Assembly (NCBI RefSeq): GCF_028291725.1 | Contig: NZ_JAQGNT010000042.1 | Location: 1-64,000 of the forward strand | Length of the DNA: 64,000 nucleotides | Direction of reading: 5' to 3' | Source: Hydrocarboniphaga sp. | GTDB lineage: Bacteria; Pseudomonadota; Gammaproteobacteria; Nevskiales; Nevskiaceae | Shown here: positions 1 to 64,000 of the stretch, piece by piece | Layout: each line of letters begins with the position of its first letter | Position numbering within the stretch: the stretch's first letter is position 1 | Translations under genes and position numbers: made by a program | Notes under the pieces: model-generated | What the model saw: only the letters and a program-made list of their open reading frames with translations | The model's database searches: none | Told to the model about the DNA's origin: nothing

Positions 1-248
1 CGGTGATGCGCACCGAGCAGGCACTTCCAGCCGATGTGAAACTGCTGGCGCCGCTGAAATCCGCCCTGCTGCTCGCCCCGCTGATGCAGGTCGACGGCGA
101 TACCCAGAACCGCCTCACCCGCGGCGAAGTCAATATCGTCGCCGACAAGTCCATCCCCTATCACCTGCTCAAAAAGGTCATGGCGACCTGTACCGATACC
201 CGCTTCGCACGCATCTCGCTGGCCGTCGTCGAGAAGAAGGGCGTCTGA
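1..248 (+). CDS. ExbD/TolR-family proton-channel subunit, 3' end only
   Basis: The reading frame is open from the left edge of the window, so the N-terminus is missing; the first possible start inside the window (GTG at 3) is unlikely to be the true one. The visible 80 or so residues match the C-terminal periplasmic domain of ExbD/TolR: a VNIVADKSIPYHLLKKVM stretch followed by a conserved hydrophobic strand (ISLAVVEK) and the end. ExbD works with ExbB as a proton-driven stator that energises TonB. The TonB-like gene downstream fits this, and exbB probably lies just outside the window. Confidence is good for the family; ExbD versus TolR cannot be settled from this fragment. Confidence 0.75.
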   Translation, partial: VMRTEQALPADVKLLAPLKSALLLAPLMQVDGDTQNRLTRGEVNIVADKSIPYHLLKKVMATCTDTRFARISLAVVEKKGV

Positions 249-274
249 TGAGCAGCCGCGCCCATCGATCGAAC

Positions 275-347
275 GTAGGGCGGGTCATGACCCGCCGCTT
301 TTTTGGCCCACCCGCGCAGAAAAACGGCGGGTCGCGACCCGCCCTAC
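275..347. repeat. GTAG-type REP pair (GGGCGGGTC family)
   Basis: Two inverted units face each other. The left begins GTAGGGCGGGTCATGACCCG and the right ends with a CCGCCCTAC complement. The unit recurs at 39693-39781. The leading GTAG is the signature of REP elements mobilised by RAYT (TnpA-REP) proteins. It lies between the exbD-like and tonB-like genes, 40 bp before the latter. Confidence 0.8.
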
Positions 348-387
348 GCAGCTTCGATACGGCCTATCGCGCTCAAGGAGGAGGCGC

Positions 388-1386
388 ATGAACGCCACCG
401 CTCTGCACCACAACGCCGTGATCGGCGTCGATGCCTGGGGCCTCGCCGATGAAACCGATCGCCGGTTCCAACGCATTCTGGTGCGCGTGCTGGCACCGGT
501 GATGGCGCTGGCGATCATCGTGCCGTGGGTGCGGCTGCAGATTGACAAGGACGAAGAAAAACCGCCCCCGGCGCTGGTGATCGAGCTGTTGCCCGATCCG
601 CCGAAGCCCAAGCCGATTCCCAAACCCGAAATCAAGCCGGAAGAACCGCCGGTTGAAAAAGCCGCAGTCAAGCCGATACCGAAGCAGGAAGCGCCGAAGC
701 CTGTCGTACCTAAAAAAGAGCAGCCCTCGCCCGCCGCCGCGTCTGCGGCGCCCGCGCCCAGTGCGCGCGAGATTGCCCAGCAGTCCGGCCTGATGCAGTT
801 CCGCGATCAGCTCGCCGCGGTGCGCAGCCAGAACGCGCTCAGTGCCAGCACCGATCAGCCGCTACAGGTCGAGTCGGCCATCACATCAATGAGCAACAGC
901 GTTGCGCGCGGCGAACGCCTCGCATCGGCCAGCGGCAGCGGCGGCATCGGCAGCACCAGCGGTAAAAGTGTCGTCGGCGCCCAGAACGGCACCAGCCTGG
1001 GAAATCGCCGCACCGCGAGCGTGCAAAGCGGTATTGGCTACGGTACCGGCGCACCTCAGGGATCGGGCGGCACCGGCACAGGGCCCGCTGCCTCACGTTC
1101 ATTGCAGGACCTGCAGCTCACTTTCGACCGTAACAAGTCGTCGTTCTCGGCGATCTTCAATCGCGCTGCGCGTGAAACACCGGGCATGGAGGCTGGAAAG
1201 ATCGTGTTGAGTCTGACGATCGCGCCGGACGGATCGGTCACGCGCTGCGAAGTCGTGTCGAGCAGCTTCAATGATGCAGCTCTCGAGGAAAAAATAGTGC
1301 AGCGCGTTCGACTGATGAACTTCGGCGCGAAGAACGTACCCGCATACACATATCCCAACTATCCGATGAACTTCATCGCCTCATGA
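388..1386 (+). CDS. TonB/AgmX-like energy-transducer protein
   Basis: This 332-residue protein has one membrane-spanning helix (about residues 28-46) and a long Pro/Lys/Glu-rich stretch (about 55-115) typical of TonB-like proteins that span the periplasm. A Gly/Ser/Thr-rich linker (about 170-240) follows, then a C-terminal domain of about 95 residues of the AgmX/PglI-TonB type (LSLTIAPDGSVTRCEVVSSS). It probably couples the inner-membrane proton channel formed by the upstream ExbD-like protein to an outer-membrane or trans-envelope function. The start at 388 has a strong AGGAGG Shine-Dalgarno sequence. The stop overlaps the next start (ATGA). Which outer-membrane partner it serves is unknown; the DUF3034 barrel downstream is a candidate. 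Confidence 0.75.
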   Translation: MNATALHHNAVIGVDAWGLADETDRRFQRILVRVLAPVMALAIIVPWVRLQIDKDEEKPPPALVIELLPDPPKPKPIPKPEIKPEEPPVEKAAVKPIPKQEAPKPVVPKKEQPSPAAASAAPAPSAREIAQQSGLMQFRDQLAAVRSQNALSASTDQPLQVESAITSMSNSVARGERLASASGSGGIGSTSGKSVVGAQNGTSLGNRRTASVQSGIGYGTGAPQGSGGTGTGPAASRSLQDLQLTFDRNKSSFSAIFNRAARETPGMEAGKIVLSLTIAPDGSVTRCEVVSSSFNDAALEEKIVQRVRLMNFGAKNVPAYTYPNYPMNFIAS

Positions 1387-1619
1387 ACACGATGGCGCAC
1401 CTGGAAAACGCTTCGGCGACTACGCCTCAGGCCCCCGGGGAATCCACGATGAATCCCAATCATCCAGGGCGCGGCCTGTTCCTCGCAGCGGCGACGCTGG
1501 CCTTGGCGGCGATGCTCTGCCTCTACGGTTTCATCAAGATCGTGCCGCTGGCCGCGGCCCACACCGGTGCGGCGAGTACCGCGAGTACGAGTTCGTCGTC
1601 AAAAGAGGTCATGCACTAA
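1383..1619 (+). CDS. small single-pass membrane protein
   Basis: This 78-residue protein overlaps the end of the TonB-like gene by four bases (ATGA), which supports translational coupling. It has a polar N-terminus, one clear transmembrane segment (about residues 31-52, LFLAAATLALAAMLCLYGF), and a Ser/Thr/Ala-rich tail. No family is recognised. A second ATG (Met-23, position 1449) just before the hydrophobic segment could be the true start. Its position suggests an accessory subunit of the ExbD/TonB-like system, but this is inference from context only. Confidence 0.5.
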   Translation: MNTMAHLENASATTPQAPGESTMNPNHPGRGLFLAAATLALAAMLCLYGFIKIVPLAAAHTGAASTASTSSSSKEVMH

Positions 1620-1753
1620 ATATGACGTTTTCGCTTCGGTATTAGCGACAGCGGCGCCCAAAGCTGGTTCACCTGTCAGAAAGGAATTCCTTGATCGGCC
1701 ACACACCACGCATAAATATTTGATATGTAGCGATTTTTTTTCGTAACGAGGGT

Positions 1754-1769
1754 TGGCACAGCGGTTGCT
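1754..1769 (+). promoter_or_regulatory. sigma-54 promoter upstream of the DUF3034 gene
   Basis: TGGCACA-GCGG-TTGCT matches the -24/-12 consensus (TGGCAYR-N4-TTGCW) at every defined position, with the required 10 bp between GG (1755-1756) and GC (1767-1768). The predicted transcription start is near 1780. The first coding sequence downstream begins at 2059, leaving a leader of about 280 nt. Sigma-54 use implies an enhancer-binding activator such as NtrC; no convincing NtrC site was identified. Confidence 0.75.
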
Positions 1770-1780
1770 TTATAAGTGAT

Positions 1781-1877
1781 GCGACACAAAGTCGCTTGAG
1801 GATTCGAGCAAAGACGCTCGCTCCTACGGATATCGACGTCCACGTCCTGGCCCAGTGCCGGCACGTGGATTTTTTTT
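1781..1877 (+). promoter_or_regulatory. putative ANTAR-type antitermination leader with intrinsic terminator
   Basis: Downstream of the sigma-54 promoter come hairpin GCGAC/GTCGC (1781-1795), then stem CGAGC/GCTCG (1805-1820) with hexaloop AAAGAC. Stem GGAT/GTCC (1828-1841) with hexaloop ATCGAC follows. Both hexaloops have A at position 1 and G at position 4, the recognition signature of ANTAR antiterminators (NasR, NasT, EutV). The second hairpin shares bases with the left arm of a terminator: TCCACGT (1839-1845) pairs with ACGTGGA (1863-1869), CTGGC pairs with GCCGG inside it, and eight T follow (1870-1877). The same layout, with an identical AAAGAC loop, lies before narK. The regulator gene is not in this window. 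Confidence 0.65.
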
Positions 1878-1970
1878 GCCCGAGGGATGCACCGAAGGCA
1901 GAGCCGGAGTTCCAGGAAGCGGTAGCGGATTGCGTTGTTTTGGATGTGCGTTTCAAGCAGCAGGGTCGTT

Positions 1971-2014
1971 AAAAGCGAAGCAGGCTCCGGAGGCGGGGCG
2001 CTTTTTATTTTTTT
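1971..2014 (+). terminator. second terminator-like hairpin in the DUF3034 leader
   Basis: AAAAGCG (1971-1977) pairs with CGCTTTT (1999-2005) and is followed by a T-rich run to 2014. It lies 45 bp before the DUF3034 start, so it would act as a second attenuator on the leader transcript rather than end an upstream gene. The loop is large (21 nt), so efficiency is uncertain. Confidence 0.4.
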
Positions 2015-2058
2015 AATACGAAATAGCGGTACCCATCTACAAACCAAGGAGTTGAGGC

Positions 2059-3144
2059 ATGAAAGGGTCTAAAGGGAGTGGAGCGCGCTGGGTCAAGGGC
2101 GCCGTTTTTGCAGCGCTGAGCATGGTGTCCAGCCATTCGTGGGCAGGCATTTATGACGACGGCAAAGTGTTCTTGACGGGCGGCGTGTTCACTGTCGACG
2201 GTGGTGGTGGCGGCGGTGCGGTGCCGTGGGCGACCATCACCGGTTATGAAACCCGTGACGGCATCAACGGTGGTGCGGGCTTCACGTATGTCAGCTTGCC
2301 GAACTACACGCTGAATTTCCTCGGCGCCTCGGTCGGCTTCTTCGATCGCTTCGAGCTGTCGTACATGAACACCAAGCTATCGACCAACCTGGGCAACGTC
2401 GATACGGTTGCGCTGGCTGCATCACTGCTGAACCTCGACAAGAACCTGGGTCTTGATCCGAACGGCAGCAATCTGCACATGGAAACCTACGGAGCCAAGA
2501 TTCGCCTGTTCGGCGATGCGGTCTACACCTCCGACAGCTTCCTGCCGCAGACGGCTATCGGCGCGTACTACAAGGTCAACAGCACCAAGGAATTCGTCAC
2601 GACTTTGAGCGCTGACAAGGCCAAAGACTACGAAATCTACGCGGCCTTCACCAAGGTGTTCTTCCGCTATAGCACGCTGGTCAACCTGACTGTTCGCTAC
2701 ACCTCTGCCAACCAGATCGGTCTGACCGGCTTTGGTTCCTGCGAAGCCAACCACACCAACTGCAACAACGATAAGGAATTCCGCATGGAGTTCTCGACGG
2801 CCTATCTGTTGCAGAAGAACTTTGCGATCGGTGGCGAGTGGCAGCAACACGGCAACCAGCAGAAGCATCGTCCGGTCGATACCGGTGATCTTCTGTCCAC
2901 CACCAGCGCCAATGGCGCCACCGACCTCGTCCACGGCGTTGTCGGCAACGTCGTCGGCGGCGTGATTGGCGCTACCGCCCTGTCGCAGTCGCTGACACAG
3001 AACGAAAGCGACTGGTACGACGTGTTCTTTGCTTATGCACCGAACAAGAACTACTCGCTCGTGTTCGCCTACCTGTTCCTGGGCGACATCGCGGTGGCTC
3101 ACGAGCAGAACGGTCTGTACTTCGCCCTGCACGCCACGTTCTAA
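2059..3144 (+). CDS. DUF3034 family outer-membrane beta-barrel protein
   Basis: This 361-residue protein has a signal peptide (about 1-29, ending SHSWAG). A Gly-rich N-terminal segment is followed by alternating amphipathic strands rich in Tyr/Phe, and the chain ends in phenylalanine (HATF), the usual C-terminal signal of Bam-inserted outer-membrane barrels. The sequence resembles the DUF3034 family, which has no established function. Shine-Dalgarno AAGGAG lies 7 nt before the ATG. It is the first gene after the sigma-54/antitermination leader and is followed after 67 bp by an exported globin. Context suggests an outer-membrane channel or receptor expressed with nitrate assimilation; substrate uptake (nitrate, heme or another) is speculation. 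Confidence 0.75.
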   Translation: MKGSKGSGARWVKGAVFAALSMVSSHSWAGIYDDGKVFLTGGVFTVDGGGGGGAVPWATITGYETRDGINGGAGFTYVSLPNYTLNFLGASVGFFDRFELSYMNTKLSTNLGNVDTVALAASLLNLDKNLGLDPNGSNLHMETYGAKIRLFGDAVYTSDSFLPQTAIGAYYKVNSTKEFVTTLSADKAKDYEIYAAFTKVFFRYSTLVNLTVRYTSANQIGLTGFGSCEANHTNCNNDKEFRMEFSTAYLLQKNFAIGGEWQQHGNQQKHRPVDTGDLLSTTSANGATDLVHGVVGNVVGGVIGATALSQSLTQNESDWYDVFFAYAPNKNYSLVFAYLFLGDIAVAHEQNGLYFALHATF

Positions 3145-3211
3145 GCGCCTGCATCCTGTTTGAACCACTCTGTCGTCGTTCTATCTGCACACATATCTGA
3201 TGGAGATTCAC

Positions 3212-3682
3212 ATGAAATCATTCACGCGTAACCTGATGGTCGGAGCGGCGCTGTCGATGGCAGCTCTGGCTTCGGCGCCGTCCTTTGCCGGTGAGAGCAA
3301 AACCTCGCCGATCCTCGGCATCACCTCCTCCTCGCTCGAAGAATTCGGCGGCCCGGACGGCGTCCGCGCCTGGGTCGAGAGCCTGTTCTACTACATCATG
3401 CTCGACAACCGCATCGCGCCGATCTTCCGCGAATTCGGCAACGTGGAGCGCCAGACCTTCTTGAACACGCAGCTCGAGATCATGGTTCTGGGCGGCCCGA
3501 ACGAGTACCAGGGTGCCAGCATGAGCGCGGCTCACGCCGATCTCGGAATCACCATGCCGCAGTTCAACGCGGTGGTGGAAGCGGCTTACAACGCCTGCGA
3601 ACGCAATGTGATCCCGTATCACACCTGCAATCAGCTGATCAATGCGCTGGCGCCGTTCACGAGGGACATCGTCACCCGTTGA
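3212..3682 (+). CDS. exported group I truncated hemoglobin
   Basis: The protein has 156 residues: a cleavable signal peptide (about 1-26, ending PSFAG), then a 2-on-2 globin domain of about 115 residues. Visible signatures are the FGG start of helix A/B, a B10-type tyrosine (Tyr-60/61 in LFYYIML), and the LGGPNEYQG turn. The proximal histidine is His-108 in AAHADLGIT. Two cysteines (129 and 139) near helix G/H could form a disulfide after export. The start at 3212 is preferred over an in-frame ATG at 3200 because GGAG sits 8 nt upstream and the signal peptide begins there. Truncated globins bind O2 or NO and are usually cytosolic, so export is unusual. Confidence 0.82.
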   Translation: MKSFTRNLMVGAALSMAALASAPSFAGESKTSPILGITSSSLEEFGGPDGVRAWVESLFYYIMLDNRIAPIFREFGNVERQTFLNTQLEIMVLGGPNEYQGASMSAAHADLGITMPQFNAVVEAAYNACERNVIPYHTCNQLINALAPFTRDIVTR

Positions 3683-3753
3683 ACCCAATGCAGGCTTAGA
3701 GTTCAAAGCTTCTATGATCCAAGCCTGCAGATTGCCGAGTTGCAAGTAGTACG

Positions 3754-3848
3754 GCGCGATTCGCGCGAGAACACCGGGCGGCCAATGGCGGCTACGCCAA
3801 CCACACCGCCCAGTGGTTTTCGCGCGGATCGCGCTTCTTTGTTTTTTG
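3754..3848 (+). terminator. long imperfect inverted repeat with T-rich tail
   Basis: Arms of about 28 bp (3754-3781 and about 3806-3834; GCGCGATTCGCGCGAGAAC against its near complement) flank a loop of about 25 bases. A T-rich tract (3837-3846) follows. It probably terminates globin transcripts, which may make the FMN-protein gene at 3900 separately or less strongly expressed. It might also be a degenerate repeat element. Confidence 0.5.
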
Positions 3849-3899
3849 TATTCTGGTTTCATACCCACAGGCCCGAACCGTTCGCACTACCAATAAACC

Positions 3900-4514
3900 A
3901 TGAACCCGTTCAAAAACCTCAAGCAGTACCTCACCCCCTCTTCTTCGACCGATTCCATGGACGGAACGTCAGTGAACCCCCTGTCCAATTCCAAGCGCTC
4001 ATTCCTGCGTGCCGGCCTTGGCCTGTCGCTGGCCGGTCTCGGTATCAGCCGCGCGCAGGCTGCCGGCGGTCTCGAGCAGTTCTACAAATACAACATCCCA
4101 CCCGAAACCTGGCTCGCCGAAGTATTCGGCGGGCAGGTGCCGCCTCCGCAGGTCGCTCCCGGTGGCAGCTTCGGTCTGATGCAGCCATTGCCGGGACGCG
4201 TGCGTTACTGGCGCGCCAATGGCCGCACCGCCTGGGTCTTCGACGACATCGGCAAGGTCGGTTATGCGCCGACCACTTGCGGCTTCGTCGTCAAGGCGGG
4301 CGCGATCGAATCCGCCAAGGTGCTGATCTATCGCGAATCGCGCGCCGACCAGGTCGGCACACCGTCGTTCCTGAATCAGCTGATCGGTGCCAAATCCGCC
4401 GGCGCCGGCATCGACCGGAAAGTCGACAACATCTCCGGCGCGACCTACTCGGTCGACATGATGAAGCGCATGGCCAATGCCGCTCTGCAGCTGGACAAGA
4501 CTGTCCCGGCCTGA
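3900..4514 (+). CDS. Tat-exported FMN-binding domain protein (ApbE substrate)
   Basis: The protein has 204 residues. The N-terminus carries a Tat-like signal with a KR variant of the twin-arginine motif (SKRSFLRAGLGLSLAGLG, about residues 30-48). The C-terminal FMN-binding domain ends with the flavinylation motif SGATYS, in which Thr-182 would carry phosphoester-linked FMN attached by ApbE. The PepSY and apbE genes follow at once, forming a classic flavinylation cassette. The start is uncertain: ATG 3900 gives a long n-region, while ATG 3957 or GTG 3972 (just after GGA) would give a normal Tat signal length. The likely role is extracytoplasmic electron transfer; the partner is unknown. Confidence 0.8.
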   Translation: MNPFKNLKQYLTPSSSTDSMDGTSVNPLSNSKRSFLRAGLGLSLAGLGISRAQAAGGLEQFYKYNIPPETWLAEVFGGQVPPPQVAPGGSFGLMQPLPGRVRYWRANGRTAWVFDDIGKVGYAPTTCGFVVKAGAIESAKVLIYRESRADQVGTPSFLNQLIGAKSAGAGIDRKVDNISGATYSVDMMKRMANAALQLDKTVPA

Positions 4515-4522
4515 TCATCGCC

Positions 4523-5425
4523 ATGTCGGTACAACCTTCGATCAAGCCGCCGCCCAAATATCCGCCGCCGCCTGTACTGCGGAAATTCGCCGGGGCCTTC
4601 CGCAACTGGCGCGTGCGCAATCTGCCGGGGCATCAGCATGTGCCCAAGCCGCCTAAGCCGAAACCGAACTTCAGCATGTTTCTGCGCACCTGGCACAAGC
4701 GCGCGGGCCTGTTTGCGTTCGTGTTCATGGGCTGGCTCGGCTTCAGCGGCTTTCTGATCAACCAGAGCGCCAGCTGGGGCTATGACGTCGCCCGCGTGCG
4801 CGTGTCGTGGGTAATGTCGCTGTACGGCCTGCATCCGGAGCCGCCGGGCACCGGCTTGGTTGCGGGTGGACACTGGCTCGCCGAAACCATCGACGTCACC
4901 CTGCTCGATGGCAAACCGCTGAGCCAGCGCATCCCGAAGCAACTCGGCATGGCAATCGGCGGAAGCGCCGACAAGCCGCTGCTGTTCGTCGCCGAGCCCG
5001 ACAAGGTCGTCGTGCTGGGCCCGGACGGCTCGCTGGTCGACGAAATGAGCGGCTACACGCTGCCGGTGCCGGCGATCCGCCGCATCGGCGTCGTCGACGG
5101 CAAGCCGAACAAAGTCGTGATTCAGGATCTGGATGCCTACGCGACCACCGATGGCTTGCAGTGGGACAAACTGCCGGTCAACTCCGACGTCAAATGGTCC
5201 GAGCAGACGCCGCTGACCGACGCGCAGAAAGCCTCGGCCCTGCCCTATTCGCGGCCCTCGGTATCGCTGGAACACGTGCTGGTCGACGCGCATAGCGGCC
5301 GTCTGTTCGGTGCGTTCGGCGCATGGGTAATCAACTTCGTCGGCATCGCCGCGATTCTGCTGTCGATCAGCGGTGTCTGGATCGTGGTGCGCACCAGCAA
5401 GCAAAGGCGCCAGGCGCGCCGGTGA
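4523..5425 (+). CDS. PepSY-associated TM domain protein
   Basis: This 300-residue protein has an N-terminal cytoplasmic Pro-rich segment and a first TM helix near 58-74 (AGLFAFVFMGWLGFSGFLI). A periplasmic PepSY-like region follows, including the repeat VLVDAHSGRLFG, then a C-terminal TM helix (about 267-290). It belongs to the PepSY-TM family that accompanies FMN-binding domains and ApbE in flavin-based extracytosolic electron-transfer systems, where such proteins are thought to pass electrons across the inner membrane. The reading frame is open far upstream, but ATG 4523, eight bases after the previous stop, is the sensible start. The stop overlaps apbE (TGATG). Confidence 0.72.
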   Translation: MSVQPSIKPPPKYPPPPVLRKFAGAFRNWRVRNLPGHQHVPKPPKPKPNFSMFLRTWHKRAGLFAFVFMGWLGFSGFLINQSASWGYDVARVRVSWVMSLYGLHPEPPGTGLVAGGHWLAETIDVTLLDGKPLSQRIPKQLGMAIGGSADKPLLFVAEPDKVVVLGPDGSLVDEMSGYTLPVPAIRRIGVVDGKPNKVVIQDLDAYATTDGLQWDKLPVNSDVKWSEQTPLTDAQKASALPYSRPSVSLEHVLVDAHSGRLFGAFGAWVINFVGIAAILLSISGVWIVVRTSKQRRQARR

Positions 5426-6462
5426 TGCGATCGCTGTTCACGCCCAGGACCTTGGTACGCCATTCGTTCCTGGCGATGGGCACGGACGTGATGGTGACGC
5501 TGGCTCCGCGCCGCCGCCACCTGATCAAAAAAGCACGCGAAGCGATCGTCGACGTGCAGATCATGATCCGCGAGTTCGGCCGCGACGGCTGGGCCTGGGG
5601 CGACGGCGAACTGGGCACCTTCAATCGCCGGCTCGCCGCTGGCGAGCGCGTGGCGATTCCGCCGGCGCTGAAGCCGATTTTCGATCGCGCCTGGGCGATA
5701 CGGCAGGCCAGCGATGGACATTACGAGCCGCGTATCGCCGGCTTGGTGCATCTCTGGGGTTTCGACGATCTGGCCCGTTTGCGGCAACAGCCGCCCAACC
5801 GCGCCGAAATCGACGACAGGATCGCCGCAATGCACCGCGCTCCGGCTTACGAAGCCGGCAGCGCGCATTACGGGCCTGCACCGCAAACCGGCTGGGATTT
5901 CGGCGGCATTGCCAAAGGCTATATCGTCGACCGCGCGCTCGACCTGCTGCGCGAAGCCGGGTTCGGCGACGCAACCGTCGACGCTGGCGGCAATGTGTCC
6001 GCCCGCGGCCGTAAACACGATCGGTCGTGGCTGATCGGCATCCGCAAACCGCTGGATCTCGGCGACGACCCCGACACTCCCAGCTTGCTCGCGGTGCTGG
6101 CGGCCGACAACGAGGCCGTCAATACCCACGGCGACGATCAACGATTCTTCATCCATGAAGGCCGCCGCTATGCGCATCTGCTCGACCCGCGCAGCGGCGA
6201 TCCGGTCGAAGGCCTGCGCTCGCTGACCGTGGTACACCACGACGGCATGCTCGCCGAAGCCGGTGGCGCCGCCTTGTTCGTGGCCGGGCCGGGCGCGTGG
6301 CCGGCTCTCGCCGCAAAGCTCGGCATCGATCAGGTGCTCGCCGTGCATACCGACGGGCGCGTGATGGCGACACCGGCATTGGCCAGGAGGCTGCGCGCGG
6401 AACCCGGTGTAGTCATTCAGACCGTCGGGCTTTTGGGCGAAATCGAAAGCCTTATCGGCTAG
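5425..6462 (+). CDS. apbE: FAD:protein FMN transferase ApbE
   Basis: This 345-residue protein has the ApbE hallmarks: MGTDVMVTL at the N-terminus, FGGIAKGYIVDRA, the flavin-binding DAGGN, and the metal/substrate motif HLLDPRSGDP with the following SLTVV strand. ApbE moves FMN from FAD onto a Thr/Ser of target proteins, here most likely the SGATYS motif of the neighbouring FMN-binding protein. No obvious signal peptide is present before MGTD, so the site of action (cytosolic or periplasmic) is unclear. ATG 5425 overlaps the PepSY stop. The stop codon TAG lies inside the left arm of a palindromic repeat. Confidence 0.88.
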   Translation: MRSLFTPRTLVRHSFLAMGTDVMVTLAPRRRHLIKKAREAIVDVQIMIREFGRDGWAWGDGELGTFNRRLAAGERVAIPPALKPIFDRAWAIRQASDGHYEPRIAGLVHLWGFDDLARLRQQPPNRAEIDDRIAAMHRAPAYEAGSAHYGPAPQTGWDFGGIAKGYIVDRALDLLREAGFGDATVDAGGNVSARGRKHDRSWLIGIRKPLDLGDDPDTPSLLAVLAADNEAVNTHGDDQRFFIHEGRRYAHLLDPRSGDPVEGLRSLTVVHHDGMLAEAGGAALFVAGPGAWPALAAKLGIDQVLAVHTDGRVMATPALARRLRAEPGVVIQTVGLLGEIESLIG

Positions 6463-6587
6463 CCCCAACACGGTTCACTTTGTCGCGTAGGGCGGGAGGA
6501 GCGCAACGTATCCCGCCGCCCCGTCGCGAAAGGCGGGATGCTCCCGCCCTACAACTCCGCGTTAACTGAACGGTATTGGGGCTAGCC
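6457..6587. repeat. nested inverted repeat at the end of apbE
   Basis: Outer arms GGCTAGCCCCAA (6457-6468) and TTGGGGCTAGCC (6576-6587) are perfect complements. They enclose a GTAG-type REP pair (6487-6552; GTAGGGCGGGAG on the left, CTCCCGCCCTAC on the right). The apbE stop TAG (6460-6462) is part of the left outer arm. The structure probably insulates or terminates the upstream operon. Confidence 0.75.
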
Positions 6588-6748
6588 CGTACCCGCGCCG
6601 ATCTGGTGCGTCCGCACCGCGGCCGCACATCACCCAGCCTGGGTTCAGCTGCCATACGATCACGATGCACCTCCCCGGAGAGCGCCTTCGACACATTTAC
6701 GAGCAAGCTCAACTCTCAAGGCTGTAGCAGCGGCCACGCACCGTGAAG

Positions 6749-6764
6749 TGGCATGTCCATTGCG
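6749..6764 (+). promoter_or_regulatory. sigma-54 promoter of the nitrate assimilation operon
   Basis: TGGCATG-TCCA-TTGCG matches the -24/-12 consensus at all but the last position, with exactly 10 bp between GG (6750-6751) and GC (6762-6763). Predicted transcription start is near 6775, about 365 nt before narK. Sigma-54/NtrC control is well known for nas operons of Klebsiella and Pseudomonas. Confidence 0.75.
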
Positions 6765-6774
6765 TTTACATTCG

Positions 6775-6894
6775 CAAGCAGTACGGTTACGGCATTGAGC
6801 CGGCGGGGCCAAAGACGGCACCTCGACGTACGCAACTATCGTCATTCGGGCAAAGGCGTCCATCCATGTTCACTCATGGGGGCGCCTTTTTTTT
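6775..6894 (+). promoter_or_regulatory. putative NasR/NasT-type (ANTAR) antitermination leader
   Basis: Hairpin 1 is GGGGCC/GGCACC (6805-6822) with hexaloop AAAGAC. Hairpin 2 is GGGC/GTCC (6848-6861) with hexaloop AAAGGC. Both loops have A at position 1 and G at position 4, as required by ANTAR regulators. Hairpin 2 overlaps the left arm of a strong terminator: AAAGGCG (6852-6858) pairs with CGCCTTT (6883-6889). CCATG/CATGG pairs inside it, and eight T follow (6887-6894). No coding gene precedes it within the transcript, so this terminator can only act as an attenuator for the operon. The 25-nt spacer between the hairpins can itself fold (GACG/CGTC). The rest of the gap to 7138 (about 240 bp) shows no gene; only a GC-rich palindrome near 7087-7102 was noticed. 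Confidence 0.7.
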
Positions 6895-7138
6895 GGCCGC
6901 AGGAATTGCTGAATACCGAGCATACGATGATCAGAACATTGGTACCCATGCAGGGCCGCGTGCTTGTGTCTTCGGCTTTGCTGGACGCATTCGGCGGCTG
7001 CGCGACAAGGCGCGGACGCCAAACTCTTTCCGGCGCGATCTTCCCCTCCTCTCCTAGGTCTCGCTGGACTTTTACCGACGTAACGCCGGCCCGCGCCGGC
7101 GCACACACTCGCCGCATCATGTCGTTGGAGATTCACCG

Positions 7139-8509
7139 ATGAACCTGCAGAACTCGAAGGCGACGTCAATCAAGCTGTTCAGCTTGGCGACGCCGCAGAT
7201 GCGCGCGTTCCATTTGACCTGGATGGCGTTTTTCGTGTGCTTCTTCGCCTGGTTCGCGGTCGCGCCGCTGATGCCGATCATCAAGGGCGAATTCGGACTG
7301 ACCAAGGACCAGATCGCCAACATCAATATCGCTGCCGTCGGCATCACGATACTGGTGCGTCTGCTGATCGGCCCGATGTCGGACAAGTACGGGCCGCGCA
7401 AGACCTACACCGGCCTGCTGCTGCTCGGCGCGATCCCGGTCTTCGGCATCGCCTTTGCCAAGAGCTATGAAGCCTTCCTGGTGTTCCGCCTGGCGATCGG
7501 CGCCATCGGCGCCAGCTTCGTGATCACGCAATACCACACCTCGGTGATGTTCGCGCCGAACGTGGTCGGCACCGCGAACGCGGCGGCGGCAGGTTGGGGC
7601 AATGCCGGCGGCGGCGTCACCCAGAGCCTGATGCCGCTGGTGCTGCTGGCGGTGATCAGCTTCGGCGTCGACAAGGCCTTGGGCTGGCGCGTGTCAATGC
7701 TGGTTCCCGGCATCATGATGGTGATCGTCGGCCTGCTTTACTGGAAGTACACGCAGGACTGCCCGCAAGGCAATTACAAGGAGCTGCGCGCCGCTGGCGT
7801 GCAACTTGAAAGCGGCGGCAAGGGCGGTGGCTGGGTCTCGTTCAAGACCGCGATGGCAAACTATCGCGTGTGGATGCTGTTCGTCACCTACGGCCTGTGC
7901 TTCGGCATCGAGCTGTTCGTACACAACGTCGCCGCCAGCTACTACGTCGACAAGTTTCAGATGGATCTGCAGCACGCCGGCCTCGCCGCCGGCAGCTTCG
8001 GCCTGCTGGCGCTGTTCGCTCGCGCGCTCGGCGGCATCGCCTCGGATCGCCTTGCGCGCCTCAAGGGCCTCGACGGTCGCACCATGCTGTTGTTCGCACT
8101 GATGCTGGGCGAAGGCATCGGCCTGATCTGGTTTTCGTCGGTACAGATCGCCAGCGTCGCCGTCGTCGCGATGATCGTATTCGGCGTTTTCACGCACATG
8201 GCCTGCGGCGCGACCTACGCGCTGGTGCCTTTCATTGATCGCAAATCCCTCGGCGGTGTCGCCGGCATCATCGGCGCCGGCGGCAATGTCGGCGCGGTCG
8301 CGGCGGGTTTCCTGCTCAAAGGCCTCGGTGATGTGCAGCTGACCTTCTTCTATCTCGGCGTCGCCGTTCTGTTTGGTGCCGCCTGTGCGGTCATGGTGCG
8401 CTTCAGCGCCGAGCATAAGGCCCGCGAAGCCAAGCTCTACGATGAAGCCGTCGCGATGCGCAAGGCCGCACCGGCAGCGCAGGGCGGCACGGAGGCGCTG
8501 GCCAGCTAA
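7139..8509 (+). CDS. narK: NarK/NasA-type nitrate/nitrite transporter (MFS)
   Basis: This 456-residue major facilitator protein has about twelve TM helices. It carries the nitrate-porter signatures: GPMSDKYGPRKTY after TM2, and the two glycine-rich nitrate motifs, GWGNAGGGVTQ in TM5 and GIIGAGGNVGAVAAGFL in TM11. It would bring nitrate into the cytosol for the reductases encoded directly downstream. It is the first gene of the nas operon and sits behind the sigma-54 promoter and antitermination leader. The family is firm; nitrate uptake rather than nitrite export is inferred from the assimilatory context. Confidence 0.92.
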   Translation: MNLQNSKATSIKLFSLATPQMRAFHLTWMAFFVCFFAWFAVAPLMPIIKGEFGLTKDQIANINIAAVGITILVRLLIGPMSDKYGPRKTYTGLLLLGAIPVFGIAFAKSYEAFLVFRLAIGAIGASFVITQYHTSVMFAPNVVGTANAAAAGWGNAGGGVTQSLMPLVLLAVISFGVDKALGWRVSMLVPGIMMVIVGLLYWKYTQDCPQGNYKELRAAGVQLESGGKGGGWVSFKTAMANYRVWMLFVTYGLCFGIELFVHNVAASYYVDKFQMDLQHAGLAAGSFGLLALFARALGGIASDRLARLKGLDGRTMLLFALMLGEGIGLIWFSSVQIASVAVVAMIVFGVFTHMACGATYALVPFIDRKSLGGVAGIIGAGGNVGAVAAGFLLKGLGDVQLTFFYLGVAVLFGAACAVMVRFSAEHKAREAKLYDEAVAMRKAAPAAQGGTEALAS

Positions 8510-8535
8510 GCGGCCAAGGGAACGTTCTTACGAGA

Positions 8536-8565
8536 AGGGCCTCAAAAAAGCCCTCGTTATTTTTA
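8536..8565 (+). terminator. weak terminator-like hairpin between narK and nirB
   Basis: AGGGC (8536-8540) pairs with GCCCT (8550-8554), followed shortly by TTATTTTT. The stem is short, so it may reduce read-through into nirB or mark an mRNA processing end rather than stop transcription. narK and nirB are otherwise co-directional with a 104-bp gap. Confidence 0.35.
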
Positions 8566-8613
8566 CCCGTCGATTCAGCACTCGTCTTTTGATACGGGAA
8601 GATCAGGTACGCA

Positions 8614-11166
8614 ATGAAGCTCGTCGTCATCGGTAACGGCATGGTCGGTCACAAGCTGCTTGAGCAGCTGACCGCGCAAGCCGTTCCGGATCTTGAAATC
8701 ACGGTCCTCTGCGAGGAATCGCGGCCGGCCTATGATCGTGTCCATCTTTCGTCTTACTTCAGCGGCACTTCGGCCGAAGAGCTGTCGCTGGTCACGCCGA
8801 ATTTCTTCGAGCAGGACAATCTGCTGCTGAAACTCAACACCAAGGGCGTCGCCATCGACCGCGCCGCGCGCGTCGTCGTCACGTCCAATGGCGAGCGCGT
8901 CACTTACGACAAGCTGGTGCTCGCCACCGGCTCCTACCCGTTCGTACCGCCGGTGCCGGGCCGTGATCGCCCGGGCTGCCTGGTGTATCGCACGATCGAA
9001 GATCTGGAGGCGATGACCGACTGGGGCAAGAAGTCCAAGGTCGGCGTCGTCATCGGCGGCGGCCTGCTCGGCCTGGAATGTGCAAAGGCGCTGACTGACA
9101 TGGGCCTGGTTACGCACGTGGTCGAGTTCGCGCCGCGCCTGATGGCGGTGCAGATCGACGATGGTGGCGGCCGCGTGCTGCGCAACAAGATCGAAGCGCT
9201 CGGCGTCACCGTGCACACGCAGCGCAACACGCTGGAGATCGTCGACGGCTCGGGCATGGGCATCGGCGGCCGCCACGCGATGAAGTTCGCCGACGGCAGC
9301 CAGCTCGAGACCGACATGATCGTGTTCTCCGCCGGCATCCGTCCGCGCGACGAGCTGGCGCGCGTGTCGGGGCTCGAGATGGGCGAACGCGGCGGCATCA
9401 AGGTCGACAAGAACTGCCTGACCTCCGATGCGAACATCTACGCGATCGGCGAATGCGCACTGTCAGGCGGCAAGATCTACGGCCTGGTCGCACCCGGCTA
9501 CGAAATGGCTCGCGTGGTCGCGCAGCACATCAGCGGCAGCGGCGCCGAATTCAACGGCGCCGACATGAGCACCAAGCTCAAGCTGATGGGTGTCGACGTC
9601 GCCAGCATCGGCGACGCGCACGCCGCCACGCCCGGTTCGCGCTGCTATGTGTTCACCGACGAGCGCAAGCAGATCTACAAGAAGATGGTCACCTCGGCCG
9701 ACGGCAAGGAGTTGATCGGCGCAGTGCTGGTCGGCGAAGCCAGCGAATACGGCACGCTGCTGCAGATGATGCTGAACCGCATGCCGCTGCCGGAGTCGCC
9801 GGAGTTTCTGATTCTGCCCTCCTCCGACGGCCTGGCCAAGCCCGGCCTCGGCGTCGACGCGCTGCCGGACAGCGCGCAGATCTGTTCGTGCAACGACGTG
9901 TCCAAGGGCGCGCTGTGCGCGGCGGTCGAAGGCGGCGCACGCACGGTCGGCGAATTGAAGAGCTGCACCAAGGCCGGCACCTCCTGCGGCGGCTGCGTGG
10001 CACTGGTCACGCAGATCATGAAGTCCGAGCTGAAGCGTCAGGGCGTCGCGGTCAACAACCATCTGTGCGAACACTTCGCGTATTCGCGCCAGGAGCTGTA
10101 CCACCTGGTGCGGGTGCACAAGATCAGGAGCTTCCGCGATCTGGTGCATCAGCACGGCAGCGGGCTCGGCTGCGACATCTGCAAGCCGGCTGTGGCTTCG
10201 ATTCTGGCTTCGTGCTGGAACGAGTTTGTGCTGAGCAAACCGAATGCGGCGCTGCAGGACTCCAACGATTATTTCCTCGGCAACATCCAGAAAGACGGCA
10301 CCTACTCGATCATCCCGCGCATCGCCGGCGGCGAGATCACGCCGCAGGGGCTGATCGTGATCGGCCAGGTCGCGCAGAAGTATGGTCTTTACACCAAGAT
10401 CACTGGCGGCCAGCGCATCGACATGTTCGGCGCGCAGGTTCATCAGCTGCCGGCGATCTGGCGCGAGCTGACCGATGCCGGCTTCGAATCCGGCCACGCC
10501 TACGGCAAGGCGCTGCGCACCGTGAAGAGCTGCGTGGGTTCGACCTGGTGCCGCTACGGTATGCTCGACTCGGTCAGCATGGCGCTTAAGATCGAGCACC
10601 GCTACAAGGGCCTGCGCTCGCCGCACAAGCTCAAGTCCGCGGTCTCGGGCTGCACCCGCGAATGCGCCGAGGCGCAGTCCAAAGACTTCGGCGTAATCGC
10701 CACCGAGAAAGGCTGGAACCTGTACGTCTGCGGCAACGGCGGCATGAAGCCGCGCCACGCCGAGCTGCTGGCCGGCGATCTCGACGACGAAACCCTGATC
10801 CGCTATCTCGACCGTTTCCTGATGTTCTACATCCGCACCGCGGATCGCCTGCAGCGCACCAGCGTCTGGCGCGACAACATGGAAGGCGGTCTCGATTATC
10901 TGAAAGACGTGATCGTCAACGACAGCCTCGGCATCGGCGCCGAGCTGGAATCCGAAATGGCGTCGATCGTCGACAGCTACGAAGACGAATGGAAGAAGGC
11001 GATCGACGATCCGGAAACGCTGAAGCGCTTCCGCAGCTTCGTCAACAGCGATGCAGGCGACAACAACGTGGTGTTCGTGCAGGAACGCGGCCAGATCCGG
11101 CCGGCCACCGCGGATGAGAAAAAAAGCCGCTTCAAAGGTATTCCGGTCGTCGAAGCCGAAGCCTGA
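8614..11166 (+). CDS. nirB: nitrite reductase [NAD(P)H] large subunit NirB
   Basis: This 850-residue protein reduces nitrite to ammonium in the cytosol using NAD(P)H, FAD, a [2Fe-2S] centre, a [4Fe-4S] centre and siroheme. Domains in order are an N-terminal FAD/NAD oxidoreductase (IGNGMVGHKLLEQL at the start, VVIGGGLLGLECAKAL near 145) and a BFD-like [2Fe-2S] domain (CSC near 424-426, then CGGC). Two ferredoxin-type sulfite/nitrite reductase repeats follow. The siroheme/4Fe-4S ligands are visible as Cys-640, Cys-646, Cys-680 and Cys-684. Length is normal for NirB. nirD follows 45 bp later. Confidence 0.96.
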   Translation: MKLVVIGNGMVGHKLLEQLTAQAVPDLEITVLCEESRPAYDRVHLSSYFSGTSAEELSLVTPNFFEQDNLLLKLNTKGVAIDRAARVVVTSNGERVTYDKLVLATGSYPFVPPVPGRDRPGCLVYRTIEDLEAMTDWGKKSKVGVVIGGGLLGLECAKALTDMGLVTHVVEFAPRLMAVQIDDGGGRVLRNKIEALGVTVHTQRNTLEIVDGSGMGIGGRHAMKFADGSQLETDMIVFSAGIRPRDELARVSGLEMGERGGIKVDKNCLTSDANIYAIGECALSGGKIYGLVAPGYEMARVVAQHISGSGAEFNGADMSTKLKLMGVDVASIGDAHAATPGSRCYVFTDERKQIYKKMVTSADGKELIGAVLVGEASEYGTLLQMMLNRMPLPESPEFLILPSSDGLAKPGLGVDALPDSAQICSCNDVSKGALCAAVEGGARTVGELKSCTKAGTSCGGCVALVTQIMKSELKRQGVAVNNHLCEHFAYSRQELYHLVRVHKIRSFRDLVHQHGSGLGCDICKPAVASILASCWNEFVLSKPNAALQDSNDYFLGNIQKDGTYSIIPRIAGGEITPQGLIVIGQVAQKYGLYTKITGGQRIDMFGAQVHQLPAIWRELTDAGFESGHAYGKALRTVKSCVGSTWCRYGMLDSVSMALKIEHRYKGLRSPHKLKSAVSGCTRECAEAQSKDFGVIATEKGWNLYVCGNGGMKPRHAELLAGDLDDETLIRYLDRFLMFYIRTADRLQRTSVWRDNMEGGLDYLKDVIVNDSLGIGAELESEMASIVDSYEDEWKKAIDDPETLKRFRSFVNSDAGDNNVVFVQERGQIRPATADEKKSRFKGIPVVEAEA

Positions 11167-11211
11167 GAAATCTTGGAAGCCATGGGCACTACGAATACGG
11201 AGGACGCGACG

Positions 11212-11574
11212 ATGGACGGTGGAAGCCTGGGCATCGCAGCCGCGGAATGGGTCTGCGTCTGCGCCGCCGACGATATCTGGCCGAACATCGGCGTCTGCGC
11301 GCTGGTCAGGAATAACCAGATCGCGGTGTTCCGCCTGCAGGATGGCGACGGCGTCGATCACTATTACGCGATCGACAACTACGACCCGCAGTCCGACGCG
11401 AACGTGCTGTCGCGCGGGCTCACCGGCTCGCTCGGCGGGCGCAAGGTAGTCGCGTCGCCGATCTACAAGCAGCACTACGACCTGGTTACCGGCGAATGTC
11501 TGGAAGACGCCAGCCAGCCGGTGCGCGCCTACGCGGTTCGCGTGGATGGCGGCAAGATCTGGGTCGCGGTTTGA
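11212..11574 (+). CDS. nirD: nitrite reductase small subunit NirD
   Basis: This 120-residue Rieske-fold subunit starts WVCVCAADDIWPNIGVCALV and contains the segment VVASPIYKQHYDLVTGECLED, where true Rieske proteins have CxH ligands. NirD lacks those cluster ligands, which is normal for this family. The start at ATG 11212 is chosen because GGAGG (11199-11203) lies 8 nt upstream; an in-frame TTG at 11173 and ATG at 11182 would add an unconserved leader. It acts with NirB in cytosolic nitrite reduction. Confidence 0.92.
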   Translation: MDGGSLGIAAAEWVCVCAADDIWPNIGVCALVRNNQIAVFRLQDGDGVDHYYAIDNYDPQSDANVLSRGLTGSLGGRKVVASPIYKQHYDLVTGECLEDASQPVRAYAVRVDGGKIWVAV

Positions 11575-11579
11575 CCGTC

Positions 11580-12830
11580 GTGAGTCTCCGCCGCAGACCG
11601 CGCCTGGTGGTGGTCGGTAATGGCATGGCGGGCATGCGCACCGTCGAGGAGTTGCTGAAGTTCGCTCCCGAGCATTACGACATCAGCGTGTTCGGCAGCG
11701 AAGCGCACGGCAACTACAACCGCATCCTGCTGTCGCCGGTGCTCGCCGGCGACAAGCAGTTCGCCGACATCATGCTGCACACGCGCGAGTGGTACGCGGC
11801 CAACGACATCACGCTGCATGCCGGTGATCCGGTGGTGCGCATCGACCGCAATCGCCGCGTGGTCGTGTCGCAGTCCGGTTTCCAGGCGCCCTACGACCGC
11901 CTGCTGCTGGCGACCGGCTCCAAGCCTTTCGTGATTCCGGTGCCGGGCCACAAGCTGCCCGGCGTGATCGCGTTCCGCGATATTGCCGATGTCGAGGCGA
12001 TGCTCAGCGCGAGCCGCAGCCATAAACGCGCAGCGGTGATCGGCGGCGGCCTGCTCGGCCTGGAAGCCGCCAACGGCCTGATGCGCCAGGGCATGGACGT
12101 CACCGTGATCCACGTGATGGACAGCCTGATGGAACGCCAGCTCGACAAGCCGGCGGCCTCGCTGCTGCGCAGCGCGCTGGAGAAGCGCGGCCTGCGCTTT
12201 CTGCTGTCGGCGCAGACCGCCGAAATCATTGGTACTGATCGCGTTACCGGCATCAAATTCAAGGACGGCAGCGAAATCGAAACCGACCTGGTGGTGATGG
12301 CCGTCGGCATCCGCCCGAACTTCGATCTCGCCAAATCCGCCGGCCTGTACTGCGACCGCGCGATCGTCGTCGACGACACGCTGCAGACGCATACCGATCC
12401 GCGCATCTACGCGGTCGGCGAATGCGTGCAGCATCGCGGCGCCGTTTACGGCCTGGTCGCGCCGCTGTGGGAGCAGGCGCGTGTCTGCGCCGGGCATCTG
12501 GCCGCGGTCGGCTACAAGCGCTATCCCGGCTCGGTGACCTCGACCAAGCTCAAGGTCACCGGCATCGACCTGTATTCGGCGGGCGATTTCATCGGCGGCG
12601 CCGATACCGAAGACCTCGTATTCCGCGATCCGCGGCGCGGCGTCTACAAGCGCCTGATCATCCGCAAATCCGACGGCGGCGATCGCATCATCGGCGCGGT
12701 GCTGTATGGCGACGTCGCCGACGGGCCCTGGTATTTCGAGCTGATGCAGAAGAACGCGGACATCTCCGCGCTGCGCAATAAACTGCTGTTCGGCCGCTCA
12801 TTTTGCGAAGCCTCCGGTCAGGCGGCCTAG
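11580..12830 (+). CDS. NirB-like FAD/NAD(P)H oxidoreductase (NasB-type electron donor)
   Basis: This 416-residue flavoprotein aligns with the N-terminal half of NirB. It has RLVVVGNGMAGMRTVEELL at the start for FAD and AAVIGGGLLGLEAANGL for NAD(P)H, plus ATGSKPFVIPVPG and YAVGECVQHRGAVYGL. It ends before any BFD or siroheme domain. In other nas operons a protein of this kind passes electrons from NAD(P)H to NasA, and the NasA here carries the matching BFD [2Fe-2S] domain. GTG 11580 gives the usual short N-terminus; TTG 11571, overlapping the nirD stop, is an alternative. The TAG stop codon lies inside the left arm of a 167-bp palindromic element. Confidence 0.85.
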   Translation: MSLRRRPRLVVVGNGMAGMRTVEELLKFAPEHYDISVFGSEAHGNYNRILLSPVLAGDKQFADIMLHTREWYAANDITLHAGDPVVRIDRNRRVVVSQSGFQAPYDRLLLATGSKPFVIPVPGHKLPGVIAFRDIADVEAMLSASRSHKRAAVIGGGLLGLEAANGLMRQGMDVTVIHVMDSLMERQLDKPAASLLRSALEKRGLRFLLSAQTAEIIGTDRVTGIKFKDGSEIETDLVVMAVGIRPNFDLAKSAGLYCDRAIVVDDTLQTHTDPRIYAVGECVQHRGAVYGLVAPLWEQARVCAGHLAAVGYKRYPGSVTSTKLKVTGIDLYSAGDFIGGADTEDLVFRDPRRGVYKRLIIRKSDGGDRIIGAVLYGDVADGPWYFELMQKNADISALRNKLLFGRSFCEASGQAA

Positions 12831-12993
12831 TGCCGTGAATCGGAGATCCACACAAGCAGTCGACTCGGTCTGGCGCCGCGATACTGCGTCGCTCGTCGTC
12901 GCCATAGCTACGGCTATGACTCCTCCTCGCGCCTTGTCTCGCGACGCCATCCCTTCGCGCCTGATTGCGCGGATCTCCGATTCACGGCACTAG
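12827..12993. repeat. MITE-like element with 23-bp perfect terminal inverted repeats
   Basis: The left arm (12827-12849) starts CTAGTGCCGTGAATCGG, and the right arm (12971-12993) is its perfect complement ending in CTAG-type sequence. The 121-bp interior is non-coding and contains a small hairpin CATAGC-TACG-GCTATG (12902-12917) and the palindrome-prone GTCTCGCGAC. The element is 167 bp long and has no ORF, so it would need a transposase elsewhere. The outer CTAG may be a target-site duplication, but because CTAG is self-complementary this cannot be told apart from arm sequence. It separates the flavoprotein gene (stop codon inside the arm) from nasA (start 4 bp after the element). Confidence 0.7.
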
Positions 12994-12996
12994 CTC

Positions 12997-15693
12997 ATGG
13001 ACGAGAGCGCCGACATTGCCCGCGCGGTGGTGAAGACCACCTGCCCCTATTGCGGGACCGGCTGTGGTGTCGACGTCACCGTCGACGGCGATCACGCCAA
13101 GGTCGCAGGCGACAAGGAACATCCGACCAACTACGGCCGGCTGTGCGTGAAGGGCACCGCGCTCGGCGACACCGTGGTTGCGCAGGGGCGGCTGCTGTAT
13201 CCGCAGATCCGCGATGCCGACGGCGTGATGGTCCGCCGCAGCTGGGACGAGGCGCTCGATCATGTCGCCGCCAGGCTGCAGGGCATCGTCGACGAGCACG
13301 GCCGCGACGCGATCGCCTGGTATGTCTCCGGCCAGTTGCTGACCGAGGACTACTACGTCGCCAACAAGCTGGTCAAAGGCTTCGTCGGCACCGCCAACAT
13401 CGACACCAACTCGCGGTTGTGCATGTCATCGGCGGTCGCCGGCCACAAGCGCGCGTTCGGCGAAGACATCGTGCCGGTGTCCTACGACGACCTGGAACTC
13501 GCCGACCTGATCGTACTGGTCGGCAGCAATACCGCCTGGTGCCATCCGATTCTGTTCCAGCGCATCGTGCGTGAGAAGGAACGGCGGCCCGAAATGAAGA
13601 TCGTCGTCATCGATCCGCGCCGCACCGCGACCACCGAGATGGCGGACCTGCATCTGCCGCTGCGCGCCGGCGCCGATGTGCGCCTGTTCAATGGCCTGCT
13701 GACGTATCTGAACCAGCACGGCATCGTCGACACCGCTTTCATCGAGCGCTCGACCAGCGGCCTCAAGGAAGCGCTGGACGCGGCCGAAGCCGGCGGCGCC
13801 GACGTGCGCGCGGTCGCCGAACAATGCGGCCTCGACGCCGGCCAGCTCGCCGAGTTCTACCGGCTGTTCGCGGTCACCGAGCGCGTCGTCACCTGCTTCT
13901 CGATGGGCGTCAACCAGTCTTCGGCCGGCACCGACAAGGTCAACGCGATCATCAACTGCCATCTGCTGAGCGGCCGCATCGGCAAGCCCGGTGCCGGCCC
14001 GTTCTCGCTGACCGGGCAGCCCAATGCGATGGGCGGTCGCGAAGTCGGCGGACTGTCGAACATGCTGGCCGCGCACATGGATCTCGAAAGCGCGGCCGAT
14101 CGCGATACGGTGCAGACGTTCTGGAGCAGCCCCGCCATCGCCGACAAACCCGGCCTCAAGGCTGTGGATCTGTTCGACGCGATCGACGAGGGCCGCATCA
14201 AAGCGGTGTGGATCATGGCGACCAATCCAGTGGTCAGCCTGCCCGACGCCGACAAGGTCAAGCGTGCGCTCGCCAGGTGCGAGCTGGTGATCGTCTCCGA
14301 CGTGATCGAGAAAACCGACACCACCGCGTTCGCGCACGTGCTGCTGCCGGCCCAGGGCTGGGGCGAGAAAGACGGCACCGTAACCAATTCCGAGCGCTGC
14401 ATCTCGCGCCAGCGCGCCTTCGTCGCGCCGCTGGGCGAAGCCCGCGCCGACTGGTGGATGCTGGCCGAAGTCGCGCGCCGCTGGGGCTTTGCGGCGCAGT
14501 TCGCGTATCAGGACGCATCCGACATCTTCGACGAGCACGCGCGCCTGTCGGCCTGGCGTAATGACGGCAGCCGCTACTTCGACATCGGCGGCCTGGCCGG
14601 CCTCGGCACCGCCGGCTACGACGCGCTGCAACCGGTGCGCTGGCCGGTCACGGCGAGCGTTGAGGCCGCCGCGCTGCAGGCCTTCGCCGACGGCCGCTAC
14701 TACCACACCGACGGCCGCGCCCGCTTCATCGCGACACCGCCGCGCGCGCCGGTGAATCCGGTCGACGACGAATATCCGCTGGTGCTGAACACCGGCCGGG
14801 TTCGCGATCACTGGCATACGATGACGCGCACCGGCCTGTCGGCGACGCTGGCCTCGCACATCGCCGAACCCTATGTTGACCTGCATGCGCAGGACGCGCT
14901 GCTCAGCGGTGTCAGCGACGGCACGCTGGCGCGCGTCAGCACGCGCTGGGGCAGCCTGGTCGCGCGCGTCAAGATCAGCGGCGAAATGCCGCGCGGCACG
15001 CTGTTCGTGCCAATCCACTGGAATGCGCAGTACGCCTCCGACGCGCGTGTCGGCGGCCTGGTCAACCCGGTCGTCGATCCGGTTTCCGGCGAGCCCGAGT
15101 TCAAGCACACGCCGGCCAAGGTCGAGGCTTTCACAGTCGCCTGGCACGGTTTCGTGCTGAGCCGCGATGCGCTGCCGATGGAGACGCACAGCTGGTGGAC
15201 GCGCGTGACCGGCGCCCAGTTCAACCGCTACGAACTGGCCGGCCGCGACACCGATGCCGACTGGCCGAACCTGGCGCGGGCCGCACTCGGCGCCAACAGC
15301 AACGCCGACTGGCTCGAATACGAGGATCGCAGCGCCGGCCTGTACCGCGCCGCGCTGCTGGTCGACGAGCGCATCGAAGCCTGCATCTTCGTCTCCCAGC
15401 GCAGCGACCTGCCCTCGCGCGCCTGGCTGTCCGGCCTGTTCGCCAAGGACGTGCTGAGCGAGCCGGACCGCATCGGCCTGCTGGTCGGCGAGCCGTTGGA
15501 GGCTGCTGAAGACCAGGGCCCGACCGTGTGCTCCTGTTGGGGCGTGGGCCGCAACCGCATCATCGACGGCATCCGCAAGCACGGCCTGACCACGGTCGCG
15601 GCGCTGGGCGAGAAGCTGCAATGCGGCACCAATTGCGGCTCCTGCGTGCCGGAGCTGAAAGTGCTGCTGGCGCAGAGCCGGGTCGCGGCCTGA
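12997..15693 (+). CDS. nasA: assimilatory nitrate reductase catalytic subunit NasA
   Basis: This 898-residue molybdopterin oxidoreductase reduces nitrate to nitrite in the cytosol. The N-terminal [4Fe-4S] motif is visible (Cys-16, Cys-19, Cys-23, then RLCVKG). Bis-MGD binding segments follow, with the probable Mo-ligand Cys-142 in SRLCMSSAVAGHKRAFG. The C-terminus bears a BFD-like [2Fe-2S] domain (VCSCWGVGRN then CGTNCGSC), as in Klebsiella NasA, which takes electrons from the flavoprotein upstream. No Tat signal is present, which fits an assimilatory rather than periplasmic enzyme. The ATG lies 3 bp beyond the MITE-like element, and no good Shine-Dalgarno sequence is visible in that spacer. 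Confidence 0.94.
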   Translation: MDESADIARAVVKTTCPYCGTGCGVDVTVDGDHAKVAGDKEHPTNYGRLCVKGTALGDTVVAQGRLLYPQIRDADGVMVRRSWDEALDHVAARLQGIVDEHGRDAIAWYVSGQLLTEDYYVANKLVKGFVGTANIDTNSRLCMSSAVAGHKRAFGEDIVPVSYDDLELADLIVLVGSNTAWCHPILFQRIVREKERRPEMKIVVIDPRRTATTEMADLHLPLRAGADVRLFNGLLTYLNQHGIVDTAFIERSTSGLKEALDAAEAGGADVRAVAEQCGLDAGQLAEFYRLFAVTERVVTCFSMGVNQSSAGTDKVNAIINCHLLSGRIGKPGAGPFSLTGQPNAMGGREVGGLSNMLAAHMDLESAADRDTVQTFWSSPAIADKPGLKAVDLFDAIDEGRIKAVWIMATNPVVSLPDADKVKRALARCELVIVSDVIEKTDTTAFAHVLLPAQGWGEKDGTVTNSERCISRQRAFVAPLGEARADWWMLAEVARRWGFAAQFAYQDASDIFDEHARLSAWRNDGSRYFDIGGLAGLGTAGYDALQPVRWPVTASVEAAALQAFADGRYYHTDGRARFIATPPRAPVNPVDDEYPLVLNTGRVRDHWHTMTRTGLSATLASHIAEPYVDLHAQDALLSGVSDGTLARVSTRWGSLVARVKISGEMPRGTLFVPIHWNAQYASDARVGGLVNPVVDPVSGEPEFKHTPAKVEAFTVAWHGFVLSRDALPMETHSWWTRVTGAQFNRYELAGRDTDADWPNLARAALGANSNADWLEYEDRSAGLYRAALLVDERIEACIFVSQRSDLPSRAWLSGLFAKDVLSEPDRIGLLVGEPLEAAEDQGPTVCSCWGVGRNRIIDGIRKHGLTTVAALGEKLQCGTNCGSCVPELKVLLAQSRVAA

Positions 15694-15790
15694 GGCAGTG
15701 CCGGATCGGCACCGAATCGACACCGAACCGGCTTATTTGTACCGATATTCGGGCCGGCGCAAGGTCCGCGTCGGGGCTACAATGCGAGCC

Positions 15791-16387
15791 ATGTCACACC
15801 TCTCCCACTCCCAGCAGCCGATTGCCGGCGGCATTCTCGCCGGCGGCGAAGGCCGCCGTTTCGGCGGTCTCGACAAGGGCTGGATCGCGTATCGCGGCCA
15901 CAGCTTCGTCGAGCAGGTGCTGTCGCGGCTGCAGCCCCAGGTCGATGAGCTGCTGATCTCGGCGAATCGCAACCTCGATCGTTATCAGGCACTGGGCCAT
16001 CCGGTGCTGAGTGATCGTCTCGGCGCCGGCCCGCTGGCCGGCCTGCTGCGCTTGCTCGAATCCGCATCACGGTCCTGGCTGCTGACGGCACCCTGCGACG
16101 CGCTCGATCTGCCCACCGATCTGGCGCGGCAATTCATCGAGATTCAGCGCAGCCAGGACGCCGACGTCGTCGTGCTCACTGATGACGACGGCGTGCATCC
16201 GACGGTCAGCCTGACGCGGGCCTCGCTGGCGCCGGACATCGAAGCTTTCATGCGGGACGGCGGCCTGTCGCTGCAGCGCTGGCAGTCGCGGCATCGCGTG
16301 GTCCAGGCGCGGCGCGGCGGTGTGCTGTGCAACGTCAACGACGCGACGGCACTCGACGAGTTGCAGCGGGAGCCGGTCCATGGCTGA
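15791..16387 (+). CDS. mobA: molybdenum cofactor guanylyltransferase MobA
   Basis: This 198-residue enzyme adds GMP to molybdopterin to make the MGD cofactor needed by NasA. The nucleotidyltransferase signature AGGILAGGEGRRFGGLDKG is at residues 11-29, and the metal-binding segment LLTAPCDALDLP follows near 100. ATG 15791 places the signature at the usual distance; an in-frame ATG at 15782 adds three residues. Its end overlaps moaA by eight bases, so it is translated as part of the Moco gene run. Confidence 0.9.
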   Translation: MSHLSHSQQPIAGGILAGGEGRRFGGLDKGWIAYRGHSFVEQVLSRLQPQVDELLISANRNLDRYQALGHPVLSDRLGAGPLAGLLRLLESASRSWLLTAPCDALDLPTDLARQFIEIQRSQDADVVVLTDDDGVHPTVSLTRASLAPDIEAFMRDGGLSLQRWQSRHRVVQARRGGVLCNVNDATALDELQREPVHG

Positions 16388-17384
16388 CGGTATTGCACCG
16401 GCGCTGCCGGAACTGATGGACCAGCACGGCCGGCGCAAGCGCAAGCTGCGGCTGTCGGTGACCGACCGCTGCAATCTGCGCTGCGCCTACTGCATGCCCG
16501 AGCACCCGACCTGGCTGCCGCGCGGCGATCTGCTGACCATCGAAGAACTGCTGCGGCTGACGGCGCTGTTCGTGATGCACCTGGGCATCACGAATGTGCG
16601 GCTGACCGGCGGCGAACCGACGCTGCGCCGCGGCCTGCCCGAGCTGATCGAAGGCCTGCAGCTGCTGCGGCCGCAGGGCCTGCAGCGCATATCGATGACC
16701 AGCAACGGCACCCGGCTGGCCGAGCTGGCGCCGGCGCTGAAAGCGGCCGGCCTCGACGATCTGAACATCAGCATCGACGCGCGCGATCCGGCGCTGTTCC
16801 AGAAGCTGACGCGCGGTCCGATCGAACCGGTGCTCGAAGGCATCGCGGCGGCGCAGACGGCCGGCCTGCCGTTCAAGCTCAATGCGGTGGTGATCCGCGA
16901 CTACAACGACAGTGAGATCGAAGCGCTCGCCGGCTGGGCTTTCGAGCAGGACGTCGAGCTGCGCTTCATCGAGTTCATGCCGCTGGACAACGCGCAGCAG
17001 TGGAGCCGCGAGCGCGTCGTCACCGAAAGCGAAATCCTGCAGCGGCTGGGCACACGCTTTGGCGCGGTCGAAAAACTCCCGCGCACCGCCAGCCCGGCCA
17101 CCGAATACATTCTCGGCGGCCATCACCGGCTGGGCATCATCACCACCGTCTCCGATCCGTTCTGCGGCTCCTGCGACCGCGTGCGCATGACCGCGGTCGG
17201 CGAGCTGTTCGCCTGCCTGTTCTCGGCCAAGGGCACCCAGCTGCGCGACGCGCTGCGCGCCGGCGAACCCGATGCAGCGCTGCTGGCGATGATCCGCGGC
17301 GGCGTCTGGAGCAAGGAGGCCGGCTTCGCCGCGCCGCGCGGCTACGTCGAGCGGCCGATCACGATGCATCGGTTGGGGGGCTGA
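16380..17384 (+). CDS. moaA: GTP 3',8-cyclase MoaA
   Basis: This 334-residue radical SAM enzyme carries out the first step of molybdopterin synthesis with MoaC. The N-terminal [4Fe-4S] ligands are Cys-31, Cys-35 and Cys-38 (CNLRCAYC), with RLTGGEPTLRRGL following. The C-terminal cluster is FCGSCDRVRMTAVGELFACL. The chain ends in the Gly-Gly typical of MoaA. The start overlaps the mobA stop. Confidence 0.95.
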   Translation: MADGIAPALPELMDQHGRRKRKLRLSVTDRCNLRCAYCMPEHPTWLPRGDLLTIEELLRLTALFVMHLGITNVRLTGGEPTLRRGLPELIEGLQLLRPQGLQRISMTSNGTRLAELAPALKAAGLDDLNISIDARDPALFQKLTRGPIEPVLEGIAAAQTAGLPFKLNAVVIRDYNDSEIEALAGWAFEQDVELRFIEFMPLDNAQQWSRERVVTESEILQRLGTRFGAVEKLPRTASPATEYILGGHHRLGIITTVSDPFCGSCDRVRMTAVGELFACLFSAKGTQLRDALRAGEPDAALLAMIRGGVWSKEAGFAAPRGYVERPITMHRLGG

Positions 17385-17427
17385 GATGGGCGCCCCCTGT
17401 TCCTCATGAACATCGATATCCGGCCGC

Positions 17428-17505
17428 GTAGGTTGGGGTGTGCGCAGCGAACCCCAACGTGTGCCCGCGCCGATGTTGGGGTTCGCTGCGCTCACCCCAA
17501 CCTAC
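17428..17505. repeat. GTAG-type REP pair (GTTGGGGTG family), copy 1
   Basis: The left unit GTAGGTTGGGGTG and the right unit CACCCCAACCTAC form an inverted pair with GCGCAGCGAACCCCAAC sub-arms. It lies between moaA and moaD. A second copy of the same family is at 19227-19303. Confidence 0.8.
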
Positions 17506-17546
17506 TCGCCTACATCCACCTCCCCGCACGAGGAGGGGATAAAACC

Positions 17547-17789
17547 GTGAACATCGAAATCCAATTTTGGGGCGTCACTGCGCGCTTGGCCGGCAGTGAA
17601 CGGCGCCGATTATCGCTGACGGAATCCGCCACCGTCGCCGACGCCATCGAGCTGCTGCGCAGCGACGCGGCGCTCGCCACGGAGCTGCCGCGCTGCGCCT
17701 ACGCGGTCGGCGCCGACCTGGTTGCGCCGAATCATTCACTATCCGAAGGCGACGAGCTTTCCGTACTGCCGCCGGTCTCCGGCGGCTGA
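17547..17789 (+). CDS. moaD: molybdopterin synthase sulfur carrier subunit MoaD
   Basis: This 80-residue ubiquitin-like protein ends in the Gly-Gly (PPVSGG) needed for thiocarboxylation; with MoaE it forms molybdopterin synthase. The GTG start at 17547 is chosen because an excellent AGGAGGGG (17531-17538) sits 8 nt upstream. Longer in-frame starts would read through the repeat at 17428-17505. The stop is followed after 10 bp by moaE. Confidence 0.9.
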   Translation: MNIEIQFWGVTARLAGSERRRLSLTESATVADAIELLRSDAALATELPRCAYAVGADLVAPNHSLSEGDELSVLPPVSGG

Positions 17790-17799
17790 GAGAGATCCA

Positions 17800-18294
17800 G
17801 TGCGTGCCGAACCCATCGATTATTCCCGCATCCAGCCCGAGCCGCTCGCGCTGGAGCCTCTGCTGCTGGCGACCGAGCGACCCGACTGCGGCGCGCTGGC
17901 GATCTTCGCCGGCGCCGTGCGCAATCACCACGAAGGCGCCGCGGTCAGCCATCTGATCTACACCGCGCATGCGGCGCTTTGCGACAAGATCATTGCCGCA
18001 GTCGAGCAGGAAACGCGTGAGCAGTTCCAGGTGCCGGAATGCCGCATCGTGCATCGCGTCGGCCAGCTTGGCATCGGCGACATCGCGATCTACGCGGTGG
18101 TGCGCGCGCCGCATCGCGCCGAGGCCTTCGCCGCGCTGCGCTACGCGGTGGACTCGACCAAGCATCGCGCGCCGATCTGGAAAGAAGAGTTCTATCCCGA
18201 CGGCAGTTCCTCGTTCGTCACCGGCTGCTGCATCGCCGACGGCTTCGAGCCGCCCGAACATCTGAAACAGCTGCCGCTGAAGGCGAACACCTGA
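17800..18294 (+). CDS. moaE: molybdopterin synthase catalytic subunit MoaE
   Basis: This 164-residue protein carries the MoaE features: CGALAIFAGAVRNHHEGAAV near the N-terminus, HRVGQLGIGDIAIYAVV and the catalytic lysine region KHRAPIWKEEFY. It combines with MoaD to insert two sulfurs into precursor Z. The GTG start at 17800 has only a weak GAGAGA upstream. Longer in-frame alternatives overlap moaD and are unconserved. The stop overlaps the start of the moaCB fusion (TGATG). Confidence 0.92.
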   Translation: MRAEPIDYSRIQPEPLALEPLLLATERPDCGALAIFAGAVRNHHEGAAVSHLIYTAHAALCDKIIAAVEQETREQFQVPECRIVHRVGQLGIGDIAIYAVVRAPHRAEAFAALRYAVDSTKHRAPIWKEEFYPDGSSSFVTGCCIADGFEPPEHLKQLPLKANT

Positions 18295-19223
18295 TGCTGG
18301 ACATCACGCTGAAACCGACCACGCTGCGCAGCGCGGTTGCCGAAGGCAAGCTCTATCTGCCGCCGGAAACGGTGGCGATGGTGCGCAACCGCGAGGTCAA
18401 GAAAGGCGATGTCGCTGAGGCCTCACGCATCGCCGCGCTGATGGGTCTGAAGAAAACTTCGGAGCTGCTGCCGCATTGCCATCCGCTGTCGGTACTGGAT
18501 GCCAGCATCGATGTCACCACGCAGGACGACGGCCTGCACGTCAGCGCGCAGGTGCGCACGATCGCGTCGACCGGCGTCGAGATGGAGGCGCTGACTGCGG
18601 TATCGATCGCGCTGCTGTGCGCCTACGACATGCTCAAGCCGCATGCGCCGGCGATCGCGATGCGCATCGGCGACATCCGTCTGGCCGAGAAGAAAGGCGG
18701 CAAGACGCAATATCAGCGCAGCGCCAAGACTGGCAACGCTGCGATCATCGTGTTGTCCGACACGGTCTCCGCAGGCCGCAAGCCCGACACCGCCGGCGTC
18801 TCGGTACGCGAAGGCCTGGAGCGCGCCGGCTTCGACATCGCCGCCTATGAAGTGCTGCCGGACGAGCCCGAGCAACTGCGCGCCTGCGTCGAGCGCCACG
18901 TCGCAGCGAACCTCAGTTGCATCATCACCGTCGGCGGCACCGGCCTGTCGCCGCGCGACAAGACCATCGAGGCGCTGCAGGGCCTGATCGACACCGACCT
19001 GCCCGGCTTCATGGAAACCGCGCGCGCCTTCGGCCAGGCGCGCACGCCTTACGCGATGCTGTCGCGCGGCATCGCCGGCATGGCAAGGAACAGTTTCATC
19101 GCGACGTTCCCGGGCTCGCGCAAGGGAGCGGAAGAAACGCTGGCCGCGGTGTTGCCGGCGCTGGTGCATCTGATCGAAGTGCATCGTGCGCAACATGCGG
19201 TGCATGAGGGCGGCTATCGCTAA
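18294..19223 (+). CDS. moaC: bifunctional MoaC-MogA/MoaB fusion protein
   Basis: The protein has 309 residues. Residues 1-143 are MoaC (cyclic pyranopterin monophosphate synthase), with SELLPHCHPLSVLDASIDV and TGVEMEALTAVSIALLCAYD. Residues about 146-309 are a MogA/MoaB-type molybdopterin adenylyltransferase domain (IIVLSDTVSAG, TVGGTGLSPRD, SRGIAGMARNSFIATFPGS). MoaC therefore acts with MoaA, while the second domain prepares molybdopterin for Mo insertion by MoeA, encoded next. Such MoaC/MoaB fusions are known in some bacteria but are separate genes in E. coli. The start overlaps the moaE stop. Confidence 0.92.
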   Translation: MLDITLKPTTLRSAVAEGKLYLPPETVAMVRNREVKKGDVAEASRIAALMGLKKTSELLPHCHPLSVLDASIDVTTQDDGLHVSAQVRTIASTGVEMEALTAVSIALLCAYDMLKPHAPAIAMRIGDIRLAEKKGGKTQYQRSAKTGNAAIIVLSDTVSAGRKPDTAGVSVREGLERAGFDIAAYEVLPDEPEQLRACVERHVAANLSCIITVGGTGLSPRDKTIEALQGLIDTDLPGFMETARAFGQARTPYAMLSRGIAGMARNSFIATFPGSRKGAEETLAAVLPALVHLIEVHRAQHAVHEGGYR

Positions 19224-19226
19224 CCC

Positions 19227-19303
19227 GTAGGTTGGGGTGAGCTTGCGAACCCCAACGTTCGATCCGCGCCGATGTTGGGGTTCGCAAGCTCACCCCAACC
19301 TAC
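19227..19303. repeat. GTAG-type REP pair (GTTGGGGTG family), copy 2
   Basis: GTAGGTTGGGGTGAGCTTGC at the left and its complement ending CCCAACCTAC at the right form a nearly perfect inverted pair around CGTTCGATCCGCGCCGATG. It begins 3 bp after the moaCB stop, 25 bp before moeA. Confidence 0.85.
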
Positions 19304-19327
19304 GAATCCACCGAGGCCGCTCAAAAA

Positions 19328-20527
19328 ATGATCCCCGTCGACGAAGCCCTCAGCATCGCGCTGGCTGCAGTCCCCGCGCCACAGGCCGAAGAGCGGGCAC
19401 TCGCCGACGCGCTCGGCCGCGTGCTCGCCGCATCGGCGATTTCCACACTCGACCTGCCGCCTTTCGACCAGTCCGCGGTCGACGGCTACGCGGTGCGCCA
19501 TGCCGACATCGCGCAGGCGCCGCTGGATCTGCCGGTCTCGCAGACCATCGCCGCCGCCGCGCGCGCCGGCACGCCGGTGCTGCAGGCCGGCACCGCAGCG
19601 CGCATCTTCACCGGCGGCTGGCTGCCTACGAGCGCCGACGTGTCGGTGCGCCAGGAGCTGACGCAGCGCGACGGTGATCGCGTGCGCATCCTGCAGGCGC
19701 TCGCGGCCGGCACCGATATCCGCAGGCAGGGCGAAGAACTGCGGCGCGGCGACACCATCGGCAGCGCGGGCGCGCGCATCACGCCCGGCCTGCTCGGCGC
19801 CATCGCGATGGGCGGTGTCTGCGCCGTGCAGGTCTATCGACAGCCGCGCATCGCGGTGCTGGTCACCGGCGACGAAGTCGCGCCGCCCGGCGCCGTGCTC
19901 AAGCCCGGCCAGATCGCTGACGCCAATGGCCCGCTGCTGCAGGCGCATCTGCAGCACTGGGGCTATACCCAGGTGAGGCTGCGCTACGTCGACGACCGCT
20001 ACGACAGCGTCTGCGTAGCGCTGGCAAAAGCCTTTGCGGAGGCCGACATCGTGCTGACCACCGGCGGCGTCTCGGTCGGTGATCACGACCATGTGCCGGC
20101 TGCGGCCCAGGCCTGCGGCGCGACCACGCTGTTCTGGAAAGTCGCGCAAAAGCCCGGCATGCCGCTGTACGTCGCCAGTACCGGCCGCAGCCAGCTGTTC
20201 GGCCTGCCTGGCAATCCGGCCTCGGTGCTGGTCAACCTGCTGGTGTACGTGCGGCCGGCGCTGGCGCGCTTCGAGGGCGTGCAGACCTTGCCGGCCTGGC
20301 GCCGCGGACGGCTCGCCACCGATGTTCGCGCCGAGACTGCGAAAACCCTGTGGCTGCGCATGCGCGAGGCCACCGACGACGGCGGCCAGTCGATGCTGAG
20401 GCCTCTGGGCAAGCAGGCTTCACACATGCTCAGCAATCTCGCCGAAGCTTCGGTGCTGGTGCGCATTCCGGCGGCTGCGGATGGCCGTTGCTCGGCTGGA
20501 GCGATCGTCGAATGGAGCCCGTTGTAA
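19328..20527 (+). CDS. moeA: molybdopterin molybdenumtransferase MoeA
   Basis: This 399-residue protein inserts molybdate into adenylated molybdopterin. Signatures include LPPFDQSAVDGYAVR near residues 42-56, GAVLKPGQIADANG, the MoCF segment LTTGGVSVGDHDHV, and FGLPGNPASVLVNLLVYVRPAL. It is the last gene of the nas/Moco operon, which runs in one direction from narK; no clear terminator follows in the 214-bp gap to the next gene. Confidence 0.94.
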   Translation: MIPVDEALSIALAAVPAPQAEERALADALGRVLAASAISTLDLPPFDQSAVDGYAVRHADIAQAPLDLPVSQTIAAAARAGTPVLQAGTAARIFTGGWLPTSADVSVRQELTQRDGDRVRILQALAAGTDIRRQGEELRRGDTIGSAGARITPGLLGAIAMGGVCAVQVYRQPRIAVLVTGDEVAPPGAVLKPGQIADANGPLLQAHLQHWGYTQVRLRYVDDRYDSVCVALAKAFAEADIVLTTGGVSVGDHDHVPAAAQACGATTLFWKVAQKPGMPLYVASTGRSQLFGLPGNPASVLVNLLVYVRPALARFEGVQTLPAWRRGRLATDVRAETAKTLWLRMREATDDGGQSMLRPLGKQASHMLSNLAEASVLVRIPAAADGRCSAGAIVEWSPL

Positions 20528-20741
20528 GCTCTGGCCTACACCCGATTTCCATGTTGCCTTCAATGCTGAAGCCGTTCGTAACGGACGTGGACGGCGCTGG
20601 TTTGTTTCAGTAAAGTCAGCGGCTTATAGGCATATAACCAAACCGAAGGCGACGTGGGGCACGGGTCTTCGGCTATTCGGCCGCGTCATCATGTGATGCA
20701 TCAGTCGGGTACGTCCTGAGCGTCGTAAGGGAGAGCACACC

Positions 20742-22190
20742 GTGGGTCAGCGCACGCTTGCGTGGAGCGTCAAGGGTCTGATGCTGCTCGGCTGTCTCGG
20801 GGCCGTCGCCGGGCCGTCGCAGGCCCAGGACACGGACCTGGGAGATCTGCGGTTCGGTGCCGCCTATGTGCGCGCCATGGGTCTGTCGCCGGATCTGAAC
20901 GTCGCGAATTCGGCTCTGGCCGTCGCTCATAGCGCCGAGAAAACCGCGCGGGCCGCAGAGTTTCCGCAAGTTGGCCTGAAGGGCGACTACGACTGGACCC
21001 ATCAGTCCGTCAAGGGCGACTACTACGGCGTCGCCGACATCGACCGGTCCGACACTTTCAACAAATACGCCTACGGTCTGGGCCTGAGCCAGGCGCTGTA
21101 CCGCCCCGATCTGTTCAAGACAGTGGATCTGGCGAAGCTCAACGTCAGTGCCGCCGAACTGTCGCTGGACATGACCGAAACCAAGGTTGCGGTCAGCCTG
21201 GCTAAAGACTATTTCATGGTCGTTGACGCGCTCGAAGTGCTGCGCGGCCGGTATGCCGAACTGTCGTCGACGATCGAGCAGCAGCGCCAGATCGAGAATC
21301 GCCAGAGCTCGGGCCTGGTCAAGGAATCCGACGTCGCGCTGGTGCGCGCCGCCCGCGCCAGCGCCGAGGCCAACAAGATCGACGCCGAAGACATGGTGCA
21401 GTCGGCGCGTCTGAAACTCGCGCTGACAGTCGGCGGCGAGTTCAAGCGGATCGCGGTGCTGCAGCCGCAGACGCCGCTGCCGCGGCTGGATCCGGGCGAC
21501 CTGCAAAGCTGGATCAGGACCGCGCTCGACAAGCAGCCGGCACTGGCCGCGGCGCGCACCGCGGTGCAGGCCTCGCGTGTCGGCATCGAGCTGTCCAAGA
21601 GCCGGCGCCTGCCGAAAGTCGACATCATCGGCAGCCACGCCTATTTCGATTCCGACGGCGGTATCTCCGGCGCGCGGCGCGATCTGGATCAGCGCATCGG
21701 CGTGGAAGTGACGCTGCCCTTGTTCACCAGCGGCGCGATCTCGGCCGACATCGATCGCGCCAATGCGCAGCTGGCGCAATCCGAAGCCAAGCTCAGCAGC
21801 GCCGAACTACAGGTGAAGATCGCGGTGCAGAGCGCCTGGATGAGCGCCGCCTCGTCGTACCGGCAGATCGAAGCGCGCCGCCACGCGGTCGAAGCCGCAA
21901 CCGATTCCGCAAACAGCACCCAGGTCGGCCTGGAAGTCGGCACCGAAACCACCGCGGAGTGGCTGGCGGCGGTACGCCGCCGCTACGAGGCCGAGCGCGA
22001 CTTTGCCCGCGAACGCCTCGCCTACCTGGGTTCGCTGATCGAACTCAAGGCCGCGGCCGGCGTGCTCAACCGCGAAGACATGGCGCGCATCGAGCTGCTG
22101 CTGAAGTTCCCCGAGCCGGGCTGGCCGACACCGCCGCCAGACGTCAGCAGCGAGACGCTGCCCGCGTCCACCCATCTCGAATCCAACTGA
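20742..22190 (+). CDS. TolC-family outer-membrane efflux protein
   Basis: This 482-residue protein has a signal peptide (about 1-29, ending PSQAQ) and two long heptad-like helical hairpin repeats typical of outer-membrane efflux proteins (AELSLDMTETKVAVSLAKDYF and RANAQLAQSEAKLSSAEL are in the two helical regions). The GTG start has AAGGGAGA about 10 nt upstream. It forms the exit duct of a tripartite exporter; the adaptor is the HlyD domain encoded 41 bp downstream. The substrate is unknown. Confidence 0.85.
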   Translation: MGQRTLAWSVKGLMLLGCLGAVAGPSQAQDTDLGDLRFGAAYVRAMGLSPDLNVANSALAVAHSAEKTARAAEFPQVGLKGDYDWTHQSVKGDYYGVADIDRSDTFNKYAYGLGLSQALYRPDLFKTVDLAKLNVSAAELSLDMTETKVAVSLAKDYFMVVDALEVLRGRYAELSSTIEQQRQIENRQSSGLVKESDVALVRAARASAEANKIDAEDMVQSARLKLALTVGGEFKRIAVLQPQTPLPRLDPGDLQSWIRTALDKQPALAAARTAVQASRVGIELSKSRRLPKVDIIGSHAYFDSDGGISGARRDLDQRIGVEVTLPLFTSGAISADIDRANAQLAQSEAKLSSAELQVKIAVQSAWMSAASSYRQIEARRHAVEAATDSANSTQVGLEVGTETTAEWLAAVRRRYEAERDFARERLAYLGSLIELKAAAGVLNREDMARIELLLKFPEPGWPTPPPDVSSETLPASTHLESN

Positions 22191-22231
22191 TTGCGCGCGA
22201 TCACTTCGCCTGATCCCCGCGATGAATCCGC

Positions 22232-24565
22232 ATGAGCGCTGACACCACCGACCGCGCGGCCGCACCTGGCGCGCAGCCGTATTGCCTGGTCGATGCCGCG
22301 GCCTTGCCTGTCACCTCGGGCATCGCCACGGCGACGCGCCGCTACGCGCCGCTGTTCGACGGCCGACGCAGCTTTGAGGCGCGGCTGCAGGCGGCGCGCG
22401 AGCAATTCGGCGACATCGTCGCCTGGGAATTGCAGGAGGCCGCGATCGACCTGGCGCTGGCCGGCATCCTCGAACCCGGCGTGCGCGAGCCGCTGCCGGC
22501 GCCGGCGCAGCTGGAACGCGATCCCTGGGGCCAGGCCGCCCATCCGGAGCGGCACGACATCATGCCGCTGCCGACGCTGCTGCCCGGCACGCTGGCGCAG
22601 CCCGGACTGCCCGGCGCGATCGCCGGCAGCTTCGGCGGCCGCCATCGCGGCACCGCCGACGAAGTGCAGCTGCCGCTGTCGCCGGGTTTCTTCGCCGGTC
22701 TGGCGCGGCTGTTCTCGGCACCGGCGGCGCACACCTGGCTCGGCTGGCTGACCTTGGTGCTGGTGATCGGCGGCATCGTCGCGATGTGGAACGTGCGCCT
22801 GGACGTCGCGATGGTCGGTATGCAGCTGCGCATCTGGTATCACTTCGCGATCGTGCTGGCGGTGTCGGCGCTGCTCAACAACCTGGCCGCGCAGCTCGCA
22901 CGGCTCGGCGCGATCCGCCGCGCTACCGGTGAATGGCCGGAGTTCGGCCTGGTGTTCGGCTTCGGCTTCATCCCGCGCTTCTTCACCAACACCGCCGGCG
23001 CGGCCGAACGCGCCGACGAGCGCGGCCGCTCGCTGATCCTGCTGTCGCCGCTACTCGGGCTGCTGCTGCTGTGCCTGCTGGCGCAGTTCGGCTGGTTCCT
23101 GACCCGGCTCGGGCCGGGCGTGCTGCCGCATTATTTTCTCGGCCAGGCCGCGTTTGCGCTGCTGCTGTTCCTGTTCACCGTCAACCCGCTGGCGCGGCGC
23201 GACGGTTATCACTGGCTGAGCAACCGTCTGGGCGTGCCGGACCTGCGCGAACAGGCCTGGATGTCACTGTTCGGATGGGACCGGCCCTGGAACGAAAGGC
23301 CACTGCCGTCCAAGCGCATCCGGGTGATTTATGCGGGTGCGATGCTGGTCTACTTTGCGGCCGTGATCATTCTTTACCTGATGTTCCCGGCCCGTCTGCT
23401 CGAACGCATCTTCGGCGGCGCGGGCGTTTTCATTTTTGTGGCGGTGTTCGGTTTCTCGATGTATCGCCAAAGCCGGCGCGGGCTTTATCTGCGCGACTCA
23501 ATGGAGCCTTTCAGCGTGAAACTTCTCAGCGTATTGAAGTATCCGGGCACCTGGTCGAAAACGACCTGGATCATCATCGGCATCGTCGCGCTGCTGTTCT
23601 TCGTGCCCTACCCGTACGAACCCAGCGGAGCGGCCGTGGTACTGCCGCGCGATCGCGCCGAGGTGCGCGCGCTGGTATCCGGCGACGTCAAGCAGGTGCT
23701 GGTCCAGGAAGGCGATGTGGTGCAGGCCGGCCAGGAGCTGCTGCAGATCTCCGACGTGCAGACCCAGGCCGAAGTCGCCGCCGCCGAGGCGACGCTGCGG
23801 CGCGCGCAGGCCGAGTTGTCCATCGTCAAGACCGGCGGCGCGTCCGGCGAAGTGCAGCTGGCGCGAGAGAAGCTCGAGACCGCGCGCAAGCGCCAGCAGT
23901 TCGCCCAGGCCGAGGCCGATCGCCTGGCCAAGGCCTACAGCCGCAAGGCGGTTTCGCCGCAGGAATACGACACCGCGCGCGGCACCGCCGCGGTACGCAG
24001 CCAGGAAGTGATCGAGGCGCAGCAGCAGGTCAAGGTGATCGTCAATCCGGCGCGTGACGAGCGCGTCGCCGCGCTGCAGGCCGAGGTGCTGAAGGCCGAA
24101 ACCGAGCTGACGTATCACAAGGAGCAGCTCGCCAATACCCATGTGCGCGCGCCGATTGCCGGCCGTGTCGTCTCCGACCGCCTGCTGTTCGCCAAGGGCA
24201 CTTACCTGCCGGTCGGCGCGCCGATCGCGTTCGTCGAGGACACCGCGCAGCTGCAGGCCGAAATCGAACTCCCCGAATCGACGATGGCCAAGGTTCACCT
24301 GGATTCCAGAGCCTGGGTGCGCGTCTGGGCGTTCCCGGGCGCAAGCTTCCAAGGCAAGGTCACGCATATCGCGCCGGACGCCGAGAAAGGCGACTACGGC
24401 AAGATCGTGCGCGTGCGCGTGCTGCTCGACGACAGCAACAGCCAGCTCAAGCCGGAGATGACCGGCCAGGGCAAGGTGCGCAGTCACTGGACCTTGGCGG
24501 GCCTGGCATTCACGCGCGCGCTGGTGCGCTTCGCGATGGTCGAAGTCTGGTCCTGGCTGCCTTGA
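22232..24565 (+). CDS. M50-like membrane domain fused to HlyD-type adaptor
   Basis: The protein has 777 residues. After a cytosolic region of about 150 residues comes a membrane region with several helices (about 165-440). It resembles the M50-type membrane domain of putative peptide zinc metalloproteases, including the equivalent of their second motif (NPLARRDGYHWLSN, Asp-324). The zinc motif HExxH is absent; the expected helix reads LLNNLAAQLARLG. The C-terminal half (about 460-777) is a HlyD/lipoyl adaptor (VRALVSGDVKQVLVQEGDVV, a coiled coil, then THVRAPIAGRVV). It is likely a non-proteolytic scaffold that joins the TolC protein upstream. Confidence 0.78.
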   Translation: MSADTTDRAAAPGAQPYCLVDAAALPVTSGIATATRRYAPLFDGRRSFEARLQAAREQFGDIVAWELQEAAIDLALAGILEPGVREPLPAPAQLERDPWGQAAHPERHDIMPLPTLLPGTLAQPGLPGAIAGSFGGRHRGTADEVQLPLSPGFFAGLARLFSAPAAHTWLGWLTLVLVIGGIVAMWNVRLDVAMVGMQLRIWYHFAIVLAVSALLNNLAAQLARLGAIRRATGEWPEFGLVFGFGFIPRFFTNTAGAAERADERGRSLILLSPLLGLLLLCLLAQFGWFLTRLGPGVLPHYFLGQAAFALLLFLFTVNPLARRDGYHWLSNRLGVPDLREQAWMSLFGWDRPWNERPLPSKRIRVIYAGAMLVYFAAVIILYLMFPARLLERIFGGAGVFIFVAVFGFSMYRQSRRGLYLRDSMEPFSVKLLSVLKYPGTWSKTTWIIIGIVALLFFVPYPYEPSGAAVVLPRDRAEVRALVSGDVKQVLVQEGDVVQAGQELLQISDVQTQAEVAAAEATLRRAQAELSIVKTGGASGEVQLAREKLETARKRQQFAQAEADRLAKAYSRKAVSPQEYDTARGTAAVRSQEVIEAQQQVKVIVNPARDERVAALQAEVLKAETELTYHKEQLANTHVRAPIAGRVVSDRLLFAKGTYLPVGAPIAFVEDTAQLQAEIELPESTMAKVHLDSRAWVRVWAFPGASFQGKVTHIAPDAEKGDYGKIVRVRVLLDDSNSQLKPEMTGQGKVRSHWTLAGLAFTRALVRFAMVEVWSWLP

Positions 24566-24585
24566 GTTCCACGCTCGCGCCACCG

Positions 24586-26082
24586 ATGTCGGATCAGCCT
24601 GTGGCCGGTGGCGACGAGCTCGGCCTGGGCACGGATGATTTCCGGCTGATCAATCGCAGCGGCTTCGGCGACGGGCTGAACTCTTACGCGCACAGCATGG
24701 CTTGGTTCAAGGGCCGCCTGTTCGTCGGCACCACGCGCGGCGTGCTGCAGATGAACAAATGCAATCTGCCGACGCCGAACATGCTGCCCTGGCCGACGGA
24801 CTGGAAGAAGGACGTCTACGACTACGACCGGCGCGCCGAGATCTGGTGCTACGACCCGCTCGCCAAACAGTGGACGCGGCTCTATCAGGCGGTCTGGGTC
24901 ACCGGTGCCAACGGCCAGCAGGTGCCGCGCTACATCGGCTTCCGCGGCATGGCGGTATTCCAGGGCGGCAGCGATGCCGAGCCCTGCCTGTACGTGTCAA
25001 CCTGGGCGCCGGCGCGTGCGCCGGAACCGCCGGACATTCTGCGCTGCGAAGACGGCCTCAGCTTTCAATCGGTGCCGCGCCCGCCGTTTGGCGCGAACGT
25101 GCGTTCGTTCCGCACGCTGCAGCCGTTCCAGGGCCGCATTCACACCACGCCGACCAGCTCCAGCGCGGTGATCGGCGGCGTGCGCCGGGCGCTGGATTCC
25201 GTCGGCAGCGAATCGACGATCTACTGCACCGACGACATCGCCGGCGCGAAGTGGACCAGCGCCAATACCGAAGGTTTCGGCGAGCGCGCCAACATCACCG
25301 TGTTCGAGATGGTCGAGTATCACGGGCGTCTGTACGCCGGCACGGTCAATCCGCGCGGCCTGCAGCTATGGCGTACCGAGCAAGCCGACAAGCCGCCGTA
25401 CACCTGGAAGAAAGTGCTGGACAAGGGCGCCTTCCGAGGCAAGCACAACGAGGCCGCCGCCAGCCTGTGCGTGTTCAAGGGTGCACTGTATGTCGGCACC
25501 GGCATCGCCAACGGCGGCTTCCACCGCCAGTTCCGCATCGGCCCCGCCGCATCGGAAGTGATACGGGTCTGGCCCGACGACTCCTGGGAATTGCTGGTGG
25601 GTCTGCCGCGTGAAACACCGGACGGCCTGAAGTCACCGCTGTCCGGTTACGGCGCAGGTTTCGACAACTTGTTCAACGGCTACATCTGGCGCATGGCGGA
25701 GCACCAGGGCTGGCTGTATGTCGGCACGTTCTCCTGGGCCAACGTGCTGCCCTACGTGCCTTTGAACGTCTGGCCCGAAGACGTGCTGGTGCTGGTGCGG
25801 CGCTGGGGCCTGGACCGACTGAATCGCGACATGGGCGGCTTCGACCTGTGGCGCACGCCCGACGGCGTGCGCTGGGAAAACGTCACCCGCTCGGGCTTCG
25901 AAAACCAGTACAACTGGGGCGTGCGCAACTTCGCCTCGACTCCGCATGGCCTGTTCGTCGGCACCGCCAATCCCTATGGGCCGGAAGTCGCGATCCAGCG
26001 TCACGGCAAGTGGCAGTACGTGAAGAATCCGCGCGGCGGCTGCGAGGTTTTTCTGGGCCATCGTCGCGGGCCGAACGAATGA
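24586..26082 (+). CDS. hypothetical protein with repeated beta-propeller-like motifs
   Basis: This 498-residue protein has no recognised named family. Motifs of the form L-F/Y-V/A-G/S-T recur along the chain (LFVGT, LYVST, LYAGT, LYVGTGIANGG, LYVGTFSW, LFVGTAN), spaced as in a beta-propeller of six or seven blades. No signal peptide or TM helix is seen. ATG 24586 is given; an in-frame TTG at 24562 overlapping the stop of the adaptor gene is possible. The gene is tightly packed between the adaptor and the next gene (ATGA overlap), so it probably belongs to the same export operon. Confidence 0.65.
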   Translation: MSDQPVAGGDELGLGTDDFRLINRSGFGDGLNSYAHSMAWFKGRLFVGTTRGVLQMNKCNLPTPNMLPWPTDWKKDVYDYDRRAEIWCYDPLAKQWTRLYQAVWVTGANGQQVPRYIGFRGMAVFQGGSDAEPCLYVSTWAPARAPEPPDILRCEDGLSFQSVPRPPFGANVRSFRTLQPFQGRIHTTPTSSSAVIGGVRRALDSVGSESTIYCTDDIAGAKWTSANTEGFGERANITVFEMVEYHGRLYAGTVNPRGLQLWRTEQADKPPYTWKKVLDKGAFRGKHNEAAASLCVFKGALYVGTGIANGGFHRQFRIGPAASEVIRVWPDDSWELLVGLPRETPDGLKSPLSGYGAGFDNLFNGYIWRMAEHQGWLYVGTFSWANVLPYVPLNVWPEDVLVLVRRWGLDRLNRDMGGFDLWRTPDGVRWENVTRSGFENQYNWGVRNFASTPHGLFVGTANPYGPEVAIQRHGKWQYVKNPRGGCEVFLGHRRGPNE

Positions 26083-26849
26083 CGAAGTCGACGAGCGTCG
26101 TCGTCCTGCTGGGGACGCCGCACAGCGGCATCGAGGCGCAGGCACAGCGGCTGGCGCAATCCGGCAACGGCGTGGACCGCGGTGTGTACCTGGGCGATCT
26201 GCAATTGTCGCTGGTTGACAGGGTCAAACAGCTGCCCGAGCTTTATGCGCTGGCGCAGACGCCGCAGCACGAGCCTCTGTTCGCGGCACTGAGCCGCTAT
26301 CTGCCGGCCGCTGCGGAAAACCCCGCCGCGTTTCTCGCGCTGCATGCGAACTGGAGCATCGCCGAATTGCTCGAGGCGCTGCTCGGCGCGATCGATACGC
26401 CGCTGGTGACGATGACCGATCTGTCGGCCGGCTTCCGCATCCATCAAATCGAGCGCTGGTTCGCGCGCTTGCCGCGAGCCGTATATGTGCACGTGACGAC
26501 GCCGCTCGCGCCGTTCGTAGAAGCAGCCACCGCGCACTACAAGGGCAGGCTGTTCACGCCGCCGGACTATCGCGATCACAACGTGTTCAACGCGGCGCCG
26601 GTGCTGAAGCCGGAGCTTGCCTGGTATCAGATCCACGCAGCCTTGGCACGCGCTTTCTCGGACGCGCGTGATCTGAGCCGCATTCGCGTCGATATCGCCG
26701 AACTGGCAGGACTCGATGCCGATGCACTGCTGGCCCGCGCAACGACGACATCAGAGCGCTTCAACTGGCCGTATGCGCGCCAAGAACTGCGGGCGATGGC
26801 GCCGACACTGCCGCAGCTTGAAGCATCGATCGGTTACCGCGGCAGCTGA
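26079..26849 (+). CDS. hypothetical protein, possibly sulfotransferase-like
   Basis: This 256-residue protein overlaps the propeller gene by four bases. It starts with a hydrophobic strand and a Gly-containing loop (VVVLLGTPHSGIEAQAQRL) that resembles a P-loop or PAPS-binding loop. The C-terminal half (ATTTSERFNWPYARQEL) resembles nothing I can name. The fold is probably alpha/beta. A sulfotransferase-like NTP/PAPS-binding role is a weak guess. It ends the + strand operon and converges on the barrel gene at 26889. Confidence 0.6.
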   Translation: MTKSTSVVVLLGTPHSGIEAQAQRLAQSGNGVDRGVYLGDLQLSLVDRVKQLPELYALAQTPQHEPLFAALSRYLPAAAENPAAFLALHANWSIAELLEALLGAIDTPLVTMTDLSAGFRIHQIERWFARLPRAVYVHVTTPLAPFVEAATAHYKGRLFTPPDYRDHNVFNAAPVLKPELAWYQIHAALARAFSDARDLSRIRVDIAELAGLDADALLARATTTSERFNWPYARQELRAMAPTLPQLEASIGYRGS

Positions 26850-26850
26850 G

Positions 26851-26881
26851 CCGGATCGCCGGGCAAGCCGCGGCGATCCGG
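26851..26881. terminator. perfect 11-bp hairpin between convergent genes
   Basis: CCGGATCGCCG (26851-26861) and CGGCGATCCGG (26871-26881) are perfect complements with a 9-nt loop in the 39-bp gap between convergent genes. There is no T tract, so it would be an atypical terminator, possibly bidirectional. Confidence 0.5.
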
Positions 26882-26888
26882 CGGAACG

Positions 26889-27509
26889 CTAAAACGACAG
26901 CTGCAGACCCAGGTAGGCGCTGCCGAAGCTCAGCTCGCTGTCGTCGTCTTCGAGCGCATAGCTCTGAACACCGATCAGTCCCGCGAAAACCGGCGTAATG
27001 CGGTAGCCGATGCTGGCATCCAGGCTCGCGCCGCCAGTCCCGTCCACATCAAGGAAAGTCAGCTCGGCATTCCACATCAGCTTAGACTTGTTCTGGTCGC
27101 CGATGCCCAGCGTCACGCCCCAGCCATTGCCGTCGTCGCTTTCCCCTTCGATCTCGAAGTCCAGGCTGACGTACTCCGCCGCACCGTAGAGCCGGATGCT
27201 GCCGACGTCACCACCGTAACCGGCACCGAGACGGACGGTGTCCAGATCCATGTCGGCATCGTACTTGTCGCCGTCGATCTCGATTTTGTTCGCCGAATAG
27301 CGCGTGTACTGGCCCCGCAGAAAGACATGCTCGTTGACCTGGAGCGCGGCGCGGAAATCCGCACTGCTCAGGTCGGCATCGACATCCAGATCCCCATCAT
27401 CCAGCTCGAAGCCGCCACTGCCGATCGCGGCGCGTAGGTTGCCAAGCGCCTGCGCCTGCGCGCTGATCCCCAAAACCCCGAAGCAAAGCAGTAAAACCCG
27501 ATATTTCAT
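26889..27509 (-). CDS. small outer-membrane beta-barrel protein
   Basis: This 206-residue protein has a signal peptide (about 1-21, ending AQAQA). Acidic, Gly-rich, Tyr-rich amphipathic strands follow (VFLRGQYTRYSANKIEI, SIRLYGAAEYVSLDFEIEG), and the chain ends in phenylalanine (LGLQLSF), the outer-membrane barrel signal. It may belong to the OmpA/OprF-like porin-fold superfamily; no specific name is justified. Three in-frame ATG codons, each in a 12-bp tandem repeat, lie at 27509, 27521 and 27533. The first is chosen because MKYRVLLLCFG is a normal signal-peptide start. Confidence 0.7.
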   Translation of the reverse strand: MKYRVLLLCFGVLGISAQAQALGNLRAAIGSGGFELDDGDLDVDADLSSADFRAALQVNEHVFLRGQYTRYSANKIEIDGDKYDADMDLDTVRLGAGYGGDVGSIRLYGAAEYVSLDFEIEGESDDGNGWGVTLGIGDQNKSKLMWNAELTFLDVDGTGGASLDASIGYRITPVFAGLIGVQSYALEDDDSELSFGSAYLGLQLSF

Positions 27510-27542
27510 AAGTCCCCGCATAAGTTCCCGCATAAGTCCCCG
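27507..27542 (-). repeat. three tandem 12-bp repeats carrying start codon and RBS
   Basis: Units CATAAGTCCCCG, CATAAGTTCCCG and CATAAGTCCCCG (plus-strand reading) follow directly. On the minus strand each supplies an ATG preceded by CGGGGACTT or CGGGAACTT, so the barrel gene has three equivalent starts in frame, adding 0, 4 or 8 residues. Confidence 0.7.
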
Positions 27543-27668
27543 TTCAACCCCGTTGATTGCTCCGACGTCTGTCGCGCCGGCGCGCGATCCTGCCCGAGTT
27601 TCCGGCAGATAGAAACCCATTGCCGCGGGAAAGAAGCGCAGTCCGTCGCCAGCCACTAAAATCCCGCC

Positions 27669-29927
27669 ATGGCGAAACCACGGAAGAATCGCGGCCTTGT
27701 AGCCGCACTGCTGCTGTGCGCGGCGCCGCTGGCATCGGCTTTTGACGACACCCAGATCGAAGCCCTGATCACGAAGATGACGCCGGAAGAAAAAGCCGGC
27801 CAGCTGACGCTGGTGGCCGCGGTCTACGAGCATGAACCTTCGGACAACGAACGCCAGCCTGGCGAACCCACCGCGATGCAGCGGCAGCTCAACGAGATCC
27901 GCGAAGGCAGGATCAGCGCGGTGTTCAACGGTATCGGCGCCAACTGGGCGCGGCAGCTGCAGCGCGCCGCGGTCGAGCAGTCGCGGCTGAAGATTCCGGT
28001 GCTGATTTCGGTCGATGCAATCCACGGCTTTCACACGATCTACCCGGTGCCGCTGGCGGAAGCGGCGAGCTGGGACCCGGCACTGGCCGAGCGGGTGGCG
28101 CGCGCCACCGCAGTCGAGGCCACCGCCGCCGGCGTCGCCTGGAACCTGGCGCCGAACGTCGATATCGCGCGCGATGCGCGCTGGGGCCGCGGCGTCGAAG
28201 GCGCCGGTGAAGACGTGCTGCTGGCCTCGCGCTTCGCTGCGGCGCGCGTGCGCGGCTATCAGAAAGGCGGAAGGCTGGCCGACGACGATGCCATGATGGC
28301 GACGCCCAAGCATTTCGCCGGCTACGGCGGCGCTGAAGGCGGGCTCGACTACAACGTCGTCGACATCTCCGAACGCACGCTGCGCGAGGTCTACCTGCCG
28401 CCGTTCAAGGCCGCGTTCGACGCCGGCGCCGGTGCAGTAATGGCCGGCTTCCACGAGATCGGCGGCATTCCGGCGATGGCGAACTCGGCGCTGCTCGACG
28501 GCGTGCTGCGCCGCGAGTGGCAATATCCGGGCCTGGTGATCTCCGACTATGCCGCCGATCACGAGCTGGTAGAGCATGGTGTCGCCGCCGACGATCGCGC
28601 GGCGGTGAAGCTCGCCTTCATGGCCGGCGTCGATATGAGCATGACCAGCCGGCTTTACCAGCAATATCTGCCGGAACTGGTCGCCAGTGGCGACGTACCG
28701 ATGACGCGGCTCGACCAAGCGGTGCGTCGTGTATTGCGCGCCAAGCGCAATCTGGGGCTGTTCGACCGGCCTTATGGCCGCATGGACACAGCCCGGGAAA
28801 AGCGCTTTTCACATACGGCCGACATGCGGGCGCTGGCCCGCGAATCGGCCACGCGCGCCATCGTGATGCTGAAGAACGATCATGATCTGCTGCCGCTGCC
28901 GCGTACCGGCAAACGACTTGCACTGATCGGCCCGCTGGCCGGCGGACCGGCCGATCTGAATGGTCCCTGGACGGTGTTCGATGACCGGCATGACGCGGTC
29001 AGTGTCGAGGCCGGCCTGCGTGCCGCGATCGCGGACCCCACGCTGCTCAGCGTGACTCGCGGCAGCGACATCGATGCGCCGCTCGAAGGTGGTATTGCCG
29101 CCGCAGTCGCCGCCGCAGCGGCGGCCGACGTGGTAGTGCTCGCAATCGGCGAAGGCGAGGCGATGTCCGGTGAAGCGCAGTCGCGCACCGAGATCGTGAT
29201 TCCAGCGGCCCAGCAGGCGCTTGCAGAAGCGGTTGCCGCCACTGGAAAACCGCTCGTGGTACTGCTGCGCACCGGTCGCGCGCTCGCGCTGACCGGCGCG
29301 GTGCGCGACGCAGACGCAACGCTGGTGACCTGGTTCCTCGGCGCGGAAACCGGCCATGCGATCGCCGACGTTTTGTTCGGCACCGTGAGTCCGAGCGGGC
29401 GCCTGCCGGTCAGCTTTCCACAGGCATCGGGCCAGGTGCCCTACTACTACGCGCACAAATCCACCGGGCGGCCGCCGCCGCCCGGCCCGCTGAAGGAATA
29501 CACCGCGCGCTACCGCGAGCTGACCGCGGCGCCGCTGTATGCGTTCGGTCACGGGCTGAGTTATTCGACGATCGAATATTCTGCGCCGGCACTGAGCGCG
29601 CGCACGATGCCCTGGAATGGACGCCTGAAGGCGAGCGCGACCATCCGCAACACCGGCCCACGCGCCGTGGATGAAACGGCGCAGCTGTATGTGCACGACC
29701 GGGTTGCCAGCGTCACCAGGCCGGTCCGCGAACTGAAGAATTTCCTGCGCGTGCATCTGGCGCCGGGCGAAAGCCGCGAAGTCAGCTTCGAACTGTCGCG
29801 TGCGGATCTGGAATTCATCGGCACCGAGCTGAAGCCGGTCGCCGAGCCCGGTGAATTCGATCTATGGATCGCGCCCTCGGCGGTCGATGGTTCGGCCACG
29901 CAATTCACCTTGATGCCGCCACTGTAG
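27669..29927 (+). CDS. bglX: glycoside hydrolase family 3 beta-glucosidase
   Basis: The 752-residue exported enzyme has a signal peptide (about 1-24, ending LASAF). It has a GH3 N-terminal barrel (KFNGIG-like start, VDAIHGFHTIYPVPLAEAAS, WGRGVEGAGEDVLLAS, ATPKHFAGYG) with the nucleophile Asp-293 in VISDYAADHEL. The GH3 C-terminal domain and a fibronectin III-like tail (TRPVRELKNFLRVHLAPGES) follow. It resembles periplasmic BglX, which releases glucose from beta-glucosides. The TAG stop codon is formed by the GTAG start of the repeat that follows. Confidence 0.9.
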   Translation: MAKPRKNRGLVAALLLCAAPLASAFDDTQIEALITKMTPEEKAGQLTLVAAVYEHEPSDNERQPGEPTAMQRQLNEIREGRISAVFNGIGANWARQLQRAAVEQSRLKIPVLISVDAIHGFHTIYPVPLAEAASWDPALAERVARATAVEATAAGVAWNLAPNVDIARDARWGRGVEGAGEDVLLASRFAAARVRGYQKGGRLADDDAMMATPKHFAGYGGAEGGLDYNVVDISERTLREVYLPPFKAAFDAGAGAVMAGFHEIGGIPAMANSALLDGVLRREWQYPGLVISDYAADHELVEHGVAADDRAAVKLAFMAGVDMSMTSRLYQQYLPELVASGDVPMTRLDQAVRRVLRAKRNLGLFDRPYGRMDTAREKRFSHTADMRALARESATRAIVMLKNDHDLLPLPRTGKRLALIGPLAGGPADLNGPWTVFDDRHDAVSVEAGLRAAIADPTLLSVTRGSDIDAPLEGGIAAAVAAAAAADVVVLAIGEGEAMSGEAQSRTEIVIPAAQQALAEAVAATGKPLVVLLRTGRALALTGAVRDADATLVTWFLGAETGHAIADVLFGTVSPSGRLPVSFPQASGQVPYYYAHKSTGRPPPPGPLKEYTARYRELTAAPLYAFGHGLSYSTIEYSAPALSARTMPWNGRLKASATIRNTGPRAVDETAQLYVHDRVASVTRPVRELKNFLRVHLAPGESREVSFELSRADLEFIGTELKPVAEPGEFDLWIAPSAVDGSATQFTLMPPL

Positions 29928-29989
29928 GAGCGGCTCTTAGCCGCGATTGAGGCCTCAACGGCACGATCGCGGCTAAGAGCCGCTCCTAC
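29924..29989. repeat. GTAG-type REP pair (GAGCGGCTC family), copy 1
   Basis: The left unit starts GTAGGAGCGGCTCTTAGCCG; the right unit is its 24-bp complement ending GAGCCGCTCCTAC. It includes the bglX stop codon and sits between bglX and the 3' end of the sirtuin gene, so it may also terminate both. The same family is found at 30728-30793. Confidence 0.85.
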
Positions 29990-30008
29990 AGTTGAGAATC
30001 AGCAAGGC

Positions 30009-30707
30009 TCAGACGAACAGCGTCGTCAGCGCCTGGCTCGCCGGCAAGGCGATATGGCGATCGAACAAGGATGAAGCCTCGGTGGTCTCTGGATTGATCT
30101 CGACGAGTTGCGCACCCGAACGTTTCGCCAGGGGCACGAAAGCCGCCGCCGGATAAACCACGGCCGAGGTGCCGACCGCGACGAACAGTGAGCACTCCGA
30201 GATCAATTTCCCTGCGCGCGCGAACACCGCTTCGTCGATCGAGTCCTCGAACCAAGTGATGTCGGGCCGCAGCCAGGCAGCGCAATGCTCGCACTTTCGG
30301 CTGGCGTAGGCGCCGCCCGAAAAATCGTCGCGAATACCGTGCTGGGTGCAGCGCATGCGCCACATCGAACCATGCAACTCCGCGTCGACCCGCACGCCGG
30401 CGCGTTGCAGCATGCCGTCGATGTTCTGCGTCACGACCTGCACTCTCGGATGCGCAGCCTGCATCGCGGCGAGCGCGGCATGCCCCGCGTGTGGTGCGCA
30501 TGCCAGCACGCTTGCGCGTCTCAGCTCGTGAAAGTGCAGCACTCGCTGCGGATCACGATCGAAAGCGCGCTGGCAGGCGTAATCCTCGTAGCGATACTGC
30601 GCCCAGATGCCGCCGGCGCCGCGATACGTCGGCACTCCGGATTCGGCGGACAGGCCGGCGCCGGTGAAGAAAACGACCGAGGAGTGTTCACTGATTGAAA
30701 TTTGCAT
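30009..30707 (-). CDS. cobB: NAD-dependent protein deacylase (sirtuin, CobB type)
   Basis: This 232-residue Sir2 enzyme removes acyl groups from lysines using NAD+. Signatures are FFTGAGLSAESGVPTYRG at the start, VVTQNIDGMLQRAG, the catalytic His in ELHGSMWRMRC, zinc-site cysteines (CTQHG...CEHC) and FVAVGTSAVVYPAA. Where CobB and SIRT5 have the YxxR acyl-selectivity motif this protein has HELR, so desuccinylase activity is uncertain. The first ATG (30707) is preferred to an in-frame TTG at 30725. The gene is bracketed by two copies of one repeat family. Confidence 0.88.
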   Translation of the reverse strand: MQISISEHSSVVFFTGAGLSAESGVPTYRGAGGIWAQYRYEDYACQRAFDRDPQRVLHFHELRRASVLACAPHAGHAALAAMQAAHPRVQVVTQNIDGMLQRAGVRVDAELHGSMWRMRCTQHGIRDDFSGGAYASRKCEHCAAWLRPDITWFEDSIDEAVFARAGKLISECSLFVAVGTSAVVYPAAAFVPLAKRSGAQLVEINPETTEASSLFDRHIALPASQALTTLFV

Positions 30708-30727
30708 ACGAGCTTCAATCCTCAACT

Positions 30728-30793
30728 GTAGGAGCGGCTCTTAGCCGCGATTGTGTCAGTGAAGCCTCAATCGCGGCTAAAAGCCGCTCCTAC
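30728..30793. repeat. GTAG-type REP pair (GAGCGGCTC family), copy 2
   Basis: GTAGGAGCGGCTCTTAGCCG at the left and a complement with one mismatch ending AAGCCGCTCCTAC at the right. It lies between the alpha/beta hydrolase 3' end and the sirtuin 5' end; with copy 1 it brackets the sirtuin gene. Confidence 0.85.
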
Positions 30794-30802
30794 AGATTCC
30801 GA

Positions 30803-31654
30803 TCAGGCGCGCAGGAAATGCTTCAGCCGCGGCCGCACACTCGCCGCGTGCGACAGCGGAAAGAAGTGCCCGCCGCCGGGCACGACTTCGACTTCGGCCT
30901 GCGGCAGCAGCGCACTCAGGCTGCGGCAGGACGGCATGCAGCGCGACAGCTCGCCGTAGATCAGCAGCAGCGGCGTATCGCGCAGCTTGTCGGCGAGCAC
31001 GTCCGCACTGAAGCCGGGCTGTAAAAGCTGCTCGCGAACGCCGGGCGTGTCGATCAGATCAACCCAGGCACGCGCAGTGCGCGCCGCGCCGCGGCCCTCG
31101 CCGAACGGGGTCACCGCATCACGGCTCGGCAGTTCCGCGTTGCCCGCTTTCAAACGCGCGACCACTTCCAGGAAGCGCAGCCCGATCTGTTCTTCCATGG
31201 CCCAGTCAATGCCGGACTTCTCCGCCACATCGATCTCGAACGCTGACAGATACGGCATGTCCGACAGCATCTGCCGCGGCTGCAGCGCATTGACCTTGGT
31301 GTCCATCACGCACAGCGACTGCACCCGCTGGGGCTGAGCGGCTGCGTATTCCAGCGCGACACCGCCGCCATAGCTGTGACCGACCAGATGGCATCGTTCG
31401 ATGCCGATGCCGTCGAGCAGGCCGGAAAGATCCGCGGCCAGTGCCGTCGACGAATATCCAGTCGCCGCGCGCTCGCTGTAGCCGTGCCCGCGCAGGTCGT
31501 ACATCGTGCAGCGATATCGATCCTGCAGCGGCAGCGCGTATTGCGCGAACCAGAACGCGCGGCTCGCGGCGAGGCCGTGGACGAAGACCAGATCCGGCCC
31601 CTCGCCCATCTGCTGCCAGGCGAGCTTGACGCCGCCGACGACGGTTTCGCCCAT
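30803..31654 (-). CDS. alpha/beta hydrolase
   Basis: This 283-residue protein has an oxyanion-hole segment FVHGLAASRAFW, the nucleophile elbow GHSYGGGVALEY, a lid region (about 135-200), an acid region after LLLIYGEL and the catalytic His in GGGHFFPL. The substrate is unknown. It lies 12 bp downstream of the ACP gene on the same strand and is probably the last gene of the megasynthase operon, where it could act as a thioesterase-like or lipid-hydrolysing enzyme. Confidence 0.78.
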   Translation of the reverse strand: MGETVVGGVKLAWQQMGEGPDLVFVHGLAASRAFWFAQYALPLQDRYRCTMYDLRGHGYSERAATGYSSTALAADLSGLLDGIGIERCHLVGHSYGGGVALEYAAAQPQRVQSLCVMDTKVNALQPRQMLSDMPYLSAFEIDVAEKSGIDWAMEEQIGLRFLEVVARLKAGNAELPSRDAVTPFGEGRGAARTARAWVDLIDTPGVREQLLQPGFSADVLADKLRDTPLLLIYGELSRCMPSCRSLSALLPQAEVEVVPGGGHFFPLSHAASVRPRLKHFLRA

Positions 31655-31666
31655 ACGACCGCCAGC

Positions 31667-31948
31667 CTAGATCTTGGTCGCGACGAAGTCGGCGATCTGG
31701 CCGATCGACAGGTCGTCGACGTAGCGGCCTTCTTTCATCAGCAGTTCGTTGAACGGCAGTTTGCTCTTGTGCACCATCTGCTCAATGGCGACGACCAGCT
31801 GGATGATATCGATCGACTCGAAGCCGAGGTCGCCGAGCAGCTTGGTTTCGCGCGTCATCTCGCCTTCGAATTCGTTGTCCCAGTCCTGGGTGAAATCTTT
31901 CAGCAGCTCGGAAAGTTGGCCGACGAGCTGGTCGCTGGATGCAGGCAT
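31667..31948 (-). CDS. acyl carrier protein
   Basis: This 93-residue four-helix carrier has the phosphopantetheine site in LGFESIDIIQLVVAIE (Ser-45). It differs from the LGIDSIKR carriers inside the megasynthase and is more like a discrete ACP used by accessory enzymes. It is followed by the alpha/beta hydrolase and preceded by the hexapeptide acyltransferase, so it may carry an acyl group to or from the megasynthase product. Confidence 0.85.
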   Translation of the reverse strand: MPASSDQLVGQLSELLKDFTQDWDNEFEGEMTRETKLLGDLGFESIDIIQLVVAIEQMVHKSKLPFNELLMKEGRYVDDLSIGQIADFVATKI

Positions 31949-31968
31949 GGGACTCCGGTTTTATGAAT

Positions 31969-32757
31969 TCAAGTTGAGAAAAGCGGCTCCGACAGCTTCT
32001 CGACCATGAGGCCGGAGGGCTGACGGGTAACACTGTAGGTGTCCGGATGCAGTAACGGTAGATTGCCCTCGGCAACGTGCTGTTCGAAGAACTCGAGTGT
32101 CGCTTCCACCTTCGTGAAATCCACCTGTTTCTTGTACGGCGCGAGATCGTAACGCCACCACTGCAGCTTCAGAAAGCGCTCTACCAGCCTATCATCGAAG
32201 CGCAGCCGAACCACCCGGGCCGGTGAACCGACCGCGATCGCATAAGGCGGAATATCGCGCGTCACCACCGAACACGCGCCGACGGTCGCGCCATCACCGA
32301 TGGTGACTCCGCGCTTCACGAACGAGCCTGCACCGATATAGGCCTCGTGCCCGATCACGGTATCGCTGGGCACCGTGTCGACATACGACAGCCCCGGCTG
32401 TTTTTCCGGCGCGAGTCTCGCGAAGTCCTCGAACTGATACATCGTCGGCATGTATTGCGGGCGGGTGAAAGCAAACGGGTGTGAGCTGAAATAATTCTGC
32501 GGGTGCTCGGGCGGACCGATGATCGACGACTCGCCGATCTGCGAGTAGCGCCCAAAGTGGGTGCGATAGGCGCTGGTAATTCCCGCTGCGTTGAAAAACG
32601 TGAACGCACCGAGACTGCAATCCTTCAAGCGGTGCCCCTGAGGCCAGGCGGGCCGCTCGAAAAGCAGTCTCCCAGCAATACCCTGGCCCTCCTCGGCGAC
32701 CAGCCCACGTTCAAACAGCGCTCTACCGCCAAACTCGTTCGGCATGTCCATGCTCAT
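31969..32757 (-). CDS. hexapeptide-repeat (CatB/LbH-type) acyltransferase
   Basis: This 262-residue protein has left-handed beta-helix hexapeptide repeats (GHEAYIGAGSFVKRGVTIGD and ATVGACSVVTRDIPPYAIAVG) and the CatB-like element FGRYSQIGESSIIGPPEHP. The family transfers acetyl or other acyl groups from CoA or ACP to hydroxyls or amines. It is encoded 20 bp upstream of the ACP gene. The C-terminal 60 residues are outside the helix and not recognised. A tailoring role in the cluster is inferred. Confidence 0.78.
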   Translation of the reverse strand: MSMDMPNEFGGRALFERGLVAEEGQGIAGRLLFERPAWPQGHRLKDCSLGAFTFFNAAGITSAYRTHFGRYSQIGESSIIGPPEHPQNYFSSHPFAFTRPQYMPTMYQFEDFARLAPEKQPGLSYVDTVPSDTVIGHEAYIGAGSFVKRGVTIGDGATVGACSVVTRDIPPYAIAVGSPARVVRLRFDDRLVERFLKLQWWRYDLAPYKKQVDFTKVEATLEFFEQHVAEGNLPLLHPDTYSVTRQPSGLMVEKLSEPLFST

Positions 32758-32903
32758 TCCCTGGGTTCTTTATACCTGGGAAGTTGCATTACCTGTGCCG
32801 CATTCGGCAAACCTGTCGGCCGAACGGCGCTTTTGACCGTTCAAATGGTCCGCCGCCCGTGCAACGGTATCATCCAGCCGACAATCCGCCTTTCCTTTCG
32901 TAT

Positions 32904-34538
32904 CTATTCCATGTAGCCGAGCATCTGCAGCTGTTCAATGATCTGCTGCTTTTCGGCGGCGTCCATTTCTTCGCCCGCCTCGCGCTGCACTTTCCTGGTC
33001 GGCGCACCTTTCTTGATCGGATTCGCAGCGAAATATTCTGGCGTGAAGAAGTGCGCGGCCACCTTGCCCTCCATGTCCTTGGGTACGGCGAGGCCCAGGC
33101 TGTACAGCAGGGTCGGGCAGACGTCGCGGATGTCGCAGCGCTCGGCCATGTCCGCGGCCGTGATCCCGCTGCCGGCGGCCATGAAGATGCCGTCCGGATG
33201 ATGCGTGCCGGCCGGCGTAGGCCGCATGACTACCGCCGGCTGGATGTTGCGGATCGACACGAAACCGTTGTCGCGCAGCACCAGGGTCAGGTCACAGGCC
33301 TTCTCCATGTGGGCGCCTGGGAACCATTCCTCGCGCTTGAGCACGTCGACGACCACCGGCTCGCCATTCGGGTTGCGCAGCGACAGCAGGTCGGCGATCA
33401 GTTTTTCGCGGAAGGCCTCGTACTCGCTAGGCTGGATGCCCGGCTCGCCCGGCTTGGTCGATACGCGGATATGGATGCCGTTGGACGAGGGCGTGCGGCA
33501 GTACGCTGTGGTCTTGGACCAGTCGAGGTTGGCGAAATCCGAAGCCTCGCGACGCAGCGCCTGCTCGCTGCCGTCGTGTGTGGCCCACTGCAGATAACCC
33601 TTCTCTTCCAGGAACACGTTGATGCGCAGCACTTCGACCGAAGCCGTGAAACCGTGGTCGGAGGCGAAGAACACCTGCACGTCGGGGCCACAGAGCTTGA
33701 CGAGCTGCTCGATGTAGTCGTCGACGTTGCGGAAATATTCGAGACAGACTTCGCGCATGCGCAAGTCGTAAGGCGTCGGCTCCGACTTCAACAGCTTCGG
33801 ATCGAGGTAAGGCCAGGCCTGGTGCTGGATCTTGTCGGTGCCGTCGAACATCACCGCCATCAGGTCGGGCTGCTCGTTCTTGAGCACGTACTCGGCGACC
33901 TTGAACCACTGGTGTTCGCGCGGCAGGTGGTAGCTGACCCATTTGAAGGTGTCTTCCGGCGACAGCACTTCGGTGGCCTGCTTCTCGTTGTCGAAATCCC
34001 AGGCGAGTTCCTTCGGATCGAAACCTGGAATCTCGGCCTTCAGCTTTTCGAAAAGACCGGCCGGGTGGCTGTTGCGGCGCAGATGCTTGGCCGGAATGAA
34101 GCCTGGCACCACGGTGCCGTTGGTTTCCGCTGCCGGCGGCGCGGTCAGCGGGAAATTCAGTGCGGCGATCTTCTTGCCGTTGCGGTTGGCGATCTGCCAG
34201 ATCATCTCGGAGTCGACATCGCGGCTGTCGTAGAGCGTCCAGTAGACCTCACCGCCTTTGTCTTCGGCACGGATGAAATCGAACACGCCATGCGCGCCCG
34301 GATTCTTGCCGGTCATGATCGAAGTCCATGCAGGCGGTGTCAGCGGGTTCGGCGTCGAACGCAGCTTGGCGCGCACGCCGCCTTTCAGCAGCTTGGACAG
34401 GTACGGCATGGTGACGCCGACATCCGGCAGCTCGCGCAGCATCTCGTCGAGCACCGTGAAAGTGCAGCCATCGAGTCCGATGAATAGCGTCTTGGTCTTC
34501 GTGTTTTGCGAGTCCATGAGTGTGCTCAGTGAGTGCAT
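32904..34538 (-). CDS. alkaline-phosphatase-superfamily phosphodiesterase/transferase
   Basis: This 544-residue protein has the NPP-like metal-site start LFIGLDGCTFTVLDEML and the nucleophile segment PPAWTSIMTGKNPGAHGVFD, with Thr as probable nucleophile. Later metal ligands are VFFASDHGFTASVEV and the GTHHPDGIFMAAG end motif. No signal peptide is evident, so it may be cytosolic. Family members hydrolyse or transfer phosphate esters and are often misnamed nucleotide pyrophosphatases. ATG 34538 is given; ATG 34517 (MDSQNTK) is equally likely. Its place between the megasynthase and the acyltransferase suggests a head-group or tailoring step. Confidence 0.8.
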   Translation of the reverse strand: MHSLSTLMDSQNTKTKTLFIGLDGCTFTVLDEMLRELPDVGVTMPYLSKLLKGGVRAKLRSTPNPLTPPAWTSIMTGKNPGAHGVFDFIRAEDKGGEVYWTLYDSRDVDSEMIWQIANRNGKKIAALNFPLTAPPAAETNGTVVPGFIPAKHLRRNSHPAGLFEKLKAEIPGFDPKELAWDFDNEKQATEVLSPEDTFKWVSYHLPREHQWFKVAEYVLKNEQPDLMAVMFDGTDKIQHQAWPYLDPKLLKSEPTPYDLRMREVCLEYFRNVDDYIEQLVKLCGPDVQVFFASDHGFTASVEVLRINVFLEEKGYLQWATHDGSEQALRREASDFANLDWSKTTAYCRTPSSNGIHIRVSTKPGEPGIQPSEYEAFREKLIADLLSLRNPNGEPVVVDVLKREEWFPGAHMEKACDLTLVLRDNGFVSIRNIQPAVVMRPTPAGTHHPDGIFMAAGSGITAADMAERCDIRDVCPTLLYSLGLAVPKDMEGKVAAHFFTPEYFAANPIKKGAPTRKVQREAGEEMDAAEKQQIIEQLQMLGYME

Positions 34539-34580
34539 GGGTTGCTGAATGGTGAAACGAGTGCGCGGCCCCCGTTCCTC

Positions 34581-34681
34581 CCGAGTAGCTCCGCGCAGCG
34601 AAGCGTATCGAGGGATCGCACGGACCTCGGATGCGTCCCTCGCGTCGCTTCCCCTCGATACGCGCCTGCGGCGCTACTCGG
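34581..34681. repeat. inverted repeat of the GTAG type in the 200-bp gap
   Basis: CCGAGTAG (34581-34588) and CTACTCGG (34674-34681) bound a pair of related arms (GAAGCGTATCGAGGG against CCCCTCGATACGCG). GTAG again starts each unit. It fills most of the gap between the phosphodiesterase and the KS-AT-DH-PPTase gene and might weaken co-transcription. Confidence 0.7.
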
Positions 34682-34739
34682 GGCGAACGGATGGCAACTC
34701 GGGAGGAACGGACAATATTGTGTTGTCGAGGTCATAGCA

Positions 34740-37700
34740 TCAGGCCGTCCTGCCCAGCGTGACGATGGCGGCGCCGCGGATCGCCGTTCCACGGCAGAGC
34801 GCGATCACGGTATCCGTGGCCGTAGCGTCGATGTTGTAGTGCAACTCCACCTCGAACTCCTGCGCGCCGTGCCTGACGCGCGCCCAGCAGCCCTGGGCAC
34901 TGTCCAGCTCGGCTTTCATGATCTGCCAGTCCAGCGGCCGGCCTTCCAGGCCGGTGCCGGAAGATTTCGCCGCGGCCTCCTTGGCGCACCACAGTGCAAC
35001 CGCGGCACGACGCAGCTGTTCCTTCGGCTGACTATGCAAAAAGCGCTGCGATTCGTCGGGACTGAAAGCACCGGCGATCAGGTCTTCGGCATCGACTCGA
35101 TCCAGATGCTGGAAGTCGATGCCGGGCGAGGATTCCGCCGGGCCGCAGACCGCGACCGCCGCACGCCGGCTATGGCTGATCGACACCGACGGGAACAGCA
35201 CGCCGGCCGGCCAGCCGAGCACGCCGACGAGATAAGGCTCGCCGCTGGCACGATTGCCGATCTGGATGTCGGCCGCGGCGAAATCGATCTTCAGATGTTC
35301 GCTCGCCCAGGCGCGCACCGCATCCTTGGCGCAGACGCGGCCGACCAGCCATTCCTCGCGCCGCGGACCGGTTATAGGCAGTGCACCGCTGAAGACGCGG
35401 CGCTCCTCGTCGTTGAGCACCAGCGCGGCGAGCATGCGCTTCCACACCGCGCTGCCCAGATCGAGATAACCGGCCTCGAAGGCCAGCAGATGGCGAGCGG
35501 CCAGACCGCTGCCGGCGAGTTCCTTTTCGAGGCAGGGCAGCGACAGCGAACGCTCGATCGGCGCCAGGCGGTAGCGATACAGATTCTGCGGAGCGGAATA
35601 CTTGACGTCTTCCCAGTTCGCGGCACGCGCGATCAGCTGGCCTTCGGAATCGATCAGGTCGAACTGGCAGTCGATCTTGTGCGGCGCGATGTGAATCGCG
35701 GCGCGGCCCAGCAGCTTGCGGTCGGGCGGCAGCGGATCGGCGTACTGCGTGTAGTGGCCGAGATTGAACGGGAAGCACTTGTAGCCCCAGCTCAGTTTCT
35801 CGGTCAGCCAGTAACCCGCGAGCTGCCCGGCGGCATCGAGCAGCGCCGCGTCGATGCGGAATTTCGGCGTCGCCGTGAACGAGAAATAATCATGCGTCGC
35901 GATCGTCGCCAGATCGGCATCGATGCCTTCTTCGTTCCAGCCGTGCAGCGCCTTGACGCCCTGCAGCCGCGGGCCATGGAACATGCCGTGGCGATACAGC
36001 TCGCCCGGCGGATTGGTGCGTGCCGGCAGCAGCGCGCCGGCACTGAGAGCACGTGGTGGCGGCGGCGCCGGATAGCGTTCGGCGAGCGTCACCTGGCCTT
36101 CGAACACCAGTGTCGGCACGCCCTGCTGATACGGATCGAGCTGGAAGATTTTCACCGCGACGCGCGGCGCCTCGATCGGCGAGCGCAGACGCTCGGCGAC
36201 GATGCGCAGGCTCAGGCGCTTGTCGTTGTCCAGGCTCAGCCAGCGATGGCCGCGACAGGCGTCTATGGCGGTGACTTTCAGTGCATCGCCGGCAAGCTTG
36301 CAGGCCGCCTCGGCGATGATTTCCATGCTGAACGTGAACGGCACGACGATCAGCGGCAGCAGCTCCGGCGCGCGCGCCGAAGGCGGCAGGCCGATCGCGT
36401 GATCGAGCAGGAACAGGTCGGTGTACGCGGTGTAGAGCCGCTCGCTGACCAGCTGCTGGGTATCGAGTTCGAGGATGCGGCCGAGCAGCGGATAGTTTGG
36501 GTCCAGCGCCGGATCACCGAGCGCTGAGGCCGCTGGCATCGACATCTGGATCGGATTCGCAGCCGTCGCCAAAACAGCCGGCATCGGCGGCGGTATCGCC
36601 GCGCCGGACGCCGGCAGGCCGCCGAGCACGCGGGCCTGCGAATCCAGGAAGTTCTGCATCAGCGAGAAATGCGATTTCAGCGCCGCCATCCGTGGATCAA
36701 CTGCAGTCGGCCTGGCCGCGGCCGGCGGCATGCCGGCTGCCGGAACCATGCGCTCGACTTCGCGTATCACTTCCTTGACCACGACCTGAGGCGCCGGCGC
36801 ACGCTTGGCCGGCGCCCAGTCCTCGGGCAGACGCATCGTCGGCATCTGCAGCTTGATCCTCAAGCTGCGGCGCGCGACGTGCTTCGGCGCCGCGGCCAGC
36901 TCGATCACGGCGACGTCGCGATGCGCGTACAACGCCGCCGGCTCGAACGCTACGCCGGCTGCGAACAGCTGCGCCAGCATCGCGTGCAGCTGCGCCACAT
37001 CGGGCTTGCGGCGGCTGTTGCTGGACACCGCGACGACGTCGTCGCGATCACGCAGCGCGTCGCCGACGAAGGACGTCAGGTTGCCGCTGGGGCCGACTTC
37101 GACGAACACGCGATAACCGTCTTCATAGAGTTGCTGCAGCGTCTCGGTGAAGCGCACCGGATTTTCCCACTGCTGCGCCGCGAGTTCGCGGATCGCATCG
37201 GGCTCATCCGGGAACGGCGCGATCGAACGCGCCGAGTACAGCGTGCTGCGGCCGGGGCCGAAATCCGCGCCGGCGAAATATTCGCGGTAGGCATCGGCCA
37301 GCGGCTTGAACAATGGCGTGTGATAGGCGCGGCCGAACGGCAACTCCTGGCAGATCGCGCCTTCGTCGGCGAGGCGCTTGGCTAAAACCTGGGCCTCGGC
37401 CGGCGGCCCGAACATCACCAGCTGGTTCGGGCAATTGTCCATCGCAACTTGCATGCTGCCGCTGCCGGCGAGCAGTTCCGCACGCAACTCCGGTCGCAGC
37501 GCGCCGAGCGTCAGTAGCGTGCCCTCGGTGATGCGGCCCTCGGCTTCGAGCCTGCGGAAGATCCTGTTCAGATCGCGGATCGATTCGGCGATCTCGTCGC
37601 GCGTCTTGAAGCGGCGCACGCCGCAAGCGGTGATCGCGGTATTCTCGCCGGTGCTATGGCCGAGCATCGCATCGGGCTCAAGGCCGAGGTCGTCGAGCAG

Positions 37701-39680
37701 CGCCTGGATCGCCATGCTGGCGGCAAACACGGTTTCGGCGGCGACGTCCATCTCGTACAGACGCGCTTCCAGCGCCTTGAGCTGCGTTTCGTCATGGCCG
37801 GTCGGCGCCGGGAACACGGCAGGCGCGCGCGCCGCCGCGCCGTTGCGCAGCGCGGTGCTCTCGATGAAATCGAACCAGTCGCGCACCTGCGGGAACTGCG
37901 TGCACAAGCCGGCGAGCATGTTGCTGTACTGCGCGCCCTCGCCCGGATACAGGAAGCACAGCTTGCCCGGCGCCGCGCCGCGGCCGTAATGCAGGCCGCT
38001 ACGCGTCTTGAACGGCTTGGCCTCGGCGCGCTGCAGCTTGTCGATCGCCTGCTGCAATTTTTTATGCAGATCGGTGGCGTTGTCGGCGACGAGCGCCAGC
38101 CGATGTTCGCCGCGCGCATGCGCACTGCTGGCGCGCGCGATGGCCGCCAGCTCGGTCGCCGGCTTGGCATTCAGATGCGCCAACGCCGCCTGCGCCAGCA
38201 GCACCAGTTCGGAGATCGAATCCGCCGCCAATGTGATCAGCTCGGTCGGCGACGGCCGGTGCAGCACCTGCACCTGGAACCTGGACGGGCCGCGATATTC
38301 CTCCATGATCACGTGCGCGTTGATGCCGCCGAAACCGAAGGCATTGACGCCGGCGCGACGCGCGTGATTCTTGCCATGTATCCACGGCCGCGTCTCGGTG
38401 TTGATGTACAGCGGCGTTTTTTCCAGATGCAGCTCGGGCTCGGGTTCGTCGCACAGCGTCGGCGGCAGAATCCGGTGATGCAGCGCCAGCGCGGTCTTGA
38501 TCAGCGATGCCGAGCCCGAGGCCGGCAGGCAGTGGCCGATCATCGACTTGACGGTGCCGACCGCGATCTGCGGCCCAGGGCCGCGATCGCCGAAGATCGC
38601 CTGCAGTGTTTCGATCTCGGTGCGATCGCCGATGTCAGTACCGGTGCCGTGCGCTTCGATCAGATCGACCGTCGCCGGGTCGATTCCGCTGCTCTCGTAG
38701 GCGCGGCGCAGCGCCAGCACCTGGCCTTCCAGCCGCGGCGTCAGCAGGCCCTTGGCGCGGCCGTCGGAGGCGACGCCGATGCCCTGAATCACCGCGTAAA
38801 TGCGGTCGCCGGCGGCCTCAGCATCGGCCAGGCGCTTCAGCACCAGCATGCCGACACCCTCGCCCAGCAGCGTGCCGCTATGGCCTTTCTGGAACGGCCG
38901 CAGCTGGCCGTTCGACAGCGCCTTGATCTGCGTGAACTGCACGTACAGCTGCGGCGGAATCTGCGCCTGGCTGCCGCCGGTGATCATCAGATCGCTGCGC
39001 CCGGTGACCAGTTCGCGCACCGCCTGGTCGAGCGCCATCATCGTCGAGGCACAAGCCGCGTCGACGATGTAGTTCGGGCCCATGAAGTTGAGCCGGTTGC
39101 AGATCAGGCCGGTGATCACGTTCGGCGTCAGCTGGCTGACCAGCTCGCCGCTGTACGGCGGCAGCTGCTGCTTGAAACGATCGCGCAGATCGGCGAGTTC
39201 GGTCGCGCTGAAATCCGGGCGCAGACCCGTAACCGCCTTCATCATTTCATCGACGAACAGCGCGTGAAACATCACGTTGGCCTGGCCGCGATTGGTATAC
39301 GTACCGCGGCCGAGTATCACGCCGGCGCGGCTGCGGTCGAAGTCGCGCTTTTTATAGCCGGCATCGGCCAGCGCGTCACCGGCCTGCTTCAAGGCCAGCA
39401 GATGGTCGGGATCGCCGCCGTCGGCCTGGCTCGGCATCACGCCGTATTCGGTCGGATCGATCACCGCCAGATCGCGCAGGAATCCGCCGCGATTGGTGTA
39501 GATGCGATCGTTGCGCTGCGCCCAGTGCTCCTTGTCGAGGAAATGGCTGGTCCATTCCTCGTCGGCCGGGCCGATAGCGTCGACCTTGTCGAGAATGTTC
39601 TGCCAGTAGGCGCGCACGTCGCGCGCGCCGGCGTAGCAGCCGGAGACACCGACGACGGCGACTTGCAGCGGGTCGCTCAT
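34740..39680 (-). CDS. PUFA-synthase-like megasynthase subunit: KS-AT-DH-PPTase
   Basis: The protein has 1646 residues. Domains in order: ketosynthase (about 4-470) with Cys-210 in VDAACAST, then EAHGTGT and IGHCLPASG, so the catalytic triad is intact. Next is an acyltransferase (about 555-900) with Ser-676 in LGHSTGE. A Pro/Ala linker follows, then a hotdog dehydratase-like region (about 1090-1420). Last is a C-terminal 4'-phosphopantetheinyl transferase (about 1440-1646) with GIDFQ and WCAKEAAAK (Trp-1564, Lys-1567, Glu-1568). It would extend chains with the 2987-residue partner and activate ACPs itself. The start at 39680 (MSDPLQVAVVGVSG) is chosen because the longer frame only reads through a repeat. 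Confidence 0.85.
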   Translation of the reverse strand: MSDPLQVAVVGVSGCYAGARDVRAYWQNILDKVDAIGPADEEWTSHFLDKEHWAQRNDRIYTNRGGFLRDLAVIDPTEYGVMPSQADGGDPDHLLALKQAGDALADAGYKKRDFDRSRAGVILGRGTYTNRGQANVMFHALFVDEMMKAVTGLRPDFSATELADLRDRFKQQLPPYSGELVSQLTPNVITGLICNRLNFMGPNYIVDAACASTMMALDQAVRELVTGRSDLMITGGSQAQIPPQLYVQFTQIKALSNGQLRPFQKGHSGTLLGEGVGMLVLKRLADAEAAGDRIYAVIQGIGVASDGRAKGLLTPRLEGQVLALRRAYESSGIDPATVDLIEAHGTGTDIGDRTEIETLQAIFGDRGPGPQIAVGTVKSMIGHCLPASGSASLIKTALALHHRILPPTLCDEPEPELHLEKTPLYINTETRPWIHGKNHARRAGVNAFGFGGINAHVIMEEYRGPSRFQVQVLHRPSPTELITLAADSISELVLLAQAALAHLNAKPATELAAIARASSAHARGEHRLALVADNATDLHKKLQQAIDKLQRAEAKPFKTRSGLHYGRGAAPGKLCFLYPGEGAQYSNMLAGLCTQFPQVRDWFDFIESTALRNGAAARAPAVFPAPTGHDETQLKALEARLYEMDVAAETVFAASMAIQALLDDLGLEPDAMLGHSTGENTAITACGVRRFKTRDEIAESIRDLNRIFRRLEAEGRITEGTLLTLGALRPELRAELLAGSGSMQVAMDNCPNQLVMFGPPAEAQVLAKRLADEGAICQELPFGRAYHTPLFKPLADAYREYFAGADFGPGRSTLYSARSIAPFPDEPDAIRELAAQQWENPVRFTETLQQLYEDGYRVFVEVGPSGNLTSFVGDALRDRDDVVAVSSNSRRKPDVAQLHAMLAQLFAAGVAFEPAALYAHRDVAVIELAAAPKHVARRSLRIKLQMPTMRLPEDWAPAKRAPAPQVVVKEVIREVERMVPAAGMPPAAARPTAVDPRMAALKSHFSLMQNFLDSQARVLGGLPASGAAIPPPMPAVLATAANPIQMSMPAASALGDPALDPNYPLLGRILELDTQQLVSERLYTAYTDLFLLDHAIGLPPSARAPELLPLIVVPFTFSMEIIAEAACKLAGDALKVTAIDACRGHRWLSLDNDKRLSLRIVAERLRSPIEAPRVAVKIFQLDPYQQGVPTLVFEGQVTLAERYPAPPPPRALSAGALLPARTNPPGELYRHGMFHGPRLQGVKALHGWNEEGIDADLATIATHDYFSFTATPKFRIDAALLDAAGQLAGYWLTEKLSWGYKCFPFNLGHYTQYADPLPPDRKLLGRAAIHIAPHKIDCQFDLIDSEGQLIARAANWEDVKYSAPQNLYRYRLAPIERSLSLPCLEKELAGSGLAARHLLAFEAGYLDLGSAVWKRMLAALVLNDEERRVFSGALPITGPRREEWLVGRVCAKDAVRAWASEHLKIDFAAADIQIGNRASGEPYLVGVLGWPAGVLFPSVSISHSRRAAVAVCGPAESSPGIDFQHLDRVDAEDLIAGAFSPDESQRFLHSQPKEQLRRAAVALWCAKEAAAKSSGTGLEGRPLDWQIMKAELDSAQGCWARVRHGAQEFEVELHYNIDATATDTVIALCRGTAIRGAAIVTLGRTA

Positions 39681-39692
39681 TGACCGCCCTGC

Positions 39693-39781
39693 GTAGGGCG
39701 GGTCATGACCCGCCGCTTTTGCATGACCCGCCGCTTTTGGGCGCCCAAACGGGTACAACGGCGGGTCATGACCCGCCCTAC
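39693..39781. repeat. REP cluster (GGGCGGGTC family), three units
   Basis: GTAGGGCGGGTCATGACCCG, a middle partial copy (GCATGACCCGCCGC) and an inverted unit ending CCGCCCTAC follow one another. The same family is at 275-347. It fills the gap between the two megasynthase genes, and in one frame it adds a spurious Arg/Pro-rich extension to the smaller protein. Confidence 0.85.
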
Positions 39782-39801
39782 GGCGTCTTGCAGGTTTCGC
39801 A

Positions 39802-42800
39802 TCACTGCGCATTCTCGGTGCCGATGCGGTTCAGCGCCGCGGACAAGGTGCTTTCCGCGTCCAGCATCGCCAGGCGCACGCGGCCTTCGGCGTCGGTGAA
39901 CACCGCGTCGTACGCCACCGCCTGTTCGTGCGCCGCAGCCTTGATGCGGAAGCGCAGCGTCAGCGGACCGCTCGGTGCCGGCAGAGCGGGCACGCGCAGC
40001 ACGCGGCCGAAGCGGCTCGGCAAGGCGCTCTGTTGGCGATGCACGCGGCCCCAGATCCAGGCCAGCTGTGCGGCGACATCAATCAGGCCCGGGTCGAACA
40101 GCCAGTCGCCGTCGACGCCGATCCAGTCCCGCAGATTGCTGACCGACACCATCGCGTCGACGCCTTCCGGTGCGACCGCGGTGATGTCGGTCAGCAGCCG
40201 GAAGCGGCCGGTGTGGAACAGCATGCGCTCGTAGGTCTGCGTCGGGTCCATGCGCTGGCCGCTGATGGCCGGCGGCACTTCGATCACCGGCGCTTCCAGT
40301 CGCTCGACCAGGCGTACCGAGGCGCGATACAGCGGCGCCTTGCGGCTGGGATCGGCGATGTCGACCGTCACGGTCTGTTCGCCGGGGCCGGAATGGCTGG
40401 TGGCCTTGGCGCGGATTTCGATTTCGCGAGTCGCGCCCGGCTCCAGCACCACACCGGCGAGCGTGCGCAGATCCTGCACTTCCGCAACCTGCCAGCCGGG
40501 CCAGCCCTGCCCGACCATCTGCGCGACCCATTCGGTCGCCGCCGCCGCCGGCAGCACCGGACGGCCGTCGATGACGTGGTCGCCGAGGTAGGGATCGCTG
40601 TCGAGGCCGAAGCGATGCGTCAGCACCAGCGCACCGCCGGCGCCCATGCGCAGCGGACCGCGCACCAGCGGATACAGCGAGCTGCCCGCGGCGACCGCTT
40701 CGGGTGCGTCGCTGGCTTCCATCGATTGCCAGGGGCCACGGCCGATCACGATCTCGACTTCATGCTTGGGCCCGCAGGCGAGTTCGCGCAGGAAATAGCG
40801 CCGGCCGCCGGCGACCGGGATCGGGTCGATGCCGCGTTCGCGGAACTGGCGCTTGACGGCTTCGCTGGCCATGCCGGCGTCCCAGGGCCCCCAGTTGGCC
40901 GCGATGACGCGCGTCTCCGGCCAGCGCCGCGACAAGGTCCACGCAAGGCGATTGCAGGCCTCGTTCGCGGAGGCGTAGTCGATCTGGCCCTTGTTGCCGT
41001 AGCGGCCGGCGACCGAGGTGAAGAACACCAGCAGCTTCAACGATTCCGGCCGCAGCTTCTTGCTCAGGATGTAGCTGGAATCGAGCTTGGTGTTGAACAC
41101 GCGGGCGAAGGATTCGTCGGTCTTGTCGGCGATGCGGCGGTCTTCGATCACGCCGGCTCCGTGCAGCACCGCATCGATGCGACCGTAGTGCTGGTAGATG
41201 CCGTCGATGACACCGCCAAACGCAGCCTCGTCGCGCACGTCGCAAGAGAAGTAGCCAACGTTGGCACCGCGAGCGCGCAAGCGATCGAGATTGCCGCGGA
41301 TTTCGCGCTCGGTCAGCAGCCTCGAGAGCGCGCGTTCGATGTCGACCGGCTTCGGCGTCTCGCCGCGGGCGCGGGCCTGGGCCAGCAGCACTTTCTTCAA
41401 GCCGGCCGTATCGGCCGCGATCGCGGTCTCAGCTGCTTCCGGCGCCGGTTCCGGCGTGCGGCCAAGCAGCACGAAGCTGATGCCCGGCACGGCCATTTCT
41501 TCCAGCAGCTCGGCGGTGATGCCGCGCGCGCCGCCGGTGGCGACGACCACCCAGTCCGCCGCCGGCTGCAGATGCGGCGCAAACGCGGTATCGGCCAGCG
41601 CCTCCTCGACCGTGCTCACGCTGTAGCGCGCGTCGCCGGTATGGCCGGCTTCGGGCGCGCGGTCATCGGCGAGCAACTCGTCGAGCAGATGCGAGGCGAT
41701 GGTGTCGTCGGTCTGGCCGTTGAAGTCGACCGCGCGCAGCGTCGCGCTCGGATACTCGTCGCGCACGCAGTTCAGCAGGCCGTTGATGCCGCCGGCGAGC
41801 GGCGTGCCCGGGCCAACCGCGTCGCGGCCGAAAGTGCCGCCGAGTCGGCTGGCCGCGATCACGCGCATGTCGGCGAGCGATGCGCCGAAAGGCTTCAGCA
41901 GGCGGAACAGCGACAGCACGCTGCGTTCGCCGAGTTGTTGCCAGGCGGCCAGTGTTTCGGGCTCGTCTTCAGCGAGGCCGTGCAGATGGATCACGCCTTT
42001 GATGCTGCCATGCGCGGCCTGCGCCGCTTTGATGCCGGCTTCGATGCCGGCGGCGTCGATCGCGTCGATGCGCAGCGGCTTTAAATTCGCCTTCTGCAGA
42101 TTCGCCAGCAGCTGCAGCACAATCGCGTCACAACCACCGGCGACGATCACCGCGCCCGACAGTGTCACGCGCTTGCTGGTCAGCGGCGCCGGCCGCGGGC
42201 GGATCACGTAGCGCGGCACGTCGCTGACGACGACCGGAGCTGCAATGACCGTGGGCGCGGCAGCGACGCTCGTCGTTACAGCAGGAGCAGCAGCCACCGG
42301 CGCTGCAGCGGAGCCGAGCTGCTGCAGAATCGCAGCGAGCGTCTTGGCACGCGTATAGCTTTCCATAGCCGTCTGCATCGCAGCCGCAGTGGCTTCAGGC
42401 AACTTCTTCTGCAGCGCACCGACAATCTCGACGCGCTTGATCGAATCGATGCCGAGATCGGCTTCGAGATCCGCATCCAGCGCCAGCATCTCGGCCGGAT
42501 AACCAGTGCGATCGGCGACGATGTCGAGCAGCAGGCTGCGGTAGTCGATCGCAGCGACCGTGACCGGCGCAGCGGCAACGATGACCGGACCGGCAGCCGG
42601 CGCGCTGACGCCGCCGCCGAGCTTGGACAGGCTGTCGAGTATCGATGCGAGTGTCTTCGCGCGTGTGTAGCTTTCCATCGCCGCCTGCATCGCAGCGGCC
42701 GTCTCGGTCGGCAACTTCTTCTGTAGCGCGCCGACGATCTCGACACGCTTGATCGAGTCAATGCCGAGATCGGCTTCCAGATCCGCATCCAGCGCCAGCA

Positions 42801-45800
42801 TCTCGGCCGGATAACCAGTGCGATCGGCGACGATCTCCAGCAGCACCGTCTTGTAGTCGACCGCGGGCGGCGCGGTGCTCGCGGCAACACTGGCCGCAAC
42901 AGCGACCGGCGCGGCGCTGACAACCACCAGCGGCTGCACCAGATCGACGATCGTCCGCAGCGTCTTCGCGCGCGTCAGCTTTTCCATCTGCGCCTGCAGC
43001 GCTTCGGAGATCGAAGCCGGCAGCGCCTTCTGGAACGCGCCGACGATTTCGACGCGCTTGATCGAATCGATTCCCAAATCCGCTTCCAGATCGGCATCCA
43101 GCGACAGCATGTCTTCCGGATAGCCGGTGCGATCGGCGACCAGCTTCAGCAGCAGCGGCTGAATTTCAATCGCCGGCACAGCGGCCGTAACGGTGGCGAC
43201 GACCGTGGCTGGCGCGGCAACGATGACCGGCGCAGCGCTCGCCGCGAGTTCAATCAGCGGCTGCAGAATCGCGTTCAGCGTCTTGGCTCGTGTATAGCGC
43301 TCCATTTGCGCCTGCATCGCCGCGCCGAGTTCGACAGGCAGCGATTTCTGCAGACTGCCGGCGATCTCGACGCGCTTGATCGAGTCGATGCCGAGTTCGG
43401 CTTCGAGATCCGCATCCAGCGCCAGCATGTCTTCAGGGTAACCGGTGCGATCGGCGACAATGCGCAGCAGCATCGCCGACAACGCCGCCGCATTGAGTCC
43501 GCTTGCGGCAGGCGCCGCTACGGGCGGCGCAGCCACAACAGCCGGCGCGGCAGCCACCGGCGCAACCGCGACTACCGGTGTCGGCATCTGCGGTAGATAT
43601 GCCGGCGCCGGAACAGCCTGCGGAACGGCTTGCCCTGGCGCGCCGAGGAACTGCGAAATCACGCGCTCCTGCAGGCTCAGGAACTGACGCATGGTCTCGT
43701 GATAAGCCATCAGCGCTTCGCCGCTGTGCGCGGCCGGCATCGCCATCGGCTGCGATACATAAGCAGCAGGCTGCGCCGCAACCGGCGCCGGCACATGGAC
43801 AATGTTCGGCGCCGGCTTCGGCGCGGCATCGAGAATCTTCTGAACGACCGCCTGTTTCACCTCGATCGTCTTCTCCAGCGTCATCGGCGGCATCTGGCCG
43901 GTGCGCAGAATCGGGTCCGCATGCGGACGCACGTAACCGCCGGAGATATACCAGGCCGTCGCCGGAATTTTGGCCGGCTGTGCACGCTCGGCAAGCTGCG
44001 CGAGCGACAGCGCCTCGACCGTGCGGCCATCGAACAGACGCGAGACTTCGAAGTCCACGCCCAGCGCCAGCAGATCGGCGAGGCCGGACAGCAGGCCGCG
44101 CAAACCGCCACCCTGACCATCGAGCGACACGCTGCGCGCGTCGCGGCCGGCAAGCGTCGCCGCGATCATGTTGCTGCAGATGCTCTTCGGGCCGAGTTCC
44201 AAGAACAGGCGCACGCCGTCGGCATAGAGGTTCTGCACCTCGGTGACGAATTCGACGCTGGACAGCAGATGCGCATCGAGCTGCGCGCGCATCGCATCAA
44301 GGCCGGCCGGATACTTCGCGCCGCTGCCATTGGAGTAAACCGCGAGCGTCGGCTCGGCGAACACGGTGCTCGCGATCGCAGCCGACAGCGGACCCTTGGC
44401 AGCCGCCATCAGCTCGGTGTGGAAGGCGCCGGAAACCGGCAGCCGGGTGACACGCAGACCGGCGCTGCTGATCGCTTCGACTGCTTTTTCAATTTGCGCA
44501 GCCGGACCGGAAATCACGGTCTGCTCGGGCGCATTGTGGTTGGCGACGACAACGCCGGCGAACGGCGAGATCTTGCTCAGCACCAGGTCGCGCGCGGCCT
44601 GCACCGCGGCCATTCCGCCGGGCGTGCCGCTGCTGGCGGCCTCCGCCATCACGCGGCCGCGCACCGCCGACAGCTTCAGGAAGCTGGCTTCGTCGATCAC
44701 GCCGGCCGCATGCAGTGCGGCGAATTCGCCATAACTGTGGCCGGCGGCGGCGACGGCTTTCAGGCCAAGGCGACGCGCCAGATTCAGGTAACCGACTTCG
44801 AGCGCGCCGATCGCCGGCTGCGCGTAGCGTGTGTCGGTGAGGCGCATCTGCTGCGCGGCTTCGGTCTCAGCATTGAACGCCGATTCCGGCCAGATGCGGC
44901 GCGACAGGCGTTCCGGCAGTTCGCTGCTCAGCGTCGCGTCGGCGCGTTCGATCGCCGAGCGCATTTCGTCGACGAACATCGCCGCTTCGCTGCCCATGTC
45001 GACATACTGCGAGCCCTGCCCCGGGAACACGAAGGCGATCTGCGGCGCCGTGTTGGGGCGATCCAGCGCGAGCTTGATGTTCGGCGCCAGCGGCTTGCTT
45101 GGCGTAGCAAGATGCGCCAGCACCGCTTCCAGATCGGTGGTCAGCGCAGCCATGCTGCGCGCGGCCAGCGCAAGGCAAACCTTGGCGCCGCGGCGGCGGT
45201 CGGCTTCGCGAGCCAGGCCACGCGCCAGCACGGCGAGCTTCAGCCGACCTTTTTGCTGCATCATCGCCAGCACGCGCTCGACATCCGTGCGCAAAGCAGC
45301 GGCATCGGCCGCGCGGAACACACACAGTTCCTGCGTCCAGTTGCGCGAGCCGTTGATCTCGGGATTGGACATGCCGTCGCGATATTCCTCGACGACCGCA
45401 TGGAAGTTGGTGCCGCCGAAACCGAACGCGGACACGCCGCCACGACGCGGCGTGCCGTCCGGGCTCGCCAGCCAGGGCCGTGGCTGTTTCAGGATGAAAG
45501 CTGCCGAAGTCGGATCGGTAATGGCGTCCAGCGGATCATCGACATTCGCATGCGCGGGCTGCACGCGGTGATACAGCGACATCGCCAGCTTGATCAGGCC
45601 GGCCATGCCGGCGCTGGCCTTGGTGTGGCCAAGAATGGTCTTGACCGAACCCAGCGCGACGCTGTTCGGTTCTGCGCCGTAGCTCTTCAGCGCGCGCGTG
45701 ATGGTTTCGGCCTCGGCCTTGTCGCCGACCGCGGTGCCGGTACCGTGCGCTTCGATCATGCCCAGCGTCGCCGGCGTGAAGCCGGCCTTGCCGTAGGCGC

Positions 45801-48765
45801 GATTCAGCGCGCGGATCTGGCCGTCCGGACGCGGTGCGGTCATGCCCAGCGCCTTGCCGTCGCTGGAACCGGCGACGGCCTTGATCACCGCATAGATACG
45901 ATCGCCGGCCGCTTCGGCGTCGGCGAGGCGCTTCAGCACGACCATGCTGACGCCTTCAGAAATCACGATGCCGTCCGCTTTTTTATCGAAGGCTTTCGAC
46001 ACGCCGTTCGGCGACAGCGCGCCGGTCTTGCTGAAGCACATGAAACCGTAGGGGCTCTGCACGGTATCGACTCCGCCGGCGATAGCGACATTGCTGCGGC
46101 CGGTTTCGAGTTCGTTGACCGCCATCGACAGCGCCGCCAGCGATGAGGCGCAGGCCGCGTCGACGGTGAAGTTCAAGCCACCGAAATCCAGGCGGTTGGC
46201 GACGCGCCCGGCGGTGACGTTCAGCAGCACGCCGGCGAAGGACTCGTTGGTCCATTCCGGCAAGCGCTCGAAGGCGCCGTCGTTCATGTCGCTGACGAAA
46301 CGCGGCAGCTCCGAGCGCACGCCGTACTGCAGTCCGAGATCGCCGGCACCGCCCGAGGCACCGAGAATGATGCTGGTGTGCTCGCGATCGAAGTCGGTCA
46401 GGCCGGCGTCTTCGACGGCACGATTCACCGTCTCCAGCGTCAGCAGCTGCATCGGATCGATAGCCTTCATCGAGTTCGGCGGGATACCAAAGCGCGTCGG
46501 GTCGAACATCACCTCGTCGAGGAAGCCGCCCCACTTGCTGTAGATCTTGTCGCGCGCCGTGCGGTCCGCGTCGTAGTACAAGCGCCAGTCCCAGCGCTCG
46601 CGCGGCACCTCGGTGATCGCGCTGACCTTGCCCAATACGTTGTCCCAGTAGCTCTCGAGGTCCGGCGCCTTCGGCAGCAGCACGCCGATGCCGACGATGG
46701 CGATGTCCGAAGGCGCGGCCTTCTCGACCTTGGCCTGCACCACGTTGTCGAAGTTCGCCAGCAGTTCCTGCGAATCGCTGCAGACGCGGCTGTGCAGGTC
46801 GGCGACCGACATCGTAGCGTCGGTCAGCGTCGCAACCTGGCCGATCATGTACATGCCGTCGCTGAGCTGCTGCTCGGCGGCGATGTCGACGATCTTGCCG
46901 GACTCGTCGCGGTTCTTGCCCTTGGAGGCGATGCGCAGACGGCCCAGGTTCAGGTCTTCCAGCGTGTCGCGGATTTCGTCGGCGCTGCGGTTTTCGCGCA
47001 TCAGTGAGCGGCGAGCGTCGAAGAAGTCGTGGGCGAATTTCGTGTCCGCGCAGCGCGTCGCGTGACCGGGACCGGTTTCCAGGTTGACCGTGCGCGCGCA
47101 CAGCACGGCCTGGTCCTGAAAGCCCTGCACGATAGCGCCGCTGGACACAATCTCGTGCGTGAACAGATAAGCCGTGCCCATCAGCGCGCCGACTTTCATG
47201 CCGCGCGCGGCCAGCGGCGCGGTCAGCGCCGCGAGCATCGCGCCGGAGCGCGCATCGCTGATGCCGCCGGCGAACAGCAGATGCACGTCGGACTCGGTGC
47301 CCGGCGTAACAACGGCCAGCAGCACTTCGATCATCTGCTCCCACAGCGGGAAGCTGGTGATCGGGCCGATATGGCCGCCGCATTCGCGGCCTTCAAACAC
47401 GAAGCGGCGCGCGCCCTGTTCGAGATACATCTTCAGCAGCGCCGGCGCCGGCGCGTGGATATAGGTCTTGATGCCGCGCTGCTCGAAAGCGGCGGCCTGG
47501 TCGGGCCGCCCGCCGGCAATCAGCGCATATGGCGGCTTGCACTTCCAGATCGCTTCGCACTGCTCGTCGCGCAAAGCCTGCGGGATGAAGCCGAGCATGC
47601 CGACGCCCCAGACCTTGTCGCCGGCCAGGCGCGCGGTTTCCTGCAGCATCTCCAGCACCTGGTCGCCGCGCATCAGCGCCAGCGCCAGAAACGGCAGCGC
47701 GCCGTTCTCGGTCACGCTGGCGGCAAACGCGGGGCTGTCGGAGACGCGCGTCATCGGCCCCTGAGCCAGCGGATAGCGCGTGTTCTGCGAAGCGGCCAGC
47801 GGCGAGCCTTCGGCGAGATGGCCCAGCTCGGCGGCCTGGCGCATCTGCTCGAAACTGATCTTGCGCAGCGCCTGCACCAGCTTGCCGACCCGCCGGTAGC
47901 GCTCGCGATAAATCGCGCCGGCACCGATACCCTGGCCGACCGGCATCAGCGAATTGTCCTCCCAGCCGACGCATGCATTCATCGCGCTGCGCCAGACTTC
48001 GAGCGACATCGTGCCGGCTTCGGCGGCGCGATTATCGGCGTCGGCCTGCTTCAGCGCGACCGCGGCCGGCTTGGCATAGACGCGGCAGCATGAGCCCAGC
48101 AGTTCGCCGAACAGCCGCGTCTCGGCGCCGACCAGGCGCGCGAGTTCGGTCTTGGTGGTGTCGCTCAGCGCGGAGCCGTCCATCAGCAACAGCTGGTCGT
48201 CGAGCACCACACCTGCAACACCAGCCGCTCGGCAACCAGCGGCGGTGTTGATGCCGACGCCGCCGCGCACGTAGATCGGCAATCTCGTCTTGCGCAGCAG
48301 CTTCTGCACCAGGATGTAGCTGGAATCCTCGCCGACCCAGCCTGGCGATTCGTGGCCCTTGGCGATGATGCCGTCTGGCGTCAGGCTCAGGTTGTCGAGA
48401 TCATCAGTGGCGGTGACCTCGATCAACAGCCGGTTCTGCCCGCCGCGACACAGCGACTCGGCGCCGCTCAGCGAACCGCCGCGCTGCGCCAGCACCAGAG
48501 TCAGCGGCCGCTCGCCCGCGATCCCGATCAGCTGTTCGAGCAACGGCAGATGCACAGCCGTAGCCTGAACCCCGACGCGCCCGTCAGTTGTTGCCAGCAG
48601 CCGGCGGAAATTCGCCAGCGCGCGGGCTTCGTCGGTGCAGAACTCCAAATCCAGCAGCCCCACACCGCCGGCGCGCGCGGCGGCAACCGCGACCCCGGGG
48701 TGCGCCCAGCCAGCCGGGGCCAGCGCAATGATTTCGAAAGCTTGGCTGCTGATGATGCTGTTCAT
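39802..48765 (-). CDS. PUFA-synthase-like megasynthase: NPD-NPD-KS-AT-4xACP-KR-DH
   Basis: This 2987-residue protein resembles PUFA and heterocyst-glycolipid synthases. N-terminal nitropropane-dioxygenase (PfaD/enoyl reductase-like) barrels occupy about 1-330 and about 330-690 (RYPLAQGPMTRVSD, then ECGGHIGP in the second). Next is a ketosynthase (about 710-1160) with Cys-872 (VDAACASS), EAHGTGT and GHTKASAG. An acyltransferase (about 1240-1560) has Ser-1344 in GHSYGE. Four tandem ACPs each carry LGIDSIKR, with serines at 1795, 1901, 2004 and 2108. A ketoreductase (about 2400-2620; TGGARGITAELLEEM) and a hotdog dehydratase (about 2690-2950) follow. With the KS-AT-DH-PPTase partner it probably makes a polyunsaturated or hydroxylated acyl chain; the product cannot be read from sequence. 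Confidence 0.9.
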   Translation of the reverse strand: MNSIISSQAFEIIALAPAGWAHPGVAVAAARAGGVGLLDLEFCTDEARALANFRRLLATTDGRVGVQATAVHLPLLEQLIGIAGERPLTLVLAQRGGSLSGAESLCRGGQNRLLIEVTATDDLDNLSLTPDGIIAKGHESPGWVGEDSSYILVQKLLRKTRLPIYVRGGVGINTAAGCRAAGVAGVVLDDQLLLMDGSALSDTTKTELARLVGAETRLFGELLGSCCRVYAKPAAVALKQADADNRAAEAGTMSLEVWRSAMNACVGWEDNSLMPVGQGIGAGAIYRERYRRVGKLVQALRKISFEQMRQAAELGHLAEGSPLAASQNTRYPLAQGPMTRVSDSPAFAASVTENGALPFLALALMRGDQVLEMLQETARLAGDKVWGVGMLGFIPQALRDEQCEAIWKCKPPYALIAGGRPDQAAAFEQRGIKTYIHAPAPALLKMYLEQGARRFVFEGRECGGHIGPITSFPLWEQMIEVLLAVVTPGTESDVHLLFAGGISDARSGAMLAALTAPLAARGMKVGALMGTAYLFTHEIVSSGAIVQGFQDQAVLCARTVNLETGPGHATRCADTKFAHDFFDARRSLMRENRSADEIRDTLEDLNLGRLRIASKGKNRDESGKIVDIAAEQQLSDGMYMIGQVATLTDATMSVADLHSRVCSDSQELLANFDNVVQAKVEKAAPSDIAIVGIGVLLPKAPDLESYWDNVLGKVSAITEVPRERWDWRLYYDADRTARDKIYSKWGGFLDEVMFDPTRFGIPPNSMKAIDPMQLLTLETVNRAVEDAGLTDFDREHTSIILGASGGAGDLGLQYGVRSELPRFVSDMNDGAFERLPEWTNESFAGVLLNVTAGRVANRLDFGGLNFTVDAACASSLAALSMAVNELETGRSNVAIAGGVDTVQSPYGFMCFSKTGALSPNGVSKAFDKKADGIVISEGVSMVVLKRLADAEAAGDRIYAVIKAVAGSSDGKALGMTAPRPDGQIRALNRAYGKAGFTPATLGMIEAHGTGTAVGDKAEAETITRALKSYGAEPNSVALGSVKTILGHTKASAGMAGLIKLAMSLYHRVQPAHANVDDPLDAITDPTSAAFILKQPRPWLASPDGTPRRGGVSAFGFGGTNFHAVVEEYRDGMSNPEINGSRNWTQELCVFRAADAAALRTDVERVLAMMQQKGRLKLAVLARGLAREADRRRGAKVCLALAARSMAALTTDLEAVLAHLATPSKPLAPNIKLALDRPNTAPQIAFVFPGQGSQYVDMGSEAAMFVDEMRSAIERADATLSSELPERLSRRIWPESAFNAETEAAQQMRLTDTRYAQPAIGALEVGYLNLARRLGLKAVAAAGHSYGEFAALHAAGVIDEASFLKLSAVRGRVMAEAASSGTPGGMAAVQAARDLVLSKISPFAGVVVANHNAPEQTVISGPAAQIEKAVEAISSAGLRVTRLPVSGAFHTELMAAAKGPLSAAIASTVFAEPTLAVYSNGSGAKYPAGLDAMRAQLDAHLLSSVEFVTEVQNLYADGVRLFLELGPKSICSNMIAATLAGRDARSVSLDGQGGGLRGLLSGLADLLALGVDFEVSRLFDGRTVEALSLAQLAERAQPAKIPATAWYISGGYVRPHADPILRTGQMPPMTLEKTIEVKQAVVQKILDAAPKPAPNIVHVPAPVAAQPAAYVSQPMAMPAAHSGEALMAYHETMRQFLSLQERVISQFLGAPGQAVPQAVPAPAYLPQMPTPVVAVAPVAAAPAVVAAPPVAAPAASGLNAAALSAMLLRIVADRTGYPEDMLALDADLEAELGIDSIKRVEIAGSLQKSLPVELGAAMQAQMERYTRAKTLNAILQPLIELAASAAPVIVAAPATVVATVTAAVPAIEIQPLLLKLVADRTGYPEDMLSLDADLEADLGIDSIKRVEIVGAFQKALPASISEALQAQMEKLTRAKTLRTIVDLVQPLVVVSAAPVAVAASVAASTAPPAVDYKTVLLEIVADRTGYPAEMLALDADLEADLGIDSIKRVEIVGALQKKLPTETAAAMQAAMESYTRAKTLASILDSLSKLGGGVSAPAAGPVIVAAAPVTVAAIDYRSLLLDIVADRTGYPAEMLALDADLEADLGIDSIKRVEIVGALQKKLPEATAAAMQTAMESYTRAKTLAAILQQLGSAAAPVAAAPAVTTSVAAAPTVIAAPVVVSDVPRYVIRPRPAPLTSKRVTLSGAVIVAGGCDAIVLQLLANLQKANLKPLRIDAIDAAGIEAGIKAAQAAHGSIKGVIHLHGLAEDEPETLAAWQQLGERSVLSLFRLLKPFGASLADMRVIAASRLGGTFGRDAVGPGTPLAGGINGLLNCVRDEYPSATLRAVDFNGQTDDTIASHLLDELLADDRAPEAGHTGDARYSVSTVEEALADTAFAPHLQPAADWVVVATGGARGITAELLEEMAVPGISFVLLGRTPEPAPEAAETAIAADTAGLKKVLLAQARARGETPKPVDIERALSRLLTEREIRGNLDRLRARGANVGYFSCDVRDEAAFGGVIDGIYQHYGRIDAVLHGAGVIEDRRIADKTDESFARVFNTKLDSSYILSKKLRPESLKLLVFFTSVAGRYGNKGQIDYASANEACNRLAWTLSRRWPETRVIAANWGPWDAGMASEAVKRQFRERGIDPIPVAGGRRYFLRELACGPKHEVEIVIGRGPWQSMEASDAPEAVAAGSSLYPLVRGPLRMGAGGALVLTHRFGLDSDPYLGDHVIDGRPVLPAAAATEWVAQMVGQGWPGWQVAEVQDLRTLAGVVLEPGATREIEIRAKATSHSGPGEQTVTVDIADPSRKAPLYRASVRLVERLEAPVIEVPPAISGQRMDPTQTYERMLFHTGRFRLLTDITAVAPEGVDAMVSVSNLRDWIGVDGDWLFDPGLIDVAAQLAWIWGRVHRQQSALPSRFGRVLRVPALPAPSGPLTLRFRIKAAAHEQAVAYDAVFTDAEGRVRLAMLDAESTLSAALNRIGTENAQ

Positions 48766-48827
48766 AACGACCTACCGTGCAGTGTGGACAGACCCTAACG
48801 GTTGTCGGGGCCGCGGACCTCGTCTGC

Positions 48828-49646
48828 TTAGGGTTTACGTCCTTCCAAAAATGGTATCTCGAGCACTTTTTCGTGCAGGATCGGACCATGGCCGAAATAG
48901 CCGCCCTCGCCGAAACACTCGCCGTGGTCGGCGGTGACGATGAAATGGGTATTGGTCGGCGCCTTGGAAATCAGCGCGTCGAGCACCTGATCCACGTACT
49001 CGACGGTCTTGACCTGCTGGCTGTGCAGCTGCCTCATCTGGTCATCGTCGAAGAAGCGGTCAGGCGCCTGTTCGCCCAGCTCGTCGTCCATGCGCTTGAA
49101 CACGCCATGCACGCCGGAGATATGCGGCAGACCCTTGGGGTCGAGCATGTACGGGTAATGGGTCTCGCCGAGGTTCAGGAAGTGGAAGCTCGGCTCGTCG
49201 TCAAAGAACTCGATCTCGTCGACGATGCCGGCGAAGTCGTTGTGATTCGCCATCAGCTTGTAGTCGTCGAAATGCCTGTTCAGGTGCGACATCGGGTTCA
49301 GCACCGGCATCGAAACCCGGGCCACCGTCCGATAACCGTTGTCTTTCAATACCTTGGGCAGCGACAACTGAGGTACGAAGCTCTTGAACGACAGGTCCTT
49401 GATGCCGAGCCGATCGACCCACTGAGAGAACTCGTTCTTGTAGACCTCGGACGCAAACACGCCGCGCGGGCTCTCGTGCGGCACCATGCCCATCAGGTAG
49501 GTGTAATGCGACGGCGAGGTCCACGAGGCATAGGAATAGCGCCGGCTGCCTTCGGCAATGCGGTCCATATGCGGGCGTTTTGCACGCTGATAGCTGTCGA
49601 AGCGGCAACTGTCCATGACGATGAAGACGAGATTGTTTGCAGCCAT
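48828..49646 (-). CDS. sulfatase-like (alkaline-phosphatase superfamily) enzyme
   Basis: This 272-residue protein starts NLVFIVMDSCRFDSY (metal-site Asp) and has SWTSPSHYTYLMGMVP, the nucleophile region. There Thr or Ser replaces the Cys that true sulfatases convert to formylglycine. It ends with FIVTADHGECFGEGGYFGHG (metal ligands). At 272 residues it is shorter than most sulfatases (450 or more). It is the first gene of the minus-strand megasynthase run, 62 bp upstream of the large synthase. Phosphoester chemistry is more likely than sulfate-ester hydrolysis, as inferred from the nucleophile. Confidence 0.75.
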   Translation of the reverse strand: MAANNLVFIVMDSCRFDSYQRAKRPHMDRIAEGSRRYSYASWTSPSHYTYLMGMVPHESPRGVFASEVYKNEFSQWVDRLGIKDLSFKSFVPQLSLPKVLKDNGYRTVARVSMPVLNPMSHLNRHFDDYKLMANHNDFAGIVDEIEFFDDEPSFHFLNLGETHYPYMLDPKGLPHISGVHGVFKRMDDELGEQAPDRFFDDDQMRQLHSQQVKTVEYVDQVLDALISKAPTNTHFIVTADHGECFGEGGYFGHGPILHEKVLEIPFLEGRKP

Positions 49647-50058
49647 AAAGATGCGTCGCTCTCTGTGACACTGTGCGGCCTGTTCCGGCCGATAACCGTT
49701 GCGACTGAGTCGCTGAACGGCAAGTGAACTCCCTAGACAGCTCCGAGGCTAGCACGCGTCTGAACCAGTCGATATATCAATATTCCTACACGTAACACCG
49801 CTAAACCGACGGTTCACGAAACGCGGCCAGCGTATTGAAATATCAGGCTTGTTACGCGGGCTCCGCGGACGGCTCCGCTACGCGGTATAAACCGCCCGCT
49901 GATCGCGGTTGATCATCTGACGATTTAGTCAGATGGGCCGACGAGCGGTCTATCGAAACCCATGAACGTGCGCTCGGGAATCCGGGTTCCCGCGGGATCT
50001 AGGGAGTCCAGGCTATGCCGGCCAATTTGCAATGCTCGCTCGATAGCGCCGCACCATG
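49647..50058 (-). other. intergenic region upstream of the megasynthase operon
   Basis: About 410 bp without a convincing gene. It holds an AT-rich pair GATATATCAATA (49771-49782) and TATTGAAATATC (49833-49844) that are complements with one mismatch, unusual in this GC-rich DNA and well placed for an operator/promoter of the operon starting at 49646. A perfect 8-bp hairpin CATCTGAC-GATTTA-GTCAGATG is at 49914-49935. No specific regulator site is recognised. Confidence 0.4.
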
Positions 50059-50095
50059 AAAAAAGCCGATACGTACGGAACGTATCGGCTTTTTT
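50059..50095 (-). terminator. strong bidirectional intrinsic terminator
   Basis: AAAAAAGCCGATACG (50059-50073) and CGTATCGGCTTTTTT (50081-50095) are perfect complements with a 7-nt loop, giving a T tract on either strand. It ends the minus-strand peroxiredoxin transcript 29 bp after its stop. Confidence 0.9.
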
Positions 50096-50123
50096 GCCCG
50101 CACAGCTGCCGCTTCGCGATTCT

Positions 50124-50759
50124 TCAGCCCTTGGGCTGCGCCACGACCCGGAGATAAGGCTTGATTTCCTTCCAGCCCTGGGGGAACAGCTTCTTGGCAT
50201 CTTCACCGGTCACGGCCGGCACGATGATCACGTCTTCGCCCTGCTTCCAGTTCACCGGCGTCGCGACCTTGTATTGGTCGGTCAGCTGCAGCGAATCGAT
50301 CACCCGCAGGATCTCGTCGAAGTTGCGCCCGGTGCTGGCCGGGTAAGTTAGCGTAAGGCGAATTTTCTTGTTCGGATCGATGACGAAGACCGAGCGCACG
50401 GTGAAGCGGTCGCTGGCATTGGGATGGATCATTCCATACAGGTTGGCGACCTTGAAATCCGGGTCGGCGATCAGCGGAAAATTCAGCGCCGTGCCCTGGG
50501 TTTCCTCGATGTCATGGCTCCAGCCTTCGTGATCGGCCAGCTTGTCGACCGACAGGCCGATCGCCTTGACGTTGCGCTTGTCGAACTCCGGCTTCAGCTT
50601 GGCGGTGTAACCGAGCTCGGTCGTGCATACCGGCGTGTAGTTCTTCGGATGCGAGAACAAAACACCCCAGGAACTGCCGAGCCAGTCGTGGAAATGGAGG
50701 GGTCCGGCCGTGGTATCGGCCTCGAAATCAGGGGCGATATCGCCCAGTTGCAGTGCCAT
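50124..50759 (-). CDS. 1-Cys peroxiredoxin (Prx6 family)
   Basis: This 211-residue cytosolic thiol peroxidase has the peroxidatic Cys in SHPKNYTPVCTTELGY and no second resolving cysteine. The C-terminal extension typical of Prx6 (TPVNWKQGEDVIIVPAVT) is present. It reduces H2O2 and organic peroxides. It is a monocistronic unit ended by the strong terminator at 50059-50095. Confidence 0.93.
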   Translation of the reverse strand: MALQLGDIAPDFEADTTAGPLHFHDWLGSSWGVLFSHPKNYTPVCTTELGYTAKLKPEFDKRNVKAIGLSVDKLADHEGWSHDIEETQGTALNFPLIADPDFKVANLYGMIHPNASDRFTVRSVFVIDPNKKIRLTLTYPASTGRNFDEILRVIDSLQLTDQYKVATPVNWKQGEDVIIVPAVTGEDAKKLFPQGWKEIKPYLRVVAQPKG

Positions 50760-50821
50760 GGTTTTCTCCGTCGATAAGCATTGCTCAGCTTGGAACTAGG
50801 ATGCCGCGCCTACAAGTAAAT

Positions 50822-52237
50822 TCAAGGCATAAGCACAGATGGAATCGCCGAGCGATTCAGCGCAAAAACCGCTTTGCGCGAACGCCGCTGGAATCGCAGG
50901 CCCAAACCGATCGCAGCGATCGCCAGGCCGACGATGAAACCGCACCATACACCTGCCGGCCCGATCGACGTTCCCAGCGACAGCCAGGCCGCGATCGGCA
51001 GGCCCGCGAGCCAGTAGGCCGAAACCGTCACCGCCATCGGCACCCGCGTGTCCTTGAAGCCGCGTAGCGCGCCATTGGTCGTCGCCTGAAGGCAGTCGAA
51101 CAACTGAAAAATTGCAGCCAGCATCAGGAAACGGACCGCGAGATTCGCGATTTCGGGCACGCCGGTATACAGCGCAACCACCGAGCGCGAGAACAGCGCC
51201 ATACATATGGCCGACACCACGGCGAATGCGGCGCCCAGCAGAATACCGGTGCGTCCGCGCAGCACTGCGGTCACCGCGTCGCCTGCCCCGACCGCCTGCC
51301 CTACCCGCACCGCGGTCGCAAGGCCGATCGACAGCGGCACCATGAAAACCAGCGACGCAAAATTGATCGCGATCTGATGCGCCGCCACGACGCTGCCGCC
51401 GAAATGCGCCATCAGCAGGGCGCCCAGATTGAACAGCCAGGCTTCGGCGACGACGCTGGCGCAGATCGGAACGCCGAGCGTGAAAATTTCGCGCAGCTCG
51501 GGAGTCAAGCTCGGCCGTCCGGCAAACAGCCGCATCGCGCGCAGCCTCGGGTCTACCCGGTATAACAAGGCATAAACCAGCGTCATGCACCAGACCGCGA
51601 TGACCGTGCCCCAGGCGGTGCCGACGGCGCCCAGCGCCGGGAAGCCGAGATAGCCATACATCAGCGGCAGATTCGCCAGCGCATTGACCAGCAACGCGAC
51701 AATGCCGGCAACGACCGGCGCACGTGTGGCGCCATTGCCTTCGCAGCCGTTGCGCATCACGAAGCACAGGCAGAACGGAATCGCGGCCCAGGAAATCGCA
51801 CGCAGATAGCCTTCGGACAGGCCGCGCGTGATCGCCTCGAGCCTGAGCAGATCGAGCACCGGATCGGCGACCAGGTTGATCAGCAGCGTCCACACGCCAC
51901 CCAGCGTCACCGCGAGCAGCAGCGTATTGCGCAGCAAGCTGCCGGTCTCAGCAGCCGGACGCCCGGCGCCGACGCGCTGCGCGACGATCGGCGACACCGA
52001 CATGAACAGGCCCATGAAAATGATGAAAGTCAGGAACCAGACGTTGGCACCCACCGCGACCGCGGCCAGCGCAACCGGGCCCAGACGCCCGGCCATCACG
52101 GTGTCGACGGTGTGCATACCGACGAACGAAAGCTGCGCCGCAATCAGCGGCGCGGCGAGAACCAGGTTATGGCGCGCCTCGGCCCGCAGCAGCCTGCCGC
52201 GAGATTCGGGGGCGACCGGTGGGCGGTCGATGAACAT
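50822..52237 (-). CDS. MATE family multidrug/Na+ efflux transporter
   Basis: This 471-residue protein has about twelve TM helices in two MatE halves (AAPLIAAQLSFVGMHTVDTVMAGRLG in the first, segments such as LGVPICASVVAEAWLFNLGALL opening the second). It is of the NorM-like MATE type that exports cationic compounds using Na+ or H+. No partner genes are adjacent. Substrate is not predictable. Confidence 0.9.
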   Translation of the reverse strand: MFIDRPPVAPESRGRLLRAEARHNLVLAAPLIAAQLSFVGMHTVDTVMAGRLGPVALAAVAVGANVWFLTFIIFMGLFMSVSPIVAQRVGAGRPAAETGSLLRNTLLLAVTLGGVWTLLINLVADPVLDLLRLEAITRGLSEGYLRAISWAAIPFCLCFVMRNGCEGNGATRAPVVAGIVALLVNALANLPLMYGYLGFPALGAVGTAWGTVIAVWCMTLVYALLYRVDPRLRAMRLFAGRPSLTPELREIFTLGVPICASVVAEAWLFNLGALLMAHFGGSVVAAHQIAINFASLVFMVPLSIGLATAVRVGQAVGAGDAVTAVLRGRTGILLGAAFAVVSAICMALFSRSVVALYTGVPEIANLAVRFLMLAAIFQLFDCLQATTNGALRGFKDTRVPMAVTVSAYWLAGLPIAAWLSLGTSIGPAGVWCGFIVGLAIAAIGLGLRFQRRSRKAVFALNRSAIPSVLMP

Positions 52238-52439
52238 GATGACGATATCGGAAGGTGTACCCGGCGCGTTCGGCCACCGGACAAAACATCGCCGGCGGGG
52301 GCCAGCAAAAGGGGCGCCATGCTAGTGCCGGTCACCGCCAAAGCCAAGTTCGCATCTCGCTACTTGAGCGCGCCGATCGGTCGATAGCAGCCGTCCGTCG
52401 GCAGCAAGGTCTGTAAGTCGTGCTGATGAGGATCATTTG

Positions 52440-52742
52440 ATGATCCCGGTCTGCGAGCGCTCCGTGAATCAGTTCCAGATATTCAGCGTTACCGAGCTGA
52501 GCCGCCGCCACTGGCTGCGGCGCAGCCACATGCTGGCCTTGCTGGCCCTGGGCTGGCTCGGCGGCACCCTGATGAGCCAGGCGAGGGATGCCGACTCGAT
52601 CGCGCCAACGCCCTTGAACCGTGCCGTCGCCGACGGAAGACTGCTGGCCCCGGCCTCGCCGACACCGGTTTTGGAATGCCCCCAGCTGTCCGCGACCGGC
52701 CTGCGTCTGGATTGCAGGCTGAGCCCGCCGACGGCCCGCTGA
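52440..52742 (+). CDS. hypothetical small protein with hydrophobic segment
   Basis: A 100-residue reading frame with a basic N-terminus, a hydrophobic segment (about 32-46, MLALLALGWLGGTLM) and a Pro/Ala-rich C-terminus ending in two cysteines (LECPQL, LDCRL). No family is recognised. It could encode a small membrane or exported protein, but it lies in a gap between divergent units and there is only a weak ribosome-binding site, so it may not be a gene. Confidence 0.35.
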   Translation: MIPVCERSVNQFQIFSVTELSRRHWLRRSHMLALLALGWLGGTLMSQARDADSIAPTPLNRAVADGRLLAPASPTPVLECPQLSATGLRLDCRLSPPTAR

Positions 52743-52753
52743 TCGCCACATCG

Positions 52754-52827
52754 GTAGGTTGGCAATCCCTTGCCGACACGAGGTCTCGATTGCGCATAGC
52801 GCCGCGCACGTCGGCAAAGGATTGCCG
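52754..52827. repeat. GTAG-type imperfect inverted repeat near putA 3' end
   Basis: GTAGGTTGGCAATCCCTTGC at the left pairs with CGTCGGCAAAGGATTGCC at the right (one mismatch in the 17-bp core GGCAATCCCTTGCCGAC). It lies 17 bp past the putA stop and may serve as its terminator. Confidence 0.65.
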
Positions 52828-52843
52828 ACGTGCGCGAGAGATC

Positions 52844-55800
52844 TCAGCCGCTGGCTGCCAGCAATCTCGCATTGCCACCCACTGCCGAGGTATTGACCGT
52901 CAGCGTGCGTTCCGCCAGAAACCGCAACAGGTAGTGCGGTCCACCGGCTTTCGGGCCGGTACCGGACAGGCCTTCTCCACCGAAAGGCTGACAGCCGACC
53001 ACCGCGCCGGTCATTCCGCGATTGATGTAGCAGTTGCCAACCCGCGCCTGCGTCTGGACTCGCCGCCAGGTGCTCTCCACGCGTGAATGCACGCCCAGGG
53101 TCAGGCCATAAGCGCTGCGATTGATGCCGGCGATCACCTCGTCGAGATCGCGCGCGCGGTAGCGCACGACATGCAGGATCGGGCCGAAATATTCGCCGTC
53201 GAGCTGCCCGATATCTTCGATCGCCGCGACCGTCGGCGGGAAGTAAGTGCCGTGCTTGCAGGAATCCGGCAGCGCCAGCTGTTCGAGCACACTGCCTTTG
53301 GCATGCAGCCGCGCCGCGTGGCCGGCGAGCCGCCCGCGCGCGGCCTCGTCGATGACTGGGCCGATGTCGGTGCCGAGCAGCGCCGGATCGCCGATCACCA
53401 GCTCCTGCATCGCGCCGCCGAGCATGTGCAGAACCTTGTCGGCGATCTCGTTCTGCAGATGCAGCACGCGCAGCGCGGAGCAGCGCTGGCCGGCGGAATG
53501 GAAGGCCGACACGATGCTGTCCTTGACCACCTGCTCGGGCAGCGCCGACGAGTCGACGATCATCGCGTTCTGGCCGCCGGTTTCCGCGATCAGGGTGGCG
53601 ATCGGACCGCGGCGAGCCGCCAGCTGCCGATTGATCGCATGCGCGACGTCCACCGAGCCGGTGAACGCGACGCCGGCGATTTCGGCGCTGCCGCACAGCG
53701 CCGCGCCGACCTCGCCTTCACCGAGCACGCACTGCAGCACATCCGCCGGAATGCCGGCATCGCGCAGCAGCTGCACCATCGTCACGGCGACCAGGTTGGT
53801 CTGCTCGGCGGGCTTGGCGACCACAGTGTTGCCGGTGACCAGCGCGGCCGCGATCTGGCCCGTGAAAATCGCCAGCGGAAAGTTCCACGGCGAGATGCAG
53901 ACGAACACGCCCTTGCCGTGCAGCTGCAGTTCGTTGTGCTCGCCGGTCGGGCCGTTCATCACTTCCGGCGCCGCCTGCAGCCGGCGTGCGTGCACCGCGT
54001 AGTAGCGCAGGAAATCGGCCGCCTCGCGGACCTCCGTGATCGCGTCGCCGATGGTCTTGCCGGCTTCGCGGATCAGCAGATGCATGAATTCGGCGCGGCG
54101 CGACTCCAGGCGATCGGCGGCGCGCTCGAGCATTTCGGCGCGCACCGCTACCGGCGTCGCGTTCCATCGCGGCTGCGCTTTCACCGCCGCGTCGATCACG
54201 GCCGGCACGCGCGCAGGATCGAAGGCGATCCACTCGCCGAGCACGCGGCGGCGATCTGCCGGATCGGTCACCGGCCGGGCCTTGCCCGCAGGCGCGGCGC
54301 CGGAGGCAAGCAGTGATTCGGCACGCGTGGTCACCGCCACTGAGGCCAGCGCCGCCGACAGCTCCAGCATCGCCGCTTCGTCGGCCAGATTGAGCCCGGC
54401 CGAATTGCGTCGCGCCGAGCCGTACAGATCCTGCGGCAAGGGCAACGAGGGGTTGATCTTGACCGGCAAGGCCTGCACCGCCGCAACCGGATCGGCGACC
54501 AGCTGTTCGGGCTCGGCCTGCTCGTCGAAGATGCGATTGACGAACGAGGTATTGGCGCCGTTCTCCAGCAGACGGCGCACCAGGTAGGGCAGCAGGTCTT
54601 CATGCGAGCCGACCGGGGCGTACACCCGGCAGGGCGCCGGCCATTCTTCCTTGACCACGTCGTAGAGCGCCTCACCCATGCCATGCAGACGCTGGAATTC
54701 GTAGCCTGTGGCCGCTGTCGCAGCCGGATAACCGGCGCCGGCCTTCAGCGAATGATCATCGCCGGCATAAGCGCGGATCGCGGCGATGGTGTGCGCGTTG
54801 TGTGTCGCGAACATCGGATAGAACGTCTCGCGCCGGCTCAGCAGCTTGCGCGCACAGGCCAGGTAGGCGACGTCGGTATTCGGTTTGCGCGTGAATACCG
54901 GATAACCGGCGAGCCCCTGCTCCTGGCTGCGCTTGACCTCGGTGTCCCAGTACGCGCCCTTGACCAGGCGCACCGCGAGCCGGCGCCTGGTGGTGAGCGC
55001 CAGTTCCTCGAGCCAGTCGATCAGCGCCGGCGCCCGCTTCTGGAACGCCTGCACCGCGATACCGAAGCCGCCCCAGCCGGACAGCGAGGGGTCCGCGAAC
55101 ACCGGCGCGACGATGTCCAGCGACAGCTCCAGGCGATCGGCCTCTTCGGCGTCGACGGTCAGGCCGATGTTCTGCGCGCGCGCCATCTGCGCCAGCGCCA
55201 GCAGGCGCGGCCTCAGCTCGATGCATACGCGCGAGCGATGCGCGAACTCGTAGCGCGGATGCAGCGCCGACAGCTTGATCGAGATGCCGGGGCGCTGGGC
55301 CACGTCGCCGTCGTGGTTCGGATCGGGATAGCTGCCGATCGCGTCGATCGCATCGCGATACGCCTTGAAATAGCGGTCCGCATCGGCCTGGGTCAGCGCC
55401 GCCTCGCCGAGCATGTCGAAGCTGTGCAGGTAGCTGCGCTGGTCGCGGTCGCGACTGTTCTTGAGTGCCTCGGCAATGTCGCGGCCCATCACGAACTGGT
55501 GGCCCATCAGCTTCATCGCCTGACGCACCGCGAGGCGGATCACCGGCTCGCTGGAACGCCCCACCATGCGGTTGATCGCGGCACGGAAGTTGTTAGCGGT
55601 TTGCGGCGACAGGCGCACGATGCGGCCGGTCAGCATCAGCCCCCAGGTCGAGGCATTGACGAACAGGGAATCACTGCGGCCCAGGTGTTTCTCCCAGTCA
55701 GCGCCGGACAGCTTGTCGGCGATCAAGGCTTCGGCGGTTTCGTCGTCCGGGATGCGCAGCAGCGCTTCGGCGAGGCACATCAGCAGCACGCCCTCTTCCG

Positions 55801-56080
55801 ACGACAGGTCGTACTGGCGCATGAAGGCATCCAGCGGGCTCTGGCCGCTCTTGAGTCCGCGCACGCGCCGCACCCACTCCGCCGCGCTGCGTTGTACGCT
55901 GGCGGCCTGCTCGGGAGGCAGCTCGGCCAGAGCGCAGAGGCGGTTGATCAGGCTGGTCTCGTCGGCAAGCCAGTGCCCGGTGATCGCCAGGAAGCGCGCG
56001 TCGCGCGACGGCGGTGCATCGGCGAATACGAACTTCGAGGAAACGGTCATGTCGGGGAGTCCAGACAGAATGTTGGTCAT
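52844..56080 (-). CDS. putA: bifunctional proline dehydrogenase / glutamate-semialdehyde dehydrogenase PutA
   Basis: The protein has 1078 residues and oxidises proline to glutamate in two steps. The FAD proline dehydrogenase barrel lies at about 180-490 (GISIKLSALHPRYEFAHRSR, VRLVKGAYWDTEVKRSQEQG). The aldehyde dehydrogenase lies at about 570-1040, with FICISPWNFPLAIF-type substrate loop, the Glu of IAETGGQNAMIVD and catalytic Cys-867 in AFHSAGQRCSALRVL. No ribbon-helix-helix DNA-binding domain precedes the enzyme, so it should be a non-autoregulating short PutA. ATG 56080 is given; ATG 56050 (MTVSSKFVF) is plausible and neither has a clear Shine-Dalgarno sequence. Confidence 0.95.
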   Translation of the reverse strand: MTNILSGLPDMTVSSKFVFADAPPSRDARFLAITGHWLADETSLINRLCALAELPPEQAASVQRSAAEWVRRVRGLKSGQSPLDAFMRQYDLSSEEGVLLMCLAEALLRIPDDETAEALIADKLSGADWEKHLGRSDSLFVNASTWGLMLTGRIVRLSPQTANNFRAAINRMVGRSSEPVIRLAVRQAMKLMGHQFVMGRDIAEALKNSRDRDQRSYLHSFDMLGEAALTQADADRYFKAYRDAIDAIGSYPDPNHDGDVAQRPGISIKLSALHPRYEFAHRSRVCIELRPRLLALAQMARAQNIGLTVDAEEADRLELSLDIVAPVFADPSLSGWGGFGIAVQAFQKRAPALIDWLEELALTTRRRLAVRLVKGAYWDTEVKRSQEQGLAGYPVFTRKPNTDVAYLACARKLLSRRETFYPMFATHNAHTIAAIRAYAGDDHSLKAGAGYPAATAATGYEFQRLHGMGEALYDVVKEEWPAPCRVYAPVGSHEDLLPYLVRRLLENGANTSFVNRIFDEQAEPEQLVADPVAAVQALPVKINPSLPLPQDLYGSARRNSAGLNLADEAAMLELSAALASVAVTTRAESLLASGAAPAGKARPVTDPADRRRVLGEWIAFDPARVPAVIDAAVKAQPRWNATPVAVRAEMLERAADRLESRRAEFMHLLIREAGKTIGDAITEVREAADFLRYYAVHARRLQAAPEVMNGPTGEHNELQLHGKGVFVCISPWNFPLAIFTGQIAAALVTGNTVVAKPAEQTNLVAVTMVQLLRDAGIPADVLQCVLGEGEVGAALCGSAEIAGVAFTGSVDVAHAINRQLAARRGPIATLIAETGGQNAMIVDSSALPEQVVKDSIVSAFHSAGQRCSALRVLHLQNEIADKVLHMLGGAMQELVIGDPALLGTDIGPVIDEAARGRLAGHAARLHAKGSVLEQLALPDSCKHGTYFPPTVAAIEDIGQLDGEYFGPILHVVRYRARDLDEVIAGINRSAYGLTLGVHSRVESTWRRVQTQARVGNCYINRGMTGAVVGCQPFGGEGLSGTGPKAGGPHYLLRFLAERTLTVNTSAVGGNARLLAASG

Positions 56081-56146
56081 TGTAGAAGCCAGGTGCCGGG
56101 TATCGCCCCCGGGGAAAGAACCCAGTCCCAGCCCTGGTCATTGCTC

Positions 56147-57391
56147 ATGAACGCCGCGCCCGCAGCTGTCGGGGGTGAGGAGCGCTCGCCGCGCCCGCTG
56201 GCGATACGCCTGCTCAACCGGATCGGCCGCAGTGCGCCCAGCGCACCCAGCCTCGATCCGGCCGCACTGATTGCCCGCGCCGAGCGCGCCACCGGCCTGA
56301 GCGACTGGGGCGACTACGATTTCCGCGAGGGCCTGCAAGTTCTGACTCGCTCGCTGGCACAGGATTCGCAGCTCAATACCATCGGCCGCGTGCTGCTGCG
56401 CGAATACCTGCACCGCACGCTCAGCAACCGCCTTCTGCTGCGCCGCGATCTGCTCGCCCACCCAGAAATTCTGGATGTCGAAGTGCGGCGTCCGCTGTTC
56501 ATCGTCGGCCTGCCGCGTACCGGCTCGACGATGTTGCAGCGCCTGCTGGCCCGCGATCCCGCGGTGCGCTCGCTGCAGACCTGGGAAATGTTTCATCCCT
56601 CGCCCCCACCCGAAGCCGCGACCTACCTGAGCGACCCCCGCATCAAGCAGACCGCGCGGCGCTTGAAATCACTGGACTGGATGGCGCCGGACTTCGCGAC
56701 CGCGCACGAGTTGGTGGCCGGCGAACCCGAGGAGTGCGTAGGCCTGCTACAGGCGACGATGAAAACCGCAGCCTACGAGCTGATGGCGCGGATTCCTTCG
56801 TATGAACGATGGTTCGACCAGCAGGATCTGCGCGCTGCCTACGCCGACTACCGCGTGCAGCTGCAGCATCTGCAATGGCGGCATCCCAAGGATCACTGGG
56901 TGCTGAAATCACCGTTCCATATCTATGGCCTCGAGGCGTTGCTCGATACTTTCCCGGACGCAGTGATCGTGCAGACGCATCGCGATCCCGCGCAGGTGAT
57001 GCCGTCGTTGTGCAGCCTGTTCAGCGTGATGCATACGCTGACCAGCGATAACGCGCCGCTGCAGGAACTGGGGCCGAACATTCTGTCACGTATCAGCGGC
57101 GTCAACGACCGCACGATCGAACTGCGCGAACGCATCGGCGACGCGCGCTTCGCCGATGTCGGTTACCGCGCGATGGTGGCCGATCCACTCAAAGCGATTG
57201 GCGAAATCTACGAGCGCTTCGGCTACGGCTTCACGCCGCAGGCGCAACAGGCGATGTTGTCCTGGAAGGACGCCAATCCGCAGCACAAGCGCGGCCGCCA
57301 CCAGTACACGCTCGAGCAATTCGGCCTGACCGAAGCTGCCGTCGATCGGCAGTTCGCCCGCTACCGCGAACGCTTCCATCAGCATCTCTAA
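56147..57391 (+). CDS. sulfotransferase family protein
   Basis: This 414-residue protein has the PAPS-binding loop GLPRTGSTMLQRLLARDP (residues 121 on) and the 3'-phosphate-binding region VIVQTHRDPAQVMPSLCSLF, both typical of the large bacterial sulfotransferase family. The substrate is unknown. The frame is open far upstream, but that stretch is antisense to putA; ATG 56147 is the first sensible start. It is divergent from putA with 67 bp between them. Whether it sulfates a product of the megasynthase cluster is speculation. Confidence 0.85.
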   Translation: MNAAPAAVGGEERSPRPLAIRLLNRIGRSAPSAPSLDPAALIARAERATGLSDWGDYDFREGLQVLTRSLAQDSQLNTIGRVLLREYLHRTLSNRLLLRRDLLAHPEILDVEVRRPLFIVGLPRTGSTMLQRLLARDPAVRSLQTWEMFHPSPPPEAATYLSDPRIKQTARRLKSLDWMAPDFATAHELVAGEPEECVGLLQATMKTAAYELMARIPSYERWFDQQDLRAAYADYRVQLQHLQWRHPKDHWVLKSPFHIYGLEALLDTFPDAVIVQTHRDPAQVMPSLCSLFSVMHTLTSDNAPLQELGPNILSRISGVNDRTIELRERIGDARFADVGYRAMVADPLKAIGEIYERFGYGFTPQAQQAMLSWKDANPQHKRGRHQYTLEQFGLTEAAVDRQFARYRERFHQHL

Positions 57392-57405
57392 GCCCTTGAT
57401 GCACC

Positions 57406-57428
57406 GCCGCCAGGCTTAAGCCGGCGGC
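57406..57428 (+). terminator. hairpin after the sulfotransferase gene
   Basis: GCCGCC-a-GGC (57406-57415) pairs with GCC-GGCGGC (57420-57428) around TTAA. There is no T tract, so it is only a candidate. Confidence 0.35.
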
Positions 57429-57503
57429 AAGCCGGCGCTGCTGAGACTCGCCGCACCAAGGGACACGTCGCGGCACCGGCCGACGACCAGGAGAACGCTG
57501 GGG

Positions 57504-58856
57504 ATGTTGGTATCGGTGATCAGGCTGTCTGCACTCGGCGCGCGCGCGCCGTCCGCCGCTCTGCTGATGGCGCCGTCCCTGTTGCTGTTGTGCTCATGCG
57601 CATCGCAACAAAACGCGCCGTCCGCCTCCGTGCCGGAGACGAGCGCCGAACCCTCGGCGCAGCAAAAGCCTGCGACGGACGCAGTCGAAACCGCGACCGA
57701 CGAAACCACGCCGACCGAAGCGGCCGACTCTGCCGGAACGCTGGCCGCCATCGAGCATCCGGCCGGCGAGGCCGAAACCACGGACACGAACAAGCATCGC
57801 GGCAGTCAAAACACCGATCACTCGGTGATCGTCACCGACAAGGCGAACGTGTCCCAGGCAACGCCGGAGGCGCCGGTACAGCCCGAGCCCGACCAGACCG
57901 CAGGCCCGGCAGAGCCGCCGACGACGGCGACGTCGGCCAATGATCCCTGCGACCGTCCCGAACGTGCCGACGAAATCATGCTGATCGACGACACCCGCGA
58001 ATTGCTCGAGGAGCAGACCTGCAACGCCGCGCTGTGGCTCGACGGTCTGTTCGGCAAGTCCGGCGATGCCGCGTCGGCACGCCGCACCCGCGGCTTCCTT
58101 GAGGTGTCCAACGTTTATTCCCAGTTCGAGGGCTTCGACTCGCGGGCGCGGCTGCATGTCGAATTCGATCTGCCCACGGCCAAGAACCAGCTCTCGGCCT
58201 TCGTCGGCCGCGAGAACGACGAGGACTTCGTGCGCGGACGTACCGATACCTCGGAACTGCGCTCCACCTTCCCGACCCTGAGCGAACAGAACGAATGGCT
58301 GGCCGGCCTCGGCTACAGCCTGCCGGACCGGCACAACCTGCAGACCAGCTTTCGTGTCGGCGTGCGCGGCCTCGGCCCGCCGATGGGCTTTGTACAGGGA
58401 CAGCTGCGCTACACGCTCTACTCGGACGACGACGACGTCGCCTACATCAAGACCACGCCGTTCTGGAATACCGACGATGGCTTTGGCGTAACTCAGAGCT
58501 TCGACTACAGCCACGTGCTATCCCAGCATTACCTGGCACGCTGGTACACGGTCGGCACGGTCTCGCAACAAACCGGCGGGCTGAACTGGCGCAACTCCGC
58601 AATCCTCTACCACAACCTGAAAAACAAGCGCGGCCTGGCTTACGAACTCTTCATCCGCGGCGAGACCGATGAACCCGAGCCGCTCTACGAGTACGGCGGG
58701 CGCGTGCTGTACCGGCACCCTTTTCTCAGCGATCGCCTGTTCGCCGAATGGGCGGCCGGATACAGTTTTCCGCGTACCGATCCGAACCTGCCGCGCGACG
58801 GCTCGGCGAGCATCGGCGTGTCGCTGGAGCTGCCTTTTGGCGACCCGCGCGAGTAA
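57504..58856 (+). CDS. outer-membrane lipoprotein with barrel-like C-terminus, unknown function
   Basis: The protein has 450 residues. The N-terminus is hydrophobic and ends in a lipobox-like LLCSCA (Cys near residue 32), followed by a low-complexity Thr/Ala/Glu/Pro-rich region (about 34-150). The C-terminal 290 residues show alternating Tyr/Phe-rich strands (FLEVSNVYSQFEGFDSRARLHVEFDL, SFDYSHVLSQHYLARWYTVGTV) and a reported-like pattern of outer-membrane barrels, ending GVSLELPFGD. I do not recognise a named family. The gene is co-directional with sulfotransferase and ugd but with gaps of 112 and 85 bp. Confidence 0.65.
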   Translation: MLVSVIRLSALGARAPSAALLMAPSLLLLCSCASQQNAPSASVPETSAEPSAQQKPATDAVETATDETTPTEAADSAGTLAAIEHPAGEAETTDTNKHRGSQNTDHSVIVTDKANVSQATPEAPVQPEPDQTAGPAEPPTTATSANDPCDRPERADEIMLIDDTRELLEEQTCNAALWLDGLFGKSGDAASARRTRGFLEVSNVYSQFEGFDSRARLHVEFDLPTAKNQLSAFVGRENDEDFVRGRTDTSELRSTFPTLSEQNEWLAGLGYSLPDRHNLQTSFRVGVRGLGPPMGFVQGQLRYTLYSDDDDVAYIKTTPFWNTDDGFGVTQSFDYSHVLSQHYLARWYTVGTVSQQTGGLNWRNSAILYHNLKNKRGLAYELFIRGETDEPEPLYEYGGRVLYRHPFLSDRLFAEWAAGYSFPRTDPNLPRDGSASIGVSLELPFGDPRE

Positions 58857-58941
58857 AGGCTCGTCAGTGACCGGGTGACGCTGTCCGAGTCGGCCTCGTA
58901 CAATCTGCAACCTGCATCCCCGTTGGCATCCAAGGACCTGC

Positions 58942-60267
58942 GTGAACATCACTATTTTCGGCTCCGGCTACGTCGGCCTGGTCACCGCGGCGTGTTTTGC
59001 CGATGCGGGTAACGACGTGCTGTGCGTGGACGTGGACCCGGCCAAGGTCGAGCGGCTGCGCCGCGGCGAGTGCCCGATCTATGAACCGGGCCTGGAGGAC
59101 ATGCTCCAGCGCAATGTCCGCGACGGCCGCATGCGCTTCACCATCGACGCCGGCGAAGGCGTCGCCCACGGCACTTACCAGTTCATCGCCGTCGGCACCC
59201 CGCCCAACGAGGACGGCTCGGCCGACATGCAGTACGTGCTCGCGGTGGCGAACTCGATCGGCCAGCACATGGACCAGTACCGCGTCGTCATCAGCAAGTC
59301 GACCGTGCCGGTGGGCACCGCTGACCGGGTCCAGCAGACCCTCGCCGCGGCGCTGGCAGCGCGCGGCGTCAGCGTCCCCTTCGACGTGGTCAGCAACCCC
59401 GAATTCCTCAAGGAAGGCGCCGCGGTGGCCGATTTCAACAAGCCCGACCGCATCATCGTCGGCGCCTCCAGCGAGCGCGCCGCGGACGCGATGCACACGC
59501 TCTACGCGCCCTTCAACCGCAACCACGACAAGCTGATCGTGATGGACGTGCGCAGCTCCGAGCTGACCAAGTACGCCGCCAACGCGATGCTCGCCACCAA
59601 GATCAGCTTCATGAACGAGATCGCCAATCTCGCCGAAGCCCTCGGCGCGGACGTCGAGAAGGTGCGCGTCGGCATCGGCGCCGATCCGCGCATCGGCTAC
59701 CACTTCATCTACCCGGGCTGCGGCTACGGCGGCAGCTGCTTCCCCAAGGACGTCAAGGCGCTGGTGCATACCGCTGGCGGCGCGAACTTCGATGCGCAGT
59801 TGCTGCAGGCGGTGGAGTCGGTGAACAACCGGCAGAAAACACGGGTCTACGCCAAGCTCGAAAAGAGTCTCGGCTCGCTGCGCGGCATGACCATTGCGCT
59901 GTGGGGCCTGGCGTTCAAGCCGCTGACCGACGATATGCGCGAGGCCCCGAGCCGCGACCTGATGGAGGCAGTCTGGGCGGCCGGCGGCACGATCCGGGCT
60001 TACGACCCGGTCGCCAGCCACGAGTGCCTGCGCCTCTACGGCGAGCGGCCGGACCTGATCCTGGTGAATACCCCCGAAGCCGCCTGCGACGGCGCCGATG
60101 CGCTGGCGATCGTCACCGAGTGGCGCGTGTTCCATTCGCCAAACTTCGCGCGGCTGAAGACGCTGCTGAAGAACCCGGTGATCGTCGATGGACGCAATCT
60201 GTACGAACCCGAGGTTCTGAAACAGGCCGGATTCCACTACTACGCGATCGGCCGCGGCGAGATCTGA
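58942..60267 (+). CDS. ugd: UDP-glucose 6-dehydrogenase
   Basis: This 441-residue enzyme makes UDP-glucuronate with NAD+ in two oxidations. The dinucleotide-binding start is [19 protein letters not shown]; other motifs are [22 protein letters not shown] and FHYIYPG-like [17 protein letters not shown]. The latter holds the catalytic Cys-266 and Cys-260. The GTG start at 58942 gives the expected N-terminus. UDP-glucuronate feeds exopolysaccharide and lipid A modification, but no such genes are nearby. Confidence 0.93.
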
Positions 60268-60298
60268 AACGATCACCGCAAAACTTCAATCCGCAACG

Positions 60299-60365
60299 GT
60301 AGGAGCGGGTCATACCCGCGACTGTGCTCTTCAAGGTCGCAGTCGCGGGTATGACCCGCTCCTAC
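60299..60365. repeat. GTAG-type REP pair (GAGCGGGTC family)
   Basis: GTAGGAGCGGGTCATACCCG starts the left arm (60299-60324); the right arm (60340-60365) is its perfect 26-bp complement ending GACCCGCTCCTAC. The spacer is 15 bp. It lies between ugd and cutA. Confidence 0.9.
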
Positions 60366-60390
60366 CGTTCCATGCCACAGGACGCCTCTC

Positions 60391-60717
60391 GTGAGCGAAA
60401 CCGCACTACTGGTCTACGTCACCTGCCCGCCTGCCAGCGCGGAAGCTATCGCGGTCGCACTGGTCGAAGCGCATGTCGCGGCCTGCGTGAATATCCTGCC
60501 GAGCGTGCGTTCGGTGTATCGCTGGAAAGGCGGCGTGCAGCACGACGAGGAATCGCTGCTGATGATCAAGACGGTTCAATCGCGCTTCGAGGCGCTGCGC
60601 GAGGCCGTGCTGGCGCAACACCCTGACGAACTTCCGGAAATCATCGCGGTCCGATGGGACGCATCACACGAGCCCTATCGGCAATGGGTCGTCGACACCA
60701 CCCGGCCTCTGGCATGA
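60391..60717 (+). CDS. cutA: CutA divalent-cation tolerance protein
   Basis: This 108-residue trimeric ferredoxin-like protein has VYVTCPPASAEAIAVALVEA at the start, ACVNILPSVRSVYRWKGGVQ and the C-terminal EIIAVRWDASHEPYRQWV. CutA is linked to copper and divalent-metal tolerance, but its exact role is unsettled. The GTG start at 60391 follows the repeat. Its stop overlaps the dsbD-like gene (ATGA). Confidence 0.92.
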   Translation: MSETALLVYVTCPPASAEAIAVALVEAHVAACVNILPSVRSVYRWKGGVQHDEESLLMIKTVQSRFEALREAVLAQHPDELPEIIAVRWDASHEPYRQWVVDTTRPLA

Positions 60718-61175
60718 ACCCGCGCATCGGAAGCCTCCTGATCGTCGCCGCACTGGCACTGAGCGCGCAGCCGGCGATCGCTGACGGCAGTCTGCTGCAA
60801 CCGCGTGAGCAATCCGACCGAATTCTCCCCGTCGATGAAGCCTTCCGTGTGCAGCCGGCGCTGTGGCAGAACGGCCAGCTGATCATCGGCATCGATGCCG
60901 CGCCGGGCTGCTATCTGTACCGCGACAAGTTCGGCGTCGTCGTGCTGGCACCGGCGAACCTGGTACTCGGCAAATCGGATCTGCGGGCGGGCGAAACACA
61001 TCACGACGAACATTTCGGCGAGGTTCGGGTGTTCCGCGACCGTCTGCTGGCCCGGTATAAAACCCCGTCGGCCACGCCGCCGCAAAAAGTCCGCATCCGT
61101 TACCAGGGCTGCGCCGAAAATCTAGTGTGTTATCCCCCGCAGGAACGAGTGCTAACCGTGGAGACGGTACGCTGA
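60714..61175 (+). CDS. stand-alone DsbD N-terminal domain
   Basis: The protein has 153 residues: a signal peptide (about 1-23, ending PAIAD), then one immunoglobulin-like domain matching the periplasmic alpha domain of DsbD. The redox pair is visible in YQGCAENLVCYPPQE, spaced as in DsbD (Cys-x5-Cys). The domain passes electrons to periplasmic partners. The DsbD membrane and thioredoxin domains (about 400 residues) are missing; a TlpA-like thioredoxin gene follows at once (TGATG overlap). Another protein such as CcdA would have to supply electrons. Confidence 0.85.
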   Translation: MNPRIGSLLIVAALALSAQPAIADGSLLQPREQSDRILPVDEAFRVQPALWQNGQLIIGIDAAPGCYLYRDKFGVVVLAPANLVLGKSDLRAGETHHDEHFGEVRVFRDRLLARYKTPSATPPQKVRIRYQGCAENLVCYPPQERVLTVETVR

Positions 61176-61714
61176 TGCGCAACAGCGCGATTCAAGGCTT
61201 GACGATCATCGGGCTGTGCGTGGTCGCCGCGATCGGCGGCTTCGCGGTCTATCGCTACCTCGCGCAGCCGAGCGTGATCGATCAGACCGCATGCCTGGCA
61301 CCGGAAATCACGCTCAACGATCTGAACGCGCAGCCGCGCAAGCTGAGCGAGTGGCGCGGCAAACTGGTGCTGGTAAATTTCTGGGCGACCTGGTGTGCGC
61401 CCTGCCTGCACGAGATCCCGATGCTGCTGGAAATCCAGCAGCAATACGGCGCTCGCGGCCTGCAGATCGTCGGTCCGGCGATGGACGATATGGAGGCCGT
61501 GAAGACCAGCGCACCGGAACTCGGCATCAACTATCCGGTACTGGTCGGCGACACCGAAATCGTCACCGCGATGCAGGCACTTGGCGACACGCTCGGTGCC
61601 CTGCCATACTCCGTGCTGATCGATGCGAATGGCACCATCGTTTATCGCAAGCACGGCGAGTTCGATCGCGACGCCCTGCAGAAGCTCATCGAGCAGCACC
61701 TGCCCGCGGGCTGA
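61175..61714 (+). CDS. TlpA/ResA-like membrane-anchored thioredoxin
   Basis: This 179-residue protein has an N-terminal signal anchor (about 7-28) and a periplasmic thioredoxin domain with VNFWATWCAPCLHEIPMLLE (Cys-74, Cys-77). The cis-Pro region is GALPYSVLIDANG. Members reduce periplasmic thiols, for example during cytochrome c maturation. It probably works with the DsbD N-terminal domain encoded just upstream. ATG 61175 overlaps that stop. Confidence 0.88.
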   Translation: MRNSAIQGLTIIGLCVVAAIGGFAVYRYLAQPSVIDQTACLAPEITLNDLNAQPRKLSEWRGKLVLVNFWATWCAPCLHEIPMLLEIQQQYGARGLQIVGPAMDDMEAVKTSAPELGINYPVLVGDTEIVTAMQALGDTLGALPYSVLIDANGTIVYRKHGEFDRDALQKLIEQHLPAG

Positions 61715-61865
61715 AACAGCGGGCATTCGTCGATACGGGTAACCACCCAGACCAAAATAGGATAACCCGCCAGCATCAGCGGTTAACCTGACGGCAAAAT
61801 CCTACAAAGTTGTTCTTCGCAGCAAGCTCGGGCAGAATCCGGACTCCCGTCATCGGAAACTCCTC

Positions 61866-62309
61866 GTGAGCCATCTGCTGCTGCTGAATGGCCCCAACCT
61901 GAATCTGCTCGGCGCCCGTGAACCGGGCGTTTACGGGGCCACGACCCTGGCTGAAATCGAGGCCGGCCTGGTCCAGCAGGCGGCGGACCTGGGGCACCAG
62001 CTGAGCTGCCTGCAGAGCAATCACGAGGGCGTTCTGGTCGACCGCCTGCATCAGGCGCGCACCGAGGGCGTCGGCTTCGTGCTGATCAATCCAGGCGCTT
62101 TCACGCATACCAGCGTGGCCCTGCGCGATGCCCTGCTCGGCGTCGCGATCCCGTTTATCGAGATCCACCTCTCCAACGTGCATGCACGCGAGAGCTTCCG
62201 GCATCACTCGTATTTTTCCGACATTGCGGTGGGCGTGATCCTGGGCTTGGGCGCTCAGGGTTATGGCCTGGCGCTGCAGGCCGCGCACGCGCGGCTCAAT
62301 CCAGCATGA
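61866..62309 (+). CDS. aroQ: type II 3-dehydroquinate dehydratase AroQ
   Basis: This 147-residue enzyme dehydrates 3-dehydroquinate in the shikimate pathway. [20 protein letters not shown] (catalytic Tyr), [29 protein letters not shown] and [20 protein letters not shown] are all present. It uses a GTG start at 61866. The aroQ-accB-accC order is common in gammaproteobacteria. The 151 bp before it show no gene. Confidence 0.95.
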
Positions 62310-62361
62310 ATCAGCCATACATCAGCCGGACACCGGCACTGACAGGGGAACTCAAATCACA

Positions 62362-62820
62362 ATGGACTTGCGCAAAATCAAGACGCTGATCGAACTCGTC
62401 GAACAGTCCGGCATCTCCGAACTGGAGGTCAAGGAAGGCGAAGAATCAGTCCGCATCAGCCGCCAGACGCAGCCGCTGCATTACGCGCTGCCGCCAGCGC
62501 TGCCAGCACCGGTGGCCGCTCCGGCTCCGGCCGCTCCCGCCGCCGTCGCGGCGCCGGTTGCTCCCGCCGCGCCGCCCAAGCCCAGTGGTTACGTGGTGCG
62601 CGCGCCGATGGTCGGCACGTTCTATCGCACGCCTTCACCCGGCGCCAAGGCCTTCGTCGAAGTCGGCCAGACGGTCAAGGTCGGGCAGACGCTGTGCATC
62701 ATCGAGGCGATGAAGATGCTCAACCAGATCGAGTCCGACCGCGCCGGCGTGGTCGTCGACATTCTGGTCGAAAACGAACGCCCTGTGGAATTCGATCAGC
62801 CCCTGTTCGTCATCGAGTGA
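62362..62820 (+). CDS. accB: acetyl-CoA carboxylase biotin carboxyl carrier protein AccB
   Basis: This 152-residue protein carries biotin on Lys-118 in [11 protein letters not shown]. The N-terminal helix region ([20 protein letters not shown]) and a Pro/Ala linker (about 45-78) are typical. It forms the first step of fatty acid synthesis with AccC. The ATG at 62362 fits; longer in-frame starts overlap aroQ. Confidence 0.95.
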
Positions 62821-62874
62821 AACGAAATGACGAAATCAAATAACGTTCTCGTGCTCGGATAGGGCTGCCCGAAC

Positions 62875-64000
62875 ATGGCGGAAATCAAGAAAGTTCTGAT
62901 CGCCAACCGCGGCGAGATCGCACTGCGCATCCTGCGCGCCTGCCGCGAGATGGGTCTGAAGACCGTTGCCGTCTATTCGCAGGCGGATCGCGACCTGAAG
63001 CATGTGCTGCTGGCGGATGAGGCAGTCTGCATCGGCCCGGCGTCGGCGCAGAAAAGCTATCTGAACATGGCGGCGATCATCAGCGCCGCCGAGATCACCC
63101 AGGCCGACGCGATCCATCCCGGCTACGGCTTTTTGTCGGAGAACGCGGACTTCGCCGAAAGTGTCGAGCGCTCCGGTTTCATCTTCATCGGCCCGCGTCC
63201 CGAGACGATCCGGCTGATGGGCAGCAAGACCAACGCCAAGGCCGAGATGATCGCGGCCGGCGTACCCTGCGTGCCCGGCTCGGACGGTGCGTTGCCCGAA
63301 GACGAGGCCAAGTGCCTGGAGATTGCCGCAGCGGTTGGCTATCCGGTGCTGATCAAGGCCGCTTCCGGCGGCGGCGGGCGCGGCATGCAAGTCGTGCGCG
63401 CCGAGCCCGAGCTGCTGGAGAAGATCCAGATCGCGCGCACCGAGGCGCTGAACGCGTTCAAGGACGCGACCGTGTTTCTGGAGAAGTATCTGGAGACGCC
63501 GCGCCACGTCGAAGTGCAGGTGCTGGCCGACGGCCAGGGCAATGCGATCCACCTCGGCGAGCGCGATTGCTCGATGCAGCGGCGCAACCAGAAAGTCGTC
63601 GAGGAATGCACCGCACCGGGCGTCACCGACGAGCAGCGCGACGAGATCGGCGCGCTGTGCGTCGCGGCCTGCAAGCGCATCAACTATCGCGGCGCCGGCA
63701 CCTTCGAATTCCTGTACGAGCAGGGCCGCTTCTTCTTCATCGAGATGAACACGCGCATCCAGGTCGAGCACCCGGTCACCGAAATGGTCACCGGCGTCGA
63801 CCTGATCCGCGAGATGATCCGCATCGCCAGCGGCAAGGCGCTGACCAAGAAGCAGGGCAATATCCGCATGCGTGGCCACGCGATCGAATGCCGTATCAAT
63901 GCCGAGCATCCGCGCACCTTCATCCCCTCGCCCGGCACGATCACCAAGTATCACGCTCCGGGTGGCCCGGGCGTGCGCATGGACACGCATATCTACACCG
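62875..64000 (+). CDS. accC: acetyl-CoA carboxylase biotin carboxylase AccC, 3' end missing
   Basis: The frame runs off the right edge of the window after 375 codons of about 450. It has [20 protein letters not shown], the ATP-grasp loop [33 protein letters not shown] and [18 protein letters not shown]. It carboxylates biotin on AccB. The start at ATG 62875 is 54 bp after the accB stop; the spacer is otherwise empty. Confidence 0.95.

Follow-up and report, generated by a model that had tools for sequence, protein, structure and literature searches.

Does a row of envelope genes beside the nitrate-assimilation operon of a Hydrocarboniphaga strain form one system, and what might that system do? 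In the window, the 64,000-nt stretch of DNA analysed here, five genes from an outer-membrane barrel to ApbE share one direction, 3' of an exact sigma-54 site and an ANTAR (NasT-type) leader (Table 1). An initial annotation had proposed this same-direction set of DUF3034, globin, FMN, PepSY and ApbE genes, and Pfam searches bore it out. At sequence level the gene set and its control architecture are established; the set is conserved, adjoins nitrate-assimilation genes and is apparently undescribed.

Table 1. Features of the envelope and nitrate-assimilation genes, with coordinates in the window
Feature	Coordinates	Strand	Evidence
ExbD/TolR-like protein, C-terminal piece at contig edge	3..248	+	PF02472 23.6 bits, below cut-off 25.4
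TonB-like / AgmX-PglI-C energiser protein	388..1386	+	NF033768 46.7 bits, cut-off 40; 5' of sigma-54 site
Sigma-54 -24/-12 site, barrel operon	1754..1768	+	exact TGGCAC-N5-TTGC
ANTAR/NasT-type leader (predicted)	1775..1877	+	P1 loop AAAGAC, P2 loop ATCGAC, terminator, T8
DUF3034 outer-membrane barrel	2059..3144	+	PF11231 227 bits
Exported group-I truncated globin (predicted)	3212..3682	+	Bac_globin PF01152 26.3 bits, cut-off 21
Exported FMN_bind protein	3900..4514	+	PF04205 28.3 bits, cut-off 22
PepSY_TM membrane protein	4523..5425	+	PF03929 47.2 bits, cut-off 28.8
ApbE, FAD:protein FMN transferase	5425..6462	+	PF02424 177.7 bits
Sigma-54 site, narK-nas operon	6749..6763	+	exact TGGCAT-N5-TTGC
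NarK-family nitrate/nitrite MFS transporter	7139..8509	+	TIGR00886 306.2 bits, slightly below cut-off 311.7
NirB-type assimilatory nitrite reductase large subunit	8614..11166	+	NIR_SIR, Fer2_BFD, Pyr_redox_2
NirD-type Rieske small subunit	11173..11574	+	Rieske_2 128 bits
FAD-dependent NAD(P)H oxidoreductase of nas operon	11562..12830	+	Pyr_redox_2 207 bits
Molybdopterin assimilatory nitrate reductase	12997..15693	+	Molybdopterin 251 bits, Fer2_BFD

The nitrate reductase is called assimilatory because of its place with NirBD, and the oxidoreductase of the nas operon presumably resembles Flp/NasB. The Pfam scan for the globin gene covered 3200-3682.

Distribution of the barrel and globin genes

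The DUF3034 barrel adjoins an exported group-I truncated globin in all 12 DUF3034-bearing genomes of a 200-genome draw from the phylum, and in 75 of 80 contig matches (one fusion counted), with contig ends at four of the five exceptions. Around the barrel L108, no globin lies in the 10 kb retrieved to each side. The adjacency persists through reversal of gene order (L126, L131) and down to about 24% globin identity, and in a single case, a Rugamonas protein (L137), globin and barrel are fused. The two genes are found together in Alpha-, Beta- and Gammaproteobacteria. A GGDEF/EAL sensor and a cupredoxin-like protein accompany the pair in most lineages seen. In the Nevskiaceae, their relatives and the Spongiibacteraceae the pair is found instead with FMN_bind and PepSY genes and often ApbE (FMN-type loci), and these lineages also have a TPR/ExbBD/TonB cluster and a cupredoxin that is mostly fused to OmpA. 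Genes of cluster C3 (dCache-HAMP-GGDEF-EAL) occur in 29 of 48 FMN-less loci and lie near only 2 of the 32 FMN-type ones; among the phylum-draw loci, 7 of 9 have one close to the pair. A Caballeronia row reads DUF3034, trHb, 'methylamine utilization protein', EAL protein.

The core pair of the 48 FMN-less loci stands without FMN/PepSY and without the leader, which suggests a basic role that is not specific to nitrate. The initial annotation included neither this free-standing core nor its c-di-GMP-type neighbours nor the cupredoxin partners. It had taken a lack of co-occurrence outside close relatives as refuting its proposal; that outcome did not appear, since the pair was found in three classes, and Spongiibacteraceae too carry the version with FMN/PepSY. 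Sampling of the family is phylogenetically nested. Because the FMN-type barrels lie to one side of a branch, their co-occurrence partly reflects a single inheritance. The initial annotation knew of no description of the combination; the set is recurrent, and the literature searched gave no description of it, with DUF3034 turning up in only two, unrelated, papers.

The barrel and the globin

The AlphaFold2 model of the barrel (mean pLDDT 81) has 13 strand elements, taken as 12 strands (313-316 with 319-329). The model of the L137 fusion also has a barrel of 12 strands and is poor over the globin, much of which is under pLDDT 50. In fold comparison the barrel model was closest to FapF (Z 20.2), KdgM (18.6), NanC (17.7) and the COG4313 channel (17.6), with autotransporter barrels next (Z about 16); sequence comparison gave no kinship of the DUF3034 barrel to small 12-strand channels. 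The model thus points to a small 12-strand outer-membrane channel fold like those of KdgM, NanC, COG4313 and FapF. Among these structural neighbours FapF is a polypeptide channel, and the other three are small-solute channels.

Bacterial globins are mostly regarded as cytoplasmic. The globin of this locus has a signal peptide, a proximal His108, and Cys129 and Cys139. By a home-made signal peptide/lipobox rule 73 of 76 globins pass, four via the lipobox, and the three that miss it still have a hydrophobic N-terminus; the globin is predicted to be exported. Its family profile retrieves HbN structures of M. tuberculosis, the best at E 1.7e-24, and the proximal His F8 and Phe CD1 are found in 36 of 36 aligned globins. 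On profile match and these two residues, it is classed as a predicted group-I truncated haemoglobin. M. tuberculosis HbN has a TyrB10/GlnE11 pair, and NO dioxygenases of the trHbN type use TyrB10 and a polar E11 to hold O2. Here B10 is F, V, L, I, M or T (Phe in the window copy) and Tyr in none of the 36 aligned globins; E11 aligns to Leu, an assignment made less sure by one extra E-helix residue in the FMN-type globins. On these two positions the globin does not fit the trHbN-type NO dioxygenases, and a classical NO dioxygenase is less likely with the pair missing. With HbN of M. tuberculosis (1idr, 2gl3) and other group-I truncated haemoglobins the globin shares the profile family, proximal His, CD1 Phe and a GGP-x2-Y-x-G-x2-M-x3-H stretch. 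Unlike them, it is predicted to be exported, lacks TyrB10, is tied to DUF3034 and in most cases has an extra Cys pair.

Flavin, energiser and copper components

The attachment motif for ApbE flavinylation is D-x2-[ST]-G-A-T. The FMN_bind protein contains it as D176-x2-S-G-A-T182 (VDNISGATYS in the window). Across 20 FMN_bind sequences G180, A181, T182 and S184 are invariant and D176 nearly so, and the residue preceding the motif Gly is Ala in two. With the motif and an ApbE gene in the cluster, the protein is predicted to be ApbE-flavinylated. Its description as Tat-exported does not hold for the window copy, which reads SKRSFLRAG, with Lys-Arg instead of Arg-Arg; RRx[FLIMVA] occurs in 12 of 20 FMN_bind sequences of alignment A2. 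The PepSY protein has two hydrophobic TM stretches, and His58 and His257 are its only invariant histidines (20/20). Its ends weakly match FoxB (7abw), which is reported to have two haem sites of two conserved His each (PMC10979944). Beside FMN_bind and ApbE, the PepSY_TM protein is consistent with a PepSY-like flavinylation system. Among the 32 FMN-type loci, the FMN gene is present in 31, PepSY in 30 and ApbE close by in 19; contig ends cut four of the 13 loci in which ApbE does not adjoin the operon.

The ExbD/TonB-like energiser proposed at the contig edge stands in part: the AgmX/PglI C-terminal match is above cut-off, but the ExbD piece and the TonB_C match (22.2 vs 24.6) are below their Pfam cut-offs, and TIGR01352 scores 26.8 vs 27.1. 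The same place in H. daqingensis holds an ExbD-cluster gene of 168 aa (L063:220-723). Some loci have a TPR/ExbBD/TonB cluster close to the operon, and a second copy of the cluster's TPR gene, found in 23 of 28 operon genomes vs 0 of 33, supports the proposed link of ExbD/TonB to the operon. On another contig of the same genome (C83) genes for an OmpA-cupredoxin, NasS, NasT and TPR proteins lie together; OmpA-cupredoxin and TPR12 are each preceded by the same type of sigma-54 site. Copper-bind scored above cut-off in all seven members of cupredoxin cluster C6 scanned and in the own-genome copy. The His, Cys, His, Met ligands were seen by eye in 23 of 24 C6 members (L073 is without the domain) and in 24 members of the cupredoxin-like cluster C7, of which the one member scanned had no Pfam cupredoxin match. 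By domain and ligand pattern, the companion cupredoxins are probably type-1 copper proteins.

Control and the link to nitrate

The two exact sigma-54 sites, upstream of the barrel and of narK, are the only ones in 64 kb (expected 0.39; 9 of 100 shuffles reach two). Such a site precedes the barrel in 31/31 FMN-type loci, vs 0/48 other barrels and 4/1000 shuffles. The fold of the barrel leader beats 200 of 200 shuffles (z -3.3). Both of its hexaloops have A1/G4, and the second hairpin overlaps the terminator – the 3' arm of P2 is the terminator 5' arm. This is the layout of two tandem A1/G4 hexaloop hairpins that marks ANTAR leaders, including those of EutV, NasR and AmiR, in PMC3369931; the known ones precede nas, eut or ami genes, whereas this one precedes an envelope redox operon.

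An automatic rule of dual hexaloop and T-run was passed by 19 of 25 Nevskiales-type leaders (six fail), 0 of 6 Spongiibacteraceae loci, which keep the sigma-54 site, 0 of 48 other barrels and 0 of 1000 shuffles. P1 covariation was 0.426 vs 0.230 shuffled (0/500 shuffles reach it), and 7 of the 9 P1 pairs show changes on both sides, a count reached by 50 of 500 shuffles; the terminator had such changes in 4 of 8 pairs (0/500). P2 is too invariant across leaders to show covariation, and an Rfam search at gathering cut-offs gave no match in the window. The genome encodes two ANTAR proteins, with a NasS/NrtA-type gene near each. Together the leader features indicate a putative ANTAR (NasT-type) antitermination leader. 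The initial annotation had likened it to the leader of the adjacent nas operon. The barrel leader has both elements and narK an exact sigma-54 site, but the ANTAR part is less clear at narK, where the window has just one hexaloop hairpin (4 bp, AAAGGC) ahead of the T-run and 0 of 7 narK genes of relatives pass the dual-hexaloop rule.

Some loci have NasT/NasS-type genes within the operon or next to it. At genome level, assimilatory NirB co-occurs in 28/28 operon genomes vs 9/33, and three order members with an FMN-less barrel gave no strong NirB match. Together with the leader, these neighbours and the NirB counts argue for the proposed nitrate link, as far as sequence can indicate it.

Comparison with known systems

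The flavohaemoglobin Hmp is a haem globin fed by flavin; in this locus the parts would be separate exported proteins, with FMN probably covalent and electrons passing via the membrane. Hmp is named in PMC4724949, which describes Bjgb and Flp of Bradyrhizobium japonicum, a cytoplasmic single-domain haemoglobin and its NAD(P)H-linked donor, NasST-controlled with nitrate assimilation and serving NO protection. Like narK-bjgb-flp-nasC, the present locus appears, from its genes, to set a globin and a flavin electron donor alongside nitrate assimilation under NasS-NasT-type control. Unlike Bjgb-Flp, it has an exported truncated globin, FMN_bind, a membrane PepSY, an outer-membrane barrel and a copper protein.

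In the PepSY-like flavinylation clusters of Meheust et al. 2021 (PMC8238504) and in this operon, PepSY_TM, an exported flavinylation substrate and ApbE are clustered, and electron flow from inner membrane to periplasm is presumed. The substrate is FMN_bind here, whereas DUF2271 is frequent there, and the link to a barrel, globin, cupredoxin and nitrate-type leader distinguishes this operon; the main text of the 2021 paper does not contain the word 'globin'. That paper ties the PepSY clusters to iron reduction and uptake.

Possible functions

An exported globin, a barrel, a copper protein and a flavin relay under a nitrate-type switch may be a periplasmic counterpart of NO-protection systems. 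The leading explanation, given somewhat less than an even chance, is that the operon is a nitrate-controlled envelope redox module whose globin is kept ferrous to act on NO or on species derived from nitrite. In the published ANTAR model nitrate/nitrite releases NasT from NasS; the free NasT would then hold P1/P2 and prevent the terminator. Quinol or NAD(P)H would supply electrons, which PepSY haem would carry across the inner membrane to the ApbE-attached FMN; from there they would reach the globin and/or cupredoxin on the barrel's inner face. Ferrous globin would then clear NO from the periplasm, or convert nitrite-derived species there, while nitrate is being assimilated, and the module would be an exported, split equivalent of flavohaemoglobin or the cytoplasmic Bjgb-Flp pair.

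Points counted for the module were the adjacency, one fusion, the FMN-type gene set, the sigma-54/hexaloop statistics, P1/terminator covariation, the contig C83 companions with their sigma-54 sites, the globin His/Phe with trHbN-type profile, and the Bjgb-Flp precedent. Counted against it were the missing TyrB10, FMN-less cores, leader misses in Spongiibacteraceae (0/6) and elsewhere (6/25), a barrel without obvious part in NO removal, the poor fusion model over the globin, ApbE absences, the P1 shuffle overlap and nested sampling. A broader reading, to which nearly even odds are given, is an as yet unrecognised kind of envelope machine across Proteobacteria, in which a haem globin docked to the barrel from the periplasm, with a type-1 copper protein, would perform redox chemistry or sensing of small nitrogen/oxygen species at the outer membrane. 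In this same reading lineage-specific inner-membrane modules would be added: c-di-GMP sensor proteins in many lineages, flavin/PepSY supply under nitrate-type control here.

The frequency of C3 genes in FMN-less and phylum-draw loci, the Caballeronia row and the globin without TyrB10 would suit a redox-sensing device, in which the barrel-docked globin and cupredoxin bind gas or report redox, the output is signalling, by way of c-di-GMP sensors in many lineages, instead of detoxification, and the flavin relay resets the sensor in Nevskiaceae. This is unlikely, as C3 is near so few FMN-type loci and a flavin relay with an energiser is much for a sensor. Reductive acquisition of iron, copper or haem, with PepSY/FMN reducing, the barrel and ExbBD/TonB importing and cupredoxin/globin carrying, is improbable: the iron link of the PepSY clusters, the weak FoxB likeness and the second TPR-gene copies favour it, but control is by sigma-54/ANTAR, the barrel model appears, in our reading, to lack a TonB-receptor-like plug, and TonB-dependent receptor genes (cluster C16, by eye) occur in 3 of 32 FMN-type loci.

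The barrel might also be a channel for nitrate/nitrite entry, energised or gated by the TonB-like cluster, with globin, FMN protein and cupredoxin reducing or oxidising inbound nitrite/NO. The sigma-54 site common to barrel and narK, the ANTAR leader, the NirB genes of all operon genomes and the modelled likeness to small-solute channels, beside FapF and autotransporter barrels, would fit; the FMN-less barrels, 0/48 with sigma-54 site or dual-hexaloop leader, and the three order members lacking a strong NirB match do not, and the idea is given a small chance. That the genes are grouped by chance or a shared promoter, with no joint function, is very improbable: the adjacency outlasts order reversal and low globin identity, one fusion exists, and companions on another contig carry the same site type, even though part of the FMN-type pattern is one inheritance and L108 has no globin nearby.

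Significance

The nitrate-type version of the broader envelope machine is testable, with its leader, regulator and candidate electron chain named, and relatives – Hydrocarboniphaga daqingensis and Solimonas species – are in strain collections. DUF3034 would gain a context from the globin/cupredoxin partnership. If the reading is true, a widespread exported globin, linked with one outer-membrane channel family and with cupredoxins, would provide a new site for chemistry on NO, O2 or nitrite.

Gene content of the operon

The window opens at one end of contig C78, part of a 6.47 Mb genome. The operon (Table) encodes a DUF3034 barrel, an exported truncated globin, FMN_bind, PepSY_TM and ApbE proteins, and is followed by narK, nirB, nirD, a flavin oxidoreductase and a molybdopterin nitrate reductase. 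Among named organisms, Hydrocarboniphaga daqingensis has the nearest match to the barrel, at about 83-84% identity, which probably puts the source in this genus or close to it (Nevskiaceae). Profile scans of the window agreed with the gene list of the initial annotation apart from two details. Tat export had been proposed for the FMN protein, which is not borne out by the window copy: its signal has Lys-Arg and no twin arginine. The TonB-like call holds through an AgmX/PglI tail but not through Pfam TonB_C.

Table. Features of the window around and beyond the operon
Feature	Position	Remarks
ExbD tail	3-248	same direction as operon
GC-rich inverted repeat	262-360	GTAGGGCGGGTC...GACCCGCCCTACG type, REP-like by eye; 5' of TonB-like gene
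TonB/AgmX-like protein	388-1386	same direction as operon
Small frame	1383-1619	overlaps end of TonB-like gene; no match to a family; one stretch looks hydrophobic by eye
Exact sigma-54 site	1754	5' of barrel
Leader	1775-1877	
DUF3034 barrel	2059-3144	same direction as ExbD tail
Exported globin	3212-3682	same direction as barrel
FMN_bind	3900-4514	same direction as barrel
PepSY_TM	4523-5425	same direction as barrel
ApbE	5425-6462	same direction as barrel
GC-rich inverted repeat	about 6480-6560	same type, by eye; 3' of apbE
Exact sigma-54 site	6749	5' of narK
Molybdenum-cofactor biosynthesis genes	15698-20527	3' of nas operon; mobA, moaA, moaC/mog-like and moeA-like by eye
Very large frame	34740-39812	minus strand; 1690 aa; slightly overlaps next
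Very large frame	39802-48765	minus strand; 2987 aa

Pairing of the barrel and the globin

An even draw of 200 genomes across the phylum, in which barrel and globin positions were compared by eye, contained 12 genomes with DUF3034. In all 12 (own genome included) a globin-profile match follows the DUF3034 gene immediately, in the same orientation. The globin profile matched 55 of the 200 genomes. Matches in 43 of the 188 genomes without DUF3034 were mostly weak; the only one above 85 bits was in genome G214 (92.9 bits, a level also seen among barrel-linked globins).

Among the best 80 contig hits from 566 relatives, 75 have a globin adjoining the barrel (the fusion at locus L137 counted). Four exceptions are at contig ends (L082, L102, L129, L132), and one, L108, has no globin within 10 kb on either side. 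Same-order stretches, which partly repeat one place or genome, include the globin in 31 of 32 cases, with the lone exception at a contig end; these two surveys overlap (L063 and L056, for example), so their counts are not independent. The order of the two genes is inverted in L126 and L131, and in Rugamonas A1-17 (L137) a signal peptide, the globin and the barrel form one frame of 434 residues, a single case and a possible assembly error. Chance adjacency was rejected on the 12 pairs of the phylum draw and the fusion. Taken together, the surveys, the order inversions and the fusion make a joint action of barrel and globin very probable. A structural model of the fusion was good for the barrel and poor for the globin, and therefore gave no docking pose.

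Some other arrangements were seen. Sinimarinibacterium (L073:227-3981) has two tandem barrel-globin pairs, the second barrel with an N-terminal OmpA domain. Small genomes of family f32 often have neighboring globin pairs with weak profile matches (~35 to 55 bits) and no DUF3034. A genome of the same genus (G001:C1, contamination 9) carries the barrel region twice, ~203 kb apart and with equal scores – a duplication or an assembly fault.

The flavin module and companion genes

The 32 loci L063-L094, comprising Nevskiales-type and Spongiibacteraceae loci (FMN-type), have the FMN gene in 31 cases and PepSY in 30; at 19 of them ApbE is nearby. FMN and PepSY genes were found in none of the 48 loci L095-L142 (FMN-less). 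A branch with full support (100/100) sets the FMN type, Spongiibacteraceae included, apart from the other barrels in an unrooted tree, though retrieval was best-hits-first, so that the split also tracks identity, and the tree program flagged long branches. Weaker FMN_bind relatives occur outside the operon (38 to 205 bits), with up to 159 bits in operon-less genomes. Within the operon of three Solimonas loci (L064-L066), the globin and FMN genes are separated by a NasT-type gene and by C47, an extra frame with no Pfam match (L066:11524-12856).

Two families of neighbors recur at FMN-less loci. C7 (23 of 48 loci) is a small exported protein with cupredoxin-type ligands, mostly His-His...Cys-Asn-Ile-His-Asp-x-Met; C3 (29 of 48) is a dCache-HAMP-GGDEF-EAL protein. 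Of the FMN-less loci in the phylum draw, 9 were examined, leaving out two more genomes of one genus, and each family is near 7 of them. A Caballeronia record lists, in a row, DUF3034, a 'group 1 truncated hemoglobin', a 'methylamine utilization protein' and an EAL protein, and a Novosphingobium record has a divergent form. FMN-type loci have a different recurrent cupredoxin, C6 (24 of 32). Six of seven scanned members combine OmpA with cupredoxin, and that of L092 is cupredoxin only; the member in L073 is an OmpA-DUF3034 fusion without cupredoxin. Since the same pair is accompanied by two cupredoxin families, copper electron transfer is suggested as part of the function.

FMN-type loci also contain NasT-type (C15, 10 of 32) and NasS/NrtA-type (C14, 11 of 32) genes and a TPR/ExbB/ExbD/TonB cluster (C10 in 19 of 32; C17, C18 and C19 in 9 each). 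The order in a Nevskia locus, L084, is TPR, TPR, C22 (a further neighbor cluster), ExbB, ExbD, ExbD, TonB-like, OmpA-cupredoxin, NasT, NasS, barrel, globin, FMN, PepSY, ApbE.

Protein features

The first matches of the globin profile were structures of Mycobacterium tuberculosis HbN (E 1.7e-24), and the proximal His and CD1 Phe are present in all 36 aligned globins. HbN has an O2-stabilizing TyrB10/E11 pair, which is missing in the exported globins: none of the 36 has Tyr at B10, and E11 corresponds to a Leu in the alignment. Cys129 is found in 13 of 14 aligned FMN-type globins, while most others have instead a Cys-x3-Gly-Gly-Pro-Cys pair; such cysteines would fit export.

The barrel model (pLDDT 81), interpreted as having 12 strands, is similar in fold to FapF (Z 20.2), KdgM, NanC and the COG4313 channel 4rl8, though likeness of fold is no proof of function; sequence searches for kin of the barrel gave nothing meaningful. 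The PepSY protein has two hydrophobic TM stretches, with His58 and His257 in 20 of 20 sequences, and its ends show weak likeness to FoxB. The FMN protein has GAT in 20 of 20, preceded by Ser or Thr (Ala in two), and its sole match among solved structures was a weak FMN domain (E 0.27).

Sigma-54 sites and the ANTAR leader

The two exact sigma-54 sites (Table) are the only ones on either strand of the 64 kb (chance mean 0.39; two were reached in 9 of 100 shuffles). The barrel leader (fold z -3.3) is predicted to form a 5-bp stem, then hairpin P1 (loop AAAGAC), then a terminator with T8. An alternative hairpin, P2, GGAT(ATCGAC)GTCC, takes up the first arm of the terminator. The published ANTAR layout (described in passages of PMC3369931) has a pair of hexaloops, each with A1 and G4, and a terminator that overlaps the second; the predicted fold matches it. 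The window has no Rfam match at gathering thresholds.

Leaders were compared among loci retrieved by the barrel profile, with L090 (cut by a contig end) dropped and sigma-54 sites sought within 450 nt of the barrel. A site was found in 25 of 25 Nevskiales-type, 6 of 6 Spongiibacteraceae and 0 of 48 FMN-less loci; shuffling of mononucleotides yielded one 4 times in 1000. The dual hexaloop with a T-run was found in 19 of 25 (not in L074, L076, L080, L082, L091 or L094), 0 of 6 and 0 of 48, respectively, and in 0 of 1000 shuffles. All other genes at these loci, the companions among them, gave 37 of 340 for sigma-54 and 6 of 340 for the dual rule.

Covariation was measured in 24 leaders (the window and 23 of the 25; duplicate L072 and L094, of odd length, were omitted), against shuffles that ignore relatedness. 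P1 has 82.9% paired cells and a covariation of 0.426 vs 0.230 shuffled (reached by 0 of 500), with both-side changes in 7 of 9 pairs, a number reached by 50 of 500 shuffles. In the terminator 97.4% of cells are paired, and 4 of its 8 pairs changed on both sides, a count that none of 500 shuffles reached. P2 is near-invariant, and because it barely varies covariation is no test of it.

The barrel leader had been likened to that of the adjacent nas operon. This is firm for sigma-54; the narK site recurs in 2 of 7 relatives within 450 nt and in 5 of 7 in 650-nt regions. The ANTAR likeness is less firm, because the dual hexaloop was found in 0 of 7 narK leaders of relatives. A search for NtrC boxes did not suffice to name NtrC: using the box consensus, boxes with at most one mismatch were found in 2 of 30 regions upstream of sigma-54 sites vs 0.7% of shuffles, and the best candidate in the window has three mismatches.

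A second locus and the probable extent of the regulon

Contig C83 of the same genome (locus L159) carries OmpA-cupredoxin, NasS, NasT, TPR10 and TPR12 together. OmpA-cupredoxin comes with a sigma-54 site at L159:3022 and a T8; of two hexaloop hairpins, one reads GGACC(AACGGC)GGTCC and the other is weak and was recognized by eye. TPR12 has a site on its own strand (L159:2961), with 0.06 sites expected in 13.5 kb. In 650-nt regions of FMN-type loci, sigma-54 sites precede the barrel in 29 of 29 cases, OmpA-cupredoxin in 15 of 23, TPR12 in 7 of 12 and unlabelled genes in 10 of 203. Of the 23 OmpA-cupredoxin regions, 3 satisfy the dual rule. Given the predicted sites at OmpA-cupredoxin and TPR12, the regulon probably extends past the window.

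A second NasT is encoded on another contig of this genome, C79 (L160), together with an Alginate_exp-cluster barrel and a NasS/NrtA-like protein whose signal is of twin-arginine type. This barrel is possibly a second nitrate-controlled outer-membrane protein.

Association with nitrate genes

Presence sets were compiled by hand for 61 phylogenetically nested genomes (own and 60 relatives). Of 31 with DUF3034, 28 were counted as operon genomes, leaving out three FMN-less barrels of family f6. Among the matches listed, FMN above 200 bits was found in 27 of 28 operon genomes and 0 of 33 others. Assimilatory NirB was found in 28 of 28 vs 9 of 33 (Fisher 7e-10), and within the own family in 25 of 25 vs 7 of 12 (p 0.002), both values inflated by relatedness; the positive set takes in G038 (538 bits, 39% identity) and G003 (partial, at contig ends). 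ANTAR genes occur in 28 of 28 operon genomes vs 17 of 33 others; their distance to the barrel is at most 3 kb in 9 of the 28 and at most 15 kb in 18.

Among the matches listed, at least two TPR10 copies over 500 bits were found in 23 of 28 operon genomes vs 0 of 33, and OmpA-cupredoxin matched to its end in 20 of 28 vs 0 of 33. A single general TPR10 copy is also in many operon-less genomes. That the TPR/ExbBD/TonB genes are mere neighbors was rejected, as a second copy above 500 bits was, among the matches listed, seen in operon genomes only (n = 61, TPR10 alone counted).

Possible function

The gene set, its companions and the sigma-54/ANTAR architecture are established at the level of sequence. 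NasS-NasT responds to nitrate and nitrite and acts by antitermination (passages of PMC5424462 and PMC4724949). ApbE attaches FMN; a prediction for PepSY-like proteins is that they bind haem, which moves electrons across the membrane (passages of PMC10979944). In this operon electrons would go on to the globin and cupredoxin, and the substrate would be NO or nitrite-derived species. The nearest working precedent is Bjgb with Flp of Bradyrhizobium, where the assimilatory nitrate reductase is able to make NO (in passages of PMC4724949). Because TyrB10 is missing, the odds that the globin is an NO dioxygenase are moderate, and the same absence keeps a sensory role of the globin system as the main rival to this function.

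In open-licence PMC literature, judged by title and start of abstract, DUF3034 is mentioned in two papers, both on unrelated subjects. Phrases for an exported or periplasmic globin found no paper there, nor, judged mostly from listings, was a description of the barrel-globin-FMN/PepSY combination found; the main text of a flavinylation survey (PMC8238504) does not contain the word 'globin'. The operon appears to be a variation on flavinylated PepSY electron transfer, and its barrel-globin-cupredoxin core may be a new kind of system.
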